Source of the DNA: an uncultured Lachnospiraceae bacterium | GTDB lineage: Bacteria > Bacillota > Clostridia > Lachnospirales > Lachnospiraceae | Assembly (NCBI GenBank): GCA_947567595.1 | Contig: CANOMQ010000025.1 | Span: forward strand, 1 to 58,250 | DNA length: 58,250 nucleotides | Direction of reading: 5' to 3' | Part shown: piece after piece, positions 1-58,250 of the stretch | Layout of the letters: each line of letters opens with the position of its first letter | Position numbering within the stretch: position 1 is the first letter of the stretch | Position numbers and translations under genes: made by a program | Notes under the pieces: model-generated | Databases searched by the model: none | Told to the model about the DNA's origin: nothing | The model's input: only the letters and a program-made list of their open reading frames with translations

Positions 1-934
1 TGCTTAGGTTTAAGTTAGAAAGCGAGCTACAACCGCAAAACATCCCACTCATATCAGTTACATTAGAGGTATCAAAACTGCTCAGGTTTAAGTTAGTGAG
101 AGATTTACAGTCAAAAAACATATACCACATATCAATCACATTAGAAGTATCAAAATTGTTAAGATTTAAACTGCTGAGCGAACTGCAATATTGAAATATG
201 CCACCCATATTAGTTATTTTAGAAGTATTAAAATTGCTTAAATCTATACTAACCATATTAGTGCATTCAAAAAACATATAGGAAGCGTCTGTCATACCTG
301 TTACGTTAATTTTTGCAGATTTTATGACTTCTCTATATTCATACCACGGCACTAAATCAAAGCTGCTAGAGTAGGGAGTGTGCAAATCTCCAGTCCCTGT
401 TACCGTCAATTTCCCATCTGCGTCAATCACCCAAGTAATATGCCCATAATCCTCATCAATCACACCACTCGCAATATTCCCATCCGCGTCCAACACCACC
501 TGCGTTTCTGTTTCCTGCGTTTCGCTTTCGGAAATATCCGTCGTCTCCGTCATTTCTGTTTCCGGTGTTTCTGCATTTTCCGATGTACCTTCTATCTGCG
601 TTAAATTCTCTGTAGCTGTTTCCGCATTTCCTGCATTTTCCGACACGGTTTCTTCCTGCATAGAACGCACTTCTTCCGTTTCCGTGTCCATTTCTGCCAT
701 TTCAGAGCTTTGCATTTGCGTGCTTTCAATAACGGCACCTGTTTCCGATACCGAACTGAAATCCTCAAATATTTCCTCCTGCGCGTCCGCTGTTTCCGCC
801 ATCTGCGTTTCCGTTCCTGAAAGCTCCGTCGCTTCCGCCACCAACGAAAAAAATCCCGCCGACATCAAATCTGCTGAAAGCACCGCTGCACAAAGAAATC
901 CTGCCAAAAGCTTCGTATAGTGTGTTTTTCTCAT
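1..934 (-). CDS. BspA-like leucine-rich-repeat surface protein (DUF285), N-terminal part
   Basis: The coding region runs off the left edge. The ATG at 934-932 is preceded by an AGAGGAAG ribosome site. The product opens with a signal peptide (MRKTHYTKLLAGF..., hydrophobic to about residue 35), followed by about 110 residues very rich in Thr, Glu and Ser (ETETQ, TEMTETT). A short beta domain (GHITWVIDADGKLTVTG) comes next, then repeats of the form NLNNFDTSNVTDMxxMFxxCxSL, the signature of DUF285/BspA-type repeats. These are exported repeat proteins, often implicated in adhesion or scaffolding. At least three full repeats are visible before the edge. An intrinsic terminator and structured leader lie just upstream on the same strand. 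The real length and any cell-wall anchor lie outside the window. Family call is firm; function is inferred. Confidence 0.85.
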   Translation of the reverse strand, partial: MRKTHYTKLLAGFLCAAVLSADLMSAGFFSLVAEATELSGTETQMAETADAQEEIFEDFSSVSETGAVIESTQMQSSEMAEMDTETEEVRSMQEETVSENAGNAETATENLTQIEGTSENAETPETEMTETTDISESETQETETQVVLDADGNIASGVIDEDYGHITWVIDADGKLTVTGTGDLHTPYSSSFDLVPWYEYREVIKSAKINVTGMTDASYMFFECTNMVSIDLSNFNTSKITNMGGIFQYCSSLSSLNLNNFDTSNVIDMWYMFFDCKSLTNLNLSSFDTSNVTDMSGMFCGCSSLSNLNLS

Positions 935-984
935 CTCATCTTCCTCTTGAAAAATTATATTTTACAGTAAACGAAAGTCAGAGC

Positions 985-1024
985 GAAAAAAAGAGCCACG
1001 GCAATACAAAATAACCGTAGCTCT
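985..1024 (-). terminator. Intrinsic terminator upstream of the LRR surface gene
   Basis: On the minus strand a GAGCTACGG / CCGTGGCTC stem with one internal mismatch is followed by seven T residues. It ends about 50 nt upstream of the surface-protein start. No convincing minus-strand gene lies just upstream, so it may act as a transcription attenuator of that gene's own leader. Confidence 0.6.
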
Positions 1025-1029
1025 CAAAT

Positions 1030-1230
1030 GCAAGCCATCACGCTTGCAATTTTTAACTCCGATTTCCCACCATGAATACTCCCGGACAGCATAAGCAGAC
1101 CGCTGAACAGCCTATGCTGACGCAGGAATATCCGGCGAGAAATCAAGAACAAGGTGTCAGTATGCATCCACACCAACACCTTGTATGTATACGAGGGCTG
1201 AGACTCGCCCGAAATATCACAAAATTATCG
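1030..1230 (-). ncRNA. Candidate structured leader (unassigned RNA element)
   Basis: There is no credible gene between 935 and 1521. Reading the minus strand toward the surface-protein gene, several perfect stems occur in series: CAAGGTGT/ACACCTTG (1150-1183), nested CCGGA + CAGCATA paired with TATGCTG and TCCGG (1082-1135), and GCAAGC/GCTTGC (1030-1047), ending in the terminator at 985-1024. A weak promoter (TTTAGA, 18 nt, GATAAT) may lie near 1225-1255. The layout resembles a riboswitch or attenuator, but I could not match it to a known class. The strand is uncertain because hairpins read both ways. Confidence 0.35.
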
Positions 1231-1231
1231 T

Positions 1232-1260
1232 TTGTAAAGTCAAAATGTCTAAAGTATAAT
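1232..1260 (+). promoter_or_regulatory. Promoter for the DUF2281 gene
   Basis: TTGTAA at 1232-1237 is separated by exactly 17 nt from TATAAT at 1255-1260, a good housekeeping-type promoter pointing at the gene that starts at 1522. Confidence 0.55.
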
Positions 1261-1300
1261 AATTTTGTGTGTATCGCAGACTTGTCTGTACTGTGTGGTA

Positions 1301-1353
1301 CCAATCCTACCATCCTTTGCCCGACGTTGCGCCAACAGCGTCGGGTGGTACAC
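1301..1353 (+). other. Strong hairpin in the leader of the DUF2281 gene
   Basis: CCCGACG (1320-1326) pairs with CGTCGGG (1339-1345), continued inward by TTG/CAA around a three-base CGC loop with a small bulge. Outside it GTGT and ACC pair with GGT and ACAC across a three-base bulge. No T-run follows, so it is not a simple terminator. Function unknown. Confidence 0.35.
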
Positions 1354-1521
1354 CGTTATGTCCTTGAAATCTCATATAAATCGTATCAGATTTACCTGAT
1401 AAATACAAGCAGATTTTTTCATGGATTTTAGAGAAATAAATGTGGTGAAAGAAAATGCAGTATATTGACAGGATAAGAGGGATACGATATATTTTTAATA
1501 TATTGGAAAGGATGTGTTGTT

Positions 1522-1767
1522 ATGGCATATGATACATTAGTCAGAGAAGCAAAAGACCTTCCTGAAGACATGATAGAGCAGGTAATTGATTTTATGCGTT
1601 TTTTGAAATACACTTCAAATAACAATCAGATAAATCAATCCATAAGCAAGGATGCTGCGTTTCATAGGTCATTCAGCCCATTGGCGGATGAGTTTGTTGC
1701 AATGGCAGAGGATTTTGACGAAACACCGGAATGCCAAAAAATGTCTTCAAGGAATAATTTAAAATAG
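1522..1767 (+). CDS. DUF2281-type antitoxin-like protein
   Basis: An 81-residue protein. The N-terminus (LVREAKDLPEDMIEQVIDF, then MRFLKY) matches the helical module of DUF2281 proteins, small proteins usually regarded as VapB/RelB-like antitoxins. The C-terminus carries an FSPLADEF...EDFDETPE segment similar to the toxin-neutralising tail of this group. The start is supported by GGAAAGGATG upstream. No PIN or other toxin gene follows, so it is an orphan here. It may have lost its partner or act as a stand-alone regulator. The family is recognised from sequence feel; antitoxin activity is inference. Confidence 0.6.
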   Translation: MAYDTLVREAKDLPEDMIEQVIDFMRFLKYTSNNNQINQSISKDAAFHRSFSPLADEFVAMAEDFDETPECQKMSSRNNLK

Positions 1768-1839
1768 ACTTTATCCCTATTATATGCTATACTTAAGAAA
1801 CATTACGAAAACATATTCACCAAAGGGAGTGATGACACG

Positions 1840-2115
1840 ATGACCGATAATGAATTACTGCTTGCCATTTCAGAAATGATGGATACCAAGCTTGACGCAA
1901 AATTAAAACCGATAGAAAACAAGCTAAAACATATTGAGGTGGATTTGCTTGAAAACAATGTCATTCCACGGCTTAATACAATTGAAGCCTGCTACACATC
2001 AACCTTTGACAGATATAAAGACAGCACTGAAGACTACGAGGCAATAAAACAGGATATTGCTATTATGAAAAAAGTAATCACGGAACACAGCGAAAAATTG
2101 CATAAGTTGGCATAA
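1840..2115 (+). CDS. Small coiled-coil protein, function unknown
   Basis: A 91-residue, highly charged protein with ribosome site GGGAGTGATG upstream. Almost the whole sequence is helical with heptad-like spacing (MMDTKLDAKLKPIENKLKHI, later IKQDIAIMKKVITEHSEKL), so a coiled coil is likely. It has no signal peptide, catalytic motif or Cys pattern. Proteins of this look are widespread in Lachnospiraceae and are annotated only as hypothetical. It lies 72 bp after the DUF2281 gene, close enough for shared transcription. Confidence 0.55.
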   Translation: MTDNELLLAISEMMDTKLDAKLKPIENKLKHIEVDLLENNVIPRLNTIEACYTSTFDRYKDSTEDYEAIKQDIAIMKKVITEHSEKLHKLA

Positions 2116-2126
2116 AGGTATCATTT

Positions 2127-2957
2127 CTACAAAACCGGCGTCTCCCTCCGGTAAGTAAGCGGCGTAACGCCGTTTTTTTCTTTAAACAGCCGAATAAAAC
2201 TATTCGCATTCTCAATCCCGACAAGCTGTCCAATCTCCACAACCTTCTTATCCGAATGCAGCAAAAGCTCCCGCGCCTTCTCCATGCGGACATGATTTAG
2301 ATACTGCATCGGTGTAACCTCATAATACTTCGCAAACTCCCGACACAGCCGAAACTTATTCACATGATATTCCTCCGCCAGCTTGTCAAGCGAATACTGC
2401 GCCTGAAACTCCGTATGAAACCGCCGCTGCATATCGACAAGATACGAAGGGATATGAAATAACCCCGTACGCTCCGCCGACTGGATGAAATAAAGCTGCG
2501 CAAAAAAATCCACCAGTATCCGCGAGCGGATAATCCCGTGCAGTTCGTCGTCCGTGTCCGTATGGAGCAGCTTTTCCCATGCGCCAAGAAGCTCCGCGTG
2601 CCTGTCAAGACGGTAAATAAAATTCCCAAGTGCCAAAATCTTCTCCATATAATATTCCAACATCGTCGTACTCACAAAACACAATGTATACCCCCAGATA
2701 TCATGACGGCAAGTCAGCTTGTGCTTTTTCCGGCAGTCAATCAACGCCAGCGTGTCCTTCGTCAGGTCATAATCCGCGTTAATTCCGTTCGCCGTCTCGA
2801 GGCAGAGATGTCCCGCCCCCTGTGTCGTATGGAGCAGGCAGAGCGCACCCAGTCCGGTCACCTCATAAGAAAAAGGCGACGTTACCGTCACGCTCTTGTG
2901 ACAAAGCTCATAAGGAATTTTCCCGCAAAAATCATATTCACGGCTGTAAGCACCCAC
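2127..2957 (-). CDS. AraC-family transcriptional regulator, 5' end probably lost
   Basis: A 276-residue AraC-type regulator: an N-terminal sensing region, then a C-terminal double helix-turn-helix (about residues 180-272; SLDKLAEEYHVNKFRLCREF and VVEIGQLVGIENANSFIRLF). It probably senses a sugar and controls the divergent glycoside genes. The only listed start is a GTG at 2957 with no ribosome site. Upstream in the same frame, protein-like sequence continues (EEFFNCLISSETSNRFALSN, about 3021-2962) without an ATG, up to a stop near 3053. This suggests the natural start was removed by the deletion that also beheaded the facing esterase. It may now be poorly translated or dead. Family certain; intactness doubtful. 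Confidence 0.8.
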   Translation of the reverse strand: MGAYSREYDFCGKIPYELCHKSVTVTSPFSYEVTGLGALCLLHTTQGAGHLCLETANGINADYDLTKDTLALIDCRKKHKLTCRHDIWGYTLCFVSTTMLEYYMEKILALGNFIYRLDRHAELLGAWEKLLHTDTDDELHGIIRSRILVDFFAQLYFIQSAERTGLFHIPSYLVDMQRRFHTEFQAQYSLDKLAEEYHVNKFRLCREFAKYYEVTPMQYLNHVRMEKARELLLHSDKKVVEIGQLVGIENANSFIRLFKEKNGVTPLTYRRETPVL

Positions 2958-3030
2958 AAAATAATTGGAAAGTGCAAAACGGTTGCTCGTCTCCGAGGAA
3001 ATCAGACAATTAAAAAATTCCTCCGCAAAT

Positions 3031-3693
3031 AATAATGAAGTAGGCGATTGGTATCAAATCCCACACGTCAGTATCAAAGATACCCTGTACAAAAGCATGA
3101 ATGCCGGAATGTATACGCGCGAAGAGCTGACGCCGGACGGACTGCACCCAAACGACAAAGGACACGCGCTGGTTGCGGCGGAGCTGATTACGTTTTTGGA
3201 GAATGTAAAGGAACATATGTACGAAGGAATTGAAGAAACGTTGGCGTCAAATCCCCTTCCTGATCCCTTGACCGCCAATGCATATGAGCACGCGAACTGT
3301 CTGACCATTCGGGAAATCGCTCCGCAGCTTATCGGCTTTCGTGCTGACACACAGGAAAAAACAGGACATTTGGACTTTTTTAAAAACGGCTGGATTGGTC
3401 AGAAGGCAGGCGACAAAATCGTATTTAAGGTAACCTGCTCCTGTATTGCTGTCCAGTACCGAAGGACCATAAAAAGACCTTCACTGTGCGCAGCCGTTGT
3501 TTTAGACGGCGATAGCAAACATGCAGTAATCCTCGACGGCAGCTTTGACGAGGATTGGGGCGACTGCCTTGCCTTAGAGCCTGTACTTCACCACGGAGAA
3601 TACAAAGAGCATATGATAGAAATAACGATAACAGACACATTCAAAAATGTGCAGGCAACTCCATTTTACATACTGTCCCTTATCGTTGCATAA
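3031..3693 (+). pseudogene. SGNH/GDSL-family esterase remnant, N-terminus missing
   Basis: The open frame contains only the C-terminal part of an SGNH hydrolase: WYQIPHVSIKDTLYK, then LTPDGLHPNDKGHALVAAEL carrying the Asp-x-x-His catalytic pair, then about 140 residues of beta-rich accessory domain. The block I region with the Gly-Asp-Ser nucleophile and the following oxyanion blocks, normally about 150 residues, are absent. The frame instead runs into the 5' end of the divergent AraC gene. No ribosome site or start precedes the remnant. Such enzymes de-esterify sugars, fitting the beta-glucosidase gene 20 bp downstream. Part of a former esterase-glucosidase-isomerase operon. Confidence 0.7.
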
Positions 3694-3713
3694 AAATCGG
3701 AGGTAGAAGAACA

Positions 3714-5081
3714 ATGGCATTTCAAAAAAATTTTGCATGGGGCGCGGCGACAAGCGCATATCAGATAGAAGGAGCGGTTCGGGAAGAAGGAAAGGGCGAA
3801 CACATTTGGGACGTTTACACAAAAGAGCCAAATCGTATCTTTGAAGGGCATACCGGAGAAACGGCGTGTGATCATTATCATCGTTACCGCGAGGACGTAA
3901 AACTCATGAAAGAAATGGGCTTAAAGGCGTATCGCTTTTCCGTGGACTGGTCGCGTGTGCTGCCCGAAGGCACAGGGCGCGTCAACGAACAGGGCGTTGC
4001 GTTCTACAATGCGCTGATTGACGAGCTGCTTGCAAACGGCATTGAACCCTATCTGACACTTTACCACTGGGAACTGCCCTATGAATTATATAAGCGCGGC
4101 GGCTGGATGAACCCGCAGATTGTCGAGTGGTTTGGGGAATACGCAAAGCTTGTTGCAGAGCGGTTCAGCGACAGGGTAACGCACTTTTTTACCCTCAACG
4201 AGCCGCAGTGCTTTGTCGGCTTAGGATTTTTGCGGGGTGAGCACGCGCCGGGACTAAAAGCGCCCCTGCGCGATACGTTTGAGATTGCGCACAACGCCTT
4301 AAAAGCACACGGAAGGGCAGTCCAAATGCTGCGCCAGTACGGCAGGCAGAAGCTGCAAATCGGCTACGCGCCCACCGCAGGCATTTGTTACCCCGAAACG
4401 GACAAGCCGGAAGATGTTGAAGCGGCAAGACAGGCGTTGTTTTCCCTCCCGCAGGACGCCGGAAACTGGACATGGAACGTGACATGGTTTTCCGACCCCG
4501 TCTTTTTCGGGCATTATCCCGAGGAGGGCTCAAAGCGCTATGAGCCGTACCTCCCCCGCATTTCCGACGACGACATGAAGCTGATTTCGGAGCCGATTGA
4601 CATCTACGGACAAAACATTTACAACGGCAGGTGCTTTCGCATGGGCGCGGACCAAAAGCCCGAGGAAGTGAAACGCTATGACGGGTTCCCAAAGACGGCA
4701 ATCGACTGGCCCGTCACGCCCGAGGCGCTCTACTGGGGACCGAAATTTTTGTATGAGCGTTACAAAACACCGCTTTACATCACGGAAAACGGATTGTCCT
4801 GCCACGATGTGGTTTCGCTTGACGGCAAAGTACATGATCCAAACCGCATTGATTTTCTCGCAAGATATTTAGGCGCGCTCAGCCGTGCCGCCGACGAAAT
4901 CGACCTGCGCGGTTATTTCCAGTGGTCACTAATGGACAATTTTGAGTGGGCAAAAGGATATTCAGAACGTTTTGGGCTGATTTACGTGGATTACAGGACG
5001 CAGGAGCGGATTATGAAGGACTCCGCGTACTGGTACCGTGATGTCATTCAGAGCAATGGGACAATATTGTTAAATAAATAA
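3714..5081 (+). CDS. Beta-glucosidase / 6-phospho-beta-glucosidase-like, glycoside hydrolase family 1
   Basis: A 455-residue (beta/alpha)8-barrel enzyme that hydrolyses beta-glucosides. The GH1 N-terminal signature FAWGAATSAYQIEGA is at residues 7-21, the acid/base Glu163 is in TLNEP and the nucleophile Glu358 is in YITENG. Length is typical. The frame is open further upstream, but the ATG at 3714 has the clear GGAGG site (CGGAGGTAGAAGAACA) and gives the canonical N-terminus. There is no signal peptide, so it acts in the cytoplasm on imported disaccharides. It lies 20 bp after the esterase remnant and is followed by the isomerase-kinase gene. Plain versus phosphorylated substrate cannot be settled; no PTS genes are nearby, which favours an unphosphorylated substrate. 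Confidence 0.9.
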   Translation: MAFQKNFAWGAATSAYQIEGAVREEGKGEHIWDVYTKEPNRIFEGHTGETACDHYHRYREDVKLMKEMGLKAYRFSVDWSRVLPEGTGRVNEQGVAFYNALIDELLANGIEPYLTLYHWELPYELYKRGGWMNPQIVEWFGEYAKLVAERFSDRVTHFFTLNEPQCFVGLGFLRGEHAPGLKAPLRDTFEIAHNALKAHGRAVQMLRQYGRQKLQIGYAPTAGICYPETDKPEDVEAARQALFSLPQDAGNWTWNVTWFSDPVFFGHYPEEGSKRYEPYLPRISDDDMKLISEPIDIYGQNIYNGRCFRMGADQKPEEVKRYDGFPKTAIDWPVTPEALYWGPKFLYERYKTPLYITENGLSCHDVVSLDGKVHDPNRIDFLARYLGALSRAADEIDLRGYFQWSLMDNFEWAKGYSERFGLIYVDYRTQERIMKDSAYWYRDVIQSNGTILLNK

Positions 5082-5142
5082 CGAGCAAGCTTGTAGTTCC
5101 CTCCCAAGTTTGCAGAATTTGAAAGGAGCACGGTTCGTAAAG

Positions 5143-6996
5143 ATGAGCATTTTAAAATTAAAACCAAGCTGCAAGGATTATCTGTGGGGCGGAAACAGGC
5201 TGAAAGAAGAGTATGGAAAAGAATATGACGGCGAAGTCCTTGCCGAAACATGGGAACTGTCCTGCCACCCCGACGGTCCGTCCTACATCGTAAACGGCGC
5301 TTACGCAGGCAAAACCCTGCAGCAATATATCGACGGCGAAGGAAAAGAAGTCTTAGGCACACATTGCCGGCGCTTTCGCGACTTCCCGATTTTGACAAAA
5401 TTTATCGACGCAAAAGACAACCTGTCCATACAAGTCCACCCCGACAACCGCTACGCGCTGGAAAACGAAGGGCAGTACGGCAAAACGGAAATGTGGTACG
5501 TCATGGACGCCGGAAAAGACGCGTTTTTGTACTATGGCTTCCAGCAGGAAATCAGCAAGGAAGAATTTGAAAAGCGCATAGAGGAGGACACTTTGCTGGA
5601 GGTGCTCAACGCCGTTCCCGTGCAAAAAGGCGACGTGCTCTTTATTGAATCGGGAACAATCCACGCAATTGGCAAAAACATTTTAATCGCCGAAATCCAG
5701 CAAAATTCCAACGTAACCTACCGCGTATACGATTACGGACGCGTCGGAAAGGACGGAAAAAAGCGCGATTTGCACATCGAAAAAGCGTTAACCGTGACAA
5801 ACCGCGTCCCGATTGTAAAGGATAAAAGCAGCTATCCGCACGTCGCCGACTGTGATTATTTTACGGTCGATAAGCTTAATTTGGACGGAAAAGTCATGAA
5901 AAAAATGGAAGGAAATGTTTCGGAAGAATCCTTTGCAAGTATTCTGTTTTTGGACGGAAAGGGCACGATTTCAGACGACAAAGAGCAGCTTACGTTCCAA
6001 AAAGGCGACAGCTTCTTTCTGACCGCAGGCAGCGGAAATTACACCATTGAAGGCTCATGTGACGCGCTGATTACGACAATCCGCGAAAAAGCCGCGCCTG
6101 TTCGTATCGGCATTGACATCGGCGGAACGGATACGAAAATCGGCTTAGTGGACATTCACCAAAAAATCATCGTCAGTGAAACCATCAAAACCGACGCGTC
6201 GCGCGCACCCGAAGCAGTCATAGCGCAAATCGCCGAAACAACGCTTGCGCTCTTGAAAAAACAAGGCATTTCCTTTGACCAGTGTGTCGGTGTCGGCGTT
6301 GGCGTGCCGGGAACGATTGACCGCAAAAACGGCGTCGTGCGCTATTCCAATAATATCGAATGGGAAAACGTTGCGATTGTGAAACAATTATCAGAGTATT
6401 TTCCGCTCCCAATTCGTATTGCCAACGACGCAGACTGCGCCGCCTTGGGCGAGGCTGTTGCAGGCGCAGGCAAGGATTATCAGGACGTGATTATGCTGAC
6501 GCTCGGCACAGGCGTCGGCGTCGGCATTATCCTTGACGGAAACATTTTCACCGGAAAGGCAGTCGGCGGCAGCGAGCTTGGGCATATCGTCATCGTGGAA
6601 GACGGCGAGCCATGCACCTGCGGCAGAAAAGGCTGTTTAGAGGCATATGCGTCCGCAACCGCGCTTGTCAGGGACGCCAAACGCGCAACAGGAAAAGACC
6701 TGACACCACAGGAAATCTTTGACGCAGCGCAAAACGGCGACGACGCGTTAAAAGAAATTGTTGATTTATACATTCGCAGATTAGGTATTGGAATCGTAAA
6801 CTTTGTCAACATCTTCCGCCCGCAGCTTGTCCTCCTGGGCGGCGGACTCTCCGCACAAGGAAAGACGCTTACGGCACCGCTATACGAAATGATGAAGGAA
6901 GGGTGCTTCGGCAAGGAAAAAAGCGAGCTCCCCGAACTTGCCATCGCCGCGCTCGGTAACCGAGCAGGAATGATTGGCGCAGCAAGCTTGATTTGA
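5143..6996 (+). CDS. Bifunctional mannose-6-phosphate isomerase / ROK-family sugar kinase fusion
   Basis: A 617-residue protein with two complete enzymes. Residues 1-318 form a type I phosphomannose isomerase (short ManA type) with zinc ligands Gln97 and His99 (IQVHPDN), Glu116 (KTEMWYV) and His174 (SGTIHAIG). Residues 320-617 form a ROK kinase with phosphate loop IGIDIGGTDTKIGLVD, GVGVPGTID, a SELGH segment and the zinc motif CTCGRKGCLE. Together they could phosphorylate a hexose and interconvert mannose-6-P and fructose-6-P. The ATG at 5143 is used; the GGAG site is 14 nt away, unusually far. It sits 61 bp after the beta-glucosidase gene. Sugar specificity of the kinase (glucose, fructose or mannose) is not readable. 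Confidence 0.88.
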   Translation: MSILKLKPSCKDYLWGGNRLKEEYGKEYDGEVLAETWELSCHPDGPSYIVNGAYAGKTLQQYIDGEGKEVLGTHCRRFRDFPILTKFIDAKDNLSIQVHPDNRYALENEGQYGKTEMWYVMDAGKDAFLYYGFQQEISKEEFEKRIEEDTLLEVLNAVPVQKGDVLFIESGTIHAIGKNILIAEIQQNSNVTYRVYDYGRVGKDGKKRDLHIEKALTVTNRVPIVKDKSSYPHVADCDYFTVDKLNLDGKVMKKMEGNVSEESFASILFLDGKGTISDDKEQLTFQKGDSFFLTAGSGNYTIEGSCDALITTIREKAAPVRIGIDIGGTDTKIGLVDIHQKIIVSETIKTDASRAPEAVIAQIAETTLALLKKQGISFDQCVGVGVGVPGTIDRKNGVVRYSNNIEWENVAIVKQLSEYFPLPIRIANDADCAALGEAVAGAGKDYQDVIMLTLGTGVGVGIILDGNIFTGKAVGGSELGHIVIVEDGEPCTCGRKGCLEAYASATALVRDAKRATGKDLTPQEIFDAAQNGDDALKEIVDLYIRRLGIGIVNFVNIFRPQLVLLGGGLSAQGKTLTAPLYEMMKEGCFGKEKSELPELAIAALGNRAGMIGAASLI

Positions 6997-7020
6997 TGAG
7001 TGGTACTTATAATTGGAGCA

Positions 7021-7053
7021 AGAATAAAAGGGCGAATACCAGCCCTTTTATTC
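7021..7053. terminator. Bidirectional intrinsic terminator
   Basis: AGAATAAAAGGGC and GCCCTTTTATTCT form a 13-bp stem around a short loop, with T-runs on both strands. It separates the isomerase-kinase gene from the convergent small gene, whose stop codon overlaps it. Confidence 0.8.
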
Positions 7054-7326
7054 TTGTGGTTTTGATAAAGCATTTAGAAATGCATATAGGTCTTTCATAC
7101 CCTGTTGGTAGATTAGCCGTTCTGCACTAATTTCTGTCTCGTTTGTGGCAATAATGAAATCATTGAACAATTCTTTTTGCGTTTCAGATAGTGTTTCCAC
7201 AAGCTTATCATATACTGCCGTTTCGTACATTTTTGCTATCTTATATTCCTCGTTACAATCTAAAATATGATTTAGTCGGTCTTCTGTTAGGCTTTGTGTT
7301 ATCAGCTCAAGCACTTCATTTTCCAT
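7048..7326 (-). CDS. Small DUF6809-like protein, function unknown
   Basis: A 92-residue acidic, largely helical protein. The frame allows an earlier ATG at 7344, but AAAGGAG lies 8 nt before the ATG at 7326, so that start (MENEVLELI) is preferred. The segment YDKLVETLSETQKELFNDF followed by a C-terminal YQQGMKDLYAFL stretch resembles the DUF6809 group of small Firmicute proteins. There is no signal peptide or catalytic motif. It is monocistronic and ends in the shared terminator. The family assignment is tentative. Confidence 0.55.
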   Translation of the reverse strand: MENEVLELITQSLTEDRLNHILDCNEEYKIAKMYETAVYDKLVETLSETQKELFNDFIIATNETEISAERLIYQQGMKDLYAFLNALSKPQE

Positions 7327-7458
7327 CGGGGCTGCTCCTTTCATGCGTGGATACCCCTTTACTATAACATATTACGATATACACGATTAGTGAACTCTTT
7401 TTTTAAATTTTCTGCCCCACCAATAGACATGCGGCAGGGCAGATACAAAACGATATGA

Positions 7459-8919
7459 TTACAGCTTCCCATTCCGCCCTCGCGCTTCTGCCTTCCCCAA
7501 CAGATAAAGAAAAGCAATCGCAGGAATACGAAAAATCGGCACAGCCGTATCATGCTGTACAACCCCGAAATCCTCTAACCGTTTCGTCACCAAAAACGCA
7601 TTCGTCACCTTGGACGTTTTATCCTGACATAATTCAACAATTGCGTCCGCAGCGCCGATATGGGAATTGTTGCGGTATTTGACCTCACAAAGAATTTTCT
7701 GACGGGGAAGCTCAATGACCACATCAACCTCCTTTTGATTATCCTTCGCCTTCCTGAAATATCCAAGCTGCGCCGTGCTGCCCTGATAAAAAGACACAAT
7801 ATGCTTGTAAACGGCAGTTTCTACGATTGCGCCAAGCTCCTTTTCATCGGACAAAACATCGTCAACCATCAGCACCGCATTGCGGATTGCGGCGTCGGCA
7901 ATAAAGATTTTCGGTTTTCCCTTCAATGCGCCCTTACTCCCCACATTCATCGGCTTTGACAAATAAATTAAATTCGACATTTCCAACGCTTCGATATAGC
8001 CTGCAATCGTTGCCACAGAAACGTTTTCCAGCTCCTTAGAAGCAGTTGCCGCATTGAAAATTTCCGTTGCGTTCATGCATAAATATAAAAACAGCTTTTC
8101 CATTAACAAGGGATTACGGATATTGAACAACGTCAACACATCGCGCTTAATCACCTTATCCACCACATCTTCACGCAGCATTCTCTGCGCATAAATATCA
8201 TCATCAGACAATACAAGCTCTGGGAAACCGCCGATTGTCAAATAGCGGTTAAAATGATTTTGCAAAGGCGCAAAATGGCTTATCAAATCGCCAACCTCCG
8301 CCGTATCCAGTTTTACAAGCTCTGAGAGCTTCAAGTCATCAGGAAGCGCAGGCTCCTCCAACGCAAGCAGACGGCAGTACTCATAAAACGACATTGTAGG
8401 GATTTTCAAAACACTCCATCTGCCCGTACCGCTGTCCGTTGAGCCTTTTTCCAATACAGGACTTGCCGAGCCTGTCGCAATCAGACGAATATCCTTCCTG
8501 CTGTCATAAATGACTTTTATCCAAAGCTCCCAGTCACGGGTGTACTGTATCTCGTCAAGAAAGAGATACCGCGTGCCCTCAATCGGAAATAGAAGCTCAT
8601 AAATGGACAATACCTTTTCCACATCGACAAGCTTCAAAACCGGATTGTCAAAGGTTGCATATAAAATATTTTTTGGACAAATCCCTTCCTCGATCAGTTG
8701 GTCAATGATTTGGTACATAATCGTAGTTTTTCCCACGCGCCTGACGCCGGAAAGAACGGCGAAGCGGCGGATACTGTTATGCTTCAAAATTTTAAGCGCT
8801 TCATAATAGCCAAGACGCTTTTGCGGCTTGACCTCTTCCTTAATCGCGGAAGGAGTTCTCCACCACGGATTGTATTGCCGCAGTACCTTGATAATCTGTT
8901 CATCATTTACAATAGACAT
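7459..8919 (-). CDS. AAA-family ATPase with DUF4143 domain
   Basis: A 486-residue protein. N-terminal AAA_14 ATPase: Walker A GVRRVGKTT near residue 60, Walker B YLFLDEIQ. The central and C-terminal DUF4143 region ends in a nuclease-like fold segment (EVDVVIELPRQKILCEVKY) resembling a PD-(D/E)XK core. The start at 8919 is chosen because GGAGG lies 6 nt upstream; the ten codons before it (MEIMLLWRQS) are probably untranslated. These proteins occur in many copies in gut Clostridia and Bacteroidetes. Their role is unsettled, with links to mobile or defence functions suggested. It stands alone with an AT-rich upstream region. Confidence 0.8.
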   Translation of the reverse strand: MSIVNDEQIIKVLRQYNPWWRTPSAIKEEVKPQKRLGYYEALKILKHNSIRRFAVLSGVRRVGKTTIMYQIIDQLIEEGICPKNILYATFDNPVLKLVDVEKVLSIYELLFPIEGTRYLFLDEIQYTRDWELWIKVIYDSRKDIRLIATGSASPVLEKGSTDSGTGRWSVLKIPTMSFYEYCRLLALEEPALPDDLKLSELVKLDTAEVGDLISHFAPLQNHFNRYLTIGGFPELVLSDDDIYAQRMLREDVVDKVIKRDVLTLFNIRNPLLMEKLFLYLCMNATEIFNAATASKELENVSVATIAGYIEALEMSNLIYLSKPMNVGSKGALKGKPKIFIADAAIRNAVLMVDDVLSDEKELGAIVETAVYKHIVSFYQGSTAQLGYFRKAKDNQKEVDVVIELPRQKILCEVKYRNNSHIGAADAIVELCQDKTSKVTNAFLVTKRLEDFGVVQHDTAVPIFRIPAIAFLYLLGKAEARGRNGKL

Positions 8920-9061
8920 AGATTGCCTCCATAATAACATTATTTCCAAAATATAAATATAATAATATAATAATATAGACTATTCTATAAGTATATTATA
9001 ATAATAGTCGAGAGAAAATACAAGTATATTATTTGTTGAAAAATTATCAATAAAAATTGAC

Positions 9062-9092
9062 ACAAAAAAATCGGCATCAAAACCCCGATTTA
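9062..9092 (-). terminator. Terminator of the lux-like operon
   Basis: On the minus strand AATCGG and CCGATT pair around a ten-base loop, followed by T7. A second 9-bp stem, GTATCCCCG/CGGGGATAC (9100-9143), lies between it and the last gene of the operon. Confidence 0.7.
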
Positions 9093-9153
9093 CCAAAACG
9101 TATCCCCGCAGACTGCAAAACAACCGCAATCCCACGGGGATACAAATACAACC

Positions 9154-10410
9154 TTATTTAATTCTCAAATCAAGAATAGGCTTCAGCTTCCCAGTCCGTG
9201 CGTTATACTCTAAATCCTCCGCCTTACACCATTCAACCTTCGGCGGCTCCAGCGTACCATCCGCCAACGCGTCTTTCATAAACGAACGTTCTTGATACAG
9301 CGTGTCTAAAAACCGCTGCGTATAATCGTCCTCCGCGTGCGAAACCGCAATACGGAATGTAAACTGATCCCGCATATCATGCGTGACAACAATCTGATAA
9401 GCATAATATTCAATGCCGCATATTTCCAAGATCGTCCCCACGTCCTCCGGGTACAGGGTAACATAACCGGCTCTCGCCGCCACATTGCTCCTGCCAAGAA
9501 TACGGAACTTACGGTCAACCACGCCCTCCGGTTCCGTATATTCCCCCCTGTCGCCCGCCGGATAACGGATTAAGGGAATGAGCGTCTTAAACAAAGAAGT
9601 GATATAAATATCCCCCTGACGGTTCATCTCCGTGATAACTTCCCCCGTGTCCGGATCAATCAGCTCGAGCTTGCATAAATCCGACATTACACGATGTTCA
9701 TTAAACCCGCACTCCTTCGTATAATACCCGATAGCGCCCCCGTCATTTGACGCATAAGAAATCGAACGGAAGTCAAGCTCCCTGCCAAAAGCCTCGCAGA
9801 ACTGCTTCCTCTGGTCGGGGTACAGCGTTTCTCCCGCGTAATAAACCGTATCCACGGCAAAGCCAGTCAGTTGCTTTTCATCAATATAAGAAACGATTTT
9901 CGTCATTATGGAAGGAACTCCCGCAAGGCAGTCAATCTGATGGTGCAAAAGCGTCTCAACAATCTCCTCCACAGACAAATTTCCCGAAAGATTATACACA
10001 ACCGTCTTGACCGAAGACGAACAAAGCATACTGTATGTAAACAAAAAGCTGGCATACATTCCGCCCGCATAGAACAGGTTTGCAACCTTCATGCCGTTTT
10101 TCAAGCCGCCCTTGGCAAGCATCAGCCCGCTGTACTCACAAATCGTTTCCCATTCCTGTGCAGAATACAACGAATACTTCGGATTGCCCGTCGTGCCGCC
10201 GCTCTTGAAAATCTGCCCGTCTGTCTGTTCCCTTGTTGCGACCGTACCGCCGCGCTCGTCACAGTGCGCCCAAAAATCATCCTGATTTACCAAAGGCAAC
10301 GCCTCAAACGGGGCGTCCTCCGGTATATCACGGTATAAATCGGCATAATATTTCGAATGCTTTCTCGCATAATTCACAATTTCCTCTGCGGAATATATTT
10401 TAATTGCCAT
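9154..10410 (-). CDS. LuxE/PaaK-type adenylate-forming acyl ligase
   Basis: A 418-residue member of the PaaK/LuxE branch of adenylate-forming enzymes, which activate a carboxylic acid as acyl-AMP. The nucleotide-binding loop SGGTTGNPKYS is near residue 70. A GETLYPDQR segment, ISYASNDGGAIGY and RYPAGDRGEY fit the A5-A8 regions, and a C-terminal subdomain ends in TGKLKPILDLR with a candidate catalytic Lys. There is no carrier-protein domain. GGAGG lies 6 nt before the ATG. It is the last gene of the operon, 2 bp after the GNAT-fusion gene. Substrate unknown. Confidence 0.8.
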   Translation of the reverse strand: MAIKIYSAEEIVNYARKHSKYYADLYRDIPEDAPFEALPLVNQDDFWAHCDERGGTVATREQTDGQIFKSGGTTGNPKYSLYSAQEWETICEYSGLMLAKGGLKNGMKVANLFYAGGMYASFLFTYSMLCSSSVKTVVYNLSGNLSVEEIVETLLHHQIDCLAGVPSIMTKIVSYIDEKQLTGFAVDTVYYAGETLYPDQRKQFCEAFGRELDFRSISYASNDGGAIGYYTKECGFNEHRVMSDLCKLELIDPDTGEVITEMNRQGDIYITSLFKTLIPLIRYPAGDRGEYTEPEGVVDRKFRILGRSNVAARAGYVTLYPEDVGTILEICGIEYYAYQIVVTHDMRDQFTFRIAVSHAEDDYTQRFLDTLYQERSFMKDALADGTLEPPKVEWCKAEDLEYNARTGKLKPILDLRIK

Positions 10411-10412
10411 AA

Positions 10413-11831
10413 TTAACCTCCATTTACAATCTCATCTCTTAATTCCTCAAACTCCCCGAAAAGCACCAGCCTGTCGTAGTCAAATTTTTCACCCGGAAGA
10501 AGCTGCATTAGCAGATAGTCCCCGTTTTCGCCTCCCGGTATCACGCCCGATAGTACAAATCCGCTTTCCTTTGCCGCCTCATATCCATAGATACAGCTTG
10601 GAGAACTGAGACAAATCATCAATTCAATCATCTCATTTTTCTTATGAATGGTATCCCGGACAGTATCCTTTAAAAACTGCGCCAAATCTTCCCCCGTCTC
10701 ATTCAAAACGATTCGTGTCATCCGAAGGGTGCTGCTGTCCTCAATCCGAATTTGCGTGTGCTCCGCCTGCTTATAGTCATCACGAATTTCATAGCTCCAT
10801 CCCAGCTTGTCATACACCTTGCGGATAAATGCAGTCAGCTCTTTGGGCGGGTACACAGTGCTTTGCGCATTCTTATCCATGATACGGACACTGGCGCACA
10901 AATCCAGCCGTTCGCCCTTGTTGTATTCGCTTTCCAAATCAGCAGCAATGTAGGACATCAGCAGAGAAGTTGCTGTAAATCCATTGTACAGAACAACCTT
11001 TTGGGATGCTGTGTGGTAAGCAACCGGTTGCCCCATCAATGCCCGGAAATGACGTTCCTCTGCAATTTTGACACAATGCTCCACAAACTTTGAGAACATT
11101 TTCAGCCCCCGGAATTCCTTGCGGATTACCACAGAAGAAATCTCCGGCATTCCTTTGAAAAATTCCGAAAATGAAAGCGCAAAATGTCCCGCTGTCTGTC
11201 CATGATCATTGACAGCCAGAAATGATATAAGCTGTCCCTGTTGTATCGCACGAAGGAAGGAGTCCACATAGTACAGGCTTTCATACCCATACGTATATCC
11301 ATATTCACTGTATATGCAACGGATTGCCTCAATGACATCCTGCTCCGTCTCAACAGTGCGAATGGAGATATTTGTATCAAGCACCTCCATCGGCTGATAA
11401 GGCTCAGGCTTTTTAAAATCCATGGGATTTTTCATACGCTGCCGGACATAAATCCGCTGTCCATCCTTGCCCAGCTTCTCAATACCAATCTCATCCACAC
11501 ATTGGTCCAAGATATAATTGCGCAGCGAAGTCTCATCACTGGCAACACGATTTAAATCATAAGAAAAGTCCTGCCAGCCCGGCACGCCCTTATCCCTTAT
11601 GGATATCTCAAACGATGTCCGGCTGCGGAAAACCTCCACATGCAAAAGTCCCCGGGTTCCCGGATAACAATTCTCAATGCGGATTCTTAAAATCCCGCAC
11701 AGTGCAAACCGCATACGGTTGTACCGGATAATATCTGCCCCAAACTGACTGGCAGCAGAGTCTAAAAAGCTAAGTATTGGAAGGATATATGATTTATCAT
11801 TCCATATTTCAATAGAAACGAGTTTCTCCAT
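10413..11831 (-). CDS. Histidine-kinase-like ATPase / GNAT acetyltransferase fusion
   Basis: A 472-residue soluble protein. Residues 1-135 look like a degenerate RsbW-type HATPase: helices, then a beta hairpin ending in SIRDKGVPGW, similar to the G1 box DxGxG. Residues 150-320 form a GNAT-type acyltransferase core (IRTVETEQDVIEAIRCIYSE; EISSVVIRKEFRGLKMFSKF being the acyl-CoA loop region). The remainder is a second GNAT-like or accessory half. The ATG at 11831 is 13 nt from AAAGGAG, with the same leader words (TGAAAGGAGCACGGTT) as the isomerase-kinase gene. It lies 19 bp after the MATE gene. It may acylate the operon's product or a protein; this is inference. Confidence 0.65.
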   Translation of the reverse strand: MEKLVSIEIWNDKSYILPILSFLDSAASQFGADIIRYNRMRFALCGILRIRIENCYPGTRGLLHVEVFRSRTSFEISIRDKGVPGWQDFSYDLNRVASDETSLRNYILDQCVDEIGIEKLGKDGQRIYVRQRMKNPMDFKKPEPYQPMEVLDTNISIRTVETEQDVIEAIRCIYSEYGYTYGYESLYYVDSFLRAIQQGQLISFLAVNDHGQTAGHFALSFSEFFKGMPEISSVVIRKEFRGLKMFSKFVEHCVKIAEERHFRALMGQPVAYHTASQKVVLYNGFTATSLLMSYIAADLESEYNKGERLDLCASVRIMDKNAQSTVYPPKELTAFIRKVYDKLGWSYEIRDDYKQAEHTQIRIEDSSTLRMTRIVLNETGEDLAQFLKDTVRDTIHKKNEMIELMICLSSPSCIYGYEAAKESGFVLSGVIPGGENGDYLLMQLLPGEKFDYDRLVLFGEFEELRDEIVNGG

Positions 11832-11850
11832 TTTTCTAACCGTGCTCCTT

Positions 11851-13575
11851 TCACCTTACATTTTCCTTCTGATTGCATTCCATACAAATTCTGTTCCACC
11901 CAAGAACCGGACCATACTCTGACCTGTTTTTGAGCGCGTCGAAATCTTCAATATAAGTCTCCAGCCCGCCATGCTCCAAATTGTCCCTTATAAACACTTT
12001 TCGCTCCACATGGTTTACCTCAACCTCAACATATTTCCCCGCCGTCTGATGGGCGCATTTTCCGAGCCCTTTCAAATAATGCTCTGTATCCAGCGCGACC
12101 TCCACGTCAATCGCAGAATCTTCCCGAAGCTGTTTCACAATCTGACCACAAAACTTTGCAAAATCTTCCTTTTCACAGTCACACGTAAAACAGTCCGTCC
12201 CCTTTTCCACAGCAGAATCCAAAAGAAATACGTCTGCGTCGATTCCCTCTTTTTTCATCAGCCCTCTTTTGATGATATCCATCACCAAAAAGACCACAAA
12301 AGACAAAACCTCCGCCATCGTATATGAACCCCACACGCCGTTCATGCCAAACAGTCCTCCCAGCAAAAAAGCACTGCCAAGAAACAGGATAAAACAGCGC
12401 AGGCTCACCAGCGTCGCCGCCATAGAGTTATGCTCCGTCGACTGCAGATAATAGCCGGCAATCACATTGATTGTCATGATAATCATGCTTGTCGAATATA
12501 TCCGCACCGCCACGACCGACTGCTGCAGCAGCATACCGTCACGAATACCAAAAACCGCCGGAACAACGCCCGGAAACAGCTCCAGTAAAACCGTAGCAGT
12601 CCCGCATATCACAATCGTTGCAAGAAATACCAGCCGAAGCGTGTCCTTAATTTTTTTATGACTCTGCTCCCCGTAATAAAGGCTGACCATCGGCTGAATG
12701 GTCTGGCTCAAGCCCTCAAACAGTGCAAGGGAAACCGTATACAGATTAAATACGACCGTATAAACCACCACGCCGTCCGTTCCCGCCAAGCGCATGACAT
12801 AATGGTTCAAAATCAGAATGGACAAAAACTGGTATACAAAGTGCAAAGCCGTACTTGCGCCATTCCTGATAATCCGCACAATCATTCCGCTGACCACGAA
12901 CCGGAAACGCAGGGTATTTTTTTTCGACAGAAAATGCGAGCTAATCACCAAAAGGCTTACAATCTGCCCCAAAACAGTAGCATATGCCGCCCCCGCAACG
13001 CCAAGCTTAAAGACGCCGATAAAGATAATGTCAAAGACAATATTGACAGCAATCGACAAAAACATTCCCACCATAGAAAGCGTAGGACGCCCGTCATTGC
13101 GCACGAAAAACGCAAGCCCGACATTAAACATAAAGAATGGCGCGCTGACAAGAATAATCGTAGAATATGCCCGAACCATATCGAACACATTTTCTCCTGT
13201 GCCGAGCCACACCGGAATTTGGCGGTTCAGACAGATACCTGCCAAAAGAAGCAGCCCGCCTGTTACCGCCATCAGCTCCACCGCGACGCTGAACGCCTCG
13301 CCTGCAGTCTCCTTGTCACCCTTACCCGAATCAATGCTCATGGCAATCGAACCGCCCACCGCATATAATGCGGCGACGGTATTGATAATCATGTAAATCG
13401 GCGTGGAAAACGTAACCACCGACAAGGACAGCTCATCTAAAAAGTGACCAATAATCACAGTATCCGCAAAGGAAGCCAGCGCTGTCGTCAAATTCATCAG
13501 AATGGTAGGAACAAGCATTGTAAAAAAGATGTTCTTTACAATGGGGTTATGTTTATAATAATATGTATTTTCCAC
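11851..13575 (-). CDS. MATE-family efflux transporter with C-terminal ATPase-like domain
   Basis: A 574-residue protein. Residues 1-440 are a twelve-helix MATE cation-coupled exporter (early helices VPTILMNLTTALASFADTVI; FVRNDGRPTLSM typical of the family). Residues 450-574 are cytoplasmic and resemble a degenerate RsbW/HATPase fold (VALDTEHYLKGLGKCAHQTA; EVNHVERKVFIRDN; final GWNRICME), with the glycine-rich ATP lid missing. The start is GTG at 13575 with AAGGAG 5 nt before it, 9 bp after the preceding stop. Such MATE-ATPase fusions occur in Firmicutes. Here it is placed to export the product of the acyl-reductase genes. The soluble partner encoded next carries a similar ATPase-like module. 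Confidence 0.82.
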   Translation of the reverse strand: MENTYYYKHNPIVKNIFFTMLVPTILMNLTTALASFADTVIIGHFLDELSLSVVTFSTPIYMIINTVAALYAVGGSIAMSIDSGKGDKETAGEAFSVAVELMAVTGGLLLLAGICLNRQIPVWLGTGENVFDMVRAYSTIILVSAPFFMFNVGLAFFVRNDGRPTLSMVGMFLSIAVNIVFDIIFIGVFKLGVAGAAYATVLGQIVSLLVISSHFLSKKNTLRFRFVVSGMIVRIIRNGASTALHFVYQFLSILILNHYVMRLAGTDGVVVYTVVFNLYTVSLALFEGLSQTIQPMVSLYYGEQSHKKIKDTLRLVFLATIVICGTATVLLELFPGVVPAVFGIRDGMLLQQSVVAVRIYSTSMIIMTINVIAGYYLQSTEHNSMAATLVSLRCFILFLGSAFLLGGLFGMNGVWGSYTMAEVLSFVVFLVMDIIKRGLMKKEGIDADVFLLDSAVEKGTDCFTCDCEKEDFAKFCGQIVKQLREDSAIDVEVALDTEHYLKGLGKCAHQTAGKYVEVEVNHVERKVFIRDNLEHGGLETYIEDFDALKNRSEYGPVLGWNRICMECNQKENVR

Positions 13576-13584
13576 AATATCTCC

Positions 13585-16056
13585 TTATTCCGGCGTTCTC
13601 CTGTCTACCACGCTCCTGACCTTTCCGCCTCCTGTACTAAGCACAAACGCCTCCCGGCTCTGACGCTGAATGCGTACCACGCCCGTCTTGTCCCTGAGAC
13701 ATTCGTCAATTTCCGGCGAATGCTCCCGAAGCACGGCAAGCGCCGCCTCGTCGTCATATGCAAAATCCTCCTCCACACAGATTGTCATCAGGCTCACCGT
13801 CTCATAATCCAAAAGAATTTGCAGCCAGCCCGTATAATCCATTTTGTCGCCGAAGATGGATTTCAAATTCTTATAATTGATATAGTTTGTCGCAAACTTA
13901 AAAATATCGCCAAACCTTCCAAGAAGCTCAAACCGCGGCGCCATTCTCCCGCACTTGCAAGGCTCTTTCACAAAACGCCCCAAATCACCGATTTCATAGC
14001 GCTTGATTTCCGTATTCTCCTGATCCACAGGCGTCCAAACAAGCCTTCCGGTTTCACCTTCCTCCACCGGCTCGTCGCTGTCCAGCTTTAAGATTTCCAA
14101 ATATTTGCTTGCCACAACATGGTGTTCCCCACCCTCGCAATACGGGCAGGCATATCCCATAGAACCAATCTCGTTACAGCCATACGCAAGCGAACCAATT
14201 CTCTTTATATGGAAGGTATTCTTTAAATAGTCCATCTGCGCCGGGTCAAAATGCTCGCCCGCATACAAAATAGTCTCAATTCCGCCATAAGCGGCAAGAG
14301 TCTCTTTCTGCTCCCGGAACAGCCGCAAAAGATACGTCGGCATTCCCACCAGCACATTCACATGGTTCTGCGTAATTTCCTTTGCCACAAATTCCATATC
14401 CATTTCAGCAGCCATCGGAAGCTGAACGACATCTGCCATTTTCAAAGCTTCATAAATACTGATAAAGCCGCCATACAAATCCCCCGAATAGAAAAGGTTC
14501 ATGCACACGTCTTTTTTGGGGTCAATTCCCGCCGCAATCAAGAACCGCGCGCCCTCCTCATACGTAACCTGCGCATCCTCGTAAGAATGCGGCGCGTATT
14601 TTGCCTTGCCGGAGCTTCCGCCACTCTTTAGCAGCAGATAACCCTGTCCCTCGACCTCCCGTTTTGCCGGGAAATTATCTTTTTTCAGCACCGGAGTCCC
14701 TTCTTCAAAAGGCGCTTTCCCCGGAACGCACATTTCGCTTAACGACATACTTCCCTCGGGAAGGCTGTCATGAATGAGGCTGACACGTTTCAGATACTGC
14801 GTCAGGGCATACCCGCCGTCGTGGGGCTCTCCCGTATATCCGCCCATCATCAGTCCCGGCTCTGTGATACGGTTCACGCCGCCCGCCATCATCAGTTTTC
14901 CAAGCGGCGCAATTTCCTCTCTTCCGCACGCAAGCCCGACACTTTGCAGATAAGAGCGGAACGGTCTTAAGCCCTGAATGAGTTCGTCCCGTCTAATCGC
15001 TTTCACAATCAGCGTGCGGTAAAGCGGGGACGCACACAGCTCATGGTCAAACTGCACAAAAATCCGGCAGCCGTTTCCCTCAAGCAGCTTCGCCTCGCCC
15101 ATCATCTCATCAAGGTAGCACAGCTTCGTCTGCGTGGTAAGCTCTGCCTGCTCTGCCTGCGACATCGGGTGCAGCGGGTAGGTATCGGAAACCTCCTGCA
15201 ATACCGACATGACTTCCTGCGCAAACGAAAGAAGCTTCTCTTTGTCCTCTGTCTCATAAAACACAAGCTGCGGCGCACTGCACGCCTGCTGGTCGTTGAC
15301 GCACACATCTGCCGCCAGTCCCTTCAGACGCTCCCTTGTAACGCCCTTTTTTGTAAAATAGGCAAAGCTGATACGGTTGCCCCACTCGACAATGCGCACG
15401 CCGGAAGGCGCAAGCTTCCGCACACCCTTTGTCGCCGCGTCAGAGCCCCATACCGCAATCGTATTGCACAATGAAAACATGGCGCTTAGCAATCCCTCGT
15501 CCTTTGACGACAAGGGAAATACATAGAAATAAGGGCGGAGCGTCTCGTCCAATTCACAAAGCTTTTCTACAAGCGTCATAGCAACCTTATGCGCGCCGGA
15601 CGCGGTTTTGATGACATTGATATTTCCGGTCAGAATGCCCTCCACAGAGCTGAAAAAGGGAAGCATGGCGTCATTGGAGCTTGTAACGTGCCCCAGCACG
15701 CCTACCGGCATCCAGCCCTCAAATTGCTGTTCTCTTGAAGTTAAACGGTTAATCTCGAACGGAAGCTCTCCCAGCTCCCGTTTTACTTTTTTAAATAATT
15801 CCTGAGCGGAAAGCACCGGAACAGAGTCCTTTTTAATCTGTAACGCTTCCTCCCTCGCAAAGCCTAATTCCATCAGCTCCGGCACAAGAAAATCCTCGTT
15901 GTCCATAAGATAGGCTCCCAGCTTGTCAAGGCTTGCAATCACCCTTCTGATGTCGGGAGTGCCCATCGCCAAATCCTCTATGATACGCTCATAAACGCCG
16001 TCCAAGCACTGTTGCTTCTCCCGCTCTGTCTTAATTCCTCTGATAATACATTCCAT
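13585..16056 (-). CDS. LuxC-type acyl reductase fused to LuxE/PaaK-type acyl ligase
   Basis: An 823-residue fusion. Residues 1-440 match LuxC acyl-CoA/acyl-protein reductase, an aldehyde-dehydrogenase relative that reduces a thioester to an aldehyde with NADPH. GWMPVGVLGHVTSSNDAML starts at 115 and the catalytic Cys259 is in NDQQACSAPQ. Residues 470-823 form a PaaK/LuxE adenylating domain (SGGSSGKAKYAPHS loop; CACPYCEGGE-like region; EIGDLGRF; CKCGRM...GRFGDIFKF). ATG 16056 has an AGGAGGAG site; the frame extends upstream but overlaps luxE. In luminous bacteria LuxC and LuxE are separate subunits of fatty-acid reductase; here they are covalently joined. No luxA/B or luxD homologue is present. 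Confidence 0.85.
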   Translation of the reverse strand: MECIIRGIKTEREKQQCLDGVYERIIEDLAMGTPDIRRVIASLDKLGAYLMDNEDFLVPELMELGFAREEALQIKKDSVPVLSAQELFKKVKRELGELPFEINRLTSREQQFEGWMPVGVLGHVTSSNDAMLPFFSSVEGILTGNINVIKTASGAHKVAMTLVEKLCELDETLRPYFYVFPLSSKDEGLLSAMFSLCNTIAVWGSDAATKGVRKLAPSGVRIVEWGNRISFAYFTKKGVTRERLKGLAADVCVNDQQACSAPQLVFYETEDKEKLLSFAQEVMSVLQEVSDTYPLHPMSQAEQAELTTQTKLCYLDEMMGEAKLLEGNGCRIFVQFDHELCASPLYRTLIVKAIRRDELIQGLRPFRSYLQSVGLACGREEIAPLGKLMMAGGVNRITEPGLMMGGYTGEPHDGGYALTQYLKRVSLIHDSLPEGSMSLSEMCVPGKAPFEEGTPVLKKDNFPAKREVEGQGYLLLKSGGSSGKAKYAPHSYEDAQVTYEEGARFLIAAGIDPKKDVCMNLFYSGDLYGGFISIYEALKMADVVQLPMAAEMDMEFVAKEITQNHVNVLVGMPTYLLRLFREQKETLAAYGGIETILYAGEHFDPAQMDYLKNTFHIKRIGSLAYGCNEIGSMGYACPYCEGGEHHVVASKYLEILKLDSDEPVEEGETGRLVWTPVDQENTEIKRYEIGDLGRFVKEPCKCGRMAPRFELLGRFGDIFKFATNYINYKNLKSIFGDKMDYTGWLQILLDYETVSLMTICVEEDFAYDDEAALAVLREHSPEIDECLRDKTGVVRIQRQSREAFVLSTGGGKVRSVVDRRTPE

Positions 16057-16070
16057 AAATGCTCCTCCTA

Positions 16071-17189
16071 TCAGCGTTTCAACAGCTCGCTTGCTGTAAT
16101 CGCACAACTCTTTCCCTTACTGGTTCCCGCGCGTCCGATGATTTCCATATACGGCGTCTGAATGCCGCAGCCGCACTCCTTGGCGTCATGCAGCACTGCC
16201 ATATCCCCCATCATTACAGACACAGCGGGCACGCTCAGCAAATGGGGCGTAACGAAATTGGCAAATCCCGCCTGCCCGTAAGGCAGCGGCTTTAATGTCT
16301 TTACGTCACGGATAATCAAGCGGCTGTACACCGGAATGTGGAAGTGGTGGTTAGGACACTCAAAATAAGGCACGGAATGCTCTGTCGAGCCGTATCCGTC
16401 CCGGCAGTTCTGCGCCGGAATGCCAAGCATTTCCTCCACCATCGCGTACAATTCGCCCTTGCTAATCTGCTTATCCGCATAACCCTTCCAGCCGCCGCCA
16501 AGCATGGTCATGGACTTCACATTGAGCTTTAACGGACGGTGGTTGGTCTCCTTCATCTGCCTTACCGTGAAATACAAAAAAGACGGAAACCCGAAAATAC
16601 GCACCGGAAGCCCTTGCTTTTCGTATTCCTCCAACGCATTGATGGTTCCGTATACATCAAAATCATGCCCCTGCCCATTGTAGCGCAGGGCAAAAAAGGT
16701 CTCATTTACCGGCGCATAGCTGAGCAGCCCCATATCCGTCTTTGCCGTGCCCAAATCCTTGCTGGTCTGTGCCGGCTCATATGTAAATAGAAGATAGTTT
16801 GTCGGTTCGTCTGACAAAAAACCGAAGTGCCGAAATTCATTCTCGACCATTTTATTCCCAAAATCCAAGCTGTCCTGATCAAAAAACATCTGGCTTTTCT
16901 GCCCGGTAGTCCCCGAGCTTGTGACGTGTTCCACAATCGTGTCCATCGGAACGCTCAGAACCTCGTATTTCTTGAAGAAATTGGCATGAATCGGCGGAAT
17001 TTTGCACAAATCCTCCTCCGTTTGAAGCGCGTCCGGGCTGAACTGCTCCGCCTCCATATACTTCTTAAAAAACGCGTTGTGTTCCATGTGGTGCTTCAGG
17101 CAGCCACGCATTGCCTCCATAAAAATGTTTGATGAGCCTTTCTGATCGTAAATATCATCAAAGGCAATTAATTGTTCTCTCGCTGTCAC
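16071..17189 (-). CDS. LuxE-type acyl-protein synthetase
   Basis: A 372-residue LuxE-family enzyme, which adenylates an acid and transfers it to its own cysteine before handing it to LuxC. The AMP loop is VTSSGTTGQKSQ. An EHVPYF-like segment (GYGSTEHSVPYFECPNHH) and a C-terminal ECGCG...GRAGTSKGKSCAITASELL carry the conserved Cys near the end. The start is set to GTG 17189 (VTAREQLIAF), 7 nt after AAAGGAG; the ATG just upstream is followed at once by a stop, and the longer frame lacks a ribosome site. First gene of the operon; its stop is 14 bp before the LuxC-fusion start. Confidence 0.82.
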   Translation of the reverse strand: MTAREQLIAFDDIYDQKGSSNIFMEAMRGCLKHHMEHNAFFKKYMEAEQFSPDALQTEEDLCKIPPIHANFFKKYEVLSVPMDTIVEHVTSSGTTGQKSQMFFDQDSLDFGNKMVENEFRHFGFLSDEPTNYLLFTYEPAQTSKDLGTAKTDMGLLSYAPVNETFFALRYNGQGHDFDVYGTINALEEYEKQGLPVRIFGFPSFLYFTVRQMKETNHRPLKLNVKSMTMLGGGWKGYADKQISKGELYAMVEEMLGIPAQNCRDGYGSTEHSVPYFECPNHHFHIPVYSRLIIRDVKTLKPLPYGQAGFANFVTPHLLSVPAVSVMMGDMAVLHDAKECGCGIQTPYMEIIGRAGTSKGKSCAITASELLKR

Positions 17190-17271
17190 ATTCCCGCTCC
17201 TTTCCTCAACAATCGTTATAAACAATAGCCTTGTGCTTGATTTTTGTGTTTCAAGCAACTCATATCTATTA

Positions 17272-17280
17272 ATTATAACA
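17272..17280 (-). promoter_or_regulatory. Extended -10 promoter of the lux-like operon
   Basis: The minus strand reads TGTTATAAT, an extended -10 element, about 85 nt before the LuxE start. No good -35 hexamer sits 17 nt upstream, which is tolerated with an extended -10. Confidence 0.45.
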
Positions 17281-17349
17281 TGAATTGCAGTGCGCCCTGA
17301 TTTAATTTATCCCAAAATAAGCTATTATTGTACCAGCTCATGATACCTC

Positions 17350-17378
17350 TTGTAATCCTTTGCCTTTGCGTATATAGT
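17350..17378 (+). promoter_or_regulatory. Promoter of the first two-component operon
   Basis: TTGTAA (17350-17355) and TATAGT (17373-17378) are separated by 17 nt, 35 nt before the response-regulator start. Confidence 0.55.
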
Positions 17379-17412
17379 TAAATTACACACTATACAGAAA
17401 GGCAATCACCCC

Positions 17413-18105
17413 ATGAACAGGAAACATATTTTACTAATCGAAGACGACCTAAGCCTGATAAACGGTCTGTCCTTCGCAATCCAAAAACAGGGCTACGAAA
17501 TCACAATCGCCCGCACAACCGCAGAAGCCGACGCCATATGGGCGGACAACCGCTTCGATATGGTAATTCTAGACGTATCCCTTCCCGACGGCTCCGGCTT
17601 TGACATTTGCACAAAAATACGACAGACCTCAACCGTCCCAATCCTTTTCCTGACTGCCGCAGATGAGGAAACCGACATCATCATGGGACTCGACATCGGC
17701 GGTGACGACTATATCACAAAACCCTTCAAGCTTGCCGTTCTAATGTCGCGCATCAACGCCCTCCTGCGCCGAAGCAGCAATTTTTATGAAGCGAACACAC
17801 AGCTTATTTCCGGCGGGATACGGATAGACCGTTTAAAAGGAAAAGGATACAAAAACGATACAGAGCTTGACCTGACGGCAGGTGAATACAAGCTCTTATG
17901 TCTTTTTATGGAAAATCCCGACATTATTCTGTCTCCTGAGCAGATTTTAGGAAGACTATGGGACAGCAGCGGTAATTTTGTGGACAACAACACACTCACG
18001 GTATATATCCGCAGACTACGCACCAAAATAGAGGACGAACCAAGCGCCCCCAAACGGATTATCACCGTCCGGCGCATGGGCTACAAATGGAATATATCAG
18101 ATTAA
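17413..18105 (+). CDS. OmpR/PhoB-family response regulator
   Basis: A 230-residue two-component transcription factor. The receiver domain (residues 1-115) has acidic pair Asp11-Asp12, phosphoacceptor Asp54 (VILDVSLPDG) and Lys103 (YITKPF). The winged-helix effector domain (about 130-228) includes LDLTAGEYKLLCLFMENPD, NTLTVYIRRLRTKIE and RRMGYKW. It is co-transcribed with the histidine kinase gene that overlaps its 3' end by 19 bp. The pair resembles VanR/BceR-type systems that control envelope-stress transporters, but no ABC transporter is adjacent. Target unknown. Confidence 0.93.
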   Translation: MNRKHILLIEDDLSLINGLSFAIQKQGYEITIARTTAEADAIWADNRFDMVILDVSLPDGSGFDICTKIRQTSTVPILFLTAADEETDIIMGLDIGGDDYITKPFKLAVLMSRINALLRRSSNFYEANTQLISGGIRIDRLKGKGYKNDTELDLTAGEYKLLCLFMENPDIILSPEQILGRLWDSSGNFVDNNTLTVYIRRLRTKIEDEPSAPKRIITVRRMGYKWNISD

Positions 18106-19187
18106 AGATTGAGAACATACAAATAAGAATGGGAATGAGAATAAAAATGAAAATACTGATAAACAAAAACATAAAGACCCTCTTTGAAACAATCCTGATG
18201 TGCGTACTGGTGTTCTGCTTTGTGTCTATAACCTTTCTGCACATTACAAAAGAACACGCCGCAGTCTGTATTCTGATAACCGCCCTCATTATGGCAGCCG
18301 CAATTCTTGCAGTGTGCTACCATTATTTCGTAAAACAGGACAAATTACTCGAATCGGCTGCCGCGCAGATAACGGACTATATTTCCGGCAACCGCACCGC
18401 CCGCATTCCCTGCAACGAGGAAGGCGAGCTGTACCGCCTGTTCCATGAAATCAACTCCCTCGCCGTCATACTGGGCGCGCATGCGGAAAACGAAGCGAAA
18501 TCAAAAACCTTTTTGCAAAACACCATCTCCGATATTTCCCACCAGCTAAAAACACCCCTCGCCGCCCTTAACATCTACAACGGCATTATACAGGAGGAAG
18601 CCGCCGCCCTCCCGACAATTCGCGACTTCACCATGCGCTGCGAACAGGAGCTGGACAGGATTGAAGCACTCGTACAAAGCCTCTTAAAAATCGCCAAATT
18701 CGACGCAGGCGCCATCATCATGAACAAACAGCAGGAAAACGTATCCGAACTCATAGAAACCGTGCAGGCGCACTTCGCCTTCCGCGCTGCGCAGGAGAAA
18801 AAAGAAATCCACCTGTCAGGCGACGAAACGATAACGCTCTTATGCGACCGGAGCTGGCTCCTAGAAGCGCTCGACAACCTTGTAAAAAATGCCCTCGACC
18901 ACACCAAGGCAGGCGACAGCGTCCACCTCCAATGGAACCGCCTCCCGTCCGTCCTCCGAATCATCGTTAAGGACACAGGAAGCGGCATTCACCCCGAAGA
19001 CCGGTATCACATTTTCAAACGCTTCTACCGCAGCCGCTTCTCCAAAGATACCCAAGGAATCGGTCTCGGACTCCCGCTTGCCAAAGCCATCATCGAAGCC
19101 CATAACGGCACAATCGAAGCCGACAGCGACTTAGGCAGTGGGACGACATTTGTAGTAAACCTTCTGACAGCAGAATACCCTGATTAG
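18087..19187 (+). CDS. Membrane sensor histidine kinase
   Basis: A 366-residue kinase: two predicted membrane helices (about residues 31-53 and 59-80) with almost no extracellular loop, a linker, dimerisation/phosphoacceptor helix ISDISHQLKTPLAALN with His152, then an ATP domain with N box LVKNALDHT, DTGSGI and GIGLGLPLAK. It phosphorylates the adjacent response regulator. Start is uncertain: 18087 gives a 19-bp overlap, while Met codons at 18129, 18135 and 18147 are alternatives and none has a strong ribosome site. Its end overlaps the convergent DUF1266 gene by 4 bp. The tiny loop suggests it senses within or near the membrane. Confidence 0.9.
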   Translation: MEYIRLKIENIQIRMGMRIKMKILINKNIKTLFETILMCVLVFCFVSITFLHITKEHAAVCILITALIMAAAILAVCYHYFVKQDKLLESAAAQITDYISGNRTARIPCNEEGELYRLFHEINSLAVILGAHAENEAKSKTFLQNTISDISHQLKTPLAALNIYNGIIQEEAAALPTIRDFTMRCEQELDRIEALVQSLLKIAKFDAGAIIMNKQQENVSELIETVQAHFAFRAAQEKKEIHLSGDETITLLCDRSWLLEALDNLVKNALDHTKAGDSVHLQWNRLPSVLRIIVKDTGSGIHPEDRYHIFKRFYRSRFSKDTQGIGLGLPLAKAIIEAHNGTIEADSDLGSGTTFVVNLLTAEYPD

Positions 19188-20023
19188 CCAGCCGGTGTAA
19201 ACCACATACCGCTCCCCCAAGCCGTATCGTCATTGAGCAAAATACGAACCAGCTTTGTCCACAAATCCAGCCCCTCATTCAGCTCAGGCAGCTTGGTGTC
19301 GTGACGGAAGTCCCAGTAAAGATAGCCGCACAGCACGCTCGTGGCAAAATCCGCCCAGCTCTCAAAGACCTGTGCCTGCGTAATCCAATGTTCCGCCAGT
19401 TCATTCAATTCATTCTGCGTCAGGATACCGCACGCGTAACCAGCCCGCAGATGCCCCACACACTCGCTGATGTCCCAAGCCAGATAGCCATGCTGCCTGA
19501 CAAGCGGATAGAACTGTGCGGAAAAGTCCCGTGCCGTTTGAAAATATTGCAGTGCGTCGTCGTTTAGCTGTGCCATGTTAAACGGCGGATTTCCCTCCCA
19601 AAAGCCCACAAAATCAAGATACTGGCGGTGGCAGCAAATCTCCTGCATACAAAAGCCCACCAACGACTCCTTGTCCGTAATCCCGAAAATCTTTTCCAAA
19701 TGCGCGCGGCATTCTGCCGCAGCCTCCGGAGTGGCGCAGCGGGGCAGCGTCGTGAAATAATTTCCGTCCGACTGTCCGGGAGTGGGAATGCCCGGCGTTT
19801 TGCGCAAGGCGGAAATGCCTGCAAGTAAGGCGATAAACTGCTCCCTGTCGCAAGGCTTGCGGGCGGGAAGTCCGTTCTCGTGAAATTCCTTGGACAAAGC
19901 CAAGACGGTTTGGTACAATCCCGTGTCAAAAGGGTGGAAGTCCTTTAGCTGCTCCGCGCCCGGAATATCCGGCGTGGTTTCTTGGGATTTGTCCTGTTTC
20001 TTAAAACGGTCGAAAATACTCAT
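19184..20023 (-). CDS. DUF1266-domain protein
   Basis: A 279-residue soluble protein. The C-terminal part (AWDISECVGHLRAGYACGIL, then NELAEHWITQAQVFESWADF) matches the DUF1266 pattern of alternating helices around Trp and Gly residues. The N-terminus is short and charged (MSIFDRFKKQDKSQE). The start is backed by GGAGGG 7 nt upstream. DUF1266 proteins have no established activity; some sit beside polymorphic-toxin or regulatory genes. It is convergent with the kinase gene and 44 bp upstream of the DUF2200 gene, possibly a two-gene unit. Confidence 0.75.
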   Translation of the reverse strand: MSIFDRFKKQDKSQETTPDIPGAEQLKDFHPFDTGLYQTVLALSKEFHENGLPARKPCDREQFIALLAGISALRKTPGIPTPGQSDGNYFTTLPRCATPEAAAECRAHLEKIFGITDKESLVGFCMQEICCHRQYLDFVGFWEGNPPFNMAQLNDDALQYFQTARDFSAQFYPLVRQHGYLAWDISECVGHLRAGYACGILTQNELNELAEHWITQAQVFESWADFATSVLCGYLYWDFRHDTKLPELNEGLDLWTKLVRILLNDDTAWGSGMWFTPAG

Positions 20024-20066
20024 TTGTAACCCTCCTAAACTATATGTGAATTATTTAACAACCAAT

Positions 20067-20417
20067 CTATGCACGAAGGATTTTTTCCATCGGCTTTCCT
20101 TTGGCAAGCTCATCAACCAATTTATCCAAATAACGGATTTCCTGCATTAAAGGCTCCGCAATATCCTCAACACGGACACCGCATACCACGCCCTTTATCA
20201 GTCTGCGTTTGGGGTTTAATTCCGGTGCCTGACGGAAAAAATCCCCGTAGGTAATATCGCTGTTTAAAAGTGCATTTACCGTTTCCCTGTCATATCCGGT
20301 CAGCCAGCAGGTAACGTCGTCTACGTTTTCCTTTGTCCGTCCCTTTTTCTCAGCCTTTGCAACAAGCATTGGATAGAGCTTTGCAAAAGGCATACCATAC
20401 AGCTTTTCGTTTTCCAC
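20067..20417 (-). CDS. DUF2200-family protein
   Basis: A 116-residue protein matching DUF2200 along its whole length: LYGMPFAKLYPMLVAKAEKK, CWLTGYD, FFRQAPELNP, IKGVVCGVRVEDI, and the terminal LDKLVDELAKGKPMEKILR. The start is set at GTG 20417 because AAGGGGG is 7 nt upstream of it; the ATG at 20423 would sit only 1 nt from that site. Function is unknown; the family is small, cytoplasmic and scattered across bacteria. Family assignment is confident. Confidence 0.8.
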   Translation of the reverse strand: MENEKLYGMPFAKLYPMLVAKAEKKGRTKENVDDVTCWLTGYDRETVNALLNSDITYGDFFRQAPELNPKRRLIKGVVCGVRVEDIAEPLMQEIRYLDKLVDELAKGKPMEKILRA

Positions 20418-20502
20418 AATCATGCCCCCTTCTCATTTTTCATTCTCCTGTCACAATTTTATCACGGCTGATTTTTAACGTCAACGCGCCGTGTGCAAAA
20501 AC

Positions 20503-20516
20503 TGACACTTGTGTCA
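20503..20516. repeat. TGACAC-N2-GTGTCA palindrome at the end of the kinase gene
   Basis: TGACACTTGTGTCA overlaps the stop codon of the second histidine kinase and is followed on that strand by GTTTTT, so it could be a short terminator hairpin. The same palindrome occurs twice before fabZ and once in the HD-hydrolase gene. Confidence 0.5.
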
Positions 20517-21440
20517 TTTTGGAAGAAGGACGGAAAAAACCGCCCCGTTTCCCAAAGAAGAGGACACCTTGATATACCCGCCTTCGCCGTTTACGATTTC
20601 CCGCGCGAGATACAGCCCGATACCGACGCCTTCCTTGTCCTGCGCGTTTTGCGAGCGGTAGAAGCGCGAGAAAATTTTTGTGTACTCCTCCTCCGCGATG
20701 CCGATACCCGTGTCCGCAATATCAATGCGTGCAAATAATTCATACGCGGTGACGGAAATGGTAATGCCGCCCTGCGCCGTGTACTTGATGGCGTTGTCCA
20801 CAAGGTTGCAGACCGCCTCGGCTGTCCATTTTTCGTCAAATATGGCAGAAACCTCCGCAATGCTTTCCGCGTCGCGCAGCTGCAAGGAAAGTCCCTTGTC
20901 CGCCGCTTTTGGCGCAAGCTGCCTTTGAATGGAGTAAAGCATGGGTAGCAGCAGCGCACGTTTTGGCGCGAGCGTGATAATGCCGTTTTCCAAGCGCGAG
21001 AGCTTGACAAGGGAGTCGATTAGAAACCGCAGTTTTTCTGTCTGCGCATAAATTGCCTCCGCGTTCGCGCGTATGTCGTCTTGGAGTTCGGACTCTTGCA
21101 ACAGCTCGCTGTAGAGCAACAGATTTGCAATCGGCGTTTTGGTCTGATGGGAAATGTCTGAAATCAGTGTTTCAATTTTGGCTTTTTCCGCCGCGACATT
21201 TTTTGCGGAAACGGCGGAGGCGGTCAGAAAGTGCGCAAACTTTGTCTCAAGCGCGGACATGCGGCTTTCGTCGAAGGTTTTCTCCAAAAAGCGTGCGTCG
21301 TCGGCGCATGCAAGCATTTGCTCGATGTTGTCCATTGTCTTTTTGGTGCGGCGGTAATTATAAAAAATGACAAGCGCCGCCACAAGAACGCACGCTGTGC
21401 CGACCAGCCATATCATGTTGTTGTCTGTTTGCAGTGTCAT
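20514..21440 (-). CDS. Membrane sensor histidine kinase
   Basis: A 308-residue kinase with a single N-terminal membrane helix (about residues 9-28), a coiled linker, phosphoacceptor helix LISDISHQTKTPIANLLL with His98, N box NLVDNAIKYT, DTGIGI and GVGIGLYLAR. The start is ATG 21440, whose ATGA overlaps the stop of the response regulator; GGGAG lies 8 nt upstream inside that gene. The four-base overlap indicates translational coupling. With no extracellular domain, it probably senses an intramembrane or cytoplasmic cue. Partner of the upstream regulator. Confidence 0.92.
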   Translation of the reverse strand: MTLQTDNNMIWLVGTACVLVAALVIFYNYRRTKKTMDNIEQMLACADDARFLEKTFDESRMSALETKFAHFLTASAVSAKNVAAEKAKIETLISDISHQTKTPIANLLLYSELLQESELQDDIRANAEAIYAQTEKLRFLIDSLVKLSRLENGIITLAPKRALLLPMLYSIQRQLAPKAADKGLSLQLRDAESIAEVSAIFDEKWTAEAVCNLVDNAIKYTAQGGITISVTAYELFARIDIADTGIGIAEEEYTKIFSRFYRSQNAQDKEGVGIGLYLAREIVNGEGGYIKVSSSLGNGAVFSVLLPK

Positions 21441-22120
21441 TGGGGGTTCTCCCATTCAAATTTATATCCAATACCATAAACGGTCTTTATATAGTCCTGT
21501 GCGTCAAGCTTATCGCGTAGACGTTTTATGGTCACGGAAAGGGCGTTTTCGTCCACATATTCCGCGCCGTCTGTCCATATACGGTCTACAAGAAAGCTGC
21601 GGCTTAACGTGTTCCCGTGATTTTCCACCAAAAGGCGCAGAAGCTTTTGCTCCGTTTTGCTCAGTTCTACTGCGCTGCCGTCCACGGTGAAATGCATACG
21701 GTCAAAGTCAAACCGGAATTTGCCGTTTTCATATACCTGTCTGCCTGCGCTTTCTGTGGCTTGGCGCAGCCTTGCATTGACGCGTGCGCGCAGCACGGAG
21801 AGGGAGAACGGCTTTGTGATGTAGTCATCCGCGCCCTTTTCCAGTCCTTCCACAATGTCCATGTCGGTGTCGTTTGCCGTAAGCATGATGACGGGAAGCG
21901 TGGGAGCCACGGCTTTGATTTCTTGCAAAAAGTCAAGTCCGTTTCCGTCGGGAAGGTTGATGTCAAGCAGCACAAGCGCCGCGCCGCCAAGCGCAAGCTG
22001 CTCACGCGCCATGCGGATATTCTGGCAGGAGATGACTTGGCGGTTTTCGCTTGCCAGTGCTCTACATAATCCCTGATTCAGGCTTTTGTCGTCCTCCACG
22101 ATGATAAGGAGTTGTTTCAT
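21437..22120 (-). CDS. OmpR/PhoB-family response regulator
   Basis: A 227-residue two-component regulator: receiver with Asp10-Asp11, phosphoacceptor Asp53 (LLDINLPDG) and Lys103 (YITKPF), then a winged helix (VELSKTEQKLLRLLVENHGN; ENALSVTIKRLRDKLD; VYGIGYKFEW). It is first in a two-gene operon with the kinase. Similar pairs elsewhere control vancomycin- or bacitracin-type resistance transporters, but none is adjacent, so the regulon must lie elsewhere or the pair is an orphan system. Confidence 0.92.
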   Translation of the reverse strand: MKQLLIIVEDDKSLNQGLCRALASENRQVISCQNIRMAREQLALGGAALVLLDINLPDGNGLDFLQEIKAVAPTLPVIMLTANDTDMDIVEGLEKGADDYITKPFSLSVLRARVNARLRQATESAGRQVYENGKFRFDFDRMHFTVDGSAVELSKTEQKLLRLLVENHGNTLSRSFLVDRIWTDGAEYVDENALSVTIKRLRDKLDAQDYIKTVYGIGYKFEWENPQ

Positions 22121-22326
22121 AATGAACTGCCCTCCGAATAGTTTGCATAGTTTATATAAAATTTATTTTACATGATTTATCAGCAGCGGGCAAGCATTGC
22201 TTTGTGGCTGCCATTGTTAAGAACATCAGTTTGATAAGCTTACCATTCTAATCCAAAAAAGGACTTCCTTTCACGGCTCTTTTTTACACTGACGGTTGTG
22301 CGTTCGTGTTTACAGGCACTTTTCTA

Positions 22327-22355
22327 TTGTGAAAAAGAGGTGTGCCGTGTATACT
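22327..22355 (+). promoter_or_regulatory. Promoter of the AAA/nuclease-like gene
   Basis: TTGTGA (22327-22332), 17-nt spacer, TATACT (22350-22355), 38 nt before the start codon. The rest of the 270-bp region up to 22120 shows no other clear feature. Confidence 0.55.
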
Positions 22356-22393
22356 ATTGATAGGAAGACAGTGGTTTGTCGGGAGGTGGAATT

Positions 22394-24097
22394 ATGGCTG
22401 GTAATAGGTTGGTAAATGTAGGAGAACAACGGTTTGACAGGCTGAGGGAAGAGAACAGATTATATATTGATAAGACGGATTTTATCAGGGACTGGTGGGA
22501 GAACAGCTCAACAGTGATGCTGATTACACGTCCGCGCAGGTTTGGCAAGACGCTGAATATGAGTATGCTTGAGTGTTTTTTCTCCTGTCGGCATGCAGGC
22601 AGAGGCGATTTATTTGAGGGGCTTTCCATTTGGAACGAGGAAGAATACAGGCAGCTTCAGGGGACATATCCGGTGATATTTCTAAGCTTTGCCAATATTA
22701 AGGAAATATGCTGTTCAGATATGAAATATAAGATTACGGAAATAATTGCCAGCCTGTATGCGCAGAACGATTATCTGCTTGACGGAAATTTGTTAAATGA
22801 AAATGAGAAAGAATATTATAAAAATATCAAAGCAGGCATGGAAGATAAAGTAACGACAGGCGCGGTTCATTTTATGGCGGATTTCATGCGGCGTTATTAT
22901 GGCAAGGATGTTATTATTATTCTTGATGAATACGATACGCCAATGCAGGAGGCGTGGCTTTCGGGATATTGGGATGAAGCGGTCAGCTTTTTCAGGGGAT
23001 TTTTTAACAGCACGTTCAAAACCAACCCTTCTCTCAAGCGCGGTTTGATTACGGGCATTACAAGAATATCAAAGGAAAGCATCTTTTCGGATTTGAACAA
23101 TCTGAAAGTGATAACAACGACTTCCGAGCAGTATGCCACCGCATTTGGTTTTACGGAGGAAGAGGTCTTTCAGGCGCTTGATGATACGGGGCTTGGTGAG
23201 GAGAAGCAGGGCGTAAAGGAATGGTACGACGGCTTTACATTCGGTACACATTCGGACATTTACAATCCGTGGTCAATCGCGTCCTTCATTGATAACGGCG
23301 GCGAATATGATACTTACTGGGCGGATACCAGCGGCAACGGGCTTGCGAACTCCCTGATACGGCAGGGAAACAATGCAATAAAGAGAGCAATGGAGGATCT
23401 GCTCGCGGGCAAGACGCTGACGACCGAGTTAAACGAACAGATTGTGTTCAATCAGTTGGACGGAAGTACCGGTGCAGTTTGGAGCCTGCTGCTTGCAACG
23501 GGATATTTAAAGGTCGTGAAGCTTGAGCGCGTTGGGGAGTGGAAGAAAAAGGTGTATACATTGGCACTCACGAACATGGAAGTTGCGAGTATGTTTGGCG
23601 GCATGGTCAAGGGGTGGTTTGGCGGAAATACGGAATCCGCATACAACAATTTTATCAAGGCACTTTTAACGAATGATGTGGACGCGATGAATGAGTTTAT
23701 GAATAAGATTGCGCTGCTGAGCTTTTCAAGCTTTGATATTGCGAAGGGTGTTGCGGATGATGATGCGCCTGAGCGTTTTTATCATGGCTTTGTATTAGGG
23801 CTGATGGTGGAGCTTCGCGAAAGATTTGAGATTACGTCCAACAGGGAGAGCGGTTTTGGGCGCTATGACGTGATGCTGGTTCCAAAGGACAAAGAGAAAG
23901 ACTGCGCTTATATCATTGAGTTTAAGGTGCATAAGCCCCTGAAGGAAAAAGACCTTACGGAAACGGTTTCCAATGCCCTGAATCAAATTGAGGAAAAACA
24001 GTATGCGGCAAAGCTTATTGCGGACGGATTTGCGCAGGAGAATATCAGAATGTACGGGTTTGCTTTTCAGGGGAAGAACTGCATGATTGGATGTTAA
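22394..24097 (+). CDS. AAA-ATPase-like / PD-(D/E)XK nuclease-like protein
   Basis: A 567-residue protein of the AAA_34/DUF1703 type. The N-terminus has FDRLREENRLYIDKT and a Walker A-like ITRPRRFGKTLNMSML, then IIILDEYDTPMQEA (Walker B) and TGITRISKESIFSDLNN. The C-terminal 130 residues carry a nuclease-type core (GRYDVML, then AYIIEFKVHK, matching D-x(n)-E-x-K). GGGAGG before ATG 22394 fixes the start. Such genes are among the most amplified families in gut Clostridia and Bacteroidetes; function is unproven, possibly nucleic-acid processing. No neighbours suggest a role. Confidence 0.82.
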   Translation: MAGNRLVNVGEQRFDRLREENRLYIDKTDFIRDWWENSSTVMLITRPRRFGKTLNMSMLECFFSCRHAGRGDLFEGLSIWNEEEYRQLQGTYPVIFLSFANIKEICCSDMKYKITEIIASLYAQNDYLLDGNLLNENEKEYYKNIKAGMEDKVTTGAVHFMADFMRRYYGKDVIIILDEYDTPMQEAWLSGYWDEAVSFFRGFFNSTFKTNPSLKRGLITGITRISKESIFSDLNNLKVITTTSEQYATAFGFTEEEVFQALDDTGLGEEKQGVKEWYDGFTFGTHSDIYNPWSIASFIDNGGEYDTYWADTSGNGLANSLIRQGNNAIKRAMEDLLAGKTLTTELNEQIVFNQLDGSTGAVWSLLLATGYLKVVKLERVGEWKKKVYTLALTNMEVASMFGGMVKGWFGGNTESAYNNFIKALLTNDVDAMNEFMNKIALLSFSSFDIAKGVADDDAPERFYHGFVLGLMVELRERFEITSNRESGFGRYDVMLVPKDKEKDCAYIIEFKVHKPLKEKDLTETVSNALNQIEEKQYAAKLIADGFAQENIRMYGFAFQGKNCMIGC

Positions 24098-24168
24098 CGT
24101 ATCTGCGTTAGCAACCCCTAACAATTCCTAAACAAAACATAAATAAATACAAAAAGTAAAAATTTTCC

Positions 24169-24197
24169 TTGACATCTGATATTCAAAGCGTTAATCT
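24169..24197 (+). promoter_or_regulatory. Promoter of the fatty-acid synthesis operon
   Basis: TTGACA (24169-24174), 17-nt spacer, TAATCT (24192-24197). The expected transcription start falls just before the three operator-like palindromes. Confidence 0.65.
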
Positions 24198-24212
24198 TTA
24201 TCTCGTAATTAC

Positions 24213-24257
24213 TTTGAAAGTCAAAAGATTTGAAACTCAAACATTTTGACTTTCAAA
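24213..24257 (+). promoter_or_regulatory. Three phased FabT-like operator boxes
   Basis: Three 13-bp palindrome-like boxes, TTTGAAAGTCAAA (24213), TTTGAAACTCAAA (24229) and TTTGACTTTCAAA (24245), are spaced exactly 16 bp apart, directly after the promoter. They fit the TTTGA...TCAAA pattern of FabT/MarR-type sites. The likely ligand protein is encoded at the end of the operon. Confidence 0.6.
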
Positions 24258-24320
24258 CAATTTATCAATTTTAATAAATCAAAAAACAAAAATGAAAAAC
24301 AAAAAAGGAGACAAATTATC

Positions 24321-24554
24321 ATGTTAGAAAGAGTAAAGGAAATCATCGAAGAGCAGTTAAACGTTGAAGGCGTGGAAATCACGGAAGCTACCCGTTTCAA
24401 GGAGGACTTGGAGGCGGACTCCCTTGACTTATTCGAGCTTGTGATGGCATTCGAGGAGGAGTACGGCGTAGAAATCCCTTCTGAGGATTTGGAGAAGATT
24501 ACGACGGTTGGCTCCATTATTGACTACATGAAAGCAAAGGGCGTAGACGCATAA
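24321..24554 (+). CDS. acpP: Acyl carrier protein
   Basis: A 77-residue acidic four-helix carrier protein of type II fatty-acid synthesis. The 4'-phosphopantetheine attachment Ser34 lies in [13 protein letters not shown]. The frame is open upstream, but AAAAGGAG before ATG 24321 and the canonical N-terminus ([13 protein letters not shown]) fix the start. It is the first gene of the operon and its TAA overlaps the fabK ATG by one base, so the two are translationally coupled. Confidence 0.95.
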
Positions 24555-25483
24555 TGAAAACAAGAATTACAGAGATTTTAGGAATTGAACATCCTATTAT
24601 ACAGGGCGGCATGGCGTGGGTTGCCACGTATCAGCTTGCGGCGGCTGTCTCAAATGCCGGCGGACTTGGGTTAATCGGCGCGGGCGGCGCGCCGGCTTCC
24701 TTTGTCAGGGAGCAGATTGAGAAGGCGAAGGAGCTGACGGACAAGCCGTTTGGCGTGAACATCATGCTGATGAACCCCGAGGCGGACGAGATTGCCAAGG
24801 TCATTGTGGACGAGGGCGTAAAGGTTGTTACCACAGGCGCGGGCAATCCGGCGAAGTATATGGAGATGTGGAAGGCGGCGGGTGTGAAGGTCATTCCCGT
24901 TGTCGCAAGTGTGGCAATGGCGAAGCTGATGGAGCGCGGCGGTGCGGACGCGGTGGTCGCGGAGGGCACGGAAAGCGGCGGTCACATCGGTTCAACGACG
25001 ACAATGGCGCTTGTGCCGCAGGTTGTGGACGCGGTGAGCATTCCGGTGATTGCGGCAGGCGGTATCGCGGACGGCAGGGGCTTTGCGGCGGCATTTATGC
25101 TCGGCGCGGAGGGCGTGCAGCTTGGTACGCGCTTTGTCGTGGCGACGGAGTCGATTGTGCATGAGAAGTACAAGGCAATGTTAATCAAGGCAAAGGACAT
25201 CGATTCGGCAGTCACGGGACTTTCGACAGGGCACCCCGTTCGGAGTATCCGCAACAAGATGACAAAGGAATATTTAAAGCTGGAAAAAGAGGGCGCGGAC
25301 TTTATGGAGCTTGAGAAAATGACGCTTGGCTCCCTGCGCAAGGCAGTCGTGGAAGGCGATGTCGTAAACGGCACGGTGATGGCAGGTCAGATTGCGGGAC
25401 TTGTCAAGAAGGAACAGCCCTGTAAGGAAATCATCGACGAAATTATGTCGGAGGGCATGGAATTATTAAACAAAACATTTTAA
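24554..25483 (+). CDS. fabK: Enoyl-ACP reductase II (FabK)
   Basis: A 309-residue FMN-dependent TIM-barrel enoyl-ACP reductase that completes each elongation cycle, replacing FabI in many Firmicutes. It opens with ILGIEHPIIQGGMAWVA. GGHIG (residues around 140-144) and the phosphate-binding IAAGGIADGRG and GAEGVQLGTRF segments are typical. It lies between acpP and fabD as in streptococci and clostridia. FabK enzymes are naturally insensitive to triclosan. Confidence 0.93.
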   Translation: MKTRITEILGIEHPIIQGGMAWVATYQLAAAVSNAGGLGLIGAGGAPASFVREQIEKAKELTDKPFGVNIMLMNPEADEIAKVIVDEGVKVVTTGAGNPAKYMEMWKAAGVKVIPVVASVAMAKLMERGGADAVVAEGTESGGHIGSTTTMALVPQVVDAVSIPVIAAGGIADGRGFAAAFMLGAEGVQLGTRFVVATESIVHEKYKAMLIKAKDIDSAVTGLSTGHPVRSIRNKMTKEYLKLEKEGADFMELEKMTLGSLRKAVVEGDVVNGTVMAGQIAGLVKKEQPCKEIIDEIMSEGMELLNKTF

Positions 25484-25539
25484 GATAAATACAAACATAT
25501 GTTTGAAAAGTATCCTTATAAAAAAGAAAGGCATATAAA

Positions 25540-26445
25540 ATGAGCAAAACAGCATTTATTTTCCCCGGTCAGGGTTCCCAGTACGTTGGCATGGGAAAGG
25601 ATTTTTATGATACATACAGTGAGGCAAAGGAAGTATTTGCGCTCGCGGGCGAGGCGTCAGGGCTTGATATGGAAAAGCTTTGTTTTGAGGAAAACGAGGA
25701 CATCAATATCACGGAATATACGCAGATTGCAATGCTTGCGGACGAGGTGGCAATCTTGAAGGTGCTTGAATCAAAAGGCATTAAGGCGGATATTACGGCG
25801 GGCTTAAGCCTTGGAGAGTACGGCGCGCTTGCGGCGGCGGACGTTATGGATTTGAAGGATTTGTTCCATATTATCAGAAAACGCGGTATTTTCATGCAGG
25901 AGGCGTATCCGGTGGGCGGTGCGATGACGGCGGTGCTCGGACTTGACGGCGAGAAAATAAATGAGATATGTGCGGCGACAGAGGGCATTGTGACCGTGGC
26001 AAACTACAATTGCCCCGGACAGATTGTTATTACCGGAGAAGAAAAAGCAGTGGCGGCAGCCGCGCAGGCGCTTTCGGACGCAGGTGCAAAGCGCTGTGTA
26101 CCGTTGAAGGTAAGCGGCCCGTTCCACTCTGAGCTTTTAACGGGAGCAGGCGAAAGGCTTGGCGAGGAATTAAAGAATATTGAACTGCGCAATCCGGCAA
26201 TTCCTTATATCAGCAATGTCAATGCGACGGATGTGACGGACAAGGCGCCGATTAAGGAGCTTTTGCAGAATCAGGTGTCCAATTCCGTGTGCTGGCAGCA
26301 GACGATTGAGAAAATGATTGCGGATGGCGTTGACACGTTTATCGAAATAGGACCGGGAAAAACCCTTAGCGGCTTTATGAGAAAGATTAACAAAGACGTT
26401 AAGTGCATTAGTATAGATAAGATAGAAGATTTGGAGAAATTATAA
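25540..26445 (+). CDS. fabD: Malonyl-CoA:ACP transacylase (FabD)
   Basis: A 301-residue enzyme that moves malonyl from CoA to ACP. FPGQGSQYVGMGKDFY is at the N-terminus, the nucleophile Ser90 is in AGLSLGEYGAL and the catalytic His is near residue 199 in GPFHSELL, with the terminal IEIGPGKTLSGF typical of the family. Ribosome site AAAGAAAGG precedes the start. One base separates its stop from fabG. Confidence 0.95.
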   Translation: MSKTAFIFPGQGSQYVGMGKDFYDTYSEAKEVFALAGEASGLDMEKLCFEENEDINITEYTQIAMLADEVAILKVLESKGIKADITAGLSLGEYGALAAADVMDLKDLFHIIRKRGIFMQEAYPVGGAMTAVLGLDGEKINEICAATEGIVTVANYNCPGQIVITGEEKAVAAAAQALSDAGAKRCVPLKVSGPFHSELLTGAGERLGEELKNIELRNPAIPYISNVNATDVTDKAPIKELLQNQVSNSVCWQQTIEKMIADGVDTFIEIGPGKTLSGFMRKINKDVKCISIDKIEDLEKL

Positions 26446-26446
26446 A

Positions 26447-27187
26447 ATGTTAAAGGACAAGGTAGCTCTCGTAACGGGAGCAGGACGCGGGATTGGGCGT
26501 GAAATTGCGCTCACGCTCGCAGCAAACGGTGCAACCGTCATCGTAAACTACAACGGTTCGAAGGATGCGGCGGATGAGGTGGTTTCCACAATCACCCAAA
26601 ACGGCGGCAGCGCGGAGGCAATCCAGTGCAACGTGTCCGATTACGCCGCAAGTGAGGCGTTCGTCAAGACCGTTTTGGAAAAATACAAAAAAGTGGACAT
26701 TCTCGTAAACAACGCGGGCGTTACAAGGGATAACCTCATTATGCGCATGAGCGAGGAGGATTACGACGCAGTGCTCGACACAAACTTAAAGGGCACATTC
26801 AATATGATAAAGCACCTCTCACGCAGCTTTATCAAGCAAAGAGGCGGCAAAATCATCAACATCACGTCCGTGAGTGGCGTGCTTGGAAACGCGGGACAGG
26901 CAAATTATTCCGCGTCAAAGGCGGGCGTCGTCGGACTGACCAAGAGCGTGGCAAGGGAGCTTGCAAGCCGCGGCATTAATGTCAACGCGGTGGCTCCGGG
27001 CTTTATCGACACGGATATGACAAAGAACATGACAGAGGACGCAAAGAAAGAGCTTTCTGCGATGATACCGCTGGGCAGAATCGGCAGCACGAAGGATATT
27101 GCACAGATGGTATTATTCCTTGCAGGCGACAATGCAAACTACATTACGGGACAGGTAATGTGCGTTGACGGCGGTATGGCAATTTAG
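26447..27187 (+). CDS. fabG: 3-oxoacyl-ACP reductase (FabG)
   Basis: A 246-residue NADPH-dependent short-chain dehydrogenase reducing beta-ketoacyl-ACP. Cofactor motif TGAGRGIGRE (residues 10-19), NNAG at 88-91, and the catalytic triad Ser141, Tyr154, Lys158 (QANYSASKAG) are all present. The C-terminus ITGQVMCVDGGMAI is canonical. Its ribosome site lies inside the fabD end. Confidence 0.95.
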   Translation: MLKDKVALVTGAGRGIGREIALTLAANGATVIVNYNGSKDAADEVVSTITQNGGSAEAIQCNVSDYAASEAFVKTVLEKYKKVDILVNNAGVTRDNLIMRMSEEDYDAVLDTNLKGTFNMIKHLSRSFIKQRGGKIINITSVSGVLGNAGQANYSASKAGVVGLTKSVARELASRGINVNAVAPGFIDTDMTKNMTEDAKKELSAMIPLGRIGSTKDIAQMVLFLAGDNANYITGQVMCVDGGMAI

Positions 27188-27213
27188 AGGCTCTGAATGG
27201 AGGATATTGAGGA

Positions 27214-28449
27214 ATGAAAAAAAGAGTAGTAGTAACAGGCATGGGCGCAATCACGCCGATTGGAAACAGTGTAGACGCTTTTTGGGAAGGCATTAAGCAG
27301 GAGAAAATCGGGTTTGACAAGATTTCCTATTTTGACGCTTCCGATTACAAGTGCAAGATTGCGGCACAGGTAAAGGATTTTGATCCGGCGGCATATATGG
27401 ACAAAAAGGCGGCGCGCAGAATGGAGCAGTTCTGCCAGTTCGCGGTGGCGGCTTCCAAGGAGGCGCTTGAGGACGCAGGGGTTGATATGGAGAAAGAGGA
27501 CGCGTTCCGTGTCGGCTGCTCGATTGGCAACGGTGTCGGCAGCTTACAGGCGATGGAGCGCGAACACACAAAGCTTGTGGAAAAAGGGCCGTCAAAGCTG
27601 TCTCCGCTGTTTGTACCTCTTGTGATTTCCAACATGGCAGCAGGAAACGTCAGCATTCAGTTCGGATTAAAGGGCAAAAACATTAACGTCGTAACGGCGT
27701 GTGCGACGGGTACCAACTCGATTGGAGAGGCATTCCGCACAATCCAGTATGGCGATGCCGACATCATGGTTGCAGGCGGTACAGAAAGCTCCATCACACC
27801 GCTTGGAATTGGCGGATTTGCGGCGCTTACCGCACTTTCCTCCAGCGAAGACCCGAAGCGTTGTTCCATTCCGTTTGACAAGGACAGGGACGGCTTTGTC
27901 ATGGGCGAGGGCGCAGGCATTGTCGTGCTTGAGGAGCTTGAGCACGCAAAGGCAAGAGGCGCGAAGATTTATGCGGAGGTTGTAGGCTATGGCTGTTCCG
28001 CAGACGCGTTCCACATCACCTCTCCCGCAGAGGACGGCTCCGGCGCGGCGGCCGCAATGCTCAATGCAATCAAGGACGCAGGCATAGAGCCGGCGGACAT
28101 TACGTATATCAATGCGCATGGCACAAGCACACATCACAACGATTTGTTTGAGACAAGGGCAATCAAGATGGCGTTTGGCGACCATGCAAAGGACATCAAA
28201 ATCAATTCCACAAAGTCTATGGTAGGTCATCTGCTTGGCGGCGCGGGCGCGGTTGAGTTCGTGGCGTGCGTGAAGGAAATAGAGGAAGGCTTTATCCATA
28301 AGACGGTCGGCTTGCAGGAAGGCGAAGAGGAGTTGGATTTGAATTACTGTAAGGAAAGCTATGAGGAAGAGGTACCTTACGCACTCAGCAATTCCCTTGG
28401 CTTTGGCGGACACAACGCAAGCATTATCGTGAAAAAATACGCAGAATAA
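27214..28449 (+). CDS. fabF: 3-oxoacyl-ACP synthase II (FabF)
   Basis: A 411-residue condensing enzyme elongating acyl-ACP with malonyl-ACP. Catalytic Cys163 (VVTACATGTNSI), His in NAHGTSTHHND (about 303) and His in VGHLLGGAGAVE (about 339) form the KAS II triad. GGAGGATATT precedes the start. In the usual clostridial order accB would follow next; instead there is a 77-bp gap with a tandem palindrome. Confidence 0.95.
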   Translation: MKKRVVVTGMGAITPIGNSVDAFWEGIKQEKIGFDKISYFDASDYKCKIAAQVKDFDPAAYMDKKAARRMEQFCQFAVAASKEALEDAGVDMEKEDAFRVGCSIGNGVGSLQAMEREHTKLVEKGPSKLSPLFVPLVISNMAAGNVSIQFGLKGKNINVVTACATGTNSIGEAFRTIQYGDADIMVAGGTESSITPLGIGGFAALTALSSSEDPKRCSIPFDKDRDGFVMGEGAGIVVLEELEHAKARGAKIYAEVVGYGCSADAFHITSPAEDGSGAAAAMLNAIKDAGIEPADITYINAHGTSTHHNDLFETRAIKMAFGDHAKDIKINSTKSMVGHLLGGAGAVEFVACVKEIEEGFIHKTVGLQEGEEELDLNYCKESYEEEVPYALSNSLGFGGHNASIIVKKYAE

Positions 28450-28454
28450 AAAGT

Positions 28455-28532
28455 TTAAAACTGACACGCGTGTCATAATTAAAACTGACACGCGTGTCAT
28501 AATGAGAATACAGGAAGGTGACACATATGTCA
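28455..28532 (+). repeat. 24-bp perfect tandem repeat of a TGACACGCGTGTCA palindrome before fabZ
   Basis: TTAAAACTGACACGCGTGTCATAA occurs twice head to tail (28455-28478, 28479-28502). A third, imperfect version TGACACATATGTCA (28519-28532) spans the fabZ start codon. It could be a regulatory site or an RNA hairpin near the ribosome site. Confidence 0.65.
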
Positions 28533-28958
28533 GTTTATACAGCAAAAGAAATTATGGAGATTATTCCCCACAGACACCCTTTCATGCTGATTGATACGAT
28601 TGAGGAGCTTGACGAGGGCGAGCGCGCGCTTGGGAAAAAGTGCGTAAGCTTTAACGAGCCGTATTTTGCGGGACATTTCCCCGGAAACCCTGTTATGCCC
28701 GGTGTGCTCATTATTGAGGCGCTTGCGCAGGTCGGCGCGGTTGCGATTTTGGGAATGCCCGAGTGGAAAGGCAAGACGGCGTACTTTGTGGGAATTGACA
28801 AGGCGCGCTTTAAGCAGAAGGTCTATCCCGGCGACGTGCTCATGCTTGAGACGAAAATTGTCAAGGTAAAGGGACCAATCGGCGTCGGTGAGGCGACGGC
28901 AACGGTAAACGGCAAGGTGGTCTGCAAGGCGGAATTAACCTTTGCTATCGGGGACTAA
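28527..28958 (+). CDS. fabZ: 3-hydroxyacyl-ACP dehydratase (FabZ)
   Basis: A 143-residue hot-dog-fold dehydratase. IIPHRHPFMLID is at the N-terminus; catalytic His50 and Glu64 are in FAGHFPGNPVMPGVLIIEAL. ATG 28527 is 8 nt after AGGAAGG; a GTG three codons earlier would overlap the ribosome site. The start codon lies inside the third palindrome copy. accC, which commonly follows, is missing. Confidence 0.94.
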   Translation: MSVYTAKEIMEIIPHRHPFMLIDTIEELDEGERALGKKCVSFNEPYFAGHFPGNPVMPGVLIIEALAQVGAVAILGMPEWKGKTAYFVGIDKARFKQKVYPGDVLMLETKIVKVKGPIGVGEATATVNGKVVCKAELTFAIGD

Positions 28959-28994
28959 AAGCCCGGAAATAAAAAGAAAAGAGGTTAGGCTGTT

Positions 28995-30752
28995 ATGGAA
29001 AGAAAGCGGAGATTTCCGATGAATTTATACAATAAACTGGAGGAAAGGCTCAAAACCAAGTCGGAGGAAAACGACACGCAGGCGCCCGCCATCGAAGTGC
29101 CCGCAATTGAGGAAAAGCGGATTAAATGCCCGAAATGCGGAAAAATGGTAGAGCGTGAGCGCGTTGTGAAGCATAAATATATCTGTTATGAGTGCGGCGG
29201 GTATTTCCGCGTCAAGACAAACAACCGTATTCGTATGGTTGCTGACCCCAAGACCTTTGAGCCGTGGTTTGAGGACATGGAGGTAAGCAATCCGCTTGAC
29301 TTTAACGGCTATGAGGAAAAGCTTGCGGCGGCGCGGGAAAAGACTGGGCTCAAAGAAGCGGTCACGGTCGGACGCTGCAAGGTATTTGGCGACGACATTG
29401 TGCTTGGCGTGTGCGACTCGCGTTTTATGATGTCGAGCATGGGACACGTTGTCGGAGAGAAGATTACAAGGGCAATCGAGCGTGCGACGGAATTAAAGCT
29501 TCCCGTGTTTATGTTCTGCTGTTCCGGTGGTGCGAGAATGCAGGAGGGCATTGTTTCCTTAATGCAGATGGCAAAGACCTCGGCGGCGATTAAAAAACAC
29601 GGCGACGCAGGGCTTTTATACTGCTCGATTTTAACCGACCCCACAACAGGCGGCGTGACGGCAAGCTTTGCAATGCTTGGCGATGTGATTATGGCGGAGC
29701 CGGGTGCGCTGATTGGCTTTGCGGGACCGCGTGTCATCAAGCAGACCATCGGACAGGAGCTGCCGGAGGGCTTTCAGACGGCGGAGTTTTTGGTAGAGCA
29801 CGGGTTTGTGGACGGTATTGTGGAGCGTGACGAGCTGAAAAAGACCATTCACTTTTTGTTAAGGGCACACAAATGCGCAGGAGCGAAAACCTGTGCCGAT
29901 TTCTGCGAGGACACGGGCAAGAAGTTCGAATTAAGCGAGAGCTTAAAGGAGCAGACATGGAATTCCACACCGCGCACGGCTTGGGAAAAGGTAAAGGCTG
30001 TCAGGCAGGTTGACAGACCGTCCGCGACAGATTACGTGGAACATATATTCGATTATTTTACAGAGGCACACGGCGACAGGGGCTTTAGCGATGATAAGGC
30101 GTTAATCGGCGGCATCGGTTTCCTTGACGGACAGCCCGTTACCGTGATTGCGGATTTGAAGGGAAAGAGCTTTGAGGAATGTCAGGAGCGTAACTTTGGT
30201 ATGCCGCTTCCCGAGGGCTACCGGAAAGCGCTTAGGCTCATGAAGCAGGCGGAAAAGTTTGGCAGACCGATTGTGAGCTTTGTCAACACGTCCGGCGCAT
30301 TCTGCGGCATTGAGGCGGAGGAGCGCGGACAGGGCGAGGCGATTGCGAGAAATCTTTTGGAAATGTCCGGCTTAAAGGTACCTGTTTTGTGTATCCTGAT
30401 TGGCGAGGGCGGCAGTGGCGGCGCACTTGCGACGGCAGTCGGAAACGAGGTTTGGATGCTGGAAAATTCCACATACTCCATTCTTTCACCGGAGGGCTTT
30501 GCGTCCATTCTTTGGAAGGATTCAAGCAGGGCGCAGGAGGCAAGCGAGGTCATGAACATCACGGCGCAGGATTTGAAGCGGCTTGGCGTGATTGAGCAGA
30601 TTATCCCTGAGTTTGGCGGCGCAGGCGAGGACACGGCAGCGGCGATTGCAGGCTATATGAAAGACCAAATAAAAGAATTTTTGAAGAAATATGACGGCAA
30701 GAGCGGCGAGGAAATTGCGGCGGAGCGTTATGCGCGTTTCAGGAATTTTTAG
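28995..30752 (+). CDS. accDA: Acetyl-CoA carboxylase carboxyltransferase, fused beta and alpha subunits (AccDA)
   Basis: A 585-residue fusion of AccD and AccA, which transfers carboxyl from carboxybiotin to acetyl-CoA. The N-terminal zinc ribbon [11 protein letters not shown]...CYECGG (about residues 47-70) and crotonase-type core [22 protein letters not shown] are AccD. From about residue 320 the sequence is AccA-like ([45 protein letters not shown]). Either ATG 28995 or ATG 29019, which has its own GGAG 7 nt upstream, could start it. Biotin carrier (accB) and carboxylase (accC) are not in the cluster and must be encoded elsewhere. Confidence 0.93.
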
Positions 30753-30791
30753 TTCTGTATCAGAAAGGCTTAAAAAAGAAGGATTAATCGC

Positions 30792-31829
30792 ATGAAAATA
30801 AATGAATTGAAAATAGGTGAGCTCATGGCGCGCATTCCGGTCATACAGGGCGGAATGGGCGTGGGCATAAGCCTTTCGAATTTGGCAGGAGCGGTGGCAG
30901 CGGCAGGCGGAATCGGAGTTATCTCCACGGCGCAAATCGGCTACCGCGAGCCGGATTTTGACAGACACCCGATTGAATGCAACCTAAAAGCAATTGGCGA
31001 CGAAATCAGAAAAGCAAGGGCAATCGCAAACGGCGGAGTGATTGGCGTCAATATCATGGTCGCGACAAAGCATTATGAGGATTACGTGAAGGCGGCGGTG
31101 GACGCGGGCGTTGACCTTATCATATCCGGCGCGGGGCTTCCGATGACGCTCCCCGAGGTTTCCGGCGACGCGAAAATCGCGCCGATTGTCTCAAGCAAAA
31201 AATCGCTGTCGGTGATAGCAAAATATTGGAAGAAAAAATATGACAGAAAGCCGGATTTGGTCGTAATCGAGGGACCTTTGGCAGGCGGACATCTAGGCTT
31301 TCATCTTGAGGAAATTGAAGAATACACTGTTTCAAAGACGAAAGACTATGATGAGGAGGTTCGCCAAATCATTGCGCTTGCAGACGAGATGGAGGTACCT
31401 GTCGCAGTGGCAGGCGGCGTCTATGAGCGCGCCGACATGGAGCATTATCTGGAGATGGGCGCAAAGGCAGTGCAGATTGCCACGCGCTTTGTCACCACGA
31501 AGGAGTGCGACGCGTCGGAGGCGTATAAGCAGGCGTATATCAATGCGAAAAAAGAGGATATTGTGCTGGTGAAAAGTCCGGTCGGAATGCCGGGACGTGC
31601 GATACATAATGCCTTTTTGGATAAGGTGGCACAGGGAGAGCGGTTCATGCGGGGGTGCAGGCAGTGTATCAGCACCTGCAAGCCCGAGACGACGCCCTAC
31701 TGTATCACGGAGGCGCTTGTAAACGCGGTGAAGGGCAATCTCGACGAGGGATTGATTTTCTGCGGCAGCAATGCCTACCGCGCGCACAAAATCGAGACAG
31801 TAGCCGATATAATGGAGGAATTTTCATAA
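30792..31829 (+). CDS. Nitronate monooxygenase / FabK-related flavoprotein
   Basis: A 345-residue FMN-binding TIM-barrel protein with IPVIQGGMGVGISLSNLAGA, GVNIMVATKHYEDY, EGPLAGGHLGFH and VAGGVYERADMEHYLEMGAK. It is longer than FabK and has a C-terminal Cys-containing region (RGCRQCISTCKPETTPYC). It belongs to the nitronate monooxygenase family that also contains FabK. Its place inside the operon suggests a lipid-related role, perhaps a second enoyl reductase or a detoxifier. A start-stop overlap (TAATG) couples it to fabH. Confidence 0.8.
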   Translation: MKINELKIGELMARIPVIQGGMGVGISLSNLAGAVAAAGGIGVISTAQIGYREPDFDRHPIECNLKAIGDEIRKARAIANGGVIGVNIMVATKHYEDYVKAAVDAGVDLIISGAGLPMTLPEVSGDAKIAPIVSSKKSLSVIAKYWKKKYDRKPDLVVIEGPLAGGHLGFHLEEIEEYTVSKTKDYDEEVRQIIALADEMEVPVAVAGGVYERADMEHYLEMGAKAVQIATRFVTTKECDASEAYKQAYINAKKEDIVLVKSPVGMPGRAIHNAFLDKVAQGERFMRGCRQCISTCKPETTPYCITEALVNAVKGNLDEGLIFCGSNAYRAHKIETVADIMEEFS

Positions 31830-32830
31830 TGGCAATAAAAATAACAGGTACGGGCAGTGCCCTTCCTGAAAAAAGAGTGACAAATTTTGACTTGGCAGAG
31901 CTTGTGGAAACCTCTGACGAGTGGATTCGTGAGCGCACGGGTATCGCGGAGCGCAGGATTTCCACAGGCGACACGGTATCGTCGCTTGCCGCAAGGGCGT
32001 GTGGGCGGGCGCTTGCGATGGCGGGGAAGGACGCGCAGGATGTCGATTTGATTTTGGTGGCAACCTGCTCGCCGGAGCTTTTGCTTCCGTGCTGTGCGTG
32101 TCAGGTGCAGGGTGCAATCGGCGCGCACAAAGCGGTGGCGTTTGACTTAAACGCGGCGTGCTCCGGATTTTTGTTCGCGCTCAACACCGCGTATGCCTAT
32201 ATGCAGACCGGACTTTACAAAAACGCGCTCATTGTCGGCAGTGAGGTGCTTTCGAAGCTGATTGACTGGACAGACCGCTCGACGTGCGTTTTGTTCGGGG
32301 ACGGCGCGGGTGCGGCGTTCATGGAGTATTCGGAGACGGACGAGGTCTGCGAAAATGGCAGGAAGGTCGGAGTTGAGGGAACGCTGATGGGTTCGGACGG
32401 CGCAAAGGGCATGGTGCTTGCCTGCGCGGAGCGTGCAGTATCCAACCCGTATTATCAGGAGACGGACAGCGTAAAGCCCCACGTCCACATGGACGGGCAG
32501 GAGGTCTATAAATTTGCGACAAGACAGGTTCCCGCCTGTATCAAAGAGGCGTTAGAGAATACTAACTTAACGGTGGAGGACGTTGACTTGTTTGTGCTCC
32601 ATCAGGCAAACGTGCGCATTATTGAGTCGGTGGCAAAGCGTCTGAAATCAGACCTGTCCAAATTTCCGATGAATTTGGATAAAACCGGCAACATGTCGTC
32701 AGCGACAATTCCCGTATTACTGGACGAACTCAACCGGAACGGAAAAATCAAGAAAGGCGACAGACTTGTGCTGTCGGGCTTTGGAGCGGGGCTGACCTAT
32801 GGAGCAAGCATACTCGTCTGGGGCGCTTAA
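31829..32830 (+). CDS. fabH: 3-oxoacyl-ACP synthase III (FabH)
   Basis: A 333-residue initiating condensing enzyme joining an acyl-CoA primer to malonyl-ACP. Catalytic Cys111 (DLNAACSGFLFA), His in VLHQANVRII and Asn in TGNMSSATI form the KAS III triad. GGAGG sits before ATG 31829, which overlaps the preceding stop; upstream frame is not used. In most clostridia fabH is near the start of the cluster; here it is second to last. Confidence 0.94.
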   Translation: MAIKITGTGSALPEKRVTNFDLAELVETSDEWIRERTGIAERRISTGDTVSSLAARACGRALAMAGKDAQDVDLILVATCSPELLLPCCACQVQGAIGAHKAVAFDLNAACSGFLFALNTAYAYMQTGLYKNALIVGSEVLSKLIDWTDRSTCVLFGDGAGAAFMEYSETDEVCENGRKVGVEGTLMGSDGAKGMVLACAERAVSNPYYQETDSVKPHVHMDGQEVYKFATRQVPACIKEALENTNLTVEDVDLFVLHQANVRIIESVAKRLKSDLSKFPMNLDKTGNMSSATIPVLLDELNRNGKIKKGDRLVLSGFGAGLTYGASILVWGA

Positions 32831-32864
32831 AAAAACGAATTGGGGAATTGGAATTGGTGCGCAC

Positions 32865-33326
32865 ATGGAAAAGAAAACAAGCAGAACCTTAAATGAATTG
32901 CTGGTGAAGCTTTTTAACAACATGATGGATATGGAAGAGCGGGCAATCATCACGGACGAATTTCGGGACATCACGAATAACGACATGCATATCATCGAAG
33001 CCATCGGCATTGAGGAGCCGCACAAGATGTCGGAGATTGCCGCCCGCCTCGGCGTCACGGTCGGGACACTCACCACAAATATGAACAGCCTTGAAAACAA
33101 AGGTTACATTCGGCGTGAGCGCAGTGAAACAGACAAGCGCGTTGTGCTGGTCATGCTGCAGGAGAAGGGCAGGAAGGCATTTTTCCATCACAGGGACTTT
33201 CACAAGAAGATGATTAAGGCAATTGTAGAGAACCTGTACGAGGACGAGATGGAGGCTGCGATTAAGGGATTGCTGAACTTAAATGCATTTTTGGAAAAAA
33301 TTGATACGGAAAAAGACAAGTCATGA
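32865..33326 (+). CDS. fabT: MarR-family regulator, probable FabT
   Basis: A 153-residue MarR-type winged-helix protein. The N-terminal TLNELLVKLFNNMMDMEERA resembles FabT; the DNA-binding part is MSEIAARLGVTVGTLTTNMN and the wing is RRERSETDKRVV. FabT represses fatty-acid genes with acyl-ACP as co-repressor (known in streptococci). ATG 32865 gives the canonical length; the frame extends into fabH without a better site. The three TTTGA...TCAAA boxes at the operon promoter are its probable targets, an autoregulatory loop. The FabT name is inferred from context. Confidence 0.8.
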   Translation: MEKKTSRTLNELLVKLFNNMMDMEERAIITDEFRDITNNDMHIIEAIGIEEPHKMSEIAARLGVTVGTLTTNMNSLENKGYIRRERSETDKRVVLVMLQEKGRKAFFHHRDFHKKMIKAIVENLYEDEMEAAIKGLLNLNAFLEKIDTEKDKS

Positions 33327-33361
33327 AAAGCGGAGAATTGCAGTTTATTCTCCGCTTTTTG
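33326..33361. terminator. Bidirectional terminator after the fatty-acid operon
   Basis: AAAAGCGGAGAAT (33326-33338) pairs with ATTCTCCGCTTTT (33347-33359), with a T-run on both strands; it serves the operon and the convergent diguanylate cyclase gene. Confidence 0.85.
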
Positions 33362-33366
33362 TATGC

Positions 33367-35052
33367 TTATTTTAATCCTTTTAACATACGCTTGTTTTCA
33401 TACATCAGCGCGTCCGCCTCGTCGATTGCCTCCTCTAACGTCCTGCCGCCCTTGATGAGCACATAGCCGTGTGCAATCGTCAGCGTAAAGCCCAAATCCG
33501 GTCTTTTGTTAAAATCCTCACAATAATGCTTGAGACGCGCAATGCACGTATTATAGATTTCGTCCGCATTGAGTGCGTTGATAATGGTCAGAAATTCGTC
33601 GCCGCCCGTCCGGTAGGAAGCGCATTCCTTGTCGTAATGGACAAACGCGTACCGCAACCCGTCGGCAACCGCCTTAATCATCATGTCGCCCTTCTCATGA
33701 CCAAGCGTGTCGTTTACCTTTTTCAGGTTGTTGACATCAAACTGGATAATGCCAAGCGGTGAAAAGCTGTCAATAATATGGTTGTACTCCGGCACATGCT
33801 CGTTAAACGCCGTGCGGTTGTAAAGTCCCGTCATATAGTCCGTCAGCGCAAGGTCATGCAGCATATCCGCTTTCATGCCCTTTGAAAACGTGGTCACAAT
33901 ATGCTGGAACTGGTACACAATCAGGCAGAGCAAAAAGCAGAGCAGTGCAATACGCACATACGACGAATAATCGTCGTAGCTGCCAAGGATATACTTGACA
34001 AGCGCCACCGTAACGCACACGACAAGAATACCAAGCAGCGGGAAAATAATGTGTTTTTTTGCCTTCTGCCGGTCGTTTTTCATGTAGCTTAGCACAAGCG
34101 GCACCATCAGCGGGATTAAAATGACAAGAAGGATACGCGTAATCATAAGCGAGTAATGGAAATCCATAATGCCAAAAAGCTGCATAATGACTGACGCAAT
34201 CATGGCAACCGCACTTACAAGACTGTAAATAATGGAGAAGGTGTGCAGCTTTCCTTTTAAGCGGTAAACCGCCATCATGCCATAGGAGGTCGGAATTGCC
34301 ACAAGCGCCGTATATCCCCAAAGATGGATAATCTCGGAGTGCCCGATAAAGAGCTGCCACAGCATGGACTCCGCTCCCAGCCACTGCGCGGAGAAAAACG
34401 TGGCAAGTCCCAAATAAAGCAAATCCTTGCCCGCCGTCTGCCCTTTTCGCATGTAGAAATAAAGTATGATAATGACAAAACCGCAAATGAGTAAAAAGGA
34501 GCTTAGGATAAAACCAAAAATATGTTCGAACGTCACCTTCCGGTAAATGTCCTGTGCGCTGCCAAGATAAATGTGGTCAATCAATCCCTTCGAATTGGCA
34601 TAGCAGGTTGTGACCTCAAGGCACAATGATACAGGAAGCTTCGAAGCGCTCAGCGAGACCACATGCCAGCGGCTGCCGGGCGAATTGCCATAAAGCGGCG
34701 AATGAATGTTGTAATCCTCGTGGATAAGCACGCCGTTGACATACAGATTGGCATAGCAGCTTCGTGCCCGGAAAATAATCGCGGTGTCCGGCTCCACCTT
34801 GTCTAACCTGCAATAAACGGACTGCGGCACAGGTTCCCCCGTCTCGCCGTCATACACTCCAAATCCAGAGAGCGTGCAGTACCCGCCCGTCGTGTCCTTC
34901 CAGCTATGGGAAAGGTCAACCGCGTCGAAGGAGGTCAGCGAAAAAAAACGTATCAGAACGCCCCACAGCGAGACGGCGATTATGAGGTAAAATCCCCAGT
35001 TTACGATGCGCAGTAGGGTTGTATTGGCAAAATCTTTGATGGTTTGTTTCAT
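33367..35052 (-). CDS. Membrane diguanylate cyclase (GGDEF)
   Basis: A 561-residue protein making cyclic di-GMP. One N-terminal helix is followed by an extracytoplasmic beta-rich sensor (about residues 40-175, 7TMR-DISM-like), seven membrane helices (about 180-390) and a GGDEF domain with the motif TGGDEF near residue 483 and a conserved DYMTGLYNRTAFNE entry. The RxxD inhibitory site is not seen five residues before GGDEF, so product feedback is probably absent. AGGTG is 6 nt before the ATG. Product could influence motility and surface-protein expression; the ligand is unknown. Confidence 0.9.
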   Translation of the reverse strand: MKQTIKDFANTTLLRIVNWGFYLIIAVSLWGVLIRFFSLTSFDAVDLSHSWKDTTGGYCTLSGFGVYDGETGEPVPQSVYCRLDKVEPDTAIIFRARSCYANLYVNGVLIHEDYNIHSPLYGNSPGSRWHVVSLSASKLPVSLCLEVTTCYANSKGLIDHIYLGSAQDIYRKVTFEHIFGFILSSFLLICGFVIIILYFYMRKGQTAGKDLLYLGLATFFSAQWLGAESMLWQLFIGHSEIIHLWGYTALVAIPTSYGMMAVYRLKGKLHTFSIIYSLVSAVAMIASVIMQLFGIMDFHYSLMITRILLVILIPLMVPLVLSYMKNDRQKAKKHIIFPLLGILVVCVTVALVKYILGSYDDYSSYVRIALLCFLLCLIVYQFQHIVTTFSKGMKADMLHDLALTDYMTGLYNRTAFNEHVPEYNHIIDSFSPLGIIQFDVNNLKKVNDTLGHEKGDMMIKAVADGLRYAFVHYDKECASYRTGGDEFLTIINALNADEIYNTCIARLKHYCEDFNKRPDLGFTLTIAHGYVLIKGGRTLEEAIDEADALMYENKRMLKGLK

Positions 35053-35301
35053 TGGTACACCTGCTTTATATGAAAAATTTCCGGATTTTTAGGAAATAAC
35101 CAAAAATAACCGAATTTTATAAGAAAAAACTGGAAACATATACATATATATGATAAAATAAATTTACAAATATTCCAAGTAGTTATTTGAAAAATTTGTG
35201 AATTTTGTGAAAATTGTTCTTTCGTTTGGTATGAACAACGACGTATTTCCAAAAAATATAAGGGGGAAATCACAACAAGGTTAAGGGGGGAAAATTGAAT
35301 A

Positions 35302-35541
35302 ATGGAGCATACGAAAAGCAAAAAAATTGCCAAGCGGTATATGTATTTTTGCAGGGAATGCGGCTATTTAAGCTTTGATGCGGCACGCTGCGAGCAGTGC
35401 AAGGGGGCGCAGATGGAGGAGACCCCGAAGCGTTACGGGCTTACAAATCTCGCATGTATCCGAATGGCAGTGATTGATTTTGAGACAATGAAACAGGAAT
35501 TTCGCCGACAGGCATTAGGCAGCTTGGAGGGAGGACAGTAG
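35302..35541 (+). CDS. Small zinc-ribbon protein upstream of cheD
   Basis: A 79-residue protein with a C-x2-C...C-x2-C pattern (YFCRECGYLSF; CEQCKG), a probable zinc ribbon, then a helical tail. A G-rich site (AAGGGGGG) precedes the ATG. Function unknown; proximity to cheD suggests chemotaxis or motility but this is only context. The 249 bp upstream is AT-rich and holds divergent promoters I could not place precisely. Confidence 0.6.
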   Translation: MEHTKSKKIAKRYMYFCRECGYLSFDAARCEQCKGAQMEETPKRYGLTNLACIRMAVIDFETMKQEFRRQALGSLEGGQ

Positions 35542-35609
35542 TCCTCCTTCCTGTATATTAATGTACACAACGGTTTGCGTATGCGGGTGTTCGGTAGAGG
35601 GGGAAGGGC

Positions 35610-36137
35610 ATGGCAAACTTTACATTACAAGAGCTACAAAGCATGATAACTGTGGACATGGGGGATTACAAGGTCGCGCACGGTGAGAAAAAGCTCATCA
35701 CAAGGGATTTGGGCTCGTGTGTCGGGGTGGCGATTAAGGATTCGCTGACGGAGGTCGGCGGGCTGATACATATCATGCTGCCGGAATACCAGCCAAACGG
35801 TTGCGAGGCGTCCCTTCACCATGAGGTTGGTACCGCGAAATATGCGGACACGGGGCTTGAGGAGATGGTGCGGATTTTGGAGACAAAGGGAGCGCAGCGC
35901 ACGCGTCTTGTGGCAAAGATTGCAGGCGGCGCGCACATGATTTTACACCCCGTCATAGCAGAAAGCCGCGACATTTCCTCCCAAAATGTGGCGGCAGTCA
36001 AAAAAAAGCTCGGTGAGCTGAACATTCCGGTGCTTGCGGAGGAAACCGGAGAGCACTATCCGCGCACGGTGGTGTTTGACGTATCAAGCGGGACGCTGCG
36101 CATTGTGACCTCGGGGCGTGAGGACAGAATGCTGTAG
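35610..36137 (+). CDS. cheD: Chemoreceptor glutamine deamidase CheD
   Basis: A 175-residue enzyme that deamidates glutamines on chemoreceptors and interacts with CheC. Catalytic Cys37 (DLGSCVGV) and His54 (GGLIHIMLP) are present, with KIAGGAHMI typical of the family. GGGGGAAGGGC precedes the start. It is separated from any other chemotaxis gene in this window, unlike the usual che operons. Confidence 0.92.
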   Translation: MANFTLQELQSMITVDMGDYKVAHGEKKLITRDLGSCVGVAIKDSLTEVGGLIHIMLPEYQPNGCEASLHHEVGTAKYADTGLEEMVRILETKGAQRTRLVAKIAGGAHMILHPVIAESRDISSQNVAAVKKKLGELNIPVLAEETGEHYPRTVVFDVSSGTLRIVTSGREDRML

Positions 36138-36168
36138 GAGCGTGTTTGAAAGACAAGGAGGATTTGGT

Positions 36169-36366
36169 ATGGGTGAGCAGTTTCATGAGGAAAACGAAAT
36201 GCAGCTTTTGGAGCGCAACATTATAAAAAGCTACAATGAGCTTTTGAAAACGCTTTGGGAAGAAGGCGACATGGATACGCTCGGGCAGGTCATCATGGAC
36301 GAAAAGTACCGCAATGATTTGCTGGCAATGCATACGGGAAGATTAAAAGAAGGACACGAGCTGTAA
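36169..36366 (+). CDS. Small acidic protein, function unknown
   Basis: A 65-residue acidic helical protein (NIIKSYNELLKTLWEEGDMD). ATG 36169 has a textbook AAGGAGG site, whereas the longer frame overlaps cheD. It is 31 bp after cheD and ends in the operon terminator, so probably co-transcribed. No recognised domain. Confidence 0.6.
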   Translation: MGEQFHEENEMQLLERNIIKSYNELLKTLWEEGDMDTLGQVIMDEKYRNDLLAMHTGRLKEGHEL

Positions 36367-36379
36367 TCGTGTCCTTTTT
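36351..36379 (+). terminator. Terminator of the cheD operon
   Basis: AGGACACGA and TCGTGTCCT form a 9-bp stem overlapping the last codons of the small acidic gene, followed by TTTTT. Confidence 0.8.
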
Positions 36380-36396
36380 ATATAAGAAGATTTTTG

Positions 36397-37182
36397 TCAG
36401 TGCTTTAACAATGCAAGCGCGGCACGCCGTTTATGTCCCCTGTAAAGGCTTGCGAAACGGTTGTAAAACCAAAAGCCCTCCACAAGTACGTGGTTTAACA
36501 CGCCGATTTTGTCCTTGACAGTGCCCTGATAATAGGTTCCGCCGTAATCAACCGCCTTGCGCTCTTTCACATAATTGATTAAGTCCGTCTCCGTTTTGAT
36601 TTCCTCCTTGAAAACCGTGTAAGCCGTCCCAATGCATTCTAAGCTGTGGGAATCGCTGCCGCCAAACATCGACAGCTTATATTCAAACGCAAGCCGTCTC
36701 GCATTCATGTTTGCTTCAACGGACTCGCAGGAGTTAAACGCTTCCAAGAAATCAAAGCTTTCCATAATCCCCGGATTTTTCTTATAAGCGCGCGTGCGTG
36801 CAAAGCTCATATGCCGCCCGCCATATGGGTGCGCAGGTCCCAGAATACCGCCGTGGCGGTGCACAATGTCAATCAGCAGCTTCACGGGAAGCCCTCTGCA
36901 TTCCATCAGCGGAAGCCTCACATCTTCCGGCAAAATCACCAAAATATGCCCCGCGTCAATCGTGTCGTACTCAATCCCCCTCAATACCACAAAATCCGTA
37001 ATTTTTTCCTTCAGGTTATTCCTGTAATAGCGAAAGCCGTTGTACGAATCATGGTCTGTAACAAGCATTCCGCCAAAGCCCTGCGACTTCAATATCTGAA
37101 TGTAGCGGGCAATTTCCACCTTGCCATCAAGCGATCCTTCCTTCGTGTGACAATGCATATCAAATTTTATACTGGATTCCAT
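36397..37182 (-). CDS. PHP-domain phosphoesterase-like protein
   Basis: A 261-residue PHP-fold metal-dependent phosphoesterase. MHCHTKEG (first His pair), VTDHDSYNG, GIEYDT, GPAHPYGG and FGGSDSH are the ordered metal-binding motifs. Start is ATG 37182, 7 nt after GGGGG; upstream codons are disfavoured. Such stand-alone PHP proteins act on small phosphates, for example nucleotide or histidinol phosphate; the substrate here is not readable. Confidence 0.85.
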   Translation of the reverse strand: MESSIKFDMHCHTKEGSLDGKVEIARYIQILKSQGFGGMLVTDHDSYNGFRYYRNNLKEKITDFVVLRGIEYDTIDAGHILVILPEDVRLPLMECRGLPVKLLIDIVHRHGGILGPAHPYGGRHMSFARTRAYKKNPGIMESFDFLEAFNSCESVEANMNARRLAFEYKLSMFGGSDSHSLECIGTAYTVFKEEIKTETDLINYVKERKAVDYGGTYYQGTVKDKIGVLNHVLVEGFWFYNRFASLYRGHKRRAALALLKH

Positions 37183-37357
37183 TTTCATTCCCCCAAAACA
37201 GTGCAGTCCTACGCGACACATCTATTGTAATACAAATAGGTGATATAATCAAATACCATTTTATGAAAATTCACGAAAAATATACATTTTCCGGCAATAT
37301 CGTCAAAATACACTATAAAACCGGATTAACATGGGAAACTTTGGCACATTCTCAAAA

Positions 37358-37386
37358 TTGACTTTTCGGAATGCATCAACTATAAT
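37358..37386 (+). promoter_or_regulatory. Promoter of the PAP2 gene
   Basis: TTGACT (37358-37363), 17-nt spacer, TATAAT (37381-37386). The leader to 37508 contains a possible 20-residue ORF. Confidence 0.65.
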
Positions 37387-37413
37387 AACATGATATGAAA
37401 GTGAGGCGTATTT

Positions 37414-37476
37414 ATGTCAAGCTATATCAGGTGCTCTGAGGAGACTTTGGCGTATAAGCTGACGTTAAAAGTGTAA
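37414..37476 (+). CDS. Possible 20-residue leader peptide
   Basis: ATG 37414 with GTGAGG upstream opens a 20-codon frame (MSSYIRCSEETLAYKLTLKV) ending in TAA, 31 bp before the PAP2 gene and downstream of its promoter. It could be a leader peptide or chance. Confidence 0.2.
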   Translation: MSSYIRCSEETLAYKLTLKV

Positions 37477-37507
37477 AGAATTTTTGGGAATTTAAGAGGG
37501 GATTATT

Positions 37508-38170
37508 ATGAAAAACAAAGTGCAGGAGCTTGCCCGCAGGTACCGTTCACTTCTTGTAATGGGCATTTACGCAGTATTTTACATGATTGCGTTCTTCTAC
37601 TTGGAGCAGCGCGAGGGTGCAATCCATGAGATAAACTTCGGAATTGACGCGTACATTCCGTTCTGTGAAATATTTATCATTCCATACCTGATGTGGTTTG
37701 GTTATGTGGCGATTACCGTATGCTTTTTGTGCATTAAGGATAAGGAAGAGAGTGACAGGCTTGTGGCGTTCCTGATGGCAGGCATGACAATCTTTATCGT
37801 TGTTTCCGCTGTCTATCCAAACGGGCACCACCTAAGACCAGCCGTGTTTCCGAGGGACAATGTGTTCACGCGAATGATTGCGGTGCTCTATGAGAGCGAT
37901 ACGCCGACGAACGTGCTCCCGAGCATTCATGTGTATAACTCCATTGCGATTATGATAGCGGTGTGGAGAAGTAAGTGCTTTCAAGGGCATAAGCTTATAA
38001 CGGGCTTCATGCTTGGCTTGGGCGCGAGCATTATCTGCTCGACGGTGCTGATTAAGCAGCATTCCATGATTGATGTGCTGCTGGCGTTTATCTTATCAGG
38101 GCTGATGTATTCGATTTGTTACAGAAGAGCCGGTGTCAGGGAGAAACGTACAGCGAAATACTGGCAGTAA
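37508..38170 (+). CDS. PAP2-family membrane phosphatase
   Basis: A 220-residue protein with about five or six membrane helices. The phosphatidic-acid-phosphatase signatures are visible but divergent: RPAVFPRDN (C1-like), LPSIHVYNS (C2, His) and KQHSMIDVL (C3, His). Acts on lipid phosphates, for example lipid or undecaprenyl diphosphate, at the membrane. AAGAGGGG precedes the ATG. Transcribed alone between its promoter and a strong terminator. Confidence 0.82.
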   Translation: MKNKVQELARRYRSLLVMGIYAVFYMIAFFYLEQREGAIHEINFGIDAYIPFCEIFIIPYLMWFGYVAITVCFLCIKDKEESDRLVAFLMAGMTIFIVVSAVYPNGHHLRPAVFPRDNVFTRMIAVLYESDTPTNVLPSIHVYNSIAIMIAVWRSKCFQGHKLITGFMLGLGASIICSTVLIKQHSMIDVLLAFILSGLMYSICYRRAGVREKRTAKYWQ

Positions 38171-38173
38171 AAT

Positions 38174-38204
38174 AAAAAAATTGAGCGGTCTGCTCAATTT
38201 TTTT
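38174..38204. terminator. Terminator after the PAP2 gene
   Basis: An A7-TTGAGC / GCTCAA-T7 hairpin with a five-base loop; likely works on both strands, serving the convergent antitoxin gene too. Confidence 0.8.
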
Positions 38205-38227
38205 GTGTTTTCATAATTTTTCGTATT

Positions 38228-38431
38228 TTAATTGGTAAGTGTATTCGCTGACACGCTCTTGATAATGAAATGAGAAATCTCATCGTAATTTTCTTCCGGC
38301 ATGATAAATACTTTTCTGCCGCTGCTTAACGTAAGCGCGACGGAGTTCCCCTTTTCGTTCACATCATCACAAACTGCATCGAAATTATTTTTCAGAGATA
38401 CGAAGTCCATTTCCTTTACTAAATTTTTCAT
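38228..38431 (-). CDS. Phd/YefM-type antitoxin-like protein (orphan)
   Basis: A 67-residue protein with the Phd/YefM-like fold pattern: VSLKNNFDAVCDDVNEKGNS then VALTLSSGRKVFIMPEENYD. AGGAGG precedes the ATG. A TTGAAA-N17-TATTAT promoter and a short inverted repeat lie upstream, suggesting autoregulation. No RelE/Doc/YoeB toxin gene is adjacent. It may be a degraded TA system or a stand-alone regulator. Confidence 0.75.
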   Translation of the reverse strand: MKNLVKEMDFVSLKNNFDAVCDDVNEKGNSVALTLSSGRKVFIMPEENYDEISHFIIKSVSANTLTN

Positions 38432-38479
38432 ACGAGATCCTCCTAATCCTGTACTGGGGATTGCCGCCTTATATTATGT

Positions 38480-38494
38480 AATGATGAAATCATT
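38480..38494 (-). promoter_or_regulatory. Operator-like palindrome of the antitoxin gene
   Basis: AATGAT-GAA-ATCATT is a perfect 6-bp palindrome between the promoter and the start codon, the usual place of an antitoxin binding site. Confidence 0.4.
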
Positions 38495-38541
38495 GGGGAA
38501 TATGGGGAAAGGCGACAAGATTAATTACCTTTAATGTATCA

Positions 38542-38570
38542 ATAATAACGAATTTTCGCGGCAATTTCAA
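38542..38570 (-). promoter_or_regulatory. Promoter of the antitoxin gene
   Basis: On the minus strand TTGAAA (38570-38565), 17 nt, TATTAT (38547-38542). Confidence 0.55.
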
Positions 38571-38621
38571 GCAGTTTTTGAATATTTAATAAAATATTTC
38601 CAAATATGTTGTCAAACAGGA

Positions 38622-38650
38622 AAAATCCCTTCGAATTGTACAGGGATTTT
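38622..38650 (-). terminator. Terminator of the glycerophosphodiesterase gene
   Basis: AAAATCCC and GGGATTTT pair around a 13-base loop, with a short T-run on the minus strand; it overlaps the gene's stop. Confidence 0.65.
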
Positions 38651-39488
38651 ACGAGTATTTTGTAATCGAAGGAACAAATCCTTCAAATATAAACAAATCA
38701 AAGCTTTTAGAGACGCGCTCGAGCTCCTCCTGTGAGCGCACCGTCCATGCCACGCTAAGGCAGCGATAGAGCTTGCGGCAGAGCGTCCTTGAAAGCTCAT
38801 TTTTGTGCTTGCAGTTGTATGCCACAAAATCAGGCGCCGCATAGCAGTTTCCAATTAAATGTGACAGCAGGAAATAGGAAAGCCGCAGCCTTTTTCTTGT
38901 AAAGTCCTCCGAGAGCTGTCCCCGCACGATGTTGGGGCGATGGATTTTGTACCACCGCACGGCAAGCGGGTGAAAGGACTCGATACAATACAGCCCTTTA
39001 TAATTAGAAAGAATACGATCACAGATACTGCAAAGCCTGCCGGCATTTTTTTCAACCTTATATTCAATAATCAGCGGGACGCGTCCGTCAACCGCCTTTA
39101 AAACCGCCTCAAAGGAAGGGATTTTTTCGTCCGTTCCAAGCAGTCGGAAGCGCTGGAGCTCCTCGAAGGTATAGTCCTTCAGATACCCTTTTACGCCGCA
39201 CATGCGGTTGAGTGTATCGTCGTGGAATACCACGGGGACATTATCCTTCGTGAGATGTACATCAAACTCAATGCCATAGCCCAAATCGGCGGCATGCTTG
39301 ATTGCAGTGTATGAATTTTCCGGCAAAAGCGGCTCCCCGTTTTTCCTCGCGCCGTGAAGCCCCCTGTGGGCATACATATGACCAAAAAACGGTGTATAGT
39401 CAGGTCTGCCATATATGCGTGGTTTGATTGAAATGAGATATAATGCGCACGCGGCGCACAAAAACAGAAGTAAAAGTAAGATTTTCAT
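38649..39488 (-). CDS. Membrane-anchored glycerophosphodiester phosphodiesterase
   Basis: A 279-residue GDPD-family enzyme releasing glycerol-3-phosphate and alcohols from lipid headgroups. One N-terminal helix (residues 1-18) anchors it. Catalytic motifs: YAHRGLHG with PENS (His/Arg, Glu), EFDVHLTKDNVPVVFHDDTL (metal ligands and general acid His), and LIIEYKVE. AGGAGG is 9 nt before the ATG. Alone between promoter and terminator. Confidence 0.88.
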   Translation of the reverse strand: MKILLLLLFLCAACALYLISIKPRIYGRPDYTPFFGHMYAHRGLHGARKNGEPLLPENSYTAIKHAADLGYGIEFDVHLTKDNVPVVFHDDTLNRMCGVKGYLKDYTFEELQRFRLLGTDEKIPSFEAVLKAVDGRVPLIIEYKVEKNAGRLCSICDRILSNYKGLYCIESFHPLAVRWYKIHRPNIVRGQLSEDFTRKRLRLSYFLLSHLIGNCYAAPDFVAYNCKHKNELSRTLCRKLYRCLSVAWTVRSQEELERVSKSFDLFIFEGFVPSITKYS

Positions 39489-39583
39489 GATGAACGCCTC
39501 CTATATAAAATAATATATAAAAGTCAGGTAAAATGCAACAATATCTCCGCAATATCTCAAAAATCTATAAAGTTTTCAGTGAA

Positions 39584-39613
39584 TTGTTGTACTTTTTGAT
39601 TTTTTAGTATAAT
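39584..39613 (+). promoter_or_regulatory. Promoter of the M13 peptidase operon
   Basis: TTGTTG (39584-39589), 18 nt, TATAAT (39608-39613), about 65 nt before the start codon. Confidence 0.5.
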
Positions 39614-39680
39614 ATAAATCTATATGGACTAATTTCAGGAGGGGGAGTTCGGACAGGTTGGAGCAGAATGGAGGATTATT

Positions 39681-41792
39681 ATGAAGAAAAGAATATTGGC
39701 GCTGGTATTAGCGGCAGCGATGGCGCTTGGGACAACGGGCTGTAGTCTTTTTGCTGTCAGCAAAAACAGTGTGGCAGAGAATACCGTGAAGGACAGCATT
39801 GCAAAGGAGTTTCAAAACGGCACGCAGGAAAGCACGGTTGCCGGGGAGGAGATAGAGGCTGCATCTGCGGGAGCAGGCAGTGAACAAAAAGAGGTACGGT
39901 ATCAGGACGATTACTATGAATACGTCAATCAGAACCTTTTGTCAAAAATCGAGCTTGCGGCGACAGACGCGCACTGGGACTGGTTTGGCGAGCTCAATGC
40001 CGTGGTAAGCAGCGAGATGGAGGATATTATCCGCGAGCTTTCCAAGGACGGGAAGACATACAAGAAAGGCACGCCGGAGCAGAAAATCAAGGATATGTAC
40101 GAATGCGTGTCCAATGTGGAAAACAGAGATACAACCGGATTAGGTCCTTTAGAGCCATATATGAACAGCATTCGCAGTGCGAAAAACATCGACGAGTATC
40201 TGGACGCGCTTGCACATTTGAGCGGCGAGTTCGGATTTAGCAGCATTGTGGGCGGTTATTATATTTCGCAGGATAAGGCGGATTCCAGTGAGTATTCCGT
40301 GTATATGATGTATGCGGATACCCTGATTGGAAAGGAGTACATTGAGGGCGAGGCGACGAAGGAATATGTCGATATGTACCTTGATTACGTCCATGACATG
40401 CTGACAGAGTTTGGCATGAGCGCAAGCGAGGCGGCGGCAAGCACGGACTCCATCGAGAAGCTTCTGCGTGACATCTGTGCGTCCACACTCACGACAGAAC
40501 AATTGTACGACCCTGCAATTACCTACAACGTTTATACAGCAAAGGAATTGCAGCAGCTTTATACAAACGTAGATGTGGATAAGATGCTCAAAACGCTTGG
40601 CGTTTCCGGTCAGGATAAATATATCGTGATTGATGTGGAGCAGGCAAAAAAGATTAACTCGCTTTTGGTGGAAGAAAATTTACAGGCGTTAAAGGATTAT
40701 TCAAGCTTTGTCATGCTCAATGATGTGGCGGAATACGCGTCGAGCGGCTATGTAAAGCTGCATGATGAGATGCAGAATGCGCTCTATGGTATCACGGAGA
40801 GCTGGGGCGATGAAAAGATTTGGATGGATTTGACACAGGACTTATTACCGTGGGACTTTGGAACCATCTATGTGGAGAAGCATTTCTCGCAGGAGGACAA
40901 AGAGGCGGTTGAGGCGATGATTGACCTGATATTGGAGGAATATGAGGAAATCATCAACAAGCAGGAATGGATGAGCGACGCGACCAAAAAGAAGGCGATT
41001 AAAAAGCTTGAAACCATGCAGGTAAAAATCGGTTATCCCGAGAAGTGGCCCGCAGCAAAGGACATGATGCAGGTAACGCCGATTTCAGAGGGCGGAAGCC
41101 TTTTATCCAACTGGCTTGTCAGTATGCAGGTGGCAATTGACGCGCAGCTACAGAAGCTTGGCACAAAGGTAGACCGCTCCGAGTGGGACGTGACGCCGCA
41201 GACAATCAATGCGATGTACGATCCGTCAAACAATGAGATTATCTTTCCGGCAGCAATTTTGCAGGCGCCGTTTTACAACAGCAGAAATTCGGACGGGGCG
41301 AATTTGGGAGGAATTGGCTTTGTCATCGCACATGAGGTCAGCCATGCGTTTGACTCCAGCGGCGCGCTGTATGACGAATATGGAAATTACAATGTATGGT
41401 GGACGGAGGAAGAGCTTGCGGAGTATGATAAGCTTTCGCAGTCCATTGTGGAGTATTACAACAATTATGAGATGATGGGCGTTAAGGTAAACGGAGACCT
41501 TACGCTGATGGAGAACATAGCCGATTTGGGCGCTATGACATGTATTACTTCTATTATAGGTGACGATGAGGACGCGCTTGACGATGCGTTCGGGCAGATG
41601 ACCTATAACTGGGCAAGCGCGGATACGGCGAGTTTTATGATGTATCTGTTAAACACCGATACGCATTCACCCAATAAGGTCAGGGTAAATGCGGTGCTTA
41701 GCTCCTGCGATGCGTTTTATGACATTTATGACATTCAGGAAACAGACGGAATGTATGTCGCACCAAAGGACAGAGTCGGTATTTGGAGATAA
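39681..41792 (+). CDS. M13-family zinc metallopeptidase, lipoprotein
   Basis: A 703-residue exported peptidase of the neprilysin/PepO family. Signal peptide with lipobox (LGTTGC, Cys near residue 21), a charged linker, an M13 N-terminal domain (QDDYYEYVNQNLLSKIE) and a catalytic domain with HEVSH (about residue 551), ENIADLGA as the third zinc ligand, and NAMYDPSNNEIIFPAAIL. GGAGG is before the start. It probably trims peptides on the cell surface. First gene of a four-gene operon with an SH3-like protein, an HD hydrolase and a methyltransferase. Confidence 0.93.
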   Translation: MKKRILALVLAAAMALGTTGCSLFAVSKNSVAENTVKDSIAKEFQNGTQESTVAGEEIEAASAGAGSEQKEVRYQDDYYEYVNQNLLSKIELAATDAHWDWFGELNAVVSSEMEDIIRELSKDGKTYKKGTPEQKIKDMYECVSNVENRDTTGLGPLEPYMNSIRSAKNIDEYLDALAHLSGEFGFSSIVGGYYISQDKADSSEYSVYMMYADTLIGKEYIEGEATKEYVDMYLDYVHDMLTEFGMSASEAAASTDSIEKLLRDICASTLTTEQLYDPAITYNVYTAKELQQLYTNVDVDKMLKTLGVSGQDKYIVIDVEQAKKINSLLVEENLQALKDYSSFVMLNDVAEYASSGYVKLHDEMQNALYGITESWGDEKIWMDLTQDLLPWDFGTIYVEKHFSQEDKEAVEAMIDLILEEYEEIINKQEWMSDATKKKAIKKLETMQVKIGYPEKWPAAKDMMQVTPISEGGSLLSNWLVSMQVAIDAQLQKLGTKVDRSEWDVTPQTINAMYDPSNNEIIFPAAILQAPFYNSRNSDGANLGGIGFVIAHEVSHAFDSSGALYDEYGNYNVWWTEEELAEYDKLSQSIVEYYNNYEMMGVKVNGDLTLMENIADLGAMTCITSIIGDDEDALDDAFGQMTYNWASADTASFMMYLLNTDTHSPNKVRVNAVLSSCDAFYDIYDIQETDGMYVAPKDRVGIWR

Positions 41793-41831
41793 AAACAAGG
41801 AGTACAGGGATTGAATAAGGGGGAAATGAAA

Positions 41832-42722
41832 ATGAAGGGACTAAGGAAAAAAATAACAGGGTTATTTGTTCTGCTTGCAGTGCTTGCGGTATCTGCGGAT
41901 ATTTCCTGTATGCCGCGGGTACGGGCTGCGGAGTTTACCGTGACGGAGAGCAAGGCGGTGCTTTACAGCAACGATAACACGAGGGTGTACCGGACACCGG
42001 ACGAAAGCACGGGTGCGGTTACGACAATCGCAAGCGGACTTCCGGTAAATGTCACGGGGATTACCTCAAACGGGTGGTTTCAGATTTCACTGCAAGGGGT
42101 TTACTATGTGCCGGGATATGGACTGGAATCGAGAAATTCCGGAAATACCAATCCGGTCGTGAACAACACGGACGTATCGATTTTGACAAAGGGAACCTTT
42201 TCCTTTTTCAAAAATCCACAGCTTGGGGATTTCACGAAAACCGAGGTTGAGGATATGGATGAAAACACCTACATTAAGTATCTTGATTCTTACTTAATGG
42301 GTTATGCCATGATAGAAAACTGCATTTTGCAGGATACAGGGGAACGGCTTAAGACGGTTTATGAGAATGAGGCAAGACTTGACAAGAACGTGGCAGGCAT
42401 GACGATGCAGGCGTACCTGATTAACTACCGGAATAATTATTTGAGCGACAGCCTTGCAGGGCCGTTTCGCTCGGAGGCGGATTTGAAGCTTGCGATGAAC
42501 AGGGCAATCCGGTATGAAATCGAAACGTTTGGCGCAGTCTACAAAAGCTCCAGCATTGGCGACAGCGAGAGCAAAATGACAAAGCTGATGGAGAGTGTAA
42601 TCAACCAAATCAAGGCAGAACAGGGTGTGTCTTTTACCTGCCGCATGGAATACGGAGATTATAAAACGGGTGACGGCGACGAGGGAAAAGGCTGGGTTAT
42701 CGAATTTACAAGGAAAAAATAG
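41832..42722 (+). CDS. Exported SH3-like domain protein
   Basis: A 296-residue protein with a signal peptide (GLFVLLAVLAVSADISC...RAAE), then an SH3-like region (KAVLYSNDNTRVYRTPDES, and SNGWFQISLQGVYYVPGYGL) that usually binds wall peptides, and a C-terminal helical domain of unknown type resembling CAP-like folds in layout. Start is set to ATG 41832 (8 nt after AAGGGGG); a Met at 41826 is nearly as good. Lies 39 bp after the peptidase gene. Confidence 0.75.
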   Translation: MKGLRKKITGLFVLLAVLAVSADISCMPRVRAAEFTVTESKAVLYSNDNTRVYRTPDESTGAVTTIASGLPVNVTGITSNGWFQISLQGVYYVPGYGLESRNSGNTNPVVNNTDVSILTKGTFSFFKNPQLGDFTKTEVEDMDENTYIKYLDSYLMGYAMIENCILQDTGERLKTVYENEARLDKNVAGMTMQAYLINYRNNYLSDSLAGPFRSEADLKLAMNRAIRYEIETFGAVYKSSSIGDSESKMTKLMESVINQIKAEQGVSFTCRMEYGDYKTGDGDEGKGWVIEFTRKK

Positions 42723-42736
42723 GAGTAAGTCTACAA

Positions 42737-43537
42737 ATGTATAATAAGGAACATCTTGTAAGAGCAGATGCACAGGGAAATTTTTACTGCCGGGCAGTTG
42801 ACGCGGTTTTAAACTGGCAGAAAAATCAGCAGGTATGCGGGATAGGCTGCCCTTGCTTTGTCATGGCGGATACCGTCGCAAGAGGGCACGGCTGTTTTGT
42901 GTGCCAATATGAAGGGGAGAGGTCTGACGAGGGCTCGCCCCTCTTTCCGTCTGTGCACGGACTCGACGAGCGGCTTGCGAAGGCATACCGGTATGCGGCA
43001 AATGCGCATCAGGGGCAATTGCGGAAGGGAACGGATATTCCGTACCTTACACACATCATTACAACGGTCAATTATTGTATGGAGCTTACGGACGATGTGG
43101 AGGTTTTACAGGCGGCAATCCTTCATGACACGGTTGAGGACACGGCGGTGACGCTGGAGGATTTGCGGCGTGAATTTGGAGCGCGCGTGGCGCGGATTGT
43201 GGAGGCGGACACGGAGGACAAGCGCCGCGACCGCCCGGCGTCCGAGACGTGGGAAATCAGGAAGCGCGAAACGGTGCTGCATTTGGCGGATAAGCCTTAC
43301 GAGGCAAAGCTTGTGCTGCTTGCGGACAAGACGGCAAACGCGGAGTCGCTTTTTCGGGAATGGGAGCAGGTTGGCGACGCCGTCTGGGATAAATTTAACA
43401 TGCGGGACAAGAACAAGCAGGGGTGGTATTTCCGCTCCGTGGCAGACTGTCTTTCGGAATTTTCTGACACAAGTGTCATGAAACAGCTTATGGAGTACAT
43501 AGACAGGCTTTTTGGAAAGAAGGCAGAAGATGAATGA
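42737..43537 (+). CDS. RelA/SpoT-type HD hydrolase (small alarmone hydrolase-like) with Cys-rich N-terminus
   Basis: A 266-residue protein. Residues 78-200 are an HD domain with AAILHDTVEDTAVTL, YLTHIITTV and KLVLLADKTANAESL, the metal ligands of (p)ppGpp hydrolases. No synthetase domain follows, so it resembles small alarmone hydrolases (SAH/Mesh1). The first 75 residues are unusual, with five Cys (CGIGCPCF, GHGCFVC), possibly a metal site. A TGACACAAGTGTCA palindrome lies in its 3' part. It overlaps the methyltransferase gene by 8 bp. Substrate (alarmone) is inferred. Confidence 0.75.
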   Translation: MYNKEHLVRADAQGNFYCRAVDAVLNWQKNQQVCGIGCPCFVMADTVARGHGCFVCQYEGERSDEGSPLFPSVHGLDERLAKAYRYAANAHQGQLRKGTDIPYLTHIITTVNYCMELTDDVEVLQAAILHDTVEDTAVTLEDLRREFGARVARIVEADTEDKRRDRPASETWEIRKRETVLHLADKPYEAKLVLLADKTANAESLFREWEQVGDAVWDKFNMRDKNKQGWYFRSVADCLSEFSDTSVMKQLMEYIDRLFGKKAEDE

Positions 43538-44735
43538 AACGGTAGTGACACTCAAAAAGGGTGAGGGAAGAAGCCTGAAGGCGGGCGGCTTGTGGATTTT
43601 TGACAATGAGATTGACACGATAAAAGGAACCTTTCAAAACGGCAGTCTTGTGGAGGTTCAGGATTTTGACGGATATGGAATGGGACGGGGGTTTATCAAC
43701 CAGAATTCCAAAATCAGGATACGCATGATGACGCGCAACCCAAAACAGCCGATAGATGACGTTTTTTTGCAGAAGCGGGTGCAGGCGGCGTGGGATTACA
43801 GGAAGGATACCGTGGATACGTCCTCGTGCAGGGTGATTTTCGGGGAGGCGGATTTTTTGCCGGGGCTTGTGATAGATAAGTATGAGGACGTGCTGGTCGT
43901 GCAGTCCCTTGCGCTTGGCATGGAGCGCTTTAAGGAGACCATTGTTGGACTTTTAAAGGAGGCACTTTTGGCGGACGGCATTCCAATACGCGGCGTTTAT
44001 GAGAGAAGTGACGCGAAGGAGCGCGACAAGGAGGGCATTCCCCGGGTAAAGGGATTTATCGGAGCTGACTTTGACACGAATGTCGCGATTGTTGAAAACG
44101 GTGTGCGTTACATGGTTGACGTGGCAAACGGTCAGAAGACGGGCTTTTTCCTTGACCAGAAGTACAACCGGCTTGCGATACAGAAGCTATGCAAAGGGAA
44201 ACGTGTGCTGGACTGCTTTACGCACATGGGAACGTTTGCGCTGAATGCGGGCATTGCAGGTGCGCGGGAGGTTACGGGGCTTGACATTTCCGAATTTGCG
44301 GTGCAGCAGGCGACGGACAATGCGCGGCGCAACGGCTTGCAGGATACGGTGCGCTTCCGGTGTGTAAATGTTTTAGAGGAACTGCCGCGCCTTGCCGCAA
44401 TGGGCGAGCAGTATGATGTGGTGATTTTGGACCCTCCGGCGTTCACAAAGTCGCGGCAGGCGACGAAGAATGCGGTAAAGGGGTATCGTGAGATTAACCG
44501 GAAAGGCTTGCAGCTTGTAAGGGACGGCGGGTATCTGGCGACGTGCTCCTGCTCGCATTTTATGACACAGGAGCTGTTTGCAAAGACGATACAGGAAGCG
44601 GCGAAGAGTGTGCATAAGCGTCTTAGGCAGGTAGAGTTTCGGACACAGGCGCCTGACCACCCGATTTTGTGGGCGGCGGAGGAGAGTTATTATTTGAAGT
44701 TTTATGTATTTCAGGTGGTAAGTGCGTATATATAG
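43530..44735 (+). CDS. rlmI: RlmI-type 23S rRNA methyltransferase
   Basis: A 401-residue class I SAM-dependent rRNA methyltransferase. N-terminal PUA-like domain (KKGEGRSLKAGGLWIFDNEI), a beta extension and a C-terminal Rossmann fold with VLDCFTHMGTFALNA (SAM loop), DPPAFTKSR (NPPY-like) and ATCSCSHFM with the catalytic Cys. RlmI methylates C1962 of 23S rRNA in E. coli. ATG 43530 follows GGAAAGAAGG and overlaps the previous gene. Last gene of the operon. Confidence 0.88.
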   Translation: MNETVVTLKKGEGRSLKAGGLWIFDNEIDTIKGTFQNGSLVEVQDFDGYGMGRGFINQNSKIRIRMMTRNPKQPIDDVFLQKRVQAAWDYRKDTVDTSSCRVIFGEADFLPGLVIDKYEDVLVVQSLALGMERFKETIVGLLKEALLADGIPIRGVYERSDAKERDKEGIPRVKGFIGADFDTNVAIVENGVRYMVDVANGQKTGFFLDQKYNRLAIQKLCKGKRVLDCFTHMGTFALNAGIAGAREVTGLDISEFAVQQATDNARRNGLQDTVRFRCVNVLEELPRLAAMGEQYDVVILDPPAFTKSRQATKNAVKGYREINRKGLQLVRDGGYLATCSCSHFMTQELFAKTIQEAAKSVHKRLRQVEFRTQAPDHPILWAAEESYYLKFYVFQVVSAYI

Positions 44736-44799
44736 GTGTATTTTGCCGAAATTGTTAAGGAAGCATGGTTTTCAAGCATGGTTTGGATGCATAAACATA

Positions 44800-44828
44800 T
44801 TGTAATTCCTAATCGAAGATGTTATAAT
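44800..44828 (+). promoter_or_regulatory. Promoter of the DUF5722 gene
   Basis: TTGTAA (44800-44805), 17 nt, TATAAT (44823-44828) within TGTTATAAT, 48 nt before the start. Confidence 0.65.
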
Positions 44829-44875
44829 TATGCATACTAAGTTAACAAAATTTAATTTTCTATTGGAGGTATTTC

Positions 44876-46483
44876 ATGAAAAAGAAATTATCGCTTTGGG
44901 CGGCGCTGTGCATGATGCTTGTGTGCGTTATGTCGGTAACGGCGTTTGCGGCAGGAACGGCAACGATTACACAGTGTATCATCAGCGGCGCAGACCAAAT
45001 CACGGTTACGGCGACGACAGCGGGCGTGGCAAGTGAGGATGGCAACCTGTACCTGTTTGAGATGAAGCCCTATCAGAATTCCATTGCGGGAAGGGTTGAT
45101 TTCTGCGCAGTGGCACCCAATGCCCCGACAGTAACCTTCACGACACCGCTTGGCAAAAACACGGCAAATTCCAAGCTGTGCTCAAGATTTGTGGTAGCGG
45201 CAAAGGCAGGCGGCGCATATACGGCAGTCAGTCAGGAGTTTTACATCACGAACCCGGAAGCAGGCGCGGCACATACGGCAGTCAATCCGGTTCCGTTGTC
45301 AATCAAGGGTATCACAGCCGATAACGCGGCGATTATGGTACTTCCGGAGCTTGGTGTGCAGCACGCGAGCTATGAGCTTGCAATTGACCGCTTCTTCACA
45401 CCCGGAGAAGGCGTTTCTTATACATACAACGGAAAGCCCTATAGCTTTAACAAGACAGTCGTAGCAGAGTATGACATGATTATGCAACTTTTTGCGGCAC
45501 AGAAGGTAGAAGTGACGATGAATATCGTAAACTACTACAATGCCGCAACGGCGCTTACGGTAAAGCCTTCCGCAAGGGTTGGCGGATACCGTCACTATGC
45601 GTTTAACATGGACGAGCAGCTTGGCGCGGAGTCGATTGAGGCGCTGATGGCATTCCTTACGGAGCGCTACAGCAATCCGGCGACAGGACTGATTACCAAC
45701 TGGATTATCGGCAATGAGGTCAACAACAATAATCCGTGGTACTTTGCGGGAAATTATAATGTGACAAACTTTACGTTAGAGTATGAGAAGGCATTCCGCG
45801 TATGCTACAACGCAATCAAGGCGCAGAACGCAAACGCAAGGGTGCTGACCTGTATCGACCAAAGATGGCTGTGGGAGGACGGAACGGCGAACCAGTATGG
45901 CGCAAAGAAGTTCATTGACGCGTTCAACACGGATGTTGCGTCACATGGAAACATTGACTGGGGCGTAGCATGGCACCCGCACCCCGTACCGCTTACAACG
46001 CCGCGGTTCTGGGATATGCCTTCGAATTATAGAGCGCTCCATCTGATTAGCAATGACGCGAATACAAAGATGATTAATCCACAGAACATGGACGTATTCA
46101 CAAATTATATGGCACAGCCTTCATTCCTTGCACCGAACGGGCAGGTAAGATATATCATTATATCTGAGATTTTGTTTAACTCGATGGGTTCTGACGAGGC
46201 AACACAGGCAGCGTCGTTTGCGTATGCATATAAGCTTGCGGAGAGAAATCCGCATATCAAGGGCTTTATTTTACATAGGGCAGTGGACGACCTTTATGAG
46301 AAGAAATCAGATAAAATAGCATGTGGTATTTATAACTGTGACGCAAACGGTATGGTCAGTACGCCAAAGCAGTTGTTTGAGGTGTTTAAGTATATTGACA
46401 CGCCGCAGTCGGCAGCATACACGCAGTTTGCACTTCCGGTTATCGGAATATCAAGCTGGCAGTCAGTGGGATGTAATCCGTAA
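44876..46483 (+). CDS. Exported DUF5722 protein, glycoside-hydrolase-like TIM barrel
   Basis: A 535-residue secreted protein: signal peptide to about residue 25 (MSVTAFAAG), an N-terminal beta domain (residues 30-130), then a DUF5722 barrel. WIIGNEVNNNNPW and YIIISEILF each place a Glu where clan GH-A enzymes have acid/base and nucleophile; IDWGVAWHPHPVPL is also typical. TTGGAGG precedes the ATG. A polysaccharide-degrading role is plausible but not established for this family. Transcribed alone. Confidence 0.8.
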   Translation: MKKKLSLWAALCMMLVCVMSVTAFAAGTATITQCIISGADQITVTATTAGVASEDGNLYLFEMKPYQNSIAGRVDFCAVAPNAPTVTFTTPLGKNTANSKLCSRFVVAAKAGGAYTAVSQEFYITNPEAGAAHTAVNPVPLSIKGITADNAAIMVLPELGVQHASYELAIDRFFTPGEGVSYTYNGKPYSFNKTVVAEYDMIMQLFAAQKVEVTMNIVNYYNAATALTVKPSARVGGYRHYAFNMDEQLGAESIEALMAFLTERYSNPATGLITNWIIGNEVNNNNPWYFAGNYNVTNFTLEYEKAFRVCYNAIKAQNANARVLTCIDQRWLWEDGTANQYGAKKFIDAFNTDVASHGNIDWGVAWHPHPVPLTTPRFWDMPSNYRALHLISNDANTKMINPQNMDVFTNYMAQPSFLAPNGQVRYIIISEILFNSMGSDEATQAASFAYAYKLAERNPHIKGFILHRAVDDLYEKKSDKIACGIYNCDANGMVSTPKQLFEVFKYIDTPQSAAYTQFALPVIGISSWQSVGCNP

Positions 46484-46502
46484 ATCATTTATAGTTGTTT
46501 TG

Positions 46503-46543
46503 AAATCCGCTTTGAATCGAATGGGTTCAGGGCGGATTTTTTT
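46503..46543 (+). terminator. Terminator of the DUF5722 gene
   Basis: AAATCCGC and GCGGATTT flank a loop of about 21 bases, followed by T7. Confidence 0.7.
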
Positions 46544-46644
46544 GTGTGCAAAATGTGCAGGGAGTCAGTGCGTAATTTTACAAAACTTTAAGATTTGAAT
46601 ATTTATCACTTGCATCAGGTCATCATAATGAAATCGGGAAACGA

Positions 46645-46674
46645 CTGAAATAGCGCGGTATGATAGCATTTCAG
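46645..46674. repeat. Inverted repeat in the non-coding gap
   Basis: CTGAAAT and ATTTCAG separated by 16 bases form a perfect 7-bp stem in the 380-bp gap 46484-46863, upstream of the next promoter. A run GGAGGGCTTTTTTG follows at 46681. Otherwise nothing gene-like is seen there. Confidence 0.3.
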
Positions 46675-46720
46675 CAGATAGGAGGGCTTTTTTGTGGATA
46701 TTTTTGGAAGTTTTGAATGA

Positions 46721-46749
46721 TTGACAGGGACTGGAAAGAGTGCTAATAT
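46721..46749 (+). promoter_or_regulatory. Promoter of the giant surface-protein gene
   Basis: TTGACA (46721-46726), 17 nt, TAATAT (46744-46749), about 105 nt before the start codon. Confidence 0.65.
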
Positions 46750-46863
46750 TATACAATAAATTATTAAATATTAAAAATTTATAAACCTGTTGGAGGCGGG
46801 CATGGTTTAGTGTTTAATACGGGGCTATGTCTGCTATTTTTCACAGGAAAGGGAGGAAATCTT

Positions 46864-49800
46864 ATGTTTCGTAGAGGACTGGCAGTTCTGCTTTGCAGTG
46901 CGATGTTGGCTGGAAGTCTGCCCGAAACGAGTTTTGCGGCAGAAGTTACAGAAACGACAGAGACCGTAACAGCAGAAACCGAAACAGCGGAAGCAGAGTC
47001 GGAAAAACAGACAGAGTATGCTTCCTCAAATTCAGAAGGGGATGTGCAGGCATCCCAAACAGCAGTTTCCGAGATACAGACCGTGTCAGGGACAGAAGAA
47101 ACAGAAAAGACAGAGACAACAGAGGCAGGAGAGACCGCGAAAACAGAGGGAACGACTGATGCTGTAGAGGTGCCTGCGGAAACCACAACGCAGACAGAGG
47201 AGAAGACAGAGACACAGACTGCCGCAGAGACAGAATCTGTGTCAGACACAGAGTTCGTGACAGAAACACAGACTGTCACAGAGACGGCAACGCAGACAGA
47301 GGAAACCACAACAATTGTGGAGACCGAAGAAGCGACCACAGAAGCAGAGACTGAGGAAGGAACCACGGAAGTGGAGACCGAGGAAGTTGAAAACGCAGAG
47401 GAGCAGGCTTCTGAGACATTAGGGAACGAATATGTTACGGTATCAAATGTAGAGGTGGCTTATAACAGGATTTCATTTGATTATGAGATTAAAAATAGTG
47501 ATATAGGGTATCTGTACGTAAATAATTTTAAAAACGGTAAGTACCTTCGCTATGATACCAGTGGAAGTATTGTGTTGAATGGATTAAGCCCGGCGACAGA
47601 ATACAAGTTTTACTTTACAGGATATTCGCCAAAAGAGAGCTATTATGAATTTTCACAGACAACAAAGGAATGCCCTTATGATGTAAAATATGAAGTTACA
47701 TCATCAAAGGCGGATGCGATTAATTTGTCTGCGGAGATTACAGCGAAGGAAGGCGCGGAGTATAAGCTGCCGGAGGGGTTCATATTAAGATGGAACTGTT
47801 TTGATGAAAACGGAAAGGAGATTTCCGACCTTGCGGGTTCTCGTCCAGTGTATGTTTCAGGAGATTCGCTTCCCGATAAAATAACGAGTGTTGTTGAAAA
47901 TCCGCAGTATCTCTTTGAAAACACAAAGTACACATTTGAACTGTGGATGAGTGAGCCTTCTTACAATGAGTTCAATCTTATATCACAGTATGCAAAGAGT
48001 AGCGGCAAAGAGGTGACAACACCGAAGTCCGTGGTTTCTGCTGTGGATATTCAATTTACACCGAGTGAAACAGATTCGTCTTGTGTTAATTATGCGCTTA
48101 CCACAGGAGAATATAAGGACAGTGTAGAAGGAGCTGTTTTCTTCCGTCTGAAGGGAAATAATGTGTGGAACGGGGAGTACTACAGCACCTTTAGCACAGA
48201 GAACGGGGCGGCGACAGGTGAACTGTATGATTTAGCGCTTGGAAGCACATATGAGTATATGGTGAATGCAGCCGGCTTTAAGAAGACAGGAGAATTTACA
48301 AACGGCGAGGCTAAGTTAAAATGGAATGCTTCTTATGATATGGGGGCTCTTGATGCGGTTGTAACATTCGAGCTTGATGAAACGACCAAGACAGAGGGAG
48401 CATCTTATGAGGTATATGGTGAATATAAACGTCATGCATCTGATGACTGGAATGATTATTCGAAAATAGATGACGGGCAGGATAAGTATGTAGCTTCTTA
48501 CCTGTTTCCAAATACCGAGTATGATGTAAAGTTTTCTGTTTGGGAGTACTTACCGGACGGTGGAGTAAACCGTTATCAGGCTTTTGAAACGGTTAAAACA
48601 AAGGAATGTGTTGTAAATACAGAGGTTGTAAGAACATTTATCAACGGTGCTTCGTTTTCCGCATTTTTGGATGATTCTGTAAGGACAACATATACAAGTG
48701 ATGTAGAAGTATATCCTTATATCAAAAATCAGGATGGAACATATACTCCTATAGCAGATCCTTATAGTATATATTTATACAAATATGATCCGGATGACTA
48801 TATTGACTATCATGGTATCGGTGGTTTGGAAAGCAACAAAGAATATGAAATTTCGCTTGGATACAGGCTTGACGACTACGACTCAGACAGCGATTTGCCA
48901 TATTTTGAATACGGTACAGTAACCTTTAAGACAGCGGCAGATAATAGGACAATTGCCATTGATAAACCGGAATCAGGTGTCAGTGGTGTTACAATTAATG
49001 GTGTGTTCAAAGGAAGTACATTTCCATATGGTGACGAAGCGAAGGCATACATATATTTGTTGTGCAGGGAGAGCGGTTCTGAAAAATGGAAGGAAATGGA
49101 CTGCTATTCTTTGTATGTAGATGAGGACTATGACTGGTCTTCTGAAATTGAAGAGAAATTTACGCTTTCCACAACGCAGCTTGAATCCGGCAAGAGCTAT
49201 GAATACGCTGTTGGTATAGGATCGAGCGAGCAGAAGGATATTAATAGTCTTAAGGATGTTAAAAAAGGAACAATCACACTTAAACCGGATGAAAGAAGCG
49301 TTGCGATTACCGGTACAACATCCCTCCTTGACGGTATGGTAATAAAAGCGGAGCTGTCAGGAAAATACATTGACGATTATAATGAGGCTTGTATCTTCTA
49401 TCGTGAAAAAGGAAAAGCAGACGCTTCATGGGATCTTGAGTATTTAGGCTTTGAAGGTGATAAGAGAGAAACATCTACCGTAATAACATCCTCTTTGAAA
49501 TCAGGTACGACATATGAGTATAAGACCTGTATGTCAGGAAAGCTTCCTGAGAAAGAGGAAGATTATGCGAAGCTGGAAAATGGCGGTGAATTTACTTATA
49601 CACAGCCGGAAAAGGATGACAGAGCGCTTGAGGCAGCGGTAACGGAGAAGCGCACTGCGGCTGATTTTGTCTTTACCCTTACAGGCAGCAGCCGGGCGGT
49701 AAACAATTATGTTACGATGTTCTACCGGGAAAAAGGCAGTCAGGACTGGCAGTATGCTAGTTCGTATTCTATAGGATGGGATAGCAGCCGGGCGACGGTT

Positions 49801-52800
49801 AATATGCACATTTCAAATCTGACCGGTGAGACAGAGTATGAGTATATTGCTGGTATCAGTAATAAACGTATTAGTTCTTATAATGGCTCTGTTGAAGACC
49901 TTACAGTAGGCAAAAAGGAAGGTACTTTTACTACAAAGGGTGATGAAAGAAAGCTTGCAGCACCTGTTGTTACGACGGGCTATAGCTATGCAGACATTGA
50001 GGTTGCAGTTGACGGACTTACAACAGACGATACGGATACCTATGTTTCACTTTATCGGAAGAATACGGAAAGTCAGAATGCGAGCTGGTATCGTGTAGGC
50101 CGTTCTAGCGTTAACAGCAATCGTAATACGGCGAAATTCAGCCTGAGTGGCTTAGAGCCGGGCAAGATCTATGATTATGCGCTTGTAGTTTCGGATAGAG
50201 ATACGAGCATTGTTCCCGATAGTGACGAATTTAAAGCATTATCTGAAAAAGGCAGGGCGCTTGCAGATAAGTTTGAGACAAAGAAATCAGAGTACACGCT
50301 TAATATTACAGAGGATGATAAGAGCGTATTTGATAAGGTAATCTTAAAGTTCAAGGCAGAAAGCGCGACAGAATATAATGAGCGAAACTTTGAGGTTGCA
50401 TTTGAGGTACGTGAAAACGAATCGGGCGATTTGGTGGAGAAGGGCAGAAGAACAGTATTGTTAAACAGTACTGACTATACTGCGGAGGCAATTTTCACAA
50501 ATCTGTCAGAGAAGACAAAATATGACGTAACGGCAACCTTATATGCAAAGATTGTAAGAAATAACAGTCTTATAAGAGAAGCAGTAGCGACGAAAACGTA
50601 TTCATTTACGACAAAGGCAGCGGCAGCACCTACAGAGCTTAAGGCGGATGTAACAGACATTTATTTGAATAGCTGGAATCCGGATTATAATGCGGCCAAT
50701 GCGATTGATGTAGTAGAGATTAGCGTTCCGGAAGGCGCTTCCAATGAGGTGACTTGGAAGTCAAGCAATCCTGATGTGGTATATGTATCCAACCGAGGAA
50801 TTGTAATTGCAGGAATTCCGGGTGAGGCGACGATAACGGCTGCATCTGTACTGGCTCCGAGTGTTACGACGACTGTTAATGTACACGTGAAGGATTATGT
50901 GGTAATACTTACTGATAAGGATGCAAAGACAGCAACACCAGTTTTGTATAATAGTCTTTATACCCTTAAAAACAAGAGGAGTGAAAATGTTGCTTATGCA
51001 ACGACAACCGATAACGGAAAGTCATTTTTACCTGTAAAAGCAACAGGAACCTCTGAAGATCCAAACATTGCATACTGGGATGAGAACGAACAGTGTATCA
51101 TTTCCAAGAACGTGGGTGTGACTTACATTACATTAGAGGCAGACGGATATAAGACGGATTTGGAAATTGCAGTATATGCTGAGTCACCGGATTTTGACTT
51201 AAACATTTATTCGGATGAAGAGAGCTCTTATCCGGCAATCAAGAATGATAAAGGTTATCAGATTGCTGTAGGAGAGGATTATCGTTTGTCAGCAACCGCA
51301 AACCCGGAAACAGTAGATTATGATATTTATGACGTATTGACCTTTACTTCATCGGATGAGACTGTCCTGACAGTGAGTGATTATGGTACTGTGAATGGCT
51401 TGAAAAAAGGTACAGCGACTGTTACGGCAGCTTATGATGAGAAGACAATCAAGGAATGGGCTTCTGAACCGGATGCTCCTTCGGAAATTAAAGAGCTTGC
51501 AAAAATTCCTGATTTGAAAAGTAAGACAAAAACCATTACATTTGACGTAAGACCGACCTATTCGCAGAGCTTGCCGGAGGCACATGCAATTACAAACGTC
51601 CACCAAAAGCTTGGTGATTTAAAGCTTGGCGAGGGCTGGACATGGCGCGATCCGGAAACACCACTTTACAGTCTGCCCAATAATGGCAATGCGTACTATG
51701 AATTTGAGGCAGAGTATACAGGAACAGAGTTCTACAACTATGAGGGTACGGTAAGGGTTTACCTTAGCACCATTACCGGCGTTCAGGTGACAAACAATAA
51801 CAGAAACGTGATTTCGGCGGATGGCAAGGATTCGATGACACTGACTGTAAAACCGGTACTTTATGGTTATTCAGGATTGGTTGAAGGCGAAGGCAAGGAC
51901 TATGAAGTGTCATTCACAGATGCCAATGTCACAGTTACACCGGATACTGCCGGATATAAGATTACGGCATCAAAGAAGGGCAAGTATACCTTAAAGCCTG
52001 AGATTAAGGTGAACGGCAGCGTAGTTGCTACCGGAAACTATGCAATTACGGTTGTTGACGGCGAGCTGGTTGACTATATTGATGTTGAGCCGGAAACGGA
52101 TAAGAAGAACGTCACGATAAAGGGCAATACAATTTATTTCAACAGCAACGCAGGCATAACGGATTTTAAATTGAAGGCTGCGGCGTATAAGAGAGGCATT
52201 GACAAAGACGAGAAAGATAAGGAATTAACAACCACAAAGCTTACATGGACGATTTCTGATAAGTCCGTAGCGGATGTTGATGCGAAAGCAAGTGACAGAA
52301 CGCCTACAGTGAAGATTAAGGGCGAAGGCCACGCGGTGATTCAGGTAACGGCAGGAGACGATGCGAAGGCATCAGCACAGTTCAGGCTGGAAGTTAGAAA
52401 TTATAAGCCGCGTGTTGAGGGTGATAAGATTACCGTAAATACAGCGTATGACTACGGCACTGATGATGGTATTGCACTTTCTGCAAGGCAGTACGGAGTC
52501 GTATCGGTTGCATCAGCATATGGCGATAGTATTAACGACGTACAGGTAGTATCAGCAGATGTTGAGGATGGTGCAAGCATAAGCGGTAAGATTTCAAACG
52601 ATTTTACGGCTGTGTATTATCACAGTTCTGATACGGATGGTGACAACTGTGAAGAGTACTATGTCATTAAACCTGTCAATCCAAGCATGGCAGCAGGAAA
52701 GCATAATGTAAAGCTTGCAGTAATAACAGATTCAGGATTTACTTATACCTATCCTTTGGCAATTACCGTTCTTAATAAACAGCCGAAGGTAACAGCAAAG

Positions 52801-54579
52801 GTTTCCAACAGCATGAATTTGTTCTACCTGAGCGACAAGGGATACCTTGACATCACGCTTGAGGCAAATAAGAGCAAGGGTACGGATTTCAGAATTGAGA
52901 GTATTCAGTGGGATAAGAATGTAAGTGAAGGGTTTAAGCTTGAAAAGGATAACTATTATACTATTAGTAAAACACCAAATGTAAAACGTTACTACATAGA
53001 CGGTAGTATGGTTAAACTTACAAATGGCAAGCTGAAAAACCCGGACATTGCTTCTGGCACAGTAACCGTAAAGCTTGAAGGCGTTCGTGAGTCATATAAT
53101 CTGCCTGTAACGGTTAAGTACAGCTACAAACAGCCGAAATTAACAACGGCTGACTGGAAGACAGGAAAGAATGTATCAACAATGCTTTCTTCCGTAACGG
53201 GCGGAAACTTAGGCTCGATTTATGTGCTGGCAGACAAGAAGCAAAGATTGTCTTATACAAACGGATATAGTACAGATAACAACTGGTATCGGTATTACAA
53301 TGACCTTAGATGCGGAAACGATAAGGTCAGAATTAATCAGTCCGGTACAAGTATTTCATTCAACTATTCTGGAACGGAAACACAGTTTGACATACCATTG
53401 ACAGTTGATTCGTATAACTGGCGTGAAGCGTTGACAGTAACGCATAAAGTCAAGATTGTAAATCCGACAGCGGTACTTAACAATGCAAAGCTTACATATA
53501 ATACGAAATATGACACCGAAGCAGATGTAAAGATAACACTTAAGGATTATCCGTATGATTCATACGAGATAATGGATTCTGAGGGAAATACATATACATA
53601 TTCTGTTATTTCCGCAGTCAGTGTTTCAGGTGCGGATGAGGCGTCAGCTAAGCTTTTGGCAAGTGATAAGCTTCAAATACAATATACGGAATATGGTCGC
53701 GGTTATGTATCAATTAAACTGAACACCTCAAAGCTTGGCAGCGAAGTACCTAAGGGAGCGACTTATGTCCTGACACCTTATTACTATGATTCGGCAGCAG
53801 GAAAGAATGTTGCTTTGAATGCGCTGACGCTTAAGCTTACATTTACAAATAAACCAGTAACAGTAAAAGCATCAGGAAAAGGAAAGCTTGATTTGGCAAT
53901 CAGCAATAACATTGAATGTGATGACTGGCTGACTGCTAACAGCATTATCATAACACCGAAATTTGCAAACCTTGGTGCAGGCTATTTTGTAACAGATGCA
54001 AAGCTTACGGGAGAGTACAGCAAATGCTTTAAGTTATATGACAATGACGATTACAGCTCTACACGTTATTTAAAGATATCAAGTTATGGCAGAAGCAGGC
54101 TCAAGGCAGGACATAATTATAATCTGTCCGTAATCTATACACTTGAGGATAATGCAGGCAACCGTATCACTGTAAAGAGCAATGTGCTTAAGGTGAAACC
54201 GGTACAGAAAGCGCCTAAGCTTACCGTTGCAGGGGATAATCAGATTTTGTATGCGGCAGCGCCCGATTTATACAGAATATATACAATTAAGACACCGTAT
54301 TATAATACAGGACTGAATAAAGATTATTACCGTATCAAGAATGCTTACGGTTCCCTTGATACAAATAAGGATGGCAAGGCAGATATTAAAGTCAGCCTGT
54401 ATGAAGATTGTTCATATGATGGCTATGCATACGTTAAGGTTCAATTAGCCGATAAGGACGCAGTTATAGCAGCAGCAAAGGGCAAGTCTTATACAATACC
54501 GGTAACGGTAGAACTGGTAGGACGTGACGGAATCAGTAAGGATGCGACAATAAAGGTTAAAGTAACCGTAAAGAGATAA
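46864..54579 (+). CDS. Giant T/E-rich multidomain surface protein
   Basis: A 2571-residue exported protein. Signal peptide (AVLLCSAMLAGSLPETSFAA), about 165 residues of Thr/Glu/Ala repeats (TETETAEAE, TTEAETEEGTTEVETEE), then FnIII-like repeats (roughly 380-1145) separated by DxR words and sharing FYREKG, YEY and KGTFTTK. Bacterial Ig-like group 2 modules follow near 1260-1345 (SSNPDVVYVSNRGIV), 1450-1530 (SSDETVLTVSDYGTV) and 1755-1850, then further beta domains to the end. No LPxTG, S-layer or choline-binding anchor is visible at the C-terminus. Start is ATG 46864 with AAAGGGAGG; an earlier GTG at 46810 is unlikely. An adhesive or S-layer-like role is inferred. Confidence 0.85.
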   Translation: MFRRGLAVLLCSAMLAGSLPETSFAAEVTETTETVTAETETAEAESEKQTEYASSNSEGDVQASQTAVSEIQTVSGTEETEKTETTEAGETAKTEGTTDAVEVPAETTTQTEEKTETQTAAETESVSDTEFVTETQTVTETATQTEETTTIVETEEATTEAETEEGTTEVETEEVENAEEQASETLGNEYVTVSNVEVAYNRISFDYEIKNSDIGYLYVNNFKNGKYLRYDTSGSIVLNGLSPATEYKFYFTGYSPKESYYEFSQTTKECPYDVKYEVTSSKADAINLSAEITAKEGAEYKLPEGFILRWNCFDENGKEISDLAGSRPVYVSGDSLPDKITSVVENPQYLFENTKYTFELWMSEPSYNEFNLISQYAKSSGKEVTTPKSVVSAVDIQFTPSETDSSCVNYALTTGEYKDSVEGAVFFRLKGNNVWNGEYYSTFSTENGAATGELYDLALGSTYEYMVNAAGFKKTGEFTNGEAKLKWNASYDMGALDAVVTFELDETTKTEGASYEVYGEYKRHASDDWNDYSKIDDGQDKYVASYLFPNTEYDVKFSVWEYLPDGGVNRYQAFETVKTKECVVNTEVVRTFINGASFSAFLDDSVRTTYTSDVEVYPYIKNQDGTYTPIADPYSIYLYKYDPDDYIDYHGIGGLESNKEYEISLGYRLDDYDSDSDLPYFEYGTVTFKTAADNRTIAIDKPESGVSGVTINGVFKGSTFPYGDEAKAYIYLLCRESGSEKWKEMDCYSLYVDEDYDWSSEIEEKFTLSTTQLESGKSYEYAVGIGSSEQKDINSLKDVKKGTITLKPDERSVAITGTTSLLDGMVIKAELSGKYIDDYNEACIFYREKGKADASWDLEYLGFEGDKRETSTVITSSLKSGTTYEYKTCMSGKLPEKEEDYAKLENGGEFTYTQPEKDDRALEAAVTEKRTAADFVFTLTGSSRAVNNYVTMFYREKGSQDWQYASSYSIGWDSSRATVNMHISNLTGETEYEYIAGISNKRISSYNGSVEDLTVGKKEGTFTTKGDERKLAAPVVTTGYSYADIEVAVDGLTTDDTDTYVSLYRKNTESQNASWYRVGRSSVNSNRNTAKFSLSGLEPGKIYDYALVVSDRDTSIVPDSDEFKALSEKGRALADKFETKKSEYTLNITEDDKSVFDKVILKFKAESATEYNERNFEVAFEVRENESGDLVEKGRRTVLLNSTDYTAEAIFTNLSEKTKYDVTATLYAKIVRNNSLIREAVATKTYSFTTKAAAAPTELKADVTDIYLNSWNPDYNAANAIDVVEISVPEGASNEVTWKSSNPDVVYVSNRGIVIAGIPGEATITAASVLAPSVTTTVNVHVKDYVVILTDKDAKTATPVLYNSLYTLKNKRSENVAYATTTDNGKSFLPVKATGTSEDPNIAYWDENEQCIISKNVGVTYITLEADGYKTDLEIAVYAESPDFDLNIYSDEESSYPAIKNDKGYQIAVGEDYRLSATANPETVDYDIYDVLTFTSSDETVLTVSDYGTVNGLKKGTATVTAAYDEKTIKEWASEPDAPSEIKELAKIPDLKSKTKTITFDVRPTYSQSLPEAHAITNVHQKLGDLKLGEGWTWRDPETPLYSLPNNGNAYYEFEAEYTGTEFYNYEGTVRVYLSTITGVQVTNNNRNVISADGKDSMTLTVKPVLYGYSGLVEGEGKDYEVSFTDANVTVTPDTAGYKITASKKGKYTLKPEIKVNGSVVATGNYAITVVDGELVDYIDVEPETDKKNVTIKGNTIYFNSNAGITDFKLKAAAYKRGIDKDEKDKELTTTKLTWTISDKSVADVDAKASDRTPTVKIKGEGHAVIQVTAGDDAKASAQFRLEVRNYKPRVEGDKITVNTAYDYGTDDGIALSARQYGVVSVASAYGDSINDVQVVSADVEDGASISGKISNDFTAVYYHSSDTDGDNCEEYYVIKPVNPSMAAGKHNVKLAVITDSGFTYTYPLAITVLNKQPKVTAKVSNSMNLFYLSDKGYLDITLEANKSKGTDFRIESIQWDKNVSEGFKLEKDNYYTISKTPNVKRYYIDGSMVKLTNGKLKNPDIASGTVTVKLEGVRESYNLPVTVKYSYKQPKLTTADWKTGKNVSTMLSSVTGGNLGSIYVLADKKQRLSYTNGYSTDNNWYRYYNDLRCGNDKVRINQSGTSISFNYSGTETQFDIPLTVDSYNWREALTVTHKVKIVNPTAVLNNAKLTYNTKYDTEADVKITLKDYPYDSYEIMDSEGNTYTYSVISAVSVSGADEASAKLLASDKLQIQYTEYGRGYVSIKLNTSKLGSEVPKGATYVLTPYYYDSAAGKNVALNALTLKLTFTNKPVTVKASGKGKLDLAISNNIECDDWLTANSIIITPKFANLGAGYFVTDAKLTGEYSKCFKLYDNDDYSSTRYLKISSYGRSRLKAGHNYNLSVIYTLEDNAGNRITVKSNVLKVKPVQKAPKLTVAGDNQILYAAAPDLYRIYTIKTPYYNTGLNKDYYRIKNAYGSLDTNKDGKADIKVSLYEDCSYDGYAYVKVQLADKDAVIAAAKGKSYTIPVTVELVGRDGISKDATIKVKVTVKR

Positions 54580-54606
54580 GCAAAAAATAAGGTTATATTG
54601 TGGAAG

Positions 54607-54635
54607 GCGGATAAGTTATTGTAATTTATCCGCTT
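54607..54635 (+). terminator. Terminator of the giant gene, overlapping the next promoter
   Basis: GCGGATAA (54607-54614) pairs with TTATCCGC (54626-54633), followed by TTTT. The -35 of the next promoter lies in the loop. Confidence 0.7.
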
Positions 54636-54647
54636 TTCGCGTATACT
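54619..54647 (+). promoter_or_regulatory. Promoter of the PTPS-related gene and ileS
   Basis: TTGTAA (54619-54624), 17 nt, TATACT (54642-54647), embedded in the preceding terminator. Confidence 0.5.
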
Positions 54648-54708
54648 GGATATGCGCGGCTGTTTGGTGCTAAGGCGCAGGAAACGGTAAGGAAAAGAAG
54701 GAACGGGA

Positions 54709-56991
54709 ATGGAAAAGATAAGGCAGTACATCAATCATAAAACGGTAATCATGACTGCCATGCTGCTCTGTATCGCAATTGCCATCATTACGGTTTTACG
54801 CTTTCAGGCATTTGCGTATTTCAGCATGGAAATTGATTTGGACGAAATGTCAGGAAGTATGGAGATTGATGATGACGGAAGCAGATATCTTCAAGACGGC
54901 AATTCGGGATATGTCCTGTATGGCCCGTATATGACAATCTATAAAGGCTACTATACAGTGGATATTGATTATGATACGGACGAGGACTGTACCATGAATG
55001 TGCACAGCAATGATTTTTCGGATTATGTAGTGTCAGGTGATATTGTCCTGAAAGCGCAGAGCATGCATAAGCGCTTCTGTATCAGGATTAAGGACGAGGT
55101 TGACGACCTAGAGCTGCGGGTGAAGTACGGCGGATACGGGGAGCTTCGGGTAAACCGCATTACCATTACGGAAAACACGGTAGGAATCAGGACAGAGGCG
55201 TTCACGGCGTTTGCGATTGTGATTTTACTGACAATGTGTTATTTGTTCCGGGGAAAAATTGCGCAAAACCGATATACGCTTGCCGCGCTTGCCGCAATTA
55301 CCTTTTTTTCGTGCGTACCGGAAATGACACAAGGGATGTGTACAGGGCATGATGGTTCGTTCCACCTGCTTCGGATTGAAGGGCTGGCGGAAGGGCTTCG
55401 CATGGGTGTGTTTCCTGTAAGAATGCAGTCAAACTGGATGGAGGGCTACGGATATCCGGTGTCTGTTTACTATGGGGATCTTTTATTGTATATACCTGCC
55501 CTGCTTCGTCTGGTCGGGTTTTCCGTGACGCAGTCCTACAAGGCGTATCTGTTTCTGATAAACCTAGGAACAACGCTGATTGCTTACGGGTGTTTTCATA
55601 AAATTGTGAAAAACAGCAGGGCGGCGCTTTTTGGGACGGCGGCATATGTGTTTGCGGTGTACCGCCTGACAAATGTATATGTAAGGATTGCGGTGGGAGA
55701 GTATTCCGCAATCATGTTCTTTCCGCTGGTGTTTTTGGCGATGTACAGGATTTACACGGAGGATGTGACAGCGCTTCGGGCATATATGAAAAACGCGGTG
55801 CTTCTGGCAATCGGAATGACAGGGCTTGTGCAGACACATCTGATTAGCGTGGCAACGGTATCGCTCATGATTGCGTTTGTCTGTATCCTGATGCTTCGCA
55901 AAACACTGCGAAAAAACACGCTGCTTGTATATATAGCGGCAGTTGGGATGACTGTCGCGGTAAATTTATTTTTCCTTGTGCCGTTTATGGACTATTCCAA
56001 GAATGTGCCGGTTGAGGTGCTGAACGACACGGAGGAGCTTGCGGCGGAGACGATACAGGGCGCGGGCGCGTATATCAGCCAGTATTTTATGTTATACCAA
56101 AGGGCGTTTGGCGCTTCGGGCAGGAATATCGGTGACCGGATGGCGATTACACCGGGCATTGTACTGATGGCAGTGCTTTTTGCGGGAATTTATTTCTGCA
56201 TGAAGCATCGGGATAAGATGATAAAATTTATGACACTCATGTCAGTTTTATTGCTTTGGATGTCTTCCAATCTGTTTCCGTGGAATTTTATCATCAATCA
56301 TGTGCCGTTTATGGGGTGGATTAGCAAAATCCAGTTCCCGTGGCGTTTTCTGCCGATTGCGCAGGTGTTTTTGTCGCTGCTTCTGTGTATGCTGCTTGTA
56401 AAAATTGAGGCGGAACGGCGGGAGCGCATGGAGCTTGCGCTGATGGTTTTGCTGATTGTCACAACGGCGCAGATGTTCAGCGGCGTGATACAGGAACGCA
56501 GCTATGTCGAGAAATACGACGCAGCCGGGGTTGACAGCTTTTCGCTTGTGAATGGTGAGTATGTCAGGGCGGACACGGAAATTGACTGGTTTGACGGGCA
56601 GGTTTATACAAATAACGCGGAAATAATCGAGGACTACACAAGGCAGGGAAAGTATGCTATAATGAAATGCGAAACTGCAAAGATGGACGGGGACGACGAC
56701 GCATGGGTGGAGCTGCCGATTATCAATTATAAGAATTATGCCGCATATGGTGAGAACGGCATACCGCTCAAAATCGTGGATGGCGACAATAATGTCATCC
56801 GGGTAATGCTTCCGGACGGCTACAGCGGGATTGTGGCAGTGACGTATGAAATTCCACCGTCTTACAGGGTGGCGGACATTTGTTCTTTGCTTGCAGTGGC
56901 GGTAATTGCAGTGGTAATGCTTTTATTATGGAAAAAGCAGGCTGTTAATAAGATAGAGATGAAAATGAATGAAGAGAAAGGTGGAGACTGA
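54709..56991 (+). CDS. PTPS-related GT-C-like multipass membrane protein
   Basis: A 760-residue protein: an N-terminal helix, an extracytoplasmic beta domain (residues 35-160), then about eleven membrane helices and a C-terminal extracytoplasmic domain with a last helix (about 728-746). GHDGSFHLLRIEGLAEGLRM, followed by GVFPVRM, matches the 6-pyruvoyl-tetrahydropterin-synthase-related membrane family (PF10131), distant relatives of GT-C glycosyltransferases; YFWMSSN-like LFPWNFI segments are typical. It probably transfers sugars from lipid carriers to an envelope polymer. Ends 5 bp before ileS. Confidence 0.78.
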   Translation: MEKIRQYINHKTVIMTAMLLCIAIAIITVLRFQAFAYFSMEIDLDEMSGSMEIDDDGSRYLQDGNSGYVLYGPYMTIYKGYYTVDIDYDTDEDCTMNVHSNDFSDYVVSGDIVLKAQSMHKRFCIRIKDEVDDLELRVKYGGYGELRVNRITITENTVGIRTEAFTAFAIVILLTMCYLFRGKIAQNRYTLAALAAITFFSCVPEMTQGMCTGHDGSFHLLRIEGLAEGLRMGVFPVRMQSNWMEGYGYPVSVYYGDLLLYIPALLRLVGFSVTQSYKAYLFLINLGTTLIAYGCFHKIVKNSRAALFGTAAYVFAVYRLTNVYVRIAVGEYSAIMFFPLVFLAMYRIYTEDVTALRAYMKNAVLLAIGMTGLVQTHLISVATVSLMIAFVCILMLRKTLRKNTLLVYIAAVGMTVAVNLFFLVPFMDYSKNVPVEVLNDTEELAAETIQGAGAYISQYFMLYQRAFGASGRNIGDRMAITPGIVLMAVLFAGIYFCMKHRDKMIKFMTLMSVLLLWMSSNLFPWNFIINHVPFMGWISKIQFPWRFLPIAQVFLSLLLCMLLVKIEAERRERMELALMVLLIVTTAQMFSGVIQERSYVEKYDAAGVDSFSLVNGEYVRADTEIDWFDGQVYTNNAEIIEDYTRQGKYAIMKCETAKMDGDDDAWVELPIINYKNYAAYGENGIPLKIVDGDNNVIRVMLPDGYSGIVAVTYEIPPSYRVADICSLLAVAVIAVVMLLLWKKQAVNKIEMKMNEEKGGD

Positions 56992-56996
56992 AAACA

Positions 56997-58250
56997 ATGT
57001 ATCAAAAAGTTTCAACAAACATGAATTTCGTGGACCGTGAGAAAGAGGTCGAGAAGTTTTGGAAGGACAACGATATTTTTCGAAAGAGCATGGAAAGCCG
57101 CAAGCAGGGCGAGACGTATACTTTTTACGACGGACCGCCGACGGCGAATGGAAAGCCGCATATCGGGCATGTGCTGACGCGTGTCATTAAGGACATGATT
57201 CCGCGTTACCGGACCATGAAAGGCTACATGGTGCCGCGTAAGGCAGGCTGGGATACGCACGGGCTTCCGGTGGAGCTTGAGGTTGAGAAGCTGCTTGGTT
57301 TAAACGGCAAGGAGCAGATTGAAGAGTACGGTATGGAGCCTTTCATTAAAAAATGTAAGGAGTCCGTGTGGAAATATAAAGGAATGTGGGAGGATTTTTC
57401 CGGAACCGTCGGTTTTTGGGCGGACATGGACGATCCGTATGTGACCTATCATGATGATTTTATCGAGTCGGAGTGGTGGGCGTTAAAGGAGATTTGGGAT
57501 AAGAAGCTCTTATACAAGGGCTTTAAGATTGTGCCTTACTGCCCGCGCTGCGGGACGCCGCTTTCTTCGCAGGAGGTTGCGCAGGGGTATAAGACGGTCA
57601 AGGAGCGCTCGGCGGTTGTGCGGTTTCAGGTGGTTGGTGAGGACGCGTATTTCCTTGCATGGACAACCACGCCGTGGACGCTGCCTTCGAATGTGGCGCT
57701 TTGCGTGAACCCTGATGAGACATACTGCAAGGTGAAGGCGGCTGACGGCTATACGTATTATATGGCGGAGGCGCTTTTGGACAAGGTGCTTGGCAAGCTT
57801 GCCGAGAACGAGGGCGACAAGGCGTATGAGGTTTTGGAAACATACAAGGGTACGGATTTGGAGCGCAAGGAGTATGTGCCGCTGTTTGATTTTGCGGCGG
57901 GGATTATTGAGAAGCAGCATAAGAAGGCGCATTTTATCACGTGCGACAACTATGTTACCATGACGGACGGTACGGGTATCGTGCATATTGCGCCTGCGTT
58001 TGGTGAGGACGACGCGAATGTCGGCAGGAAGTACGACCTTCCGTTTGTGCAGCTTGTGAACGGCAAGGGCGAGATGACGGAGGAAACCTCGTATGCGGGC
58101 GTGTTTGTCAAGAAGGCGGACCCGATGATTTTGAAGGATTTGGAGGACAAGGGCTTATTGTTTGACGCGCCGAAGTTTGAGCATGATTATCCGCACTGCT
58201 GGCGCTGCGATACGCCGCTGATTTATTATGCGCGTGAGTCGTGGTTTATC
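56997..58250 (+). CDS. ileS: Isoleucyl-tRNA synthetase, N-terminal part
   Basis: The frame runs off the right edge; 418 codons are present. Class I synthetase of the IleRS2 (eukaryote-like) branch: FYDGPPTANGKPHIGHVL carries the HIGH motif, GWDTHGLPVELEVEK follows, and the editing domain shows AWTTTPWTLPSNVAL and GTGIVHIAPAFGEDD. The KMSKS motif lies outside. IleRS2 forms are commonly mupirocin-tolerant. GGTGGAG is before ATG 56997. It lies 5 bp after the membrane-protein gene with no T-box leader in between. Confidence 0.95.
   Translation, partial: MYQKVSTNMNFVDREKEVEKFWKDNDIFRKSMESRKQGETYTFYDGPPTANGKPHIGHVLTRVIKDMIPRYRTMKGYMVPRKAGWDTHGLPVELEVEKLLGLNGKEQIEEYGMEPFIKKCKESVWKYKGMWEDFSGTVGFWADMDDPYVTYHDDFIESEWWALKEIWDKKLLYKGFKIVPYCPRCGTPLSSQEVAQGYKTVKERSAVVRFQVVGEDAYFLAWTTTPWTLPSNVALCVNPDETYCKVKAADGYTYYMAEALLDKVLGKLAENEGDKAYEVLETYKGTDLERKEYVPLFDFAAGIIEKQHKKAHFITCDNYVTMTDGTGIVHIAPAFGEDDANVGRKYDLPFVQLVNGKGEMTEETSYAGVFVKKADPMILKDLEDKGLLFDAPKFEHDYPHCWRCDTPLIYYARESWFI

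Follow-up and report, generated by a model that had tools for sequence, protein, structure and literature searches.

The operon and its flanking signals

The window, that is, the whole 58,250-nt stretch of Lachnospiraceae DNA analyzed here (assembly GCA_947567595.1, contig CANOMQ010000025.1), carries five minus-strand open reading frames between positions 9154 and 17258 that form a five-gene operon (Table 1). The tight spacing claimed for these genes in an earlier, sequence-only reading held, yet two of its gene starts were wrong: homologues, together with ribosome-binding sites judged by eye, placed the start of the LuxE gene at a GTG at 17189 (the longer frame reaching 17258 had no homologue support) and that of the LuxC-PaaK gene at an ATG at 16056. 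After these corrections, the intergenic gaps are 14, 9, 19, and 2 bp, and the LuxE and LuxC-PaaK genes do not overlap.

Table 1. Genes and candidate signals of the operon, in window coordinates
Feature	Position	Strand	Details
LuxE-type acyl-protein synthetase	16071..17189	-	372 aa; GTG start; Pfam, PDB 7xc6, Cys362
LuxC acyl reductase with a PaaK-type adenylating domain fused at its C-terminus	13585..16056	-	823 aa; ATG start; Pfam, motifs
MATE exporter (residues ~1-440) and tail of predicted degenerate RsbW fold (residues 441-574)	11851..13575	-	
Predicted degenerate RsbW-fold domain (~1-135), GNAT acyltransferase (~153-325), and C-terminal region	10413..11831	-	472 aa
Second PaaK-type ligase (PaaK2), with glycine-rich loop and C-terminal lysine	9154..10410	-	418 aa; Pfam (sub-cut-off), PaaK structures, motifs
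Likely intrinsic terminator, two hairpins and a U-run	9058..9153	-	RNA fold -36.8 kcal/mol
Possible extended -10 element TGTTATAAT	17272..17280	-	By sequence; not called by scanner

The same reading had placed all five genes under a single extended -10 promoter and a single terminator. RNA transcribed from 9058 to 9153 folds strongly (z -5.04; none of 200 shuffles folded as well) and has a terminal U-run, which makes a terminator 3' of the operon likely; the consensus scanner did not call it, and counted 10 terminators in the window against 9.3 in shuffled sequence. The element TGTTATAAT is indeed present upstream of LuxE, but the scanner called no promoter there and its window total (17, against 11.9 in shuffles, sd 3.6) was not clearly above background, leaving this element as an unproven candidate promoter. 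Neither an Rfam match at the gathering threshold nor a tRNA was found within the window.

Acyl-activating, reducing, and accessory domains

The LuxE protein matched the Pfam LuxE family (PF04443, 1.3e-35) and the LuxE chain of the solved LuxC/LuxE pair from luminous bacteria (PDB 7xc6, E 4.7e-19), and its C-terminal Cys362, presumably the acyl site, aligned with the cysteine of KGC in 7xc6_E; this residue was invariant in 10/10 close rows and kept in all 11 rows of a wider set. The LuxC-PaaK protein matched Pfam LuxC (PF05893, 1e-75), and the DQQAC motif, whose cysteine we take to be the acyl site of LuxC, aligned with 7xc6_A, the cysteine being kept in 11/11 rows. Compared with the luminous-bacteria reductase, the operon thus has the same two enzyme families with aligned acyl-carrying cysteines, yet its LuxC is fused to a PaaK-type ligase, it adds a second ligase, a GNAT, and an exporter, and it has neither a luciferase, as the sequence-only reading had held, nor a LuxD-type gene among its five proteins by Pfam. 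To our knowledge, all LuxE and LuxC relatives of known function act on fatty acids. The operon might encode a lux-like pathway without light, in which LuxE and LuxC would reduce a fatty acid to an aldehyde or alcohol, the PaaK-type ligases would supply acyl-CoA, the GNAT would acylate an amine, and the MATE protein would export the lipid; the matches to the Lux families and to the solved pair, as well as a fatty acid synthase cluster lying 7 kb from the operon, speak for such a pathway. We nonetheless consider it unlikely: both proteins fell far short of the NCBIfam long-chain equivalog cut-offs (56.5 of 750 bits for LuxC, 92.4 of 550 for LuxE), the light and LuxD components are missing from the operon, tblastn at 1e-3 with the window's seven fatty acid synthase proteins gave no match in the 13 to 19 kb searched for each of nine relatives, and two extra ligases would be left over.

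With LuxE and two PaaK-type domains, the operon encodes three acyl-activating domains. Pfam AMP-binding was matched just under its cut-off of 29.9 bits by both the LuxC fusion (2.3e-6, 27.1 bits) and PaaK2 (1.8e-6, 27.4 bits), and the GNAT domain was likewise just under its own cut-off (0.0015, 19.2 bits against 20.7). These assignments are supported by a predicted GNAT fold, by PaaK structures among the best matches for both ligase domains (best profile E for PaaK2, 5.9e-15), and by NCBIfam PaaK-type models, themselves below cut-off; the PaaK-like synthetase model BagE/FevW matched the two ligases weakly (1.1e-10 and 1e-6) and far under its cut-off. The glycine-rich loop and GK lysine of the LuxC-fused domain were kept in 11/11 rows, and the glycine-rich loop and C-terminal lysine of PaaK2 in 9/9. 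The families named earlier (LuxE, a LuxC-LuxE/PaaK fusion, MATE, GNAT, and a third ligase) were in this way borne out. The PaaK structural matches would also suit a pathway in which the ligases activate phenylacetate- or benzoate-like acids, LuxC yields aryl aldehydes, the GNAT acylates, and the MATE protein exports; neither ligase, however, reached the NCBIfam PaaK equivalog cut-offs, a substrate cannot be deduced from the PaaK fold by itself, and LuxE would have no place, making an aryl-acid pathway quite improbable.

The MATE exporter was readily recognized (Pfam MatE, 1.2e-27), and the region C-terminal to the GNAT domain may be a second GNAT-like half. Predicted structures gave the N-domain of the GNAT protein and the tail of the MATE protein a GHKL fold of the RsbW/SpoIIAB type; because profile comparison matched the MATE tail to HATPases only weakly (probability 3.4%, E 0.013), its HATPase-like assignment rests on the predicted fold. 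The earlier description of both domains as ATPase-like applies to fold but probably not to activity. When aligned with six intact HATPase rows, the full N-box (E-E...N) of those relatives was absent from all 10 GNAT N-domains and all 10 MATE tails, so these domains are probably not ATPases, and a reading of them as intact ATPases was rejected on account of the degenerate N-box. The N-box Asn alone was seen in one of the 10 GNAT N-domains (locus L008) and in none of the 10 tails, an alternative alignment placing an Asn at that column in the L008 tail.

Distribution of the gene set

Ten Clostridia loci with complete neighborhoods were compared, counting the window and including two that are near-identical. 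LuxE, LuxC-PaaK, GNAT, and PaaK2 were found in all 10 and MATE in nine, with gene order permuted; in the exception, L014, MATE was not adjacent to the cassette. The four genes present in L014 had dN/dS values of 0.042 to 0.079 against the window, dS being saturated for the remaining pairs. Between-family distances correlated across the five families (r 0.88 to 0.97, or 0.70 to 0.91 without the most distant locus). The sequence-only reading had proposed co-occurrence in Clostridia as a check and rare co-occurrence as grounds for refuting it; it withstood this check, and chance neighbors were rejected as the origin of the set. The range is wider than Clostridia, however: two Salmonella plasmids carried four of the cassette genes, which also turned up together with an MFS exporter in three plasmid-borne streptomycete records, and a variant with MFS, GNAT, LuxE, and LuxC-PaaK was found in two further genomes. 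The exporter is thus exchangeable between lineages, being either MATE or MFS. The Streptomyces GNAT was missed by the GNAT profile, and the Salmonella and Streptomyces GNATs start at or near the GNAT domain, which leaves no room for an RsbW-like domain. None of 14 stand-alone LuxC loci had a cassette GNAT or PaaK2 by BLAST, a search of 20,395 E. coli records gave nothing close to the Salmonella cassette, and NCBIfam at 1e-10 assigned no named pathway to the Salmonella or Streptomyces cassette proteins. Separately, a LuxC part was present in 1 of 50,697 phage records.

Beyond the five families, none recurred in at least 3 of the 10 loci (ORFs of at least 80 aa, BLASTP 1e-6). A link of the cassette to its neighbors in the window (two-component genes at 17413 to 19187, the fatty acid synthase, an AAA ATPase, and DUF1266) was rejected, as these had no tblastn match at 1e-3 near the cassettes of nine relatives. 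The MATE superfamily also includes flippases, and a polysaccharide-flippase-type gene adjoins the cassette in L074, so the reductase product could conceivably be placed on a lipid or glycan (or a protein) and flipped to the cell surface; with no sugar or glycan family among recurring neighbors under the above thresholds, and with MFS standing in for MATE elsewhere, surface modification of this kind seems very improbable.

The RsbW-like domains raise another alternative, that the small molecule acts chiefly as a signal whose synthesis and export they read or gate together with SpoIIE and STAS proteins. SpoIIE-HATPase and STAS genes lie immediately upstream of the cassette in L005 and L013; L078 groups related GNAT, MATE, HATPase, SpoIIE, and STAS genes without Lux genes; L143, likewise a SpoIIE/RsbW/STAS module, has a MATE protein with an RsbW-type HATPase tail; and the window genome itself has a cluster of SpoIIE, RsbW-type, STAS, and MATE-HATPase genes elsewhere. 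Unlike the two degenerate domains of the window, however, the HATPases of L078 and L143 keep the N-box. Moreover, SpoIIE and STAS genes adjoin the cassette only in those two near-identical loci of the 10 and none was seen next to the operon of the window, the L005 proteins used as BLAST queries found neither gene in the seven other complete-neighborhood relatives, the five SpoIIE matches of the window genome lie on other contigs, and the short Salmonella and Streptomyces GNATs dispense with the domain. We regard a primarily signaling role as doubtful.

A proposed route to N-acylated aldehydes

LuxE and LuxC would suffice to make a fatty aldehyde; two more ligases and a GNAT point instead to a product assembled from several pieces, and the three activating domains would account for two amide bonds and one reduction. 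Our leading interpretation, plausible although held at somewhat less than even confidence, is that this mobile, cross-phylum cassette needs no nonribosomal peptide synthetase (NRPS) to make and export an N-acylated small-molecule aldehyde or a product derived from it, for instance an alcohol or pyrazinone. The most likely product class would be a short N-acyl peptide aldehyde of the protease-inhibitor type. In such a route, the GNAT would cap a building block at its amine; carboxylates would be activated as acyl-AMP by the two PaaK-type ligases, each of which would form one amide (or thioester) bond; LuxE would activate the finished acid and hold the acyl group on Cys362; LuxC would accept it on its own cysteine and, using a nicotinamide cofactor, reduce it to the aldehyde; and MATE, or MFS in other lineages, would export the product. 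The degenerate RsbW-fold domains would probably be protein-binding parts that either link exporter to acyltransferase or bring both under the control of a STAS protein in SpoIIE-type partner switching. In favor of this interpretation are the co-occurrence, the correlated family distances, the conserved acyl cysteines, the weak BagE/FevW matches, and the SpoIIE and STAS genes upstream in L005 and L013. Against it count the fatty acid substrates of the characterized LuxE and LuxC relatives, the adjacency of SpoIIE and STAS genes in only two near-identical loci of the 10, the non-adjacent MATE of L014, the Streptomyces GNAT missed by the profile, and the poor fit of the leupeptin primers described below. 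The activate-reduce-acylate-export scheme of the sequence-only reading is thereby kept as a coherent gene set. What the analysis shows is this set, its co-occurrence, the predicted folds, and the conserved catalytic residues; the reactions, the substrates (which acid), the product (aldehyde or alcohol), and the part played by the RsbW-like domains are all inferred. More tentatively, and with appreciable doubt, such cassettes may represent an undescribed class of horizontally spread NRPS-free aldehyde clusters common to Streptomyces, Salmonella plasmids, and gut Clostridia. The Clostridia forms would have dead RsbW-type domains fused to acyltransferase and exporter, coupling synthesis and export physically or gating them by partner switching. 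That would be an unusual use of partner-switching parts beyond sigma-factor control. Among the matches listed in a search of titles and abstract starts, subscription papers being mostly outside its coverage, no described system had this gene set.

The nearest NRPS-free case known to us is the Klebsiella operon, reportedly first described in a 2020 Angew Chem study, for leupeptin (Ac-Leu-Leu-argininal). It comprises four biosynthetic genes, leupABCD, with an adjacent transporter (PMC11480411, PMC8283571), and in strain CAV1374 (CP011636.1, locus tags AB185_06775 to AB185_06790) it occupies 315,353 to 321,183, or 5,831 bp (PMC8283571). The Salmonella plasmid span from LuxE to GNAT is similar at 5,759 bp, size being weak evidence, whereas the operon of the window spans 8 kb and has its MATE gene inside. 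The published leupA primer encodes an N-terminus unlike that of the Salmonella and window LuxE proteins; across five plasmid loci, on either strand, the leupA and leupB primers matched with 4 to 9 mismatches at best (the 4 lying outside the cassette) against 5 to 8 in shuffled L147 DNA. The primers thus fit the Salmonella and Streptomyces cassettes no better than shuffled sequence and gave no direct identification with the leupeptin operon, distant homology being invisible to primers. The plasmid-borne livipeptin cluster of Streptomyces lividans combines ligation, reduction, and N-acylation toward a proposed small peptide aldehyde (PMC10548850), the same logic as that proposed here, but it relies on an NRPS-like protein and on a tRNA-using enzyme, and the five genes of the operon include no counterpart of either. 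A gut Clostridium cluster for fatty acid amides, OaaA/OaaACP/OaaC, likewise makes small amides in the gut with a free-standing acid-activating enzyme (PMC13142362). It employs an ACP as carrier protein together with a condensation domain; by Pfam, the five operon proteins have neither, which also separates them from peptide-aldehyde clusters built on an NRPS with a terminal reductase domain.

Peptide aldehydes and the pyrazinones derived from them act as protease inhibitors and signals. A compact NRPS-free cassette found in three phyla and in mammalian gut Clostridia would be a testable source of both, one that NRPS-based mining would miss. One such pyrazinone, formed from leupeptin, is an activator of a human histamine receptor (PMC11480411).

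Layout and catalytic residues of the operon

The sequence-only reading had described a five-gene operon for LuxE, a LuxC-PaaK fusion (a LuxC acyl reductase with a C-terminal PaaK-type adenylating domain), a MATE exporter, a GNAT acyltransferase, and a second PaaK-type ligase (PaaK2), and this was confirmed by the minus-strand open reading frames and by Pfam. The five proteins matched, respectively, LuxE; LuxC and AMP-binding; MatE; GNAT; and AMP-binding, with the ligase (AMP-binding) and GNAT matches falling slightly under the curated cut-offs. Because the LuxE and LuxC-PaaK starts were moved (see the table), the intergenic gaps are 14, 9, 19, and 2 bp. Hairpins downstream of the operon form a strong fold (z -5.0); the promoter claimed for it received no support from the scanner. 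A fatty acid synthase cluster lies 7 kb away, and seven of its proteins had no match within the stretches compared from nine relatives. Elsewhere in the window, a very long Big_2 open reading frame possibly encodes a surface protein.

Coordinates of the operon and of other features
Feature	Record	Position	Strand	Content or basis
Five-gene operon	Window	9154-17258	-	
LuxE gene	Window	start GTG 17189	-	Homologues and ribosome-binding site by eye
LuxC-PaaK gene	Window	start ATG 16056	-	Homologues and ribosome-binding site by eye
Fatty acid synthase cluster	Window	24246-32830	+	ACP, enoyl-reductase-type NMO-family protein, FabD, FabG, FabF, FabZ, fused carboxyltransferase, FabH (Pfam)
Big_2 open reading frame	Window	46810-54579	+	2,589 aa; matches bacterial Ig-like (Big_2)
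Extra genes within cassette	L005	13202-17280		431-aa ORF, APH-type kinase, second MATE with HATPase tail
Extra genes within cassette	L013	13239-17317		Same as L005
One ORF at locus resembling the MFS variant	L117	5975-7609		GNAT (Pfam), partial MFS match (BLAST only)
Locus without Lux genes	L078	6163-11408		HATPase, MATE, GNAT, Cache-SpoIIE, STAS-like ORF
Exporter locus, window genome contig 48	L143	7421-12855		SpoIIE, RsbW-type HATPase, STAS fused to APH-type kinase, MATE with intact HATPase tail, STAS-like ORF
LuxC-like stretch	Phage MT835565.1	13041-14096		

LuxE and LuxC aligned with the corresponding chains of the luminous-bacteria fatty acid reductase (PDB 7xc6; E 4.7e-19 and 3.9e-11, respectively) with their cysteines in register, and both ligase domains matched PaaK structures. 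Catalytic positions were retained throughout: the LuxC cysteine, glycine-rich loop, and C-terminal GK lysine of the fusion and the C-terminal cysteine of LuxE in 11/11 rows each, and the glycine-rich loop and lysine of PaaK2 in 9/9. The fused PaaK domain carries cysteine pairs (CxxC...CxC), of which the second is present in all 11 rows; the first is intact in the 7 rows from Clostridia, but in the 4 from Salmonella and Streptomycetes its second cysteine is missing. Between the window and locus L014, the only pair for which dS was not saturated, dN/dS was 0.042-0.079 across the four genes present in L014.

Conservation in Clostridia and rarity of the fusion

A search of genome contigs using the fusion protein yielded 10 loci, and GNAT profile matches in the order led to three further ones (L074, L080, and L081). 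Once the window, L073, and L074 were added to the 10 loci from the search and L009, L010, and L012, cut by contig ends, were excluded, complete neighborhoods numbered ten (the window, L005, L006, L007, L008, L011, L013, L014, L073, and L074, with L005 and L013 nearly identical). The expected co-occurrence held: LuxE, the fusion, GNAT, and PaaK2 were together in all ten, and the MATE with its degenerate RsbW-fold tail in nine, the exception being L014. L074 comes from a different family within the order; identities there were 69% for LuxE, 48% and 54% for the fusion halves, 40% for MATE, 33% for GNAT (there without the RsbW-like domain), and 41% for PaaK2. Distance matrices of the five families correlated at 0.88-0.97 with L074 included and 0.70-0.91 without it. 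Gene order varies, PaaK2 and GNAT preceding MATE in L005 and L013, where the extra genes lie between these two and the MATE; the 431-aa product had no Pfam match and shows an HxxxDG motif by eye. Clustering of all open reading frames of at least 80 aa, in which an opposite-strand frame masked the L007 MATE and GNAT (both detected by tblastn), revealed no other family in at least three of the ten loci. The five-gene set is a real, conserved cassette.

For comparison, 14 long-flanked loci with a LuxC that stands alone (L087-L092, L118-L123, L145, and L146) were analyzed: LuxE adjoined LuxC in every case, neither GNAT nor PaaK2 was found at any (BLAST, 1e-4), and weak MATE-type matches occurred at three (L088, L119, and L122).

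The fusion is rare. Among 299 genomes of the family, LuxC matches occurred in 54, and at least two genomes, G000 and G125, had the fusion; G021 and G115 have frames of 788 and 668 aa, respectively. Five of 391 genomes of the class encoded it at full length, including the MFS-type G987, while a fragment lay at a contig end in G639; across the phylum, 4 of 398 genomes matched at 1e-40, with the fusion in the window's genome only. Matches to the GNAT profile occurred in 27 of 392 genomes of the order, most of them weak or confined to one domain.

Known systems and a candidate product class

The cassette resembles known aldehyde-forming and amide-forming clusters, yet in the tests it lacked defining features of Lux clusters, of Oaa-type (fatty acid amide) clusters, and of NRPS-type clusters. 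The nearest NRPS-free precedent known to us is leupeptin. For the Klebsiella system, one study describes the operon leupABCD together with a transporter (PMC8283571) and another the products of the leup operon (PMC11480411). Published leup primers had no match in the cassettes, which argues against near identity of the two; such a test is blind to distant homology.

LuxE and LuxC would be sufficient to form an aldehyde from one acid; the two further ligases and the GNAT suggest prior assembly of this acid from capped building blocks. PMC10548850 proposes this logic for an N-acylated small peptide aldehyde. Because the primer test speaks only against near identity, we infer such a product class tentatively, and regard it as somewhat less than an even prospect.

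Plasmid-borne cassettes and related loci

At least 80% of the fusion was carried by 6 of 72,556 plasmid records. Four come from Streptomycetes, with one strain represented twice, and two are conjugative IncF plasmids of Salmonella enterica; five of these loci (three and two, respectively) were compared. In Streptomyces sp. NBC_00158 the order is PaaK-type ligase, MFS transporter, GNAT, LuxE, and LuxC-PaaK, with 4-bp overlaps through LuxE and then a 2-bp gap, and tblastn found the same five genes in the two other Streptomycete records. Both Salmonella plasmids (L147, CP054717.1; L148, CP053580.1) encode LuxE, LuxC-PaaK, PaaK2, and GNAT (split into two frames in L148) behind a 121-aa frame that is hydrophobic by eye and had no Pfam match, and their cassettes lie near recombinase and toxin-antitoxin genes. 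The Salmonella GNAT matched the profile of our GNAT alignment (8.8e-19); because that profile did not report the Streptomyces GNAT, its membership rests on position and on its own Pfam match (2.6e-5). The cassette is probably mobile. One phage record, obtained from human faecal samples, encodes a LuxC-like stretch that aligns with 43% of the fusion (30% identity).

A four-gene variant (MFS exporter, GNAT, LuxE, and LuxC-PaaK) was found in two genomes (L080 and L081). L117 resembles it, and one open reading frame there, with the GNAT and the partial MFS match, represents either a fusion of exporter and acyltransferase or a disrupted MFS gene. The GNAT at L078 is a distant relative of that in the window, and L143 is, as predicted from its genes, a partner-switching module around an exporter.
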